The notes: generated by a model not told the origin, from the letters alone. DNA of 33,808 nt from an uncultured Chlorobiaceae bacterium (GCA_903942355.1 CAJAOR010000207.1:1-33808), one strand, 5' to 3'. Shown: positions 1 to 33,808, counted from the first letter of the stretch. Numbers and translations are program-made.

Positions 1-277
1 CAGCCCTGTCTTTAGTCGGTTATGAGCTCCTGCAAGTGGCTTCATTTGCGATAACGACACTTATCACATGAACACAGCCATGAGCATCTCCATTTTTTAC
101 TCAAAATTTCGATTTTTGTGGCTATCATGAATTATTCAGGTTAGTAATCGTAAATATTACGTGGACGAAATCATGAAAGCTTTCGTCTCCCCTTTATTGC
201 TGTAATTCGTTTGCATTCAGGAGGATAAAAAATACATTGCATAAATATAGGACTCCCCAATATGGAACAGGAACTCA

Positions 278-2161
278 ATGAATGCTTTTTTCAACGGTAA
301 TAACCATCTGAAACGACGTTTCATGGCAATCATGTATCTGCTTTTACGAAAAAGCCGATATTTCAAAGGAACGTCTCAACAATACTTCCGCCTGACCCTC
401 GATTATATACTTGTTCAGCTCAATCTTAATCAGGACATCCCCTTTCTTTTTGTTGCTGTATGTGTTGGCCTTCTGACTGGATATGTGGCGGTGGTGTTTC
501 ATGATGCCATCATGATGATCAGTACAATGAGTTTTTCCGGCCTTCGTTCTTTCGGCAAAACCATGGGCATTGATAAATACTGGATGGTCATTCTTCCATT
601 TATTCCCGCTCTGGGCGGGCTCCTTGTAGGGTTGTATAATGCTTTTGTTGTGAAAGCCAGGCCTGGACACGGTCTTGCATCAGTGATCAAGGCTGTCGCC
701 CAGAATGACGGTGTGATCAGCAAGAAATTATGGTTTCATAAAAGTATAACCTCAGTTATAAGTATCGGTACAGGGGGTGGCGGTGGCCGGGAAGCCCCTA
801 TTATTCAGGTTGGTGCAGCAATAGGCTCAACGGTTGCCCAGCTTCTGAAGTTTTCGCCAAATAAAACCCGTACTCTCCTTGGTTGTGGTGCCGCTGCTGG
901 GCTTGCCGCTGTTTTCAATGCTCCCATAGGGGGCGTAATGTTTGCCATTGAAGTTCTGCTGGGCGATTTCAGTGTCAAAACTTTCAGTCCTATTGTGATA
1001 GCAGCTGTTATAGGCACGGTTCTTTCAAGAAGCTTTCTGGGCAACAATCCAACATTTCAGGTTCCTGAATACTCTCTTGTCTCAAATACGGAACTCTTCT
1101 TCTATTTTGTACTCGGTATTCTTGCAGGACTCTCAGCAGTAATGTTTATAAAGACCTACTATGGCATAGAGGAATGGTTTCATAGAATTGAAAAAAAATG
1201 GAAGATACCTGTATGGGCAATGCCGGCAATAGGCGGACTCATGAGTGGCTTGATCTGCATGTGGCTCCCTGGTCTTTATGGATTTTCCTATGAGGCCATA
1301 AACCAAGCTGTTCACGGTAATGAAAGCTGGGTCAATATGATCGGGATATACATATTCAAGCCGATTGTGGTCGGTCTGAGTATAGGCTCAGGAGGATCCG
1401 GCGGTATGTTTGCTCCAGCCATGAAAATGGGTGCGATGCTTGGAGGAATGTTTGGCAAGGCTGTCCATATTTTGTTTCCGGCATTAACCGGCCCCTCAGG
1501 AGCTTATGCTCTTGTAGGAATGGGGGCGTTAACTGCCGGTATCATGCGGGCTCCGCTTACCGTTATTCTGATTCTTTTCGAAATCACCGGACAGTACGAA
1601 ATCGTGCTGCCGATCATGTTTGCATCGGTGACCTCTGCCCTTATTGCCCGTCTCGCTTATCGCCATAGCATGGAGACCTACGTTCTTGAAAAAGAAGGTG
1701 TCAAGGTCGGTTTTGGTATTGCCCTGTCGGTTGCTGAGCATATCAGCATTGCTGAAGTCACGAAAACAGATTTTGTGAAATTCAGTATTACGGAAACCGC
1801 AACGAACATGATAGATGTATTTTTTAACACCCCTGAATCAAGTTTTCTGGTTACCGGTCATGATGGAAAATTTTCAGGAATCATTAGTCTGGATGAAATG
1901 AGGATTCTTCTCAAACAAGATTCCCTGATCGGATTGATTGCTGAAGATATTGTAAAAAAGGGTGTGCCCGTACTTTACAATAGCACCAAACTTGATGAAG
2001 CGCTAAAATTATTTGAAATAACTGATTACAATATGCTGCCGGTTCTTGATTCCGAAAGCGGAATGTTACTTGGTGTTGTTCGTCAGGAAGAGGCCTTTGC
2101 TTATTACCGCAAGCAACTCAATCTGTATGGCTCGGATCCGTATGAGAATCCTGCATCCTGA
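278..2161 (+). CDS. ClC-type chloride channel/antiporter with C-terminal CBS domains
   Basis: 627-aa ORF; ClC motifs GTGGGGGREAPIIQVGAAIGS, FNAPIGGVMFAIEVLLGDF, GSGGSGGMFAPAMKMGAMLGG; C-terminal region resembles paired CBS domains. Confidence 0.93.
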   Translation: MNAFFNGNNHLKRRFMAIMYLLLRKSRYFKGTSQQYFRLTLDYILVQLNLNQDIPFLFVAVCVGLLTGYVAVVFHDAIMMISTMSFSGLRSFGKTMGIDKYWMVILPFIPALGGLLVGLYNAFVVKARPGHGLASVIKAVAQNDGVISKKLWFHKSITSVISIGTGGGGGREAPIIQVGAAIGSTVAQLLKFSPNKTRTLLGCGAAAGLAAVFNAPIGGVMFAIEVLLGDFSVKTFSPIVIAAVIGTVLSRSFLGNNPTFQVPEYSLVSNTELFFYFVLGILAGLSAVMFIKTYYGIEEWFHRIEKKWKIPVWAMPAIGGLMSGLICMWLPGLYGFSYEAINQAVHGNESWVNMIGIYIFKPIVVGLSIGSGGSGGMFAPAMKMGAMLGGMFGKAVHILFPALTGPSGAYALVGMGALTAGIMRAPLTVILILFEITGQYEIVLPIMFASVTSALIARLAYRHSMETYVLEKEGVKVGFGIALSVAEHISIAEVTKTDFVKFSITETATNMIDVFFNTPESSFLVTGHDGKFSGIISLDEMRILLKQDSLIGLIAEDIVKKGVPVLYNSTKLDEALKLFEITDYNMLPVLDSESGMLLGVVRQEEAFAYYRKQLNLYGSDPYENPAS

Positions 2162-2185
2162 CTGCAAAAAACCGTGAAAAACAGC

Positions 2186-3493
2186 TCAGTCGAACACCGT
2201 TCTTAAGCTGTCGTTCTGAAGTCTTACCTTGAGCCAGTCAATAATCTTCTCTTTTTCACTATCCCCCAGGGGAGTTGATGTGGAGACTACAACAGAAGGC
2301 ATTTTTTTTGCCTTATACCCTTCTTCAGTATTGAACCGGTAGGTTTCTGCGAAGAGGCATGCCGAGACCATTGGAAAAAGTGTCCTTAGTTCCTTCAGTA
2401 GAACAAGTCCGGTATAACTGCGCTGTTGAACGCTATCCTGCTGGCGAGCATTTTGCTGGAGTAAAAGGGAGAGACGGTTGATTTCAGATTTCAGCCGTTC
2501 GGTTTCGCTGAGCTGAGTGGATAGGTCGCTAAAGTTAAGTCCTTGCTGATAATTCAGGATTACATTTCCCAACCCGAATTCTACCGCTCGCTTTTTGAGC
2601 TGGGCCTTGTCTTCATCCGTCAGCGTCCGACCGCCATAAATCAGGGTAATCGTTTTGTGCTCGGCATTGATTTCATGACGTAAAAGATAATCTCCACGGA
2701 AAAGGCTGACACTACGGATAAACTTTCCGGAGTTTTCCATAAATCCCTCATTCTGCACAAGCACGTAACCAAAATAGATACTTGGAACAAGAGTAATCAA
2801 AATCACTACGGTTATCAGGCGGTTGATGCGCACTTTTTTTGCATCGTCAATAATGTGCTTGATCGGAAACGCCATAACTTTTGAAAAGACGACTGTTGAA
2901 ATCCCTATAAACACCACATTGATTGCAAAGAGATAGATTGCTCCGAAAAAAAATGGTAAGTGAGCGGTTGCCAGACCATAGCCAGCCGTACAAAGAGGAG
3001 GCATAAGCGCTGTAGCAATAGCGACACCCGGCACAACATTGCCCTTCAGCTTTGTAGTAAGGGAAATCGTGCCGGCAAGCCCGCCAAAAAGTGCGATCAG
3101 GACATCGTAAATAGTTGGACTTGTTCGTGCAAGCAGTTCGGAATGGGCGCTCGAAACTGGACTGATGGCGAAGTACAGCGTTGAGGCGGCCAGACTTGCC
3201 AGAACAGCATAGGAGAAGTTCTTGAAAGCCTTTCGAAGCAGAGGGAAATCGTATGTTGCAATACTGTATCCCATTCCATTAATTGGGCCCATCAGTGGTG
3301 AAATAAGCATGGCTCCAATAATGACTGCTGTAGAGTTGATATTCAATCCAACAGAGGCAAGAATAGTGGCAAATATCAGAACCCACAGCCGGCTGCCCTT
3401 AAAAACGATCTCACTTTCAACCGCGTTGTGGATGACATCGAAGGTTTCAGCATCCGGCTGTATATTAAATGAGTGCAAGATCTTTTTAATCAT
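2186..3493 (-). CDS. DUF389 family membrane protein
   Basis: 435-aa ORF with SVGLNINSTAVIIGAMLISPLMGPINGMGYSIATYD and GVAIATALMPPLCTAGYGLA, characteristic of DUF389 proteins. Confidence 0.88.
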   Translation of the reverse strand: MIKKILHSFNIQPDAETFDVIHNAVESEIVFKGSRLWVLIFATILASVGLNINSTAVIIGAMLISPLMGPINGMGYSIATYDFPLLRKAFKNFSYAVLASLAASTLYFAISPVSSAHSELLARTSPTIYDVLIALFGGLAGTISLTTKLKGNVVPGVAIATALMPPLCTAGYGLATAHLPFFFGAIYLFAINVVFIGISTVVFSKVMAFPIKHIIDDAKKVRINRLITVVILITLVPSIYFGYVLVQNEGFMENSGKFIRSVSLFRGDYLLRHEINAEHKTITLIYGGRTLTDEDKAQLKKRAVEFGLGNVILNYQQGLNFSDLSTQLSETERLKSEINRLSLLLQQNARQQDSVQQRSYTGLVLLKELRTLFPMVSACLFAETYRFNTEEGYKAKKMPSVVVSTSTPLGDSEKEKIIDWLKVRLQNDSLRTVFD

Positions 3494-3717
3494 AACGGGG
3501 ATTTTTGGTATAGAAATCTTTCTTTAGCATCACTGATGGAGTCCAAGGGTTGCAACACGCTGCCTGGTCGGAGTTATTTCCAGGCATTCTGATTTACAGC
3601 TGGAACTTTATTATACGCTCGAAATGACTTTGGTGATTGAGCAAGTTACCAACTTAAGCTATTGTCAGGAAATCGGAGTATACTTATAGAAATCAGGATT
3701 TCTCCACATCATGTTTT

Positions 3718-5199
3718 TTGCAGAAGATATTGATTATGAAACAGACAGGACGGTGTCTACTCTTATTTGCACTTGTGTTTGCAGTACCGCTGGCTATAAG
3801 CGGGACACTTTTTGCTGAAGCTCTTGATATCACAGCGGTGGCTCCCGTTGTTGTAACATTTCGGAATAATCTCCCGCCGATCTGGCTTGTTACGCCTTTT
3901 ATCGCTCTTCTCGTTATAATAGCAACTGGCCCGCTTTTGTTCCATCGCTTCTGGGAGCAACACTATCCTAAGGTTGCTGTCGGATTGGGGCTGGTCGTGG
4001 CGTGTTACTATGGCTTTATGATGGATCATGGGTTGCATGTGCTGGAACATACCCTTGAAGAGTACCTTTCATTTATTGCACTGATAGCATCCCTGTTTGT
4101 GGTTTCCGGTGGAATACTAATCAAGATAGAGCGGAGAGGAACCCCTGTTATTAATGCGCTTTTACTCTTTTTTGGAGCCATTATTTCAAATCTGGTCGGA
4201 ACAACCGGAGCGTCCATGCTGCTCATAAGGCCTTATATGCGAATCAATGAAGGTCGTCTCAAACCATTTCATATTGTCTTTTTCATTTTCATTGTCAGCA
4301 ACATTGGTGGTGCACTTACTCCTATTGGAGATCCACCGCTTTTTCTTGGCTATTTAAAGGGGGTCCCTTTTTTCTGGGTGTTTCCTAAAATATGGCTGCC
4401 GTGGGTCATTACTGTTGCGGGTCTTCTCCTCATTTTCATCATTCTTGATGCCAGGGCGGGAGCTGGTGATATGAAGGGTGCAGAAGCAAAAGGCGGTGTG
4501 AGGATTACAGGTAGAAGAAATTTCTTCTTTCTCGCGGTGATCATTGCAGCAGTTTTTCTTGATCCAGCAGTAATAGAGGGAGTTCCGAGTCTACAGGAAC
4601 TTTTTCATGTGCCGTTCGGGATCCGGGAACTGATCATGTTTATGGTTGCTATTGCTGCCTATAATTTCTCAAATCCTGAGGCATTCAAGGGCAATGAATT
4701 CAACTTTGAGCCCATCAAGGAGGTTGCTTATCTTTTTATTGGCATCTTTGCCACCATGATTCCAGCTCTTGAACTCATCGGAAACTACGCTTCATCTCAT
4801 GCATCTGAATTTTCTGTATCACGTTTCTACTGGTTGACCGGAGCTCTTTCCGGTGTACTTGATAACGCTCCTACTTATCTGAATTTCTTTGCCGGTGCGT
4901 TAGGAAAGTTTGGGCTTGATATCGCCACTCCAGAAGACATTAAACTCTTTGCTGGTGGCGTTGGCTCCCCGCTTCAGGGGGATGTATCCTCAGACATTTA
5001 CCTTATGGCGATCTCGGTTGCGGCGGTCTTTTTCGGGGCAATAAGCTATATCGGTAATGCCCCGAACTTCATGGTAAAAAACATTGCTGCTCAAGCAGAT
5101 GTTGACGTACCTGACTTTCTGGAGTATATCTACAAATACTCGCTTCCGATACTGATCCCGTTTTTTGTGCTCTTGTGGGTCCTTTTTTTTTACTATTGA
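3718..5199 (+). CDS. NhaD-like sodium:proton antiporter / citrate-transporter (IT) superfamily permease
   Basis: 493-aa polytopic ORF; motifs NLVGTTGASMLLIRPYMR, SNIGGALTPIGDPPLFLGYL, SGVLDNAPTYLNFF. Real start may be the ATG at 3736. Confidence 0.85.
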   Translation: MQKILIMKQTGRCLLLFALVFAVPLAISGTLFAEALDITAVAPVVVTFRNNLPPIWLVTPFIALLVIIATGPLLFHRFWEQHYPKVAVGLGLVVACYYGFMMDHGLHVLEHTLEEYLSFIALIASLFVVSGGILIKIERRGTPVINALLLFFGAIISNLVGTTGASMLLIRPYMRINEGRLKPFHIVFFIFIVSNIGGALTPIGDPPLFLGYLKGVPFFWVFPKIWLPWVITVAGLLLIFIILDARAGAGDMKGAEAKGGVRITGRRNFFFLAVIIAAVFLDPAVIEGVPSLQELFHVPFGIRELIMFMVAIAAYNFSNPEAFKGNEFNFEPIKEVAYLFIGIFATMIPALELIGNYASSHASEFSVSRFYWLTGALSGVLDNAPTYLNFFAGALGKFGLDIATPEDIKLFAGGVGSPLQGDVSSDIYLMAISVAAVFFGAISYIGNAPNFMVKNIAAQADVDVPDFLEYIYKYSLPILIPFFVLLWVLFFYY

Positions 5200-5231
5200 G
5201 GGTCTGCCAATAACCAATAACATTTGAGACA

Positions 5232-5618
5232 ATGAAGAGCTTTATTGCTGCAGTCAAGAACGGTGAAAAGGGGTTTGTGATCAAAAATTCTGTTTTTCTG
5301 CCTTTTCACTGTGAGATTATATCCATCTGGATTGGCAAGGAGATGTCCCTGCTATCAGCTCCGGATCAGATTACTGATCTCTGTGAATCCGAGCTTATAG
5401 GTGTTCGAGCTGGCGACTCTTTTACCAATTTGGTGTTTAGGAAATGGAATAATCTTGCGAAAGAACTGGGCCATGATAAGGGGCATATTATTTTGCATGC
5501 CGCAGAAAAAGGTTCTGATATTTTTATAAGCGAAAATCTCCATTACATCCGGATCAGTTTTCAGGATCACAAGAAAGAGGTTTCTTTGGAAATTATAGAT
5601 AATCCGTTAGATCTTTAG
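5232..5618 (+). CDS. hypothetical protein (128 aa)
   Basis: ORF between same-strand genes, shortly downstream of the antiporter; no recognised motif. Confidence 0.55.
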   Translation: MKSFIAAVKNGEKGFVIKNSVFLPFHCEIISIWIGKEMSLLSAPDQITDLCESELIGVRAGDSFTNLVFRKWNNLAKELGHDKGHIILHAAEKGSDIFISENLHYIRISFQDHKKEVSLEIIDNPLDL

Positions 5619-5630
5619 GAAAGAATCAAA

Positions 5631-5897
5631 ATGAATAAAATTGACAGAATCACTGGCTTTCTTTATTGCATCGTTATGCTGAGTATGACAATGTTTCCGC
5701 CCTTTATCATAGGAGCCCATGAATGCATTAGGTATTCGTTTATAATCAACTACCGCATCACAGACTGGACTTGCCTGATAGACACATCACAACTGTATAT
5801 CCAGTACATTTTCGTTTCCATAATTGCTGCCGCAGTTATACTGGCAAGCGAATCTCTGAGTAATGAAGCCGTTCGTGGAGCCAGAGTAAAGAGATAG
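5631..5897 (+). CDS. small putative membrane protein (88 aa)
   Basis: ORF 13 bp after the previous one; two hydrophobic segments. Confidence 0.45.
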   Translation: MNKIDRITGFLYCIVMLSMTMFPPFIIGAHECIRYSFIINYRITDWTCLIDTSQLYIQYIFVSIIAAAVILASESLSNEAVRGARVKR

Positions 5898-6011
5898 GAG
5901 GTTCTATAAGCTTATATATTACTCGGATTGGGAAATGAGAGCTTTGAACCGGGGTGGAGTCCCTATAAATGACTTCAAGGTTTTTAAGCACTATTCGAAC
6001 AAAGTATTATC

Positions 6012-6884
6012 GTGAAAGATCCGAAACTGGTTCGGTCAAAAACTTTTTTTTGTTATCCACGCTTTTATGGGACTGTGCAAAATACCCGGCAGCAAATGAA
6101 GCCAATTATTATGCCCATCAAGTTTGCAAGACGCCTTTCAGGAAGTAAACGATCCACTGAATCGAACAGACACCTTGGTTTCACGCTCGCATTTGTTGCT
6201 GGGTCGACAAATGCAGGGGCATTTTTAGCTGTCCGCCAATACACGTCACACATGACTGGAATGGTCTCATCAATGGCTGACAATGTGGTCCTCGGCAACA
6301 TAGATCTTGCGTTCAGTGCATTTGGTGGCATTATCGCTTTCCTCTCAGGTGCCGCAACAACTGCGGTCATGGTTAACCTTGCCAGGCGACGGCATATGCA
6401 CAGCGAGTTTGCATTTCCTCTCTTGCTTGAGGCCATCCTCATGCTCTGTTTTGGCTTGCTTGGCACACAACTATCAAAAATCGAAGGAATGTTTGTCCCG
6501 GTTACCGTAATGTTGCTCTGTTTTATGATGGGACTTCAGAATGCTGTTATAACGAAGTTGTCAAATGCTGTAATTCGAACCACTCACCTTACCGGTATCA
6601 TTACTGATCTTGGGATAGAACTTGGCAAACTGTTTTACTGGAATCGGTATATATCGGAAAAAGAGCCTGAGGTTCTAGCAGATCGAGACCGCATACTGGT
6701 GCTTACAATTTTAACGCTGTCTTTTTTCGGTGGTGGGGTCATAGGAGCTCTAGGCTTCAAATTCATTGGATACGCGCTTACTATTCCTCTTGCCCTTCTC
6801 CTTGTCCTTTTGGCCGCTGTACCAGCAATCGATGATTTACGCGTATATCTACAAAGATTTCAAGAGAAGAAACCGCACCTATAA
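6012..6884 (+). CDS. DUF1275/YoaK family membrane protein
   Basis: 290-aa ORF; GFTLAFVAGSTNAGAFLAVRQYTSHMTGMVSSMADNVVLG and TTHLTGIITDLGIELGKL are typical of YoaK/DUF1275. Start may be internal (about 6096-6111). Confidence 0.85.
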   Translation: MKDPKLVRSKTFFCYPRFYGTVQNTRQQMKPIIMPIKFARRLSGSKRSTESNRHLGFTLAFVAGSTNAGAFLAVRQYTSHMTGMVSSMADNVVLGNIDLAFSAFGGIIAFLSGAATTAVMVNLARRRHMHSEFAFPLLLEAILMLCFGLLGTQLSKIEGMFVPVTVMLLCFMMGLQNAVITKLSNAVIRTTHLTGIITDLGIELGKLFYWNRYISEKEPEVLADRDRILVLTILTLSFFGGGVIGALGFKFIGYALTIPLALLLVLLAAVPAIDDLRVYLQRFQEKKPHL

Positions 6885-7036
6885 GAGTACCTTCAGAATT
6901 GTCGACTAACAGCGGCGCATTCCCGAACTTCCGTTTTGCTTATCGTTAAAAAAAGCATAAACTTTCAACAGTTTAATGTTGATAATGTATTTTATCATAA
7001 CTAAAACTAAGCACAGAAAACAAACGAACAGGTACC

Positions 7037-8005
7037 ATGACCGACACGCTTCCGATCCTCGAAAAACGGACACTTTCAGCGCAAGAGTTTCATGCTTTGA
7101 AGGCAATGCCACCGGAACTCGAATGGTATGCCAATATCCGGAGTGAAAAGACCCGCCGGGCGTACCGTAACGACGTGAAGGAACTGTCCCGATTTCTCGG
7201 CATCACGGAACCGGAAGAAATGCGAATTGTGACAAGAGCGCACTTGCTTGCTTGGCGCACCGATCTTGAACAACGTAACCTTGCCGCCGCCACTATCCGG
7301 CGCAAGCTTGCTTCGATCTCTTCCCTGTTCGACTACCTCTGTGAACAGAATGCTGTACTGCATAATCCGGTTCTTGGGGTGAAACGCCCTGCGGCCAACA
7401 ACAACGAAGGAACGACTCCTGCTCTTGGTGACAGTCAGGCAAGAATGCTGCTTGATGCACCACCTGCGAATACTCTAAAAGGAAAACGGGACAGAGCAAT
7501 TCTCGCTACCCTGCTCTACCATGGGTTGCGCCGAGAAGAACTTTGTCGTCTGCAGGTTAAAGATGTGCAGCAACGTAGTGGTGTGCTGCATTTGTGCATC
7601 CACGGTAAACGGGAAAAGATCAGGTTTTTGCCAATGCATCCGATGGCTCAGAGGTTGATTGATGAGTATCTTGAAGCTGCCGGTCACCGTGACGACCAGA
7701 AAGGCCCACTTTTCCGACCGGTAAAAAACAATATCAGCGGTACACTTGATAAGCCGCTTGACCCTCAAGCAGTATATACCTGTATTATCCGGAAATACGG
7801 AAAAGAAACGGGCATTCTCGCAAGTGTGAACGGGTTCTGCGTACACTCGTTACGGTCAACAGCGGCAACGAATGCGCTGGAACACGGGGCTGATATCGGA
7901 AAGGTGCAGGAGTGGCTTGGTCATGCGAATGTGTCAACAACTCGGCTCTATGACAGAAGGAAAAGCAGGCCTGAGGAAAGCCCAACGTTCAGGGTGAAAT
8001 ATTGA
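7037..8005 (+). CDS. XerC/D-like tyrosine recombinase (site-specific integrase)
   Basis: 322 aa; catalytic motifs [53 protein letters not shown]. Confidence 0.93.
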
Positions 8006-8138
8006 TTCTTAATCTTCGACAAACAAAATATCAAGCAGGGTAAAGACGTAGTAATATCATATCTTAGAAAGATACCGTGTTATCCGCCATGAAAATATGG
8101 TAGAAATAAGTATCAAACGGGCATGAAAAAAGCTCATT

Positions 8139-9482
8139 ATGATTAAACATCTGAAAATGACCAATGTCGGACCGGCTCCAAAGATGGAACTCGAGTTCGG
8201 CAAAAGACTGAATTTGATTACAGGCGATAACGGCTTGGGCAAAAGCTTTTTGCTGGATATTGCATGGTGGGCTATGACTCGCATATGGCCAGCAGAATTG
8301 AACCCTAAATTGACCTCTGGCAAGGTGGCTTTGCCCACAGATAAAAGGCAAGAAGCCGAAATCGATTTTTCGTTTTCAGCGGTATCGAAAACAAAGGGCT
8401 ATATCAGCACATTTGAGCCGCGAGGACAAAGCTGGACTGTCCAGAAAGGTCGTCCGGCAAACCCCGGACTCGTCTTTTATGCGATGGCTGATGGAAGCTT
8501 TGCTGTTTGGGACCCGGCCCGGAACTACTGGAAATCGAAAAACCCTGACCAAAGTAAAGAAAGGCCTGCCGCTTACGTGTTTAGTCCGAAAGATGTTTGG
8601 GATGGACTGCAAAATCAAGATGGGACGTGGCTTTGCAATGGTTTAATTCGGGACTGGGCTGGCTGGCAAAAGGAAAAAGGAAGAGCCTTTGAGTCTTTGA
8701 TCTCTGTACTTGATGTTTTGTCACCCGCATCAACTGAAAAAATTCTACCGGGATCGTTAATACGCATTAGTCTGGATGATGTAAGGGATATGCCTACATT
8801 GAAAATGCCGTATGACCAAGAAGTAGCAGTAGTTCATGCTTCATCGGGTATGCGTCGAATTATTTCGCTTGCCTATTTCCTTGTCTGGTGCTGGGAAGAG
8901 CATGTAAAAGCTAAAGAGTTATTGGGCGAGGAACCTGAGACGAATACAGTTTTTCTGATTGATGAAGTCGAGTCGCATCTGCATCCCAAATGGCAACGGA
9001 CGGTGATTCCTTCCTTGATGAAGGTGATAAAGCAATTGACCAAGTCCCCTGATATCCTATTGATAGACGATACCGATCCAGAGCATCCCCTTCATACATT
9101 GATGATATCCGATGTTCAACTTATAGCCGTAACCCATTCCCCTTTGATCATGGCTTCTGTGGAACCCCTGTTTGACGAAAATCAAGATGCTTGGTTCGAC
9201 CTTGATCTAGTCTGTAACAACGTCGAGCTCACACACAGACAGTTTGTCCGGCAAGGAGATGTCCGCAGTTGGCTCACCAGCGAGGCGTTTGATCTTAAAT
9301 CCGGCTATTCGATTGAAGCTGAAACAGTTCTGGAAGATGCTGCTCTGGCGTTAAGTAACGAACATCTCAGTAAAGACGAAGCACTCTTACTGGAACAACG
9401 CTTACGGGCAGCCCTCTCTGATACTGATCCATTCTGGATGCGCTGGCGGTTTGTGGCTGAAAAGAAAGGATGGTCGTTATGA
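8139..9482 (+). CDS. AAA/ABC-type ATPase, PtuA-like component of a Septu-like defence pair
   Basis: 447 aa; Walker A GDNGLGKS, Walker B TVFLIDEVESHLHPKW, VIAVTHSPL-like His switch (LIAVTHSPLIMAS); overlaps the downstream HNH gene by 13 bp. Confidence 0.75.
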   Translation: MIKHLKMTNVGPAPKMELEFGKRLNLITGDNGLGKSFLLDIAWWAMTRIWPAELNPKLTSGKVALPTDKRQEAEIDFSFSAVSKTKGYISTFEPRGQSWTVQKGRPANPGLVFYAMADGSFAVWDPARNYWKSKNPDQSKERPAAYVFSPKDVWDGLQNQDGTWLCNGLIRDWAGWQKEKGRAFESLISVLDVLSPASTEKILPGSLIRISLDDVRDMPTLKMPYDQEVAVVHASSGMRRIISLAYFLVWCWEEHVKAKELLGEEPETNTVFLIDEVESHLHPKWQRTVIPSLMKVIKQLTKSPDILLIDDTDPEHPLHTLMISDVQLIAVTHSPLIMASVEPLFDENQDAWFDLDLVCNNVELTHRQFVRQGDVRSWLTSEAFDLKSGYSIEAETVLEDAALALSNEHLSKDEALLLEQRLRAALSDTDPFWMRWRFVAEKKGWSL

Positions 9483-10078
9483 TTCATGTTGACGCACAAA
9501 CCGAGCCGGATTCGTTCAATTCGAATGTCCGGATAAAGGGACTTGCTTGGCTCCAAGAAAAGACTATTCCTCTTGATAAACCGCTACCGCCAAAAACTGA
9601 TATTGAGCCTTATTGGCGCTTCTGCCTTGATGATTTGCATACAAATTACAACGGTTGCTGCGCATATTTAGCCGTTTTTTTCGAGCGGGTCACTGGTGGT
9701 GGTTCAGTCGATCATTTTATTGCTAAATCAAAACGGGCTGATTTGGCTTACGAGTGGAGTAATTACCGCCTTGCGTGTTCTCGCATGAATAGTCGCAAAC
9801 GAGAATACGACGATGTACTTGATCCTTTCGAGATAGAAAATGAATGGTTCCGTCTCAAACCGATTACCGGAAGAATCTATCCCAATCCAACATTAACCTC
9901 GGAGCAGCAGAGAAGCGTTCAGATAACGATAGAACGACTGAATTTGGATGATGCCGGATGTCGGGAAATACGAGCTCGGCATTATCAAGAATATTGTGAA
10001 GGTGAATACACTGCGGCATTTTTAAGGAAACGTTCCCCTTTCGTATGGTTGGAAGCCCAACGTCAGGGTTTGCTATAA
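9470..10078 (+). CDS. HNH endonuclease, PtuB / retron-HNH (TIGR02646)-like
   Basis: 202 aa; GGGSVDHFIAKSKRADLAYEWSNYRLACSRMNSRKREYDDVLDPFEI is an HNH core; translationally coupled to the ATPase. Confidence 0.75.
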   Translation: MVVMIHVDAQTEPDSFNSNVRIKGLAWLQEKTIPLDKPLPPKTDIEPYWRFCLDDLHTNYNGCCAYLAVFFERVTGGGSVDHFIAKSKRADLAYEWSNYRLACSRMNSRKREYDDVLDPFEIENEWFRLKPITGRIYPNPTLTSEQQRSVQITIERLNLDDAGCREIRARHYQEYCEGEYTAAFLRKRSPFVWLEAQRQGLL

Positions 10079-10127
10079 GGGGTCTGTTCCTTCTCTTTAT
10101 TGACGGATTCCAGCATATCCCATAATC

Positions 10128-10165
10128 CTTAACGGGCTTTAAAATCCGTTTTCTGAGGCGATCCT
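10128..10165 (-). repeat. solo Tn3-type 38-bp terminal inverted repeat (remnant)
   Basis: cttaacgggctttaaaatccgttttctgaggcgatcct closely matches the IRR of the complete transposon (cttaacgtactttaaaatccgtttcctgaagcggcccc, 17602-17639) at equal length. Confidence 0.75.
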
Positions 10166-10269
10166 TTCCTGCACATGAAAATGACTTTGATAATAAGTAC
10201 AAGATATTATTGCATATTTATGGTGCGAAGAGTGTAAATGCTTTATCTGCATTTATTTATGGTCCGTCT

Positions 10270-11076
10270 TTATTGCTTGTCAAAAGTAGTGTTTACTATA
10301 TAATACCAATCATCATCATCTCCTAAACGATCGGTTATGTTTTCTTTATATTTATTAGCCATTTCGCCTAATACACACTTAACAATTTCATTGAGTTTAT
10401 TCCGATTATTGTAATAATTGCCAATATTTTCATTGTCAAAAATATTGGTTTTAATGACCTTAGTTTGGATTAATTGCCGCCATTGTTCTGAGTGATTATT
10501 TTTCTGTAAAGAAACATAATTATATTTTTCAATTGGCAAGACTATATCAAATATATTGATATCATTATTAGAATATTTAAGAACATTTAGGTTTAGTGCA
10601 ATAATGGATTGCATAACTCTGTTTGGAATATAATAATAATATTCTTTGGTTTCATTATCTATTGTTTCAAATAATTTATTCTTATCCCAATATAAAATAG
10701 AGTTAATCATGGCTTTCAAGCCACATGTCTGTATTTTAATATTGAAACCAACTTGAGCTGTTTTAAAAGCAGATAACCCAACAAGCAATGCTACTATATT
10801 ATTAGCATCATTTAAAGATAACCCTTCCTTAGATACTTTTGCTATTACACATCTAAGCAAATCCGCATCTACTAACCCAGTATAATATTTATGAGATAAT
10901 TTCAGAGCAGAGCCGATAAGAGATGGATTTATAGAACCAAAATCATGAATTAGTTTCGCTGATATTAAGTTACTTGGAGATGTATCAAGACCATTTAAAA
11001 ATTTAGTTAGTAAAGTTTCATTTTCAATTATGACGTATGGATCGTAAAACCCAAAATGATTACAATAGAATTCCAT
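10270..11076 (-). CDS. hypothetical protein (268 aa), strikingly AT-rich
   Basis: Long ORF in AT-rich DNA with Asn/Ile/Tyr/Lys-rich product; no recognised domain. Confidence 0.6.
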   Translation of the reverse strand: MEFYCNHFGFYDPYVIIENETLLTKFLNGLDTSPSNLISAKLIHDFGSINPSLIGSALKLSHKYYTGLVDADLLRCVIAKVSKEGLSLNDANNIVALLVGLSAFKTAQVGFNIKIQTCGLKAMINSILYWDKNKLFETIDNETKEYYYYIPNRVMQSIIALNLNVLKYSNNDINIFDIVLPIEKYNYVSLQKNNHSEQWRQLIQTKVIKTNIFDNENIGNYYNNRNKLNEIVKCVLGEMANKYKENITDRLGDDDDWYYIVNTTFDKQ

Positions 11077-11201
11077 TTTATTATGTCTTTTTTATTCATA
11101 ATGCAAGAATATAATCATTAGATGTGGTCGACTATTTCGCGGATTATAGAATTGCAACCTACCATACCGATTAAATATAGCCTACAATTTATTTCTTCAA
11201 C

Positions 11202-11348
11202 CTATTGCACTGCCAGAATATCAAGATCGATCCTGCTGATACGTTCAGCAATCTGAATCGTATGCTTAAGGGGTTTTCCTTTGACCAGCTTACCGAGTAA
11301 AGTAAAAACCTTGAAATCCGCCTCAGTGAATTCGTAACTGAAAGTCAT
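11202..11348 (-). CDS. short hypothetical ORF (48 aa) or gene remnant
   Basis: Translated by eye: MTFSYEFTEADFKVFTLLGKLVKGKPLKHTIQIAERISRIDLDILAVQ*; below the ORF-track size cut-off. Confidence 0.3.
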   Translation of the reverse strand: MTFSYEFTEADFKVFTLLGKLVKGKPLKHTIQIAERISRIDLDILAVQ

Positions 11349-11644
11349 GGCCAAAGTCGGCTTTCCTACCCCAATGCCTCAATAGCTCCTAAAAAGTTAA
11401 ACCGTGAAAACAGGTTATTGAGATTGAACGTGTCGACCTTTATGAATATGGCAATCTTGCCGATAGAGTTATAGACGTACTACTCTGGCTATAACGTATA
11501 TATTTAGCAGGTAATTACAAAATATTCACAATCATAAATGGAGGATTTCAAAATAATATTTTGAGTTATTACTGTATTATATTATGTAGGTAGGGCTACG
11601 CAGGCATACCCCGCTATCGCTCAGTTTTTTTTAAGCGACCCCTT

Positions 11645-11879
11645 TATACCTGTATTATCCTGAAATACGGAAAGGAAACAGGCATCATTACCAGCATGAA
11701 TTGTTTCTGCTTATACTCGTTGCGGTCAACGGCAGCAACGAATTCTCTGGAACACGGCGCTGATATCGGAAAGGTTCAAAGGAGTGTGGCTCGGTCATGC
11801 CAATGTTTCAACAACACGGCTTTATGACAGGAGGAAAAGCAGGCCGGAGGAAAGTCCGACGTTCAGGGTGAAGCACTGA
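11645..11879 (+). pseudogene. decayed 3' fragment of the tyrosine recombinase at 7037-8005
   Basis: tatacctgtattatcctgaaatacggaaaggaaacaggcat...aggaaaagcaggccggaggaaagtccgacgttcagggtgaag aligns along its length with 7776-8003; small insertions (gttcaaaggagtgtggctcgg vs gtgcaggagtggcttgg) shift the frame. Confidence 0.92.
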
Positions 11880-12038
11880 ACGACCGAGAAAGACGTCTAT
11901 CAGAATTAAATCGCAATAGTTTAAGCGACTGCACAAATCAGTTTACTAAACCGGCCACCCAGATTAACACGAAATTGGATAGTAGTGGCGTAACCGTAGG
12001 CTTCACATTGCAACGGATTAGGTGTAACGGATAATGAG

Positions 12039-12076
12039 ATGCAATTTAAATCTCTTAATTTCTAAAGAGGATTGAA
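12039..12076 (+). repeat. orphan CRISPR-repeat-like sequence
   Basis: atgcaatttaaatctcttaatttctaaagaggattgaaac region: CTCTT...AAGAG hairpin followed by the classic GATTGAAAC 3' tag; single copy only. Confidence 0.3.
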
Positions 12077-12174
12077 ACTCTATTTTCTTACGCTACCCGT
12101 CTTACTCATTGGGAATGCCAGCCTAGAAAGGAAATCGAAAGTTCGTTATTCAGAACAAATATTATATAGAAAAC

Positions 12175-12936
12175 ATGAGCAGTCCAACGCTGAAAACGAT
12201 TAAACGGCTTTTTGCGGAGTCCGGAAACCAGTGCGCTTTTGCCGGGTGTAATGAACTTTTATGTAATGATGCCGGAGTTATTGTTGGTGAAATCTGCCAT
12301 ATAAAAGCAAGCAGAACAGGGGGCCCTCGATATGACTTCAACCAGACAGCAGAAGAGCGAAATGCATATGATAACCTAATTCTCTTATGTCCTACTCATC
12401 ATACATGGATAGATTCTAATCCTGATGAGTTTTCTGCTGAATCGCTTATCGCGATGAAAAGTGTCAAGAAAACGTATGCTGCTCACCCCGAAACAAGCGA
12501 AGATGCTTTGTATGCCAAAAAGCTCTTGGAAAAGTTTCTGCGGCAATCCCCTGCACAAAATATCATGATGAATAGCCCTGGGGCTATTCAAGCACACACG
12601 GTAAATCTTAAAACGACAATGAAAAACGTGATTGTGGCACCAGCCCCCAATACAATAGGGAATGACCAAAGAAAAAGCCGGTATGTCGAGTACTTGATAG
12701 AGCGCTACAACAAATTCGCTAGCACACATTACGCCGGAGCGAAGCCATTTTCATACGGAGCAATAGGGAGCAATATCGTATCGAAGTTTGGGTCAAAGTG
12801 GAGAATGCTGCCAGTTGAGCGATTTGAACAGGTGGCCTCCTATCTACAGGATAGAATATCAAAGACAAAACAGGCTAAATGGGGTCGCTTCAGGAAACGG
12901 ATTTTAAAGTACGTTAAGGAATCGGTAGCGGTCTGA
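12175..12936 (+). CDS. HNH endonuclease, 3' end replaced by Tn3 insertion
   Basis: N-terminus has an HNH core: [12 protein letters not shown]...[17 protein letters not shown]...[16 protein letters not shown]; last 17 residues are encoded by transposon terminus DNA (12881 onward). Confidence 0.8.
12881..12918 (+). repeat. Tn3 IRL
   Basis: ggggtcgcttcaggaaacggattttaaagtacgttaag: GGGG start and TAAG end, typical of Tn3-family IRs. Confidence 0.97.
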
Positions 12937-15880
12937 GCGCTCTGAAATGCCCCTCTTTGCCCTTAAAGCGGTTGCGCCATACATAATCACCAGTCAGGTT
13001 GATGTGTTCCCATCCTAAAGGCGAGAGGTTTTGCAAGAGGAGCTGATCCACTTGTCGTCCTTGTTCTTTCCATGATTTGATGATACGATCCAGATACACC
13101 GTATTCCAGAGTGCAATTGCCGCAGTCACTAAATTCAACCCACTTGCCCGATATTGTTGTTGCTCGAAACTGCGGTCACGGATCTCACCAAGCCGGTTAA
13201 AGAAGACTGCACGAGCCAAAGAGTTGCGAGATTCACCTTTGTTCAGCCCTGCATTCACCCTTCGTCGGAGTTCGACATTTTGTAGCCAGTCCAGAATAAA
13301 CATGGTGCGTTCAATGCGGCCAAACTCTCGTAAAGCTAATGCCAAACCGTTTTGGCGAGGATAACTGCCAAGTTTTCGAAGCATCAGAGAAGCTGTTACC
13401 GTTCCTTGTTTTATCGAGGTCGTCAGTCGTAAAATATCATCCCAATGACTGCGGAGATGATTGATGTTCAGCCTGCCACCGATCAATTTTTCAAGTGCCG
13501 GATAATCAGCCGTTTTTTTCGGCACATAAAGTTTTGTCTCTCCCAAGTCACGGATACGGGGAGCAAATCGGAATCCCAGTAGGTGCATCAATCCAAAGAC
13601 ATGATCAGTGAAGCCTGCGGTATCAGTATAGTGTTCTTCGATCCGTAAATCCGATTCGTGATAGAGCAGTCCATCAAGGACATAGGTGGAATCGCGGATA
13701 CCGACATTAATAACTTTAATGTTGAAGGGTGCGTATTGATCAGAGATATGGGTGTAGAACATCCGTCCAGGTTCAGTACCGTACTTCGGATTAACATGTC
13801 CGGTACTTTCCCCTTGGTTACCAGCCTTGAATCGCTGCCCATCCGATGATGATGAGGTCCCATCACCCCAATTTTGGGCAAACGGATGCCGAAGTTGAGC
13901 GTTGACCAGTTCGGCAAGAGCTGCGGAGTATGTTTCATCTCGGATGTGCCAAGCTTGCAACCAAGAGAGCTTTGCGTATGTCGTGCCCGGACAGGATTCT
14001 GCCATTTTAGTCAGTCCAAGGTTTATCGCATCTGCTATAATTGCTGTCAGGAGTAATGAGGTATCCTTAGCCATGTCGCCAATCTTGAGGTGCGTGAACT
14101 GTCGGGAGAAACCTGTCCAAGCATCTACTTCCATAAGCAGATCAGTTATTTTAATATGTGGCAGGCACATTGCAGTCTGCTCAATGAACAGCTTTGCTGC
14201 TATGGGGACGACGGTGTCCTGCTGCGTGATTTTCAGACCGGATTCATTGATCACGGCATCGGGCAAATCGTTGGCCTGAGCCATGCTGTTTACAGTCCTC
14301 AGTTGTTGTTCCAAAAGACCCAGACGATCATGCAAATATTGATCACAGTCGATGTTGATATCAAGCGGTAATGTTCCAGCCTTTCTGAGAATATTGAATG
14401 TATCGGCAGGTACAAGGTATTCATCGAAGTCTTTGAACTGGCGTGATCCCTCAACCCACATATCGCCGGAACGGAGAGCGTTCTTCATTTCCGACAGAGC
14501 GCATAATTCATAATAGCGCCGGTCAATTCCCTCACCGCTGAAAACCAACTTCTCCCACCGCTTTTTGATAAAGGTAGTGGGTGCATCCGATGGTACCTTT
14601 CGGTTGTTATCAGCGTTCAGGGTGCGAATAACCTCAATGGCATCAAGCATATTTTGTGCGGCCGGTGCTGCTCGCAATTTCAGAACATTAAGAAATGCTG
14701 GAGCATAGCGGCGCAGCATACTGTAACTTTCCCCAAGACGATGCAGGTAATCAAAATCTTCAGGCTGAGCAAGTTTTTCCGCATCAGTCACGCTTGTTGC
14801 GAACGCTTCCCAAGACATGACTGACTCAATTGCAGCAAAGGCATCCCCACCATTTTGCCTCGCAGCAAGCAGGGCTTGACCGATCTTGCCGAAGAGCCGA
14901 ACCTTGTCATTAATCGCCTTACCAGATTCCTGAAAATTTTGCTGATGCCTGTTTTTCGCTGCGTTGAAGAGTTTACCGATGATTCGGTCATGCAAATCAA
15001 TAATTTCATCAGTTACGGTGGCTGTACCTTCCAGAATCAGAGCAACCAGAGTTGCATAGCGCCTGAGTAACTCAAACCTGGTCAAGTCGGCTGGTGTCAT
15101 CTGACCACCTTCTCGAGCGATCTTGAGAAGGCGGTTTTGATGGATCAGACGATCAATCCCGTTCGGCAGATTTATTGCGTGAAAGGTTTTTAGACGCTCA
15201 ATGTGTTCGAGCATGTGCCGTGAATTTGGTTTTGCAGGTGACTGCCGCAACCAGGCCAGCCAAGTAATCTGACTCTCTGGTCTTCGCTGAAGCAAGTCAT
15301 CAAGACGCTGACGGTGCTCGTCCGAGAGTGGATCGGTTAAGGCCACATAAATGCGTTTATTTGCACGAGTGATGGCTTCAGCACAGATGCTGTCGATAAC
15401 ATTCAGCGATGGCATGAGAATGAGCTGACGGCGTAGACTATCAAGTAGTTTTTCAGCCAACACAACACCCTTATCGGTTTGCCATGCTAACTCGTCTAAC
15501 GCCTGTAAAGAAGGACGAAAATGCCTATTAGTAAATGACTTGAAGCCAAAAACTGATTGCAATTCTATTAAATGCTCTCTCCGTGTTTCTGCCCGTCGGC
15601 CATACTTCTCCCACACCTCCATTTTTACATTAAGCTGTTTTGCAACAATACGAAGCAGTGGAGCAGACGGTTTGACATCTGGAGGTATTATCATTCCAGG
15701 ATAACGCATATAGCAGAGTTGCACGGCAAATCCCAAGCGATTTTCAGCACCCCGATGCTGACAAATAATTGACAGTTCCGAATCATTGAATGTATAGTGC
15801 CGGATCAACTCATCTTGAGTATTCGGCATAACCAGCAAACTGTCGCGTTCTGAAGCTGAAATAACTGAACGACGTGGCAT
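12914..15880 (-). CDS. tnpA: Tn3-family transposase TnpA
   Basis: 988 aa; Tn3 transposase features ([16 protein letters not shown]..., [66 protein letters not shown]); stop codon lies inside IRL. Confidence 0.97.
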
Positions 15881-15903
15881 TGATACTCCTCTTAGAAACG
15901 AGG

Positions 15904-16024
15904 GTTTTTGAGAATACTTTTCAGTGAAGGAACAAGCATTGAAAAATAAGGTGTTACGATTCTCAAAAACAGTTCTTGAAATTAATTCTTAATATATTGT
16001 ATTTTAAATGAGTATTGAGAATAC
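15904..16024. promoter_or_regulatory. putative res site / divergent promoter between tnpA and resolvase
   Basis: gtttttgagaatac (15904-15917), inverted gattctcaaaaac (15958-15970) and gtattgagaatac (16012-16024) share a TTGAGAAT core in the tnpA-tnpR intergenic region. Confidence 0.6.
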
Positions 16025-16041
16025 AAAAAGGAAATATAGAT

Positions 16042-16599
16042 ATGCTTATTGGTTATGCCAGGGTTTCAACACAGGATCAAAATCTTAATCTTCAGATTGA
16101 TGCTTTAAGAAAGGCTGGATGTGAAAAGGTCTTCGATGATAAAGTGAGTGGTACACGGGCCGAACGCCCCGGACTTACCAAGGCACTTGAGCTGATGAGG
16201 GCGGGAGACACGCTTGTTGTCTGGAAACTTGATCGACTTGGCCGTAGCGTCAAGCAACTGGTTGATCTGGTCGCCGGACTTCAGAAACAGGGAGTTCAGT
16301 TCAAAAGTCTTACCGATGCCATCGATACCGGCACACCATCAGGCCGCTTTTTCTTTCACGTCATGGCAAGCCTCGCCGAAATGGAGCGGGAACTGACGGT
16401 TGAGCGTACTCGTGCAGGATTGGAAATTGCCCGCCAACTTGGCAGGAAGGGTGGCCGCAAGCGCTTGATGACTGACAGTAAAATTCATTCAGCAAAAAAG
16501 TTGCTGGCTAACGGGGTTCCGCCTCGGGATGTCGCAAAAGATCTTGGCGTATCTGTTCCGACGTTGTACCGATGGATTCCCGCATCCAATAATTCTTAA
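16042..16599 (+). CDS. tnpR: serine resolvase/invertase TnpR
   Basis: MLIGYARVSTQDQNLNLQIDALRKAGC...VWKLDRLGRSVKQLVDLV...; ATG at 16042 preferred over the tracked start at 16015, which lies in the putative res site. Confidence 0.93.
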   Translation: MLIGYARVSTQDQNLNLQIDALRKAGCEKVFDDKVSGTRAERPGLTKALELMRAGDTLVVWKLDRLGRSVKQLVDLVAGLQKQGVQFKSLTDAIDTGTPSGRFFFHVMASLAEMERELTVERTRAGLEIARQLGRKGGRKRLMTDSKIHSAKKLLANGVPPRDVAKDLGVSVPTLYRWIPASNNS

Positions 16600-16690
16600 G
16601 GCGCTTTAACGTGGTATAATGTTAAGCCATGTTAACGTATATATTAATTGATAGTTAATTGGTCAATACTTTTTACTATTTGCTGTTTTA

Positions 16691-17506
16691 TTGTATTCAT
16701 TCTGCAAATCGATGTATATGCAACAAAAACATATTTACGGCTTTCTTGCCGGTGTTATTATCGGAACTCTTGGTGGCTTGATTGGACTTGGTGGGGCCGA
16801 ATTTCGACTTCCCCTTTTGATAGGCCTTTTTGCATTTCCTGCTCTTGATGCTGTGATTCTCAATAAAGCAATGAGCCTGGTTGTTGTTGCTTCAGCTTTA
16901 CCGTTCAGGGCCAGTACGGTTTCATGGCAGGCTATTGCGGATAATTGGCTTGTCATTATCAACCTTCTTGCCGGTAGCCTTATCGGTGCATGGCTTGGAG
17001 CGGGCTGGGCAACCATACTCCGTTCGGAAGGGCTCTACAAGATCATTGCCTTTCTCCTGCTCGCTATTGCCTGTGTCTTAGCAGGAAGCCATCTGGTGCA
17101 TGGCTCTGGCAAGCCTTTGCTGGACAATGCTATTGCTTTGGCAATATGCGGAGTACTGGCAGGCTTTGTAATTGGTGTTGTTGCTGCACTGCTTGGTGTA
17201 GCAGGTGGAGAACTGTTGATTCCAACGCTGGTGATTTTATTTGGGATCAATATCAAGTTAGCTGGCAGCCTCTCCCTTGCTATCAGCTTGCCGACCATGC
17301 TGGTTAGTTTTACTCGCTATAGCCGTGACAGCAGTTTTTCAGTTCTTGGGGCTAACCGGCCTTTTCTCTTTATCATGGCAGCAGGATCGCTCTGCGGCAC
17401 CTGGATTGGCGGGAGGTTGCTTGGTATTGTTTCAGAGTCTGTGCTTATCCCAATGCTGGTCTTGCTTCTTGTTTTATCTGCAATCAAGGTCTGGAAACAC
17501 AAGTAA
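16691..17506 (+). CDS. TauE/SafE family sulfite-exporter-like permease (transposon passenger)
   Basis: 271 aa; two GGLIGLGGAEFRLPLLIGLF / ALLGVAGGELLIPTLVILFG repeats typical of TauE/SafE; lies inside the Tn3 element. Confidence 0.85.
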   Translation: MYSFCKSMYMQQKHIYGFLAGVIIGTLGGLIGLGGAEFRLPLLIGLFAFPALDAVILNKAMSLVVVASALPFRASTVSWQAIADNWLVIINLLAGSLIGAWLGAGWATILRSEGLYKIIAFLLLAIACVLAGSHLVHGSGKPLLDNAIALAICGVLAGFVIGVVAALLGVAGGELLIPTLVILFGINIKLAGSLSLAISLPTMLVSFTRYSRDSSFSVLGANRPFLFIMAAGSLCGTWIGGRLLGIVSESVLIPMLVLLLVLSAIKVWKHK

Positions 17507-17601
17507 TTGAAAAGATGAAATTGAGGCTGGTGTTCTCAACAGTGATTGACTTGTATCTTGTTTGGTAGGGATGGAATTGCTGTTGATTAACTCGAACAAT
17601 G

Positions 17602-17639
17602 CTTAACGTACTTTAAAATCCGTTTCCTGAAGCGGCCCC
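17602..17639 (-). repeat. Tn3 IRR
   Basis: cttaacgtactttaaaatccgtttcctgaagcggcccc, reverse complement of IRL with one mismatch. Confidence 0.97.
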
Positions 17640-17712
17640 TAAATGCAATCAAAGCAAACAGTATCCTTCATTCTCCACCTATGACGAGTACTGCATAAAG
17701 CATGGATTTTGA
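17640..17712 (+). pseudogene. detached original 3' end of the HNH gene
   Basis: Joining 12175..12880 to 17645..17712 in silico gives an in-frame 257-codon ORF ending KQAKCNQSKQYPSFSTYDEYCIKHGF*. Confidence 0.75.
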
Positions 17713-18043
17713 TGAATTTTTAGCTGCATTGCCAATGTATCAACGTCCACACTGCTCTATGATTGCAAGAAAAAAGCCAGAAGAGAAGCTCTACGTTCAG
17801 TGTGACAAGATCAGCCTCCCCAAGAGGGAAGGCATCAGGCTTGAGAAGTGCCTTTTTTGGTTAATCACAATCCCGCATCATCATGCCGCTTTCAGGCCAA
17901 ATGAGTGTAAGAACAGGCATACCTTTTCAATGAAGTCCAAGCAGTTATCCGCCATCTTGATCGGTGGTATTCGAAAGCCGATTTTAATGGCGTCAATATG
18001 TCTATTTGTAAGACAATATCTAATCAACTCCCCCGAAGCATAG
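17702..18043 (+). CDS. hypothetical protein (113 aa), likely original operon partner of the HNH gene
   Basis: ATG overlaps the restored HNH stop codon by 11 bp; no recognised domain; 3' half overlaps an antisense ORF and may not be real. Confidence 0.35.
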   Translation: MDFDEFLAALPMYQRPHCSMIARKKPEEKLYVQCDKISLPKREGIRLEKCLFWLITIPHHHAAFRPNECKNRHTFSMKSKQLSAILIGGIRKPILMASICLFVRQYLINSPEA

Positions 18044-18181
18044 CGACCGGGTATGAGTTCATTTTTCAACCATTCATTCATGAAGCGGAGCTTCGGGGAA
18101 TTCAACCCAGAGATTAAATGGGACTCAGAACTGCACGGTATTGCTGCTTTAGTGTCTGGGGAATTATTACCTGATATGACA

Positions 18182-20185
18182 CTATATTCCCAGCTTCTGA
18201 AAAAAAACTTTGTTGCGCATCTTTGCATCCTTCAGAACTTTGTCCCAGCTAATGACTTCAAGATACAAATTGATATTATCCCTCCATTGAAACCACCCCG
18301 AACGGTCAGGCATTGGTTTGAAGTCTTTTTCACGTTCAAGCCATGCTTCGACTTTTGAAGTCAAATCACAAACCACATATCCATAGAACGGGGTGTTATC
18401 CATAACTTGAATCTTGCGTCCTTCGGGCGTTTTATACTTGCCGTCTCTGATGTTGTTGACGTAACGCACAATCTGTTGAACAGGATCTTCCTGCGAAGAT
18501 GGGTTTACAAAATCATCTCGTTGTGGCTTCTTGAACTCAAAGATTGTGATAGGATTACTCGCTTCATTGTCCTCACGAAAAAGAACTCGCTTATTGTAGG
18601 CAATAAGGTCTGGGCGATCTGTTTTCTTTCCATCCAGAGGGATATCGGATGAGACATACGAGCAGAAATTCATTCGTTCATCAATTATCCAAAGATGATG
18701 ATCGTTAAAGGAGGTGATTTCTGTGTCGCCCTTTCGCGGGAAGATAATATCGTGTACTCTGCCCTCTGCTGAATAAGTGCCGGTATCATCAATCTCAAGA
18801 CTTTTGCCAAAAATATCCAGTATTTTACGCCGAAGTGCAATGTAGTGGATCAAGTCGTTTCTGCTCGTATCAGAGATTTTACTAACAATCGCAAGGATAC
18901 TATCCTGTAATTTCTCGAATTTGCTTTCCGCCAGCAATTTTTTAACATCATTTTTGATTTCGATTTCTTGCGCAAACTTTTCTTTCTGAAGCCGAATTTC
19001 AATTTCCTCATTTGATGGGTTATATGGCATCCCACTCAGATCAATCTTACTGAGGATATTCTTGTGCCATGGAGCTTCTTCGTCAACATAGCACTGCACG
19101 CGCTCTTTTTTCTTTTCCTGTCTAAAGGTGATATCAGGGCCAATAGCTTCTTTGGCTGCAGTTGCGGCTTCGCGCTCTATCTCAGTTTGGGATATTCCAA
19201 GAATAAGATCCATTTCAATTTGGAACTCGAATCCTCCTCGCTCCAATGATACATTCCGGTCGAGGTAAGCACTAAATACATAAGCTTTTATAATATAGTT
19301 GCGCTCGCGATCAATCTCGCCAGTTCCATCCTTATCATAAAATTCATCTTCAAACTCTGGGATGTATTTGTGAATCGGATTTCCCGAGACTTCCCGTTTG
19401 TGAGCAACAAGGCTGATCCGACTCTTTTGATTCTTCGGAGCATAGAGTTTGAAAATCCGGACGTGAAACTCTTCCTCAGTATCCGTGGCATGTAGTTTAA
19501 ATATTTTTTTATCAACTACTATTTCCTGTATTACGGCAGCAAGCTCATTGTTGATAAAATCATTTAGTCGGATCATGCCGCTCCCATCCTTTTCCGAAAG
19601 GACAATCTCTGGGCAAATGTAATCCTCTGTAATGAAGTATGGGAGCAGCCGCTCGAACAGATTTCGTGCTATCGTCGAGAGTTTCTTGTCGAAGAAACGG
19701 CCTTTTTTCAAGATAGATAAGGTCACTACGGTACCAGATTCCTGCTGTACACTTGCCTCAACCTTTTCGTTAACGATAATGTCGTTGTCCTTACCCATAG
19801 AGAAACAACGGAGCTTGAGTATGCTACCATCGCAGTAGACACTCCTGACATGAAGATCCTCAAAGTATTTGAGGCAGGTAAAACGGCCAAAGCCTTTACC
19901 GCCTTCATCGATCTTAAGGTCGGTATAGAGGGTGTCAAACGAGTTACAATTCTCATCCGTAAAGCCTATTCCGTTATCCTGTATTTCAAAGCTGCAAACA
20001 TCAGGAAGACTATTATCGAGTTTGATCTGATGGCTTCTTATTGCACGGATAGAGACTTTTCCTTGCATCCTGCTGGCAGCGTCAATTGCCTGAATGGCGT
20101 TAACGGTCATCTCAACAACAGGCGTGTACACTGTGGTATTAGCCCGGATGTTCTCTACCGCTCTTTTGATGTTGACGTTGCTCAT
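18182..20185 (-). CDS. GHKL (HSP90/MutL-like) ATPase with C-terminal PD-(D/E)XK-like nuclease domain
   Basis: 667 aa; N box VVEMTVNAIQAID, G1 FEIQDNGIGF, G2 DEGGKGFGRFTCLKYF; C-terminal DRPDLIAYNKRVLF...ITIFEFKKP fits a PD-(D/E)XK core. Confidence 0.8.
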   Translation of the reverse strand: MSNVNIKRAVENIRANTTVYTPVVEMTVNAIQAIDAASRMQGKVSIRAIRSHQIKLDNSLPDVCSFEIQDNGIGFTDENCNSFDTLYTDLKIDEGGKGFGRFTCLKYFEDLHVRSVYCDGSILKLRCFSMGKDNDIIVNEKVEASVQQESGTVVTLSILKKGRFFDKKLSTIARNLFERLLPYFITEDYICPEIVLSEKDGSGMIRLNDFINNELAAVIQEIVVDKKIFKLHATDTEEEFHVRIFKLYAPKNQKSRISLVAHKREVSGNPIHKYIPEFEDEFYDKDGTGEIDRERNYIIKAYVFSAYLDRNVSLERGGFEFQIEMDLILGISQTEIEREAATAAKEAIGPDITFRQEKKKERVQCYVDEEAPWHKNILSKIDLSGMPYNPSNEEIEIRLQKEKFAQEIEIKNDVKKLLAESKFEKLQDSILAIVSKISDTSRNDLIHYIALRRKILDIFGKSLEIDDTGTYSAEGRVHDIIFPRKGDTEITSFNDHHLWIIDERMNFCSYVSSDIPLDGKKTDRPDLIAYNKRVLFREDNEASNPITIFEFKKPQRDDFVNPSSQEDPVQQIVRYVNNIRDGKYKTPEGRKIQVMDNTPFYGYVVCDLTSKVEAWLEREKDFKPMPDRSGWFQWRDNINLYLEVISWDKVLKDAKMRNKVFFQKLGI

Positions 20186-20283
20186 CGCTAGAATAATCTA
20201 TCGTTATTAAATAATATGACGCTGCTTCGAATCCTCGTAACTATATTATATAATTAATATTTATGAAGTGTTTTAAATAACGA

Positions 20284-23200
20284 TTATTCTGGTATTGGTA
20301 CCGCACGAACAATCGCCAGATCGTTTTCTGAAAGCGAGAAAAGTGCGGAAACACGGGCCTCGATCTGTTCTTTCAGATTAGCTGCGTTACGCATGAAGAC
20401 TGTACGCTGATGAGGTGTTCGAGCTGAGTTCGCAGCATTATTGGCAGCAAAGATCTTTTCCACCAAATTTCCTATAGAAATTTGTTCGTCATCAGATGCT
20501 ACCGGGATTGGAAGATGTTCAATATACTGTTTCCCATGTGAGTAATAACCGCCACGAAATGGACTCGTATTTATACGAACAAAGGCTTCGCTTAATGGAT
20601 GATTTAATACTGCAAGCAGATAGAAATTGCTGAAATTGGCTCCGGGTTTCGACCTGATCATGTAATAGGGGCCATTACCCCCGCCTGTCACCATGATATT
20701 GGCGTCATCATATGCATAGCGCGCTTCGCGAGAGAGAATCGGCAAGATAATCTTTGGCGTAGAAAATTTTGTTAAGCTTTGCGACCGGCCAAACTGATAA
20801 AATTGCCTCTCGGAGACAATCCCGCCTTGAATATTACGGCGTGCTAGTTCCTCCTGACGAGCGCAAAGATATGCCCAGCAACCCGGATAGTTCCGAGCCA
20901 TCGTCTCTGGTTGAATCAACCGGTATGAGTTATGAATGCCATCGCTAATCAATTCATAGGGGAAAATCATCCAGGCATTTGCCTGCGGCCGGGCATAGTT
21001 TAACATTTGGACATCGAGCAAACAGGGACGAAGAAGCGCACGCTCAATTGGCCAATTTCTATTGTTCCAAGAAAGTGAAACTGTGGACAAGTTTTCTTCA
21101 ATACCTGTAAAAATATATATCTTATCCGCACTGGTTTGTACACCAACGAATATTTCAGCAACTTGGCCGAGTTCATCAGGGCACGTTACACGAACACGCC
21201 CGAATAGTTCATTGGTATCTGCATCGGCAAACTGCCAAGTATCTTCCCCAAATCTATTTGCCAATACATTTAAAACTTGACCTGGTGTACCATAACGCCA
21301 AGTTTCAAGTTTTTTCACCCGCTCGACTCGAACGGAGTCTTGACCATGGCGATCTAATACGAGAATACAAGTATAATTTGTAACCTGTAGACCAAAAACT
21401 TGCTGAATACCAAAATGCACGATTTCCTCCAAAAACTTATCCGCCACAATAAGTCTCCGGAGGGCACGCCCAGCTTGGATCGTCATGAATTTATGCGGAA
21501 TTATTACCCCCAGCCTGCCGCCAGTTCTGAGTAATGTCAGTGCTCGTTCAATAAAGAGAGCATATTTATCAAAATTATCTTGCCGTGCAGTCAAATATGG
21601 GGATTGTTGGCTCTTGTAGAATTTCACCTCCTCTGGTGAATACTCCATCATATTTTGAATCCGTATATAAGGTGGATTACCAACAATCACATGAAAACCA
21701 CCCTCCTCCATTTCAATAGGAAACGCATTCCTCCATGTAAATGGATTAATCTTTTCCTGTAACTGAGGAGGCAAAGTACCACATGAGAATGTCCATTCAG
21801 ACTGACAGACTAAGCTATTTCCTGCAAAGATAACATTATCAAGTGATGGTAGCACGGGAATACCGTCTGTGGCCACAAAGTCTTGTAACCCAGTCGCAGT
21901 CTCATTTTCAATAAGTTTAAGCAAAAGGCTAAAACGCGCAACGTCGGTAGCATTGGGATCAATATCAACACCACGAATATGTTTTTGCAGAATCCGCCGC
22001 TTTTCTGCAAAAGTAAGATTCCATTTGCCAGCGGTTCCCTCGTAGATTGTCCGACCAATATGGTTTTCGGAATTATCAGAAAGATACCATGTTAAGTAAT
22101 GATTCAGGATAGCTTCATAAACCGACAGAAGAAACACGCCGGAACCACAACATATATCCGCAACGGTGAACCCGTTCAAATCAACTGGACTTTTGCCGGA
22201 TAAAGATGGCTCCAAAGTGCGCTCAACAATAGCATCGACTATGTAACGAGGAGTTGGCACTACCCCTCCACTATCGCGCAGCTCTGGCTTGTAGATAATT
22301 TCAACTGCACCATCAACAACAGAAATTACCTCACCAAGAAACTGCTCATAAATTTTACCAAGCACTTCAGTCTCAACTACTGAAAATGTATAGGGGCTTT
22401 TGGGGTAATATAGTTCGATGATGATTTCTTGCAGAACGTTGTCACTGATTCGGACTCCTAATGGATCATCATCAATCAAATGAAAAAGTCCGGAATCATA
22501 AAACTCATCTGCCCGACGGAGTTGAGCAATAAGTGCATTGAAGGTATTACTAGCGGGTAAGTTCTTCAGTGTTTCATAACGCTCAATGTCTCGATCTTCG
22601 CAGATGCGCAAAAAAACAATCCGCAACAGAAAAAGTTGAACCACGTAGGTAAGTTCTGTTGGTCCAAGACCCGGAGTATTTGCAAAAATATCCGCAGCTA
22701 ATCGCTCCCGCCATGATCTCACTTGACCAAGAAAGAAACCATCAAATTGTTCAGTCCCTTGCCGTGAAGGGTTATTAGCAAATCGAGCATCAAAGTCACC
22801 GGAATAGACTGCTTGACGTGATAGCATAGCCCAAAGTTCCTCAAAACGCTCAGGGAACTCCTTATATGGGACTAAAAGTATCCGAGCTACATGCACTTCA
22901 TCAGAGCCGGTAGGCTTAGGTAAACAGTCGTATATGGCCAATTGATAAAAATTGGTCAGAACCACTATCGGTAAATTTGCTGAGTACCCATAGCGTCTTG
23001 CCTGAAATGCGGCTTCACGGTTTTTGCCAATACGAACATGAGGCTTTTTTGCCTCAACGAAGAACTTCCGCTGTCGCGCTAAGCGTAATTCGTAATCCGG
23101 CTTTTTTGAAATAGGCTCTTCGTCAACATCGACAGTAGCTTCTTCGATAACTTCGCGTAAAGCGAGAGCATAATTATTTCTATTGTAAACATCCCAGCCG

Positions 23201-23349
23201 AATGCTTCAAGTAGCGGTGTAATAAAGTCTGTACGGGCTTGAGTTTCGTTGTAGACTGATCGCAAATAATCTGCTTCATGATTCTGAAATTTCCGGACCA
23301 GCTCTGTAACGTGTTCTAGTGCGGTGGCTTTGATGCGCTCTTCTGTCAT
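20284..23349 (-). CDS. type IIG-like restriction-modification enzyme (Eco57I-type N6-adenine methylase with N-terminal nuclease motif)
   Basis: 1021 aa; N-term KKPDYELRLARQRKFFVEAKKP (PD-ExK), SAM motif FTVADICCGSGVFLLSV, catalytic GNPPYIRIQ; C-terminal target-recognition-like region. Confidence 0.9.
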   Translation of the reverse strand: MTEERIKATALEHVTELVRKFQNHEADYLRSVYNETQARTDFITPLLEAFGWDVYNRNNYALALREVIEEATVDVDEEPISKKPDYELRLARQRKFFVEAKKPHVRIGKNREAAFQARRYGYSANLPIVVLTNFYQLAIYDCLPKPTGSDEVHVARILLVPYKEFPERFEELWAMLSRQAVYSGDFDARFANNPSRQGTEQFDGFFLGQVRSWRERLAADIFANTPGLGPTELTYVVQLFLLRIVFLRICEDRDIERYETLKNLPASNTFNALIAQLRRADEFYDSGLFHLIDDDPLGVRISDNVLQEIIIELYYPKSPYTFSVVETEVLGKIYEQFLGEVISVVDGAVEIIYKPELRDSGGVVPTPRYIVDAIVERTLEPSLSGKSPVDLNGFTVADICCGSGVFLLSVYEAILNHYLTWYLSDNSENHIGRTIYEGTAGKWNLTFAEKRRILQKHIRGVDIDPNATDVARFSLLLKLIENETATGLQDFVATDGIPVLPSLDNVIFAGNSLVCQSEWTFSCGTLPPQLQEKINPFTWRNAFPIEMEEGGFHVIVGNPPYIRIQNMMEYSPEEVKFYKSQQSPYLTARQDNFDKYALFIERALTLLRTGGRLGVIIPHKFMTIQAGRALRRLIVADKFLEEIVHFGIQQVFGLQVTNYTCILVLDRHGQDSVRVERVKKLETWRYGTPGQVLNVLANRFGEDTWQFADADTNELFGRVRVTCPDELGQVAEIFVGVQTSADKIYIFTGIEENLSTVSLSWNNRNWPIERALLRPCLLDVQMLNYARPQANAWMIFPYELISDGIHNSYRLIQPETMARNYPGCWAYLCARQEELARRNIQGGIVSERQFYQFGRSQSLTKFSTPKIILPILSREARYAYDDANIMVTGGGNGPYYMIRSKPGANFSNFYLLAVLNHPLSEAFVRINTSPFRGGYYSHGKQYIEHLPIPVASDDEQISIGNLVEKIFAANNAANSARTPHQRTVFMRNAANLKEQIEARVSALFSLSENDLAIVRAVPIPE

Positions 23350-25061
23350 ACATTAGAACTTATAGGGGTTTTCCTACCTCTTCGCTTCCTGGCCATACGA
23401 CGATCTCGCATCTTTATCCAGATATCACGCAATGAATTACATTCGACCTCGGACAGCCCCATGTGCCCTCTCAACACAATCCGCGCGTTCTCTTCAAGTA
23501 CATCATCAAGTCGCCCAGAACGAATGAGATGATCGGACTCTTCTAAGGCCATAGCACCATTTAGATTTGCTGGCATCAATAAGCGCTCAGCTTCTTTCGG
23601 TTCGAGTTCTAGAACACCACCGCCATAGCTACGACCTTCGATTTCAGCAGAAGCTGCCGTCATCCAAGTATAGGTATTAGCAATGACCTGTTCTGGCTTA
23701 CCTATCTTACAGGTCATACGGTGAATTGTATCGGTGGATGTCGCGTTGGCTTGATTTAAAACCATACGAGGAAAATCATAAATCTGCCGGAATACAAAAC
23801 CATCAGGCGCCCAGACAGATGGGACTGAATACCATGGTTCGCGTATAGAACATTTATACCCATTATTTACGAGATTATATTCACCAAAGCGAATATAACT
23901 CAACAATGCATCATTGAGCTTGCCGTTCTGAGTGGGAGTAATATGGAGAAGATGTACACGATCATCAGCAGCAGAAAGGTTTTTCCAATCAATGCAACCG
24001 ATCTGCACCCCTTTTAAATGGGTAGAACGAGATACCAATGGAATCGTATAGCCCTCAAGTCCTAGCTGAACAACTTGAGAGCTTGTGAGAACAAAATATT
24101 CGTTTTTTCCGGTTACAACTCCAACATTCACGCTAGCATATTTCGATAAATTTGCGGTTGAAGATGAGTCGCGCAGCTCTCGCATAAATGCGATTTCGGA
24201 TCCAGAGAGAAAGTATTTCAACCATTTTTCGTTATCGTGGCGGATAATCTTCGGCTGTGCATCGGCCAACACTAATTCAGGTATGAAATTTGTAATCTGA
24301 GCAACTGTCCCCACTTCTGTCATTGTCACCCTACAGGTATTCGCCTCTGTTGCTTGAGGAAGTGCTCCGTCAGCTAGTAATAGAACCACTTCTTGTTCAG
24401 CATTTTTAAAGAATAGTTCATTGCATGCGACGATATCGATTCGCTTAAAGCGGTCAGTCAAGAATGAACGCAGTTGTGCCGCATAGCTAACTTGCAAAAG
24501 CTCTGCAGGAAGCACCAGCGCTAGACGGCCCCCGGTTCGCAAACTAGCGACGGCTGCAACCACAAACGGAACCCAAATATTGGTTAGCCGATTGGGGCTA
24601 AGGCCCAATTTAACCATGATTTCCATTGCTAGACTACGATGTGGCTCAGGAAAACTCTGGTAACGAATGAATGGTGGATTTCCAATAACGACATCATAAG
24701 CTGGTTGTGGATTTTGTATCCACCAGCTAAAGAAATCACTTGTCGTCACTACTTCGGAATTATATATCCCAAGTTTCTCGTGCAGTCTTGTGCGGGCACG
24801 ATCCGCTTCTTCTGCATTGATCTCAATACCTTTTAGGCTGTGTGAGATTGCCTGAAAACTTGACCCAAGGTTAATAAACCTATCCATTGCCGCTTCCAGA
24901 AAAACACCATCCCCGCAACTAGGCTCTAAAACTCTATTATCTTGTGACCGGATGGCCCACTGGCAAAGCCAGGATGCAAGATCAATGGGAGTATAGTAAC
25001 CTCCACGTAGTTTATCTAGGCTACCAGCTGTAAACCGATTATTTTGAAGTTGATTTCCCAT
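23346..25061 (-). CDS. N6-adenine DNA methyltransferase (Eco57I-like, no obvious nuclease domain)
   Basis: 571 aa; RVLEPSCGDGVFLEAAMD, DVVIGNPPFIRYQ; ATGA overlap with the downstream type IIG gene. Confidence 0.9.
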   Translation of the reverse strand: MGNQLQNNRFTAGSLDKLRGGYYTPIDLASWLCQWAIRSQDNRVLEPSCGDGVFLEAAMDRFINLGSSFQAISHSLKGIEINAEEADRARTRLHEKLGIYNSEVVTTSDFFSWWIQNPQPAYDVVIGNPPFIRYQSFPEPHRSLAMEIMVKLGLSPNRLTNIWVPFVVAAVASLRTGGRLALVLPAELLQVSYAAQLRSFLTDRFKRIDIVACNELFFKNAEQEVVLLLADGALPQATEANTCRVTMTEVGTVAQITNFIPELVLADAQPKIIRHDNEKWLKYFLSGSEIAFMRELRDSSSTANLSKYASVNVGVVTGKNEYFVLTSSQVVQLGLEGYTIPLVSRSTHLKGVQIGCIDWKNLSAADDRVHLLHITPTQNGKLNDALLSYIRFGEYNLVNNGYKCSIREPWYSVPSVWAPDGFVFRQIYDFPRMVLNQANATSTDTIHRMTCKIGKPEQVIANTYTWMTAASAEIEGRSYGGGVLELEPKEAERLLMPANLNGAMALEESDHLIRSGRLDDVLEENARIVLRGHMGLSEVECNSLRDIWIKMRDRRMARKRRGRKTPISSNV

Positions 25062-25264
25062 TATGTCATAGCTCCTACCGTAAGAATCATAAGCAAATCG
25101 TGAAAATGAGCGAGAAAGTACATAAGATTAAGCTCAATGAGCCTAACTAAATCAAAAGCAGAACAACTATTGTCTTTATGCAAGAGCTCATAAATCTGCT
25201 GAATACCTTGGTTAAGCTGAAATATACGAGAATATCTCGGCGATCTATAACTGCTATTTTTCAC
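25061..25264 (-). CDS. small ORF (67 aa, GTG start) coupled to the methyltransferase, or truncated gene 3' end
   Basis: Stop codon overlaps the MTase start (TAATG); same strand; in-frame stop a few codons upstream of the GTG. Confidence 0.45.
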   Translation of the reverse strand: MKNSSYRSPRYSRIFQLNQGIQQIYELLHKDNSCSAFDLVRLIELNLMYFLAHFHDLLMILTVGAMT

Positions 25265-25290
25265 AAACTCAAGCAGTTGCTACTCCACTC

Positions 25291-25446
25291 TGGGCCTTCT
25301 ATCCCGTAGACTTAACCCCAACGCTTGAGTTGCACCTTGCAGCAACAGAAGTCTCTGAAGGTTTCCTTTCTCCTGCCAACGGCGATCACGAAATAACTCT
25401 TGATCACAATAAAACGCTCATCAAACACCCAACAGCTACCTTTTAA
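25291..25446 (+). pseudogene. relic umuD fragment
   Basis: Reads WAFYPVDLTPTLELHLAATEVSEGFLSPANGDHEITLDHNKTLIKHPTATF*, collinear with intact UmuD FFTPDFSTLLELPLAGTAIAAGFPSPAEEYVEIALDLNKELIKHPASTF. Confidence 0.88.
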
Positions 25447-25467
25447 GCACAACCAAAATCTGGGCTA

Positions 25468-26148
25468 TTACTCAATATTCTCTATACAGTTGCTGCCCTG
25501 ATAGCGGGCATTGTTGACCTGTGTTGATACAGGATACATATCCAGAATGCCATTATCAGCGGGAGCCAGCATCTTCGAAAGATTTACCGGATCAGCTTCA
25601 AGCCACGTTTTCCAGTTTTCGGGTTCGAGAATTACTGGCATTCGGTCATGGAGAGTTGCAATCTGCTCATTTGCCGCAGTGGTGATAATGGTGCATGTAG
25701 TGATTTCGGGCTCTTCGGTATTCTTTGGCTTCCAGGTGTCCCACAGTCCGGCAAATGCCATGAGCAAGCCATCCGCCCGGTGGATGTACCAGGGTTGCTT
25801 CTTTGCACCGTCGATGCGCCTCCACTCATAAAAGCCGCTTGCTGGAATCAGGCAGTGGTTCCGCCCAACCAGATGCCGGTAATAGGGTTTCGAGACCAAT
25901 GATTCAGCCCGTGCGTTGATTGGCCTGATTTTGGGAAGTTCTTTGGCCCAATGGGGAATCAGCCCCCATCGTGCTGAGGTGATCTGATAAGGCTTATGGC
26001 TGGCCTGCAGGATGATAATATCCGTTTCCGGAGGGATGTTGTAACGATTCGTCTGGGGGTAATCCTGATTCTCTTCAAACGGAAGCTCCAGTTGGCGAAG
26101 AAGATCAAGAAAATATTTCAGTTCGTAAAACCCGAATCGTCCGCACAT
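25468..26148 (-). CDS. yedK: SRAP domain protein (SOS response-associated peptidase, YedK/HMCES-like)
   Basis: MCGRFGFYELKYF...NARAESL...RNHCLIPASGFYEWRR...TTAANEQIATLHDRMPVIL; start set at 26148 because Cys2 must follow Met. Confidence 0.93.
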   Translation of the reverse strand: MCGRFGFYELKYFLDLLRQLELPFEENQDYPQTNRYNIPPETDIIILQASHKPYQITSARWGLIPHWAKELPKIRPINARAESLVSKPYYRHLVGRNHCLIPASGFYEWRRIDGAKKQPWYIHRADGLLMAFAGLWDTWKPKNTEEPEITTCTIITTAANEQIATLHDRMPVILEPENWKTWLEADPVNLSKMLAPADNGILDMYPVSTQVNNARYQGSNCIENIE

Positions 26149-26311
26149 ATTTTCCCCTCTTATTTCCGTTGACAAATATTCATGCTCATCACACTCTCTG
26201 TGCAGTAATATAGAACTACGACGAGGTATATGGAATGGCGGCCGCTCTTTTAACCAACTTCCCTTTTCGTCTTCAGAATGTATATTCCGGTAATGAAAAC
26301 ATGGAAAAACG

Positions 26312-26764
26312 ATGAGACTCACCAGAATACATGCTGGCCCGGTGCTGGACTTCTTCACACCGGACTTCTCAACGCTGCTTGAGCTGCCGCTTGCTGGCAC
26401 TGCTATTGCTGCGGGCTTCCCCTCGCCTGCTGAGGAGTATGTCGAGATCGCGCTTGACCTGAACAAGGAGCTGATCAAGCACCCGGCATCCACCTTTTAT
26501 GCCAGGGTGAAAGGTGACTCCATGGTTGATGCGGGCATTCAGGATGGCGACTTGCTGGTTATCGACAAGGCCCTTGAACCGAAAGAAGGTAGTATTGCTG
26601 TTTGTTATCTTGATGGTGAGTTTACGGTGAAGAGACTGGCTGTGCGGGAAGAGTGCGTGTACCTCATGCCTGCCAATGCAGAGTTCAAGCCGATCAGAAT
26701 CACTGAAGAAAATGAGTTTCTGGTATGGGGACTTGTCGCTTATGTGATTCACAAACCACGGTAA
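26312..26764 (+). CDS. umuD: UmuD-like translesion polymerase subunit (S24 peptidase)
   Basis: 150 aa; AAGFPSPAEEY cleavage region, GDSMVDAGIQDGDLL Ser motif, GEFTVKRL Lys motif; followed by umuC. Confidence 0.93.
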   Translation: MRLTRIHAGPVLDFFTPDFSTLLELPLAGTAIAAGFPSPAEEYVEIALDLNKELIKHPASTFYARVKGDSMVDAGIQDGDLLVIDKALEPKEGSIAVCYLDGEFTVKRLAVREECVYLMPANAEFKPIRITEENEFLVWGLVAYVIHKPR

Positions 26765-26788
26765 CCACGGCGCTGGAGATCAACCCCT

Positions 26789-28066
26789 ATGTTCGCTCTT
26801 GTTGACTGCAATAACTTCTATGCCTCTTGTGAGCGGGTGTTCAACCCCGCCCTGCGATTGCGCCCGGTCGTTGTGCTGTCGAACAACGACGGTTGCATTA
26901 TTGCCCGCTCTGAAGAGGCCAAGGCGCTTGGCATCCAAATGGGTATGCCGGAATTCAAGTGTCGCCCGCTGCTCAAGCAACATGAGGTGGCGGTCTTCTC
27001 GTCGAATTATGCCCTTTATGGCGATATGTCGTCACGAGTGATGATGACGCTGGCCGCCATTGCACCTGAAATTGAAGTCTACTCCATTGATGAGGCTTTT
27101 CTAGATATGACGAGCTTCGCGCGGTTCGACCTGACAGAGTACGGCAGGCTGATACGCAGGACGGTCAGGCAGCATACCGGCATTCCGGTCTGTGTCGGCA
27201 TGGCACCAACCAAAACGCTTGCAAAAATTGCCAACCGGCTAGCCAAAAAGAATCCGCACTATCAGGGCGTCTGCGTGCTCGCAAGCCATGCCGAGATCCA
27301 GGCGGCGCTTGAGCGAACAAAGGTTGAGGATATCTGGGGCATCGGGCGGCAGTGGAGCAAGGTGCTTCAGGCAAAGCGGATCGAGAGCGCCGCTGACCTG
27401 GCCGCTGCGCCTGCTGCATGGGTGCAGAAGCACCTGCACATCGTCGGCGCCAGAATTCAGGCTGAGCTGCTGGGCAAATCCTGCCTGCCGATGGAGCTGG
27501 TTCGGCCTGCAAAGCAAAGCATCTGCACTTCACGATCATTTGGCCGGATCGTTACCGACCTGGAGGAGCTGCAGCAGGCAGTGGCGACTTTTGCAGGCAA
27601 GTGCGCAGTAAAGCTACGAAAAGAGAACTCGCTGGCTTCGCTGCTTACCGTTTTTATCGCTACCAGTCCGTTCGATGAGTCGTGCAAACGATACTGGGGA
27701 ACCAGGACGGCTTCCCTGCCCTATCCGACGAGTGACTCTGTTGCGATTCTGCAGGCAGCGCAAACGATGCTTGACGGCATCTTTCGTGCCGGTATGAGCT
27801 ACAAGAAGGCTGGAGTAATTGTTAGTGGAATCGTGCCGCAAGCATCATGCAGCACAACGCTTTCGCTCTTTGCGGAGGAAGCGCCAGCTGCTCCTGAGCG
27901 GGATGGCAGGATTATGCAGGTGATGGATGCGATAAACAAACGCTATGGAAGCGGTGCCGTGCGACTGGCGGCGGAGAACTCAGAGAGCTGGAAGCCTCAT
28001 CAGGAGCGGCTTTCGGCAAGATACACGACACAGTGGGATGATATTATTGAGGTGAAGTTAAAATAG
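26789..28066 (+). CDS. umuC: UmuC, Y-family DNA polymerase V catalytic subunit
   Basis: 425 aa; MFALVDCNNFYASCERVFNP, VEVYSIDEAFLDMT-type (IEVYSIDEAFLDMT), KTLAKIANRLAKK. Confidence 0.96.
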   Translation: MFALVDCNNFYASCERVFNPALRLRPVVVLSNNDGCIIARSEEAKALGIQMGMPEFKCRPLLKQHEVAVFSSNYALYGDMSSRVMMTLAAIAPEIEVYSIDEAFLDMTSFARFDLTEYGRLIRRTVRQHTGIPVCVGMAPTKTLAKIANRLAKKNPHYQGVCVLASHAEIQAALERTKVEDIWGIGRQWSKVLQAKRIESAADLAAAPAAWVQKHLHIVGARIQAELLGKSCLPMELVRPAKQSICTSRSFGRIVTDLEELQQAVATFAGKCAVKLRKENSLASLLTVFIATSPFDESCKRYWGTRTASLPYPTSDSVAILQAAQTMLDGIFRAGMSYKKAGVIVSGIVPQASCSTTLSLFAEEAPAAPERDGRIMQVMDAINKRYGSGAVRLAAENSESWKPHQERLSARYTTQWDDIIEVKLK

Positions 28067-28106
28067 TGCTGGATGCTGAGAGTGATGAACTCAAATGCTC
28101 CAGCAC
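28066..28106. terminator. stem-loop between convergent genes, candidate bidirectional terminator
   Basis: gtgctgga (28066-28073) and tccagcac (28099-28106) are perfect inverted repeats, with an inner gagt...actc stem; no strong T-tract. Confidence 0.45.
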
Positions 28107-28136
28107 CCGTGCTTGTTCCATAAAAAAGTTGTTCTG

Positions 28137-29018
28137 CTATGCAACGACCAGATATCTATCTGACAAATATTGCTTCCATCTCAATATTTCTTCATTGCCT
28201 TCAATTGCCTGGATGTATCGCTCGTAAGTACATCCGAAGACCTTTTGAGGTTCATTCAGATACGATTGGTATTCCGGGATGACCTTATCGAAATGCTTGT
28301 TCCCTGATGGATAGAGTATAATTGAATAAAAATCGTCAAGTTTATTTTCATTATCAGGACTTAATTGGCACATAGATAAGCCCAGAAGATGGTTTCTCCA
28401 TATCTGCCTCAAATCGTCGCCATGAAGCCTAGGATTATCGGTATCAAGAAATGCCGACGATTGCCGGGTAACCTGCCAGTATCTTGACTGTTTATCTTCG
28501 ACTTTCTTTTTCTCGGTTTTGCCGATTGGATACCCTCTCTCTGTGTACTTTAACTCAATCCCGATGCCTGTTTTCTTTCCCTGACGGTCCGTAAAACTAA
28601 TGAATGTGTCAAATGAAGTGGCATCATCCAGGTAATCACCTTTCGGCTTGGGAGCAAACTCAATCTTGATCTTGTACGGAGCATCGCTCTCCAGGCCAAA
28701 TGCGGTTTTGATAATGTGCTTTGCCAGCGAAGGATCGGTACGAAGCGGAGCAAGCATGTTAAAAGGAATGTGTTCGCTCCGCAGCATATCCCCATCACGA
28801 GATATTGAGTTTTCGGAATACCGCTTCCGAAGCGCCCTTTTAACATTGAGCCCATCGTAATAGTTGTGCAGAGCCTTTGCGTCTGGCTCGGTCAATTTGC
28901 TCCCATATTCGTTGCATTCCATTTGAAGAACGTTGGCTCGATATTGAGATTGATGGAGTCTGGCTGCTGCTTTGAAACTATCGTCAAGAGGGTATGGCTT
29001 ACCGATATCAATCATCAT
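28137..29018 (-). CDS. PD-(D/E)XK nuclease-like protein (PGN_0703-type)
   Basis: 293 aa; SFDTFISFTDRQGKKTGIGIELKYTE active-site pattern and RYWQVTRQSSAFLD...LWRNHLLG-like (IWRNHLLGLSM). Confidence 0.7.
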   Translation of the reverse strand: MMIDIGKPYPLDDSFKAAARLHQSQYRANVLQMECNEYGSKLTEPDAKALHNYYDGLNVKRALRKRYSENSISRDGDMLRSEHIPFNMLAPLRTDPSLAKHIIKTAFGLESDAPYKIKIEFAPKPKGDYLDDATSFDTFISFTDRQGKKTGIGIELKYTERGYPIGKTEKKKVEDKQSRYWQVTRQSSAFLDTDNPRLHGDDLRQIWRNHLLGLSMCQLSPDNENKLDDFYSIILYPSGNKHFDKVIPEYQSYLNEPQKVFGCTYERYIQAIEGNEEILRWKQYLSDRYLVVA

Positions 29019-29259
29019 GATCCTTTAAAGTTTTTTGATTGTTACGAAACCCTTGGAGCATATGTTACGTACTTAAATTAATGATGATTGATTTGTTACG
29101 GACAGGAATACCACCCCTTTAGATACTTGAGGCCTGCCATGCAGCTTGCCTCAGTTGCATCTGATTAGAATTTACCTCCCTGTCAGAAACCAGATAATTT
29201 CTTTCATTCATCGTTTTGTCTAATAAAAAAAAGAAGCTGACCCTTATCGTTGCAGCAAG

Positions 29260-29481
29260 TCACCTCTGCAGCCTCTCAGCCATTTCCTGAAGCTTCGCAA
29301 TATCTCGATTGATGATGTCGATGGCGCAAGTAGCACAGTAGTGTTCGTTTGACCTACCATCAGAAACCTTCAAGCGCTTGTCGCCACTCATAACACGATG
29401 TGCTGCATTGTGTTGACAATTATGTGCTTTTTTAGCCTCGTCTACCTCCACTCTCTGTAGAATTGATTTCGGTCTAGGCAC
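29260..29481 (-). CDS. small Cys/His-rich (zinc-binding-like) protein
   Basis: GTG start overlapping the helicase stop; HNCQHNAAHRVMSG...HYCATCAIDIINRDIAKLQEMAERL; the tracked 29565 start lies inside the helicase. Confidence 0.55.
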   Translation of the reverse strand: MPRPKSILQRVEVDEAKKAHNCQHNAAHRVMSGDKRLKVSDGRSNEHYCATCAIDIINRDIAKLQEMAERLQR

Positions 29482-31270
29482 TGAATACCTCCCTTTGTGC
29501 AGCTTCTGACAATTCCGAAAATCTCTCGTTGATGGTATCAAGCTGAGTACGAGTAAATTCGGCACGCCGCCCTACACCAAGTCCTACCGCCGCTGCGATG
29601 TGCCTATCAATCGCAGCCTTCAACACTACAAAGTTCGTTCTCCGGTGACTATGAGTATCAAGGTCAAAGCCAGAAGAGTTTATACCACGAGCATTTAGTA
29701 TCAGTCCGACCTCAGTACGAACACGCATGTCCAAGCTAGACCGTGCTGCTTGTCGTTGCCTTACCCTAGTGGTAGGTATCGGTTGCAACTCCATCACTTG
29801 ACGAACTGCATCTGCAGAATAACCTCGTTCCTGAAGCATACGAATAGCCTGCATAGCTTCGGAATCTCCTTGAATAAGCGGTATTTCCTCTACTGTTACG
29901 CCTGATTGTCCTCGGACGTTCACAGTGTTTATGGCTCTGGCGACAGGCGTTGCTGTAATTTCGTTAGAGTGCGAGAAATCCAGTCCCTCCAAGGGCAGAA
30001 GCTGATCGAAAAACTCTTGGTCAGCCTCGCTATATTCCTGAAAATCCTGCCACCTTTGAGCAACGTTCGCTCCAGCATGAAAAACAACAGTCCCTTGATT
30101 CAAAGAATGCTGACTGTCATTCTGTACGATCACACGCATGATACGTCCAACAAACTGAACAAACGGTGACAGGTTAGAAAAGATGCTGAATACTGCTGCA
30201 ACTGACAAGTATGGATGGTCAAAGCCTTCTCCCAACTTTCGAACTTGCACAATAACGTCCAGTTGATGGTTCTCCAACTGCGAAAGCACTCGGTCATTCG
30301 CGGCTGACGCTTCACGACTGTGAACGTAGTCAGCGCGACGCCCTCGGGCTCGGTAGGCTTCCACGATCTGCCGACAGTGTTCAAAGTTGAGGGCTGACGC
30401 AATAATCTTAACCCTATTATCAGCGGTCTCAGTGCGAATTCGATCAAGTTCGCGTATAGAAGCATCCACGATAGTGTTCAGTGTCTCCAATGAGGTAACA
30501 ATACTCCGGCGGAAGTCGGCGTCCTCCTCCCCAAGACGACGCACCTCTTCCAGCGGAACTACGATCTCCTGATCATCCTCTCGTCGAACATAACTCAATG
30601 TCCGAGGGTTTAGCACGAGAGCCTTTAGGCGTTTGATATAGCCCTCCTGAATAGCCCGAAATACTGGGTATGAGTAGATGATACTGCCAGCCATCCTTTG
30701 ACCATCAGCACGAAGAGGTGTTGCACTCAGGTTGATGATGCGTGCCCTTGGAAATCTTTGCTTCAGGGAATCCCATGTTGCAGCCACACTGTGATGTCCC
30801 TCATCGAAAAGTATGAGATCAAAAAAGTCATCTGGAAGAGAGCTTAGCCATCGATTTTCCTCACCTTGAAGCTGCTGAATGTTAGTGACAACAACATCCG
30901 CTTCATCAAGGTCGCCAAGGTTAGTCGTGGTACCACGAATCTCGACAGGCTCCGGGTATGGCGGAACTGTAAGGACACTAGTTCTTAAGTAGAACATTTG
31001 TGGTTGTGTCGGATCAAAATCTTTGTACAGTTGATCCGCAATTCGAAGCCCAGGCGCAATAACAAGAGTCCTGTTTGCTTGGAAAGCGAAGGGAGCAAGC
31101 GCAATACATCCCGATTTACCACAACCCACAGGCAGAACAATGCCTGCCTCGCGTTCGCATTCTGGGTTCAAAGCAAATTCCTGTAGTGCTGCAAAAGCCT
31201 CTCGTTGAGGAATACGCAATTGCATATTCCCTATGATGGCCGGTTGACGCGTCTCAAAAAAATTACTCAC
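29474..31270 (-). CDS. superfamily 2 DEAD/DEAH-box helicase (restriction-type)
   Basis: 598 aa; Walker A VLPVGCGKSG, DEGH box LILFDEGHHS, SATPLRADG, motif VI QFVGRIMRV. Confidence 0.9.
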   Translation of the reverse strand: MSNFFETRQPAIIGNMQLRIPQREAFAALQEFALNPECEREAGIVLPVGCGKSGCIALAPFAFQANRTLVIAPGLRIADQLYKDFDPTQPQMFYLRTSVLTVPPYPEPVEIRGTTTNLGDLDEADVVVTNIQQLQGEENRWLSSLPDDFFDLILFDEGHHSVAATWDSLKQRFPRARIINLSATPLRADGQRMAGSIIYSYPVFRAIQEGYIKRLKALVLNPRTLSYVRREDDQEIVVPLEEVRRLGEEDADFRRSIVTSLETLNTIVDASIRELDRIRTETADNRVKIIASALNFEHCRQIVEAYRARGRRADYVHSREASAANDRVLSQLENHQLDVIVQVRKLGEGFDHPYLSVAAVFSIFSNLSPFVQFVGRIMRVIVQNDSQHSLNQGTVVFHAGANVAQRWQDFQEYSEADQEFFDQLLPLEGLDFSHSNEITATPVARAINTVNVRGQSGVTVEEIPLIQGDSEAMQAIRMLQERGYSADAVRQVMELQPIPTTRVRQRQAARSSLDMRVRTEVGLILNARGINSSGFDLDTHSHRRTNFVVLKAAIDRHIAAAVGLGVGRRAEFTRTQLDTINERFSELSEAAQREVFSA

Positions 31271-31472
31271 TATAATGCTTTCCTTTTACGAGGTCGATTA
31301 ACTATTGAGTCTTCCTCCAAAAATCAGGAGGCATATTACTGTAAAAACAAACATAATAACACATTATAATCATATAGAATTTCAAATAAAACGGCAAGTC
31401 TGTTTTAATAAATAATAAGAATCAGATCCTTACTTATTACTTTATTTAGGATTAGCATAGATCACTACACAA

Positions 31473-31508
31473 GGGGTCTTCACGCAACGGAAATAATCGG
31501 GCGCTAAG
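31473..31508 (+). repeat. possible Tn3-type terminal repeat
   Basis: ggggtcttcacgcaacggaaataatcgggcgctaag begins GGGGTC, ends GCTAAG, contains AACGGAAATAA, 36 bp. Confidence 0.35.
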
Positions 31509-31617
31509 CCTCATAATTCAGAAGAACACGCTGGGAGCCAATCACCCGATCACCAAAGAGACGCAGGCAAATCTTGCACTGCTCATCTCGGCAAAGCAAG
31601 AACAATCAAAAAAATAA
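31498..31617 (+). pseudogene. tetratricopeptide-repeat protein 3' remnant
   Basis: In-frame RALSLIIQKNTLGANHPITKETQANLALLISAKQEQSKK* matches the common RALAIREKxLGPxHPDTAxxLNNLALLY TPR consensus. Confidence 0.5.
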
Positions 31618-32220
31618 GCATCAGATTCTTTTTCCTCCTGCCCCATTGAAAGTCTACTCCCCTCTTGATGTTCAACGATACGATTGCCGGTAAAACGTTT
31701 TTGAGAGATACCTTGAAACACTCTCGATCATTTCCTGCACGCCTAAAAGCGGAATATCTTTTGCGCCGTGCTGGAAATGAAGATATTCGGATAGAAATAA
31801 ATATTCACTAAAAAATATCCCGTTCAGCTCCCCTCTCGGCATTTAACGATATGGTATTCAGCCGGAATGCGCCACGATGCGATGCCACTCCGGCAACGGT
31901 TCGCTTTCAGCCGGGTATCACGCAAAGAGGGTAAGAACGATGGCCTCCGCAAAGGTTTAAAAAAAGATGCTGCAGTGGCTACCTTCTTTTTTCAAAAAAA
32001 CATTGCTCTGGCTCAAAAACAAAGCGCCATGATCGGTGTACCGACAAGGCGCATGACAAGCGCTAAAAGCCGGTGTTGTCAGCTTTTTACCAAAGGGAAA
32101 GGGATGCATACCAAGCATGACCTTGGGACAAGCATTGCTGGAGTTGCGTCATGAAATCATGGAGGCGGAAATACACTTCATCATTGGCATTGCGTAGCGA
32201 ATCAACTCATTATGTTGATT

Positions 32221-32273
32221 AATGTTCAATTATTTGCTATGTTCAAATTAAATGAACAAAAAATATATTGAAC
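32221..32273. promoter_or_regulatory. candidate autoregulatory operator of the AbiE-like operon
   Basis: gttcaa at 32224 and 32241, inverted ttgaac at 32268-32273, flanking the start codon at 32252. Confidence 0.3.
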
Positions 32274-33304
32274 ATAAATTAGCCGGAGACAATGAAGAAA
32301 TCTTTCGGCGGGCTATGGAAGCCCTGAAGACAATCGCTCCACTGGAATACGCGATTGAACCGTGTCACGTCCTTCATGACCAAGGATACGAATTCTTGAT
32401 GAGGGGAAAAGTTTTCGGGAACGCATTCGTCTGGTGCATCGTGGTAAAAAAATATCTTACCAAAACCGACGAACTCCAGGTTCTCGTAAACAGGGATAAG
32501 ATGCCACATCCATTTGTGCTGGCGACAAGATACATTCCCCCTGAGACCGCGGCAAGATTGCGCGATACCGGCATCCAGTTCATCGACACGGTCGGAAACG
32601 CCTTTCTCAATCAACCTCCACTGTTGATTTTCGTTCAAGGAAATAAACCGGAAAAGGAAGAAATCGTTCTTCCCACAGCTCGTATCTTCAGAGGAGTTGG
32701 CCTGAAGATCGTCTACCTCTTTTTGTGCCAACCGGAACTGGTCGAGAAAACGTATCGCGATCTGGCCTGGATGGCGAATGTCGCCTTGGGAACGGTGAAA
32801 AGCACCATGACCGAACTGATCCAGAGAGGCTTCATATTCGACATGGGCAAAAAGGGAAAAAAGCTCCTGGATAAAAAGAAGCTCTTTGAGCGCTGGATTG
32901 CTGCGTATCCCGACTACTTAAAACCTAAACTGTTGATGGGGCGATTCCGGGGTGATGGGGAGTGGTGGAAGGACATCCAACTGGATCCCGCTGTCGCGCA
33001 ATGGGGCGGCGAGGTTGCCGCAGCGAAACTGACCGGATACCTGAAACCTAGCACTGTAACACTGTATGCGGACAAGCATCGTCTCGGAGAGCTCGTGGTC
33101 GCCAATAGACTGATAAAAGACCCGCACGGCAATATAGAGATTCTCGAACGGTTCTGGCCGCTGAACAATGACTTCGGTGACGGCGATACGGTGCACCCGA
33201 TCATCATCTATGCTGACCTTGTCGCCATCGGCGACCAACGCACAACGGAAACCGCAAGAATAATTTATGAACAACATATCGATCAATATTTCAGGCAGGA
33301 TTGA
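32252..33304 (+). CDS. AbiEi-like antitoxin / winged-helix transcriptional regulator of a type IV-like TA system
   Basis: 350 aa; RDLAWMANVALGTVKSTMTELIQRGFI winged-helix segment, SVTLYADK-like region (PSTVTLYADKHRLGELV); overlaps a nucleotidyltransferase ORF. Confidence 0.75.
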   Translation: MNKKYIEHKLAGDNEEIFRRAMEALKTIAPLEYAIEPCHVLHDQGYEFLMRGKVFGNAFVWCIVVKKYLTKTDELQVLVNRDKMPHPFVLATRYIPPETAARLRDTGIQFIDTVGNAFLNQPPLLIFVQGNKPEKEEIVLPTARIFRGVGLKIVYLFLCQPELVEKTYRDLAWMANVALGTVKSTMTELIQRGFIFDMGKKGKKLLDKKKLFERWIAAYPDYLKPKLLMGRFRGDGEWWKDIQLDPAVAQWGGEVAAAKLTGYLKPSTVTLYADKHRLGELVVANRLIKDPHGNIEILERFWPLNNDFGDGDTVHPIIIYADLVAIGDQRTTETARIIYEQHIDQYFRQD

Positions 33305-33808
33305 CCCTGAAAGAGTATCTGTTCTGAGAGCGATCACTGACGTTGCCAAGGAACTCAACATAAATTTCTTCGTTGTGGGGGCTTTTGCTCGTGACGTGAT
33401 CTTTGAACATATACATCGGATTTCCGCTCCTCGAATGACGGAAGACATCGACATTGGCATTGAGTTGGCAAATTGGGAAGAATTCAAACGCCTGACTGAC
33501 ACCCTGATCGAGCGCGGGCATTTCTCCCCGACAAATTTACCGCACCGCTTCAGTGCCAGTTCATTTCCAACCCTTGTAGATATCGTGCCCTATGGGGGGA
33601 TTGGCGACGAAACGAAGCGGATCAGTTGGCCTCCAAACCATGACATGATCATGAGTATCCTCGGGTTTGAAGAAGCGTATCAATCAGCATTGAACGTGCG
33701 TTTAAGCAACGAACCGCCTTTGGAGATTCTGGTTCCTTCGATACCTGCACTGGCACTCCTGAAGATCATCTCCTGGGACGACGCTTACCCGGAACGCGAG
33801 CGTGATGC
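33267..33808 (+). CDS. nucleotidyltransferase (AbiEii-like toxin), truncated by window end
   Basis: Translated by eye from 33267: MNNISINISGRIDPERVSVLRAITDVAKELNINFFVVGAFARDVIFEHIHRISAPRMTEDIDIGIELANWEEF...; DxD nucleotidyltransferase core; missing from the ORF track because it is open at the right edge. Confidence 0.75.
   Translation, partial: MNNISINISGRIDPERVSVLRAITDVAKELNINFFVVGAFARDVIFEHIHRISAPRMTEDIDIGIELANWEEFKRLTDTLIERGHFSPTNLPHRFSASSFPTLVDIVPYGGIGDETKRISWPPNHDMIMSILGFEEAYQSALNVRLSNEPPLEILVPSIPALALLKIISWDDAYPERERD

Follow-up and report, generated by a model that had tools for sequence, protein, structure and literature searches.

GHKL ATPases of the paraMORC3 type combine a GHKL domain and an S5 domain with a C-terminal restriction-endonuclease fold, which is RecB-like and carries an E-D-ExK signature (Iyer, Abhiman and Aravind 2008; PMC2292703). 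The sections of that paper that describe the family place some of its members in restriction-modification (R-M) neighbourhoods, and describe them as often standalone and widely transferred. In 2025, anti-phage protection was shown for VcSduA, a Shedu type I-D protein from Vibrio cholerae VSP-II WASA that is described as having a paraMORC3-like architecture (PMC12137116). Protection was lost with either E27A or K557A, and it was robust at every multiplicity tested, which is consistent with direct restriction (PMC12137116). Some other Shedu proteins sense DNA ends (reviewed in PMC12409362).

Here we analysed a stretch of 33,808 nucleotides from an uncultured Chlorobiaceae bacterium, hereafter the window, in which a gene for a 667-aa GHKL protein lies beside an Eco57I-type R-M operon. 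Like VcSduA, this protein is the product of a single gene, with an N-terminal GHKL ATPase, a clamp-like middle and a putative C-terminal nuclease. The N-box glutamate is residue 27 in VcSduA and 25 here, the lysine of ExK is 557 and 552, respectively, and in the Vibrio fluvialis and Salinivibrio relatives of the 667-aa protein the two residues stand at 27 and 556. It differs from VcSduA in that the Vibrio relatives of like architecture are only ~29-30% identical to it, its C-terminal domain falls below detection by Pfam SduA_C, and its neighbours are other genes. Compared by description, it resembles paraMORC3 in having a GHKL domain, an S5-like domain and E503/D526/E550xK552 in its C-terminal domain, whereas an Eco57I neighbourhood is absent from the family description in those sections of PMC2292703. 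By analogy, the protein therefore appears to fit the paraMORC3 architecture and may work like VcSduA, and architecture and residue numbering suggest a putative tie to Shedu. An earlier, sequence-only reading of this DNA had called the locus under-described. This was too strong for the architecture, which was described as paraMORC3 (PMC2292703) and tested as VcSduA in 2025 (PMC12137116), but holds for detection, as the family is missing from PADLOC 2023 and NCBIfam.

Gene layout and defence-island setting

ORF calling placed four minus-strand ORFs of 67, 571, 1021 and 667 aa at 18182-25264 (Table 1). The 67-aa ORF and the 571-aa gene meet at a TAATG junction (overlap 1 nt), the 571-aa and 1021-aa genes meet at an ATGA junction (overlap 4 nt), and a 98-bp gap (20186-20283) separates the 1021-aa R-M gene from the 667-aa GHKL gene. 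The sequence-only reading had described this arrangement as a small ORF, an N6-adenine MTase and a type IIG nuclease-methylase followed by the GHKL gene; we confirmed the coordinates and found the catalytic residues intact. The motifs at the locus are not due to chance, because of the Pfam and PADLOC scores and the conservation in 37 relatives that are given below.

Table 1 Features of the locus, in window coordinates
Feature	Position	Strand	Basis
667-aa GHKL ATPase and predicted nuclease, paraMORC3/VcSduA-type	18182..20185	-	ORF, HATPase_c, fold matches, invariant motifs, SduA_C profile match 70%
AT-rich region upstream of the GHKL gene, part of the exchanged cassette	20186..20265	-	sister-species homology ends at 20265
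1021-aa Eco57I-type IIG restriction-methylase	20284..23349	-	ORF, Pfam, PADLOC
571-aa M.Eco57I-type N6-adenine methylase (GNPPF)	23346..25061	-	Pfam M_Eco57I_C 2.8e-32; PADLOC MTase_II
67-aa ORF, GTG start, of doubtful reality	25061..25264	-	ORF call
Exchangeable slot, HNH_2 gene end to R-M operon	17764..20265	.	GHKL gene here vs gajA/gajB in G033

Within the window, which is a defence island, lie an integrase, Septu PtuA/PtuB, a Tn3-family insertion, UmuDC/SRAP, a REase-ARP and helicase pair, and AbiEi. Its genome is a bin of 2.19 Mb that is 77% complete. The incompleteness of the bin, together with the transposon insertion and fragments nearby, could point to a decayed locus, i.e., a functionless relic cassette, but none of the three large ORFs is truncated and their motifs are intact, and decay is most improbable.

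The Tn3-family element spans 12881-17639 and is bounded by 38-bp inverted repeats that are 97% identical. Besides a Tn3 transposase (12914-15880), it carries an ORF judged to be TauE-like by eye. It breaks the 3' end of the HNH_2 gene, which is intact in two sister species (G033 and G005). An inverted extra copy of the element end, 39 bp long (87%), lies at 10126-10164 and is perhaps a relic or a solo terminal repeat; copies are also scattered in sister genomes. Septu PtuA/PtuB occupies 8139-10078 (PADLOC 4.6e-182 and 6e-75), and around it the 3' end of the integrase gene is directly duplicated (85%) at 7775-7998 and 11645-11872, the whole region being 7775-11872. Since the integrase adjoins the HNH_2 gene in G005, with no Septu between them, the Septu cassette was probably acquired by integrase-end duplication. 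On the other side of the R-M operon, a PDDEXK_13/REase-ARP nuclease and a ResIII-type helicase are encoded by two genes at 28137-31270, without a full PADLOC match, and 32252-33806 holds an AbiEi antitoxin gene and then an ORF that overlaps it and runs off the window, probably the AbiEii partner.

The R-M operon and the exchangeable slot

In Pfam, the 1021-aa protein matches Eco57I (1.8e-38), HSDR_N (1e-6) and TaqI_C (9e-7), its domains being an HSDR_N-type nuclease (PDY...EAK), an Eco57I N6-adenine MTase (GNPPY) and a TaqI_C specificity domain. PADLOC identified it as REase_MTase_IIG (7.6e-281; PDLC03604 spans residues 12-1013) and the 571-aa protein as MTase_II (8.4e-172). The two genes are a complete Eco57I-type R-M pair: a bifunctional IIG enzyme and a separate M.Eco57I stand in tandem with an ATGA overlap, and the M_Eco57I_C and Eco57I/TaqI_C domains are present. 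Eco57I-type relatives on plasmids differ in having a small regulator, and none is recognisable at the window operon. In these relatives a ribbon-helix-helix (RHH) regulator occupies the place of the 67-aa ORF. The latter has no family match in Pfam, its alignment scores with the RHH regulators did not exceed those of shuffles, and its status as a gene is not supported. In agreement with the sequence-only reading, BREX and DISARM were not matched: for these and for MADS, PADLOC and NCBIfam gave only partial MTase-domain cross-matches far under the cut-off, and no full-length PglX, DrmMI or MAD2 and no partner genes were recognised among the window proteins scanned.

In a sister species of the same genus, G033, the R-M operon is present with 98.6% DNA identity to window positions 20265-25206, and the match ends 19 bp past the last R-M gene. 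There the slot holds GajA/GajB (Gabija) and no GHKL gene, and G033 and the window are collinear again at the HNH_2 gene end, on the other side of the slot. Gabija fills exactly the same slot, although its proteins are unrelated to the GHKL protein (GajA is OLD-TOPRIM and GajB a UvrD helicase). A third species shares the HNH_2-side flank, past which insertion sequences follow. In a set of 65 species from the genus, one had a GHKL relative and two had the methylase. As the sister homology stops at 20265, we assign 20186-20265 to the GHKL cassette. An own promoter in the 98-bp gap was considered and rejected: the promoter-like match at 20267-20240, in the GHKL upstream region, is weak, and the number of matches equals that in shuffles.

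The GHKL gene and the R-M operon are thus neighbours and not one new system, and the slot between the HNH_2 gene and the operon is exchangeable. The sequence-only reading had joined them as one module in which the GHKL protein acts with the methylation-based R-M enzymes. In such a system methylation would mark self and the IIG enzyme would cut unmethylated phage DNA; the GHKL protein would then load on the product, or on stalled R-M complexes, and carry out degradation. The shared strand and the 98-bp gap would suit this arrangement, but the G033 operon does without the GHKL gene, and the upstream region of the GHKL gene has moved with it. What stands of the proposed module is a fusion of a GHKL ATPase with a putative PD-(D/E)XK-type domain, located next to a dual-methylase type IIG R-M operon within a defence island; the unity of the module is contradicted by the Gabija swap.

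ATPase and putative nuclease halves of the GHKL protein

HATPase_c (4.7e-7) was the sole Pfam match of the 667-aa protein, and neither PADLOC and NCBIfam nor a search of solved structures by sequence gave a useful match. The protein is laid out as a GHKL and S5-like part (~1-340), a helical linker (~340-460) and a PD-(D/E)XK-like part (~465-667). Its ATP motifs are the N-box E25/N29, D70xGxG and G95xxGxG, and in our alignment E25, N29, D70, G72, G74, G95, G98 and G100 are invariant (37/37 full-length relatives). An AlphaFold2 model built from 21 sequences was fair in its N-terminal half and poor towards the C-terminus (mean pLDDT 70.5, pTM 0.60). Foldseek matched the model to Topo VI-B, Hsp90, GyrB, MLH1/PMS2 (MutL) and MORC4, and the S5-like domain that follows GHKL (residues ~200-320 of the full model) to Topo VI-B, MLH1, PMS2 and MORC4. 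Structure prediction thus bore out the expected Hsp90-type N domain but not the expected nuclease fold of the C domain, whose separate model was poor (pLDDT 60) and matched no fold. For this reason we infer the nuclease fold from sequence.

The C-terminal signature is D526...E550xK552...Q571xxxY575. Among the full-length relatives D526 and K552 are kept in 37/37, E550 and Y575 in 36/37 each, and Q571 in 34/37, and the ATPase and nuclease residues persist down to roughly 25-31% identity in the 37-relative alignment. Judged by its residues, D...ExK...QxxxY is a RecB-like PD-(D/E)XK nuclease pattern. Upstream of the nuclease core, H478 (37/37) and D-E-R at 502-504, including E503 (34-36/37), are also conserved, and may be part of the active site or of clamp-nuclease coupling.

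SduA_C (DUF4263, PF14082) was not matched above the Pfam cut-off by the 667-aa protein or 9 relatives, and the PADLOC SduA models were silent too. An initial comparison of the nuclease profile with SduA_C was weak (18.5%). With a deeper alignment hhalign reached 70% (P = 4e-5) over 111 columns, which run from the D past ExK as far as the C-terminal strand, and the controls reached 1.3% (the adjacent R-M enzyme's HsdR-type nuclease) and 0.1% (an unrelated profile).

The protein could instead be a MORC- or topoisomerase-like remodeller of DNA superstructure, acting on plasmids or the chromosome, with a C-terminal domain that only binds DNA. Its N-terminal fold is indeed closest to Topo VI-B, GyrB, MutL and MORC4, and GHKL relatives are frequent on plasmids. 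However, DNA binding alone does not demand D526/E550/K552, which are essentially invariant in the 37 relatives, and the related VcSduA needs its lysine (PMC12137116), which makes a pure remodeller very unlikely.

Relatives elsewhere and proposed mode of action

Away from this locus the operon and the GHKL gene each occur independently. Relatives of the R-M operon were found on 12 plasmids (66-70%), with no record in common with the 55 GHKL plasmid matches, and the 4 annotated plasmid R-M regions have an RHH-M-R operon, then unrelated genes and no GHKL gene. Going by record titles, close GHKL relatives (66-79% identity) belong to at least five phyla, with the labels Nitrospirae, Spirochaetes, Proteobacteria, Actinobacteria and Cyanobacteria, and also come from Desulfovibrio; no Eco57I pair was found near them in the flanks fetched, nor at the plasmid relatives. 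Roughly one in three close relatives immediately follows R-M genes, and others follow PDC-S06, a candidate defence ATPase, often with an ATGA overlap; other GHKL relatives stand alone on plasmids, or as single genes in prophages.

In two loci (L002, L007) the GHKL relative is the last gene after type I hsdM/hsdS, with an ATGA overlap, in Salinivibrio (L047) it lies 9 bp behind hsdS, and in a further case (L083) a type I locus encloses it. In Vibrio fluvialis (L046) hsdS and the GHKL gene are separated by a true SduA, and in Celeribacter (L014) a 1361-aa IIG/DrmMI-like enzyme is upstream, with an ATGA overlap. PDC-S06 adjoins the GHKL relative in five nearly syntenic loci and in Paraburkholderia, and the two are possibly a two-gene system in some lineages. 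Directly upstream placement with an ATGA overlap was seen in L003, L004, L006, L011 and L013 (7386-12004), L017 has a 135-bp gap between the two genes, and L076 has, judged by eye, a PDC-S06-like N-terminal fragment upstream. An obligate pair was rejected, as only the Paraburkholderia terrae record was recognised among both the GHKL and the PDC-S06 plasmid matches, 25 of the latter being listed out of 268 plasmid records with PDC-S06 relatives. L004 and L006 (Thiomonas and Eoetvoesiella) are near-identical over ~18 kb around the GHKL gene (3560-22001, by matching ORFs), which indicates recent transfer on a mobile element.

Unrelated neighbourhoods, named beforehand as evidence against R-M coupling, were found in most loci, and a minority are R-M-linked, with type I or IIG-like genes. 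This linkage is suggestive only, because the counts are small. As relatives do stand behind R-M genes or PDC-S06, often with an ATGA overlap, the GHKL protein of some loci may cooperate with its neighbour. The relatives behind hsdM/hsdS (L002, L007), hsdS (L047) and the IIG-like enzyme (L014) would favour a single system of GHKL and Eco57I enzymes, but the GHKL gene is absent from the plasmid R-M relatives, and its own relatives frequently stand by themselves. With R-M operons free of GHKL and the GHKL relatives examined free of an Eco57I pair, the claim of joint action did not hold up, and one system at this locus is unlikely. It is also rather unlikely that the GHKL-nuclease serves as a promiscuous effector, added time and again at the 3' end of DNA-modifying or ATPase defence operons (type I hsdMS, type IIG and PDC-S06) and triggered by their products, e.g., restriction DNA ends.

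We consider it probable that the 667-aa protein acts on its own as a single-gene anti-phage nuclease of the paraMORC3/VcSduA kind, with a GHKL N-terminus on a Shedu-like PD-(D/E)XK domain, beside a separate R-M operon, the two joined by cassette exchange. If it behaves like GHKL proteins and VcSduA, its GHKL domains would dimerise on binding ATP, with E25 as the catalytic base, and the S5/linker clamp would close on DNA or a phage product. Clamp closure may then license the D526/E550/K552 site for direct cutting of phage DNA. Anti-phage activity and the need for both active sites are known from VcSduA (PMC12137116), and the same would be expected of the 667-aa protein. DNA ends are a candidate trigger, as for some other Shedu proteins, in which case restriction products would be input. 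The R-M operon would act separately, with M protecting and the IIG enzyme modifying or cleaving, and defence-cassette exchange in the integrase- and Tn3-containing island would have brought the two together.

The swapped slot shows that genes lying close together on one strand of a defence island do not have to belong to one system, and it provides a natural experiment, in which one R-M operon has either Gabija or a putative GHKL-nuclease in its slot. The tested architecture of VcSduA is extended to a family undetected by the 2023 PADLOC models and NCBIfam. If the add-on reading were true, one effector would serve several upstream systems, and if the repeated R-M coupling is functional, it raises the question of how ATP-gated nucleases are triggered.
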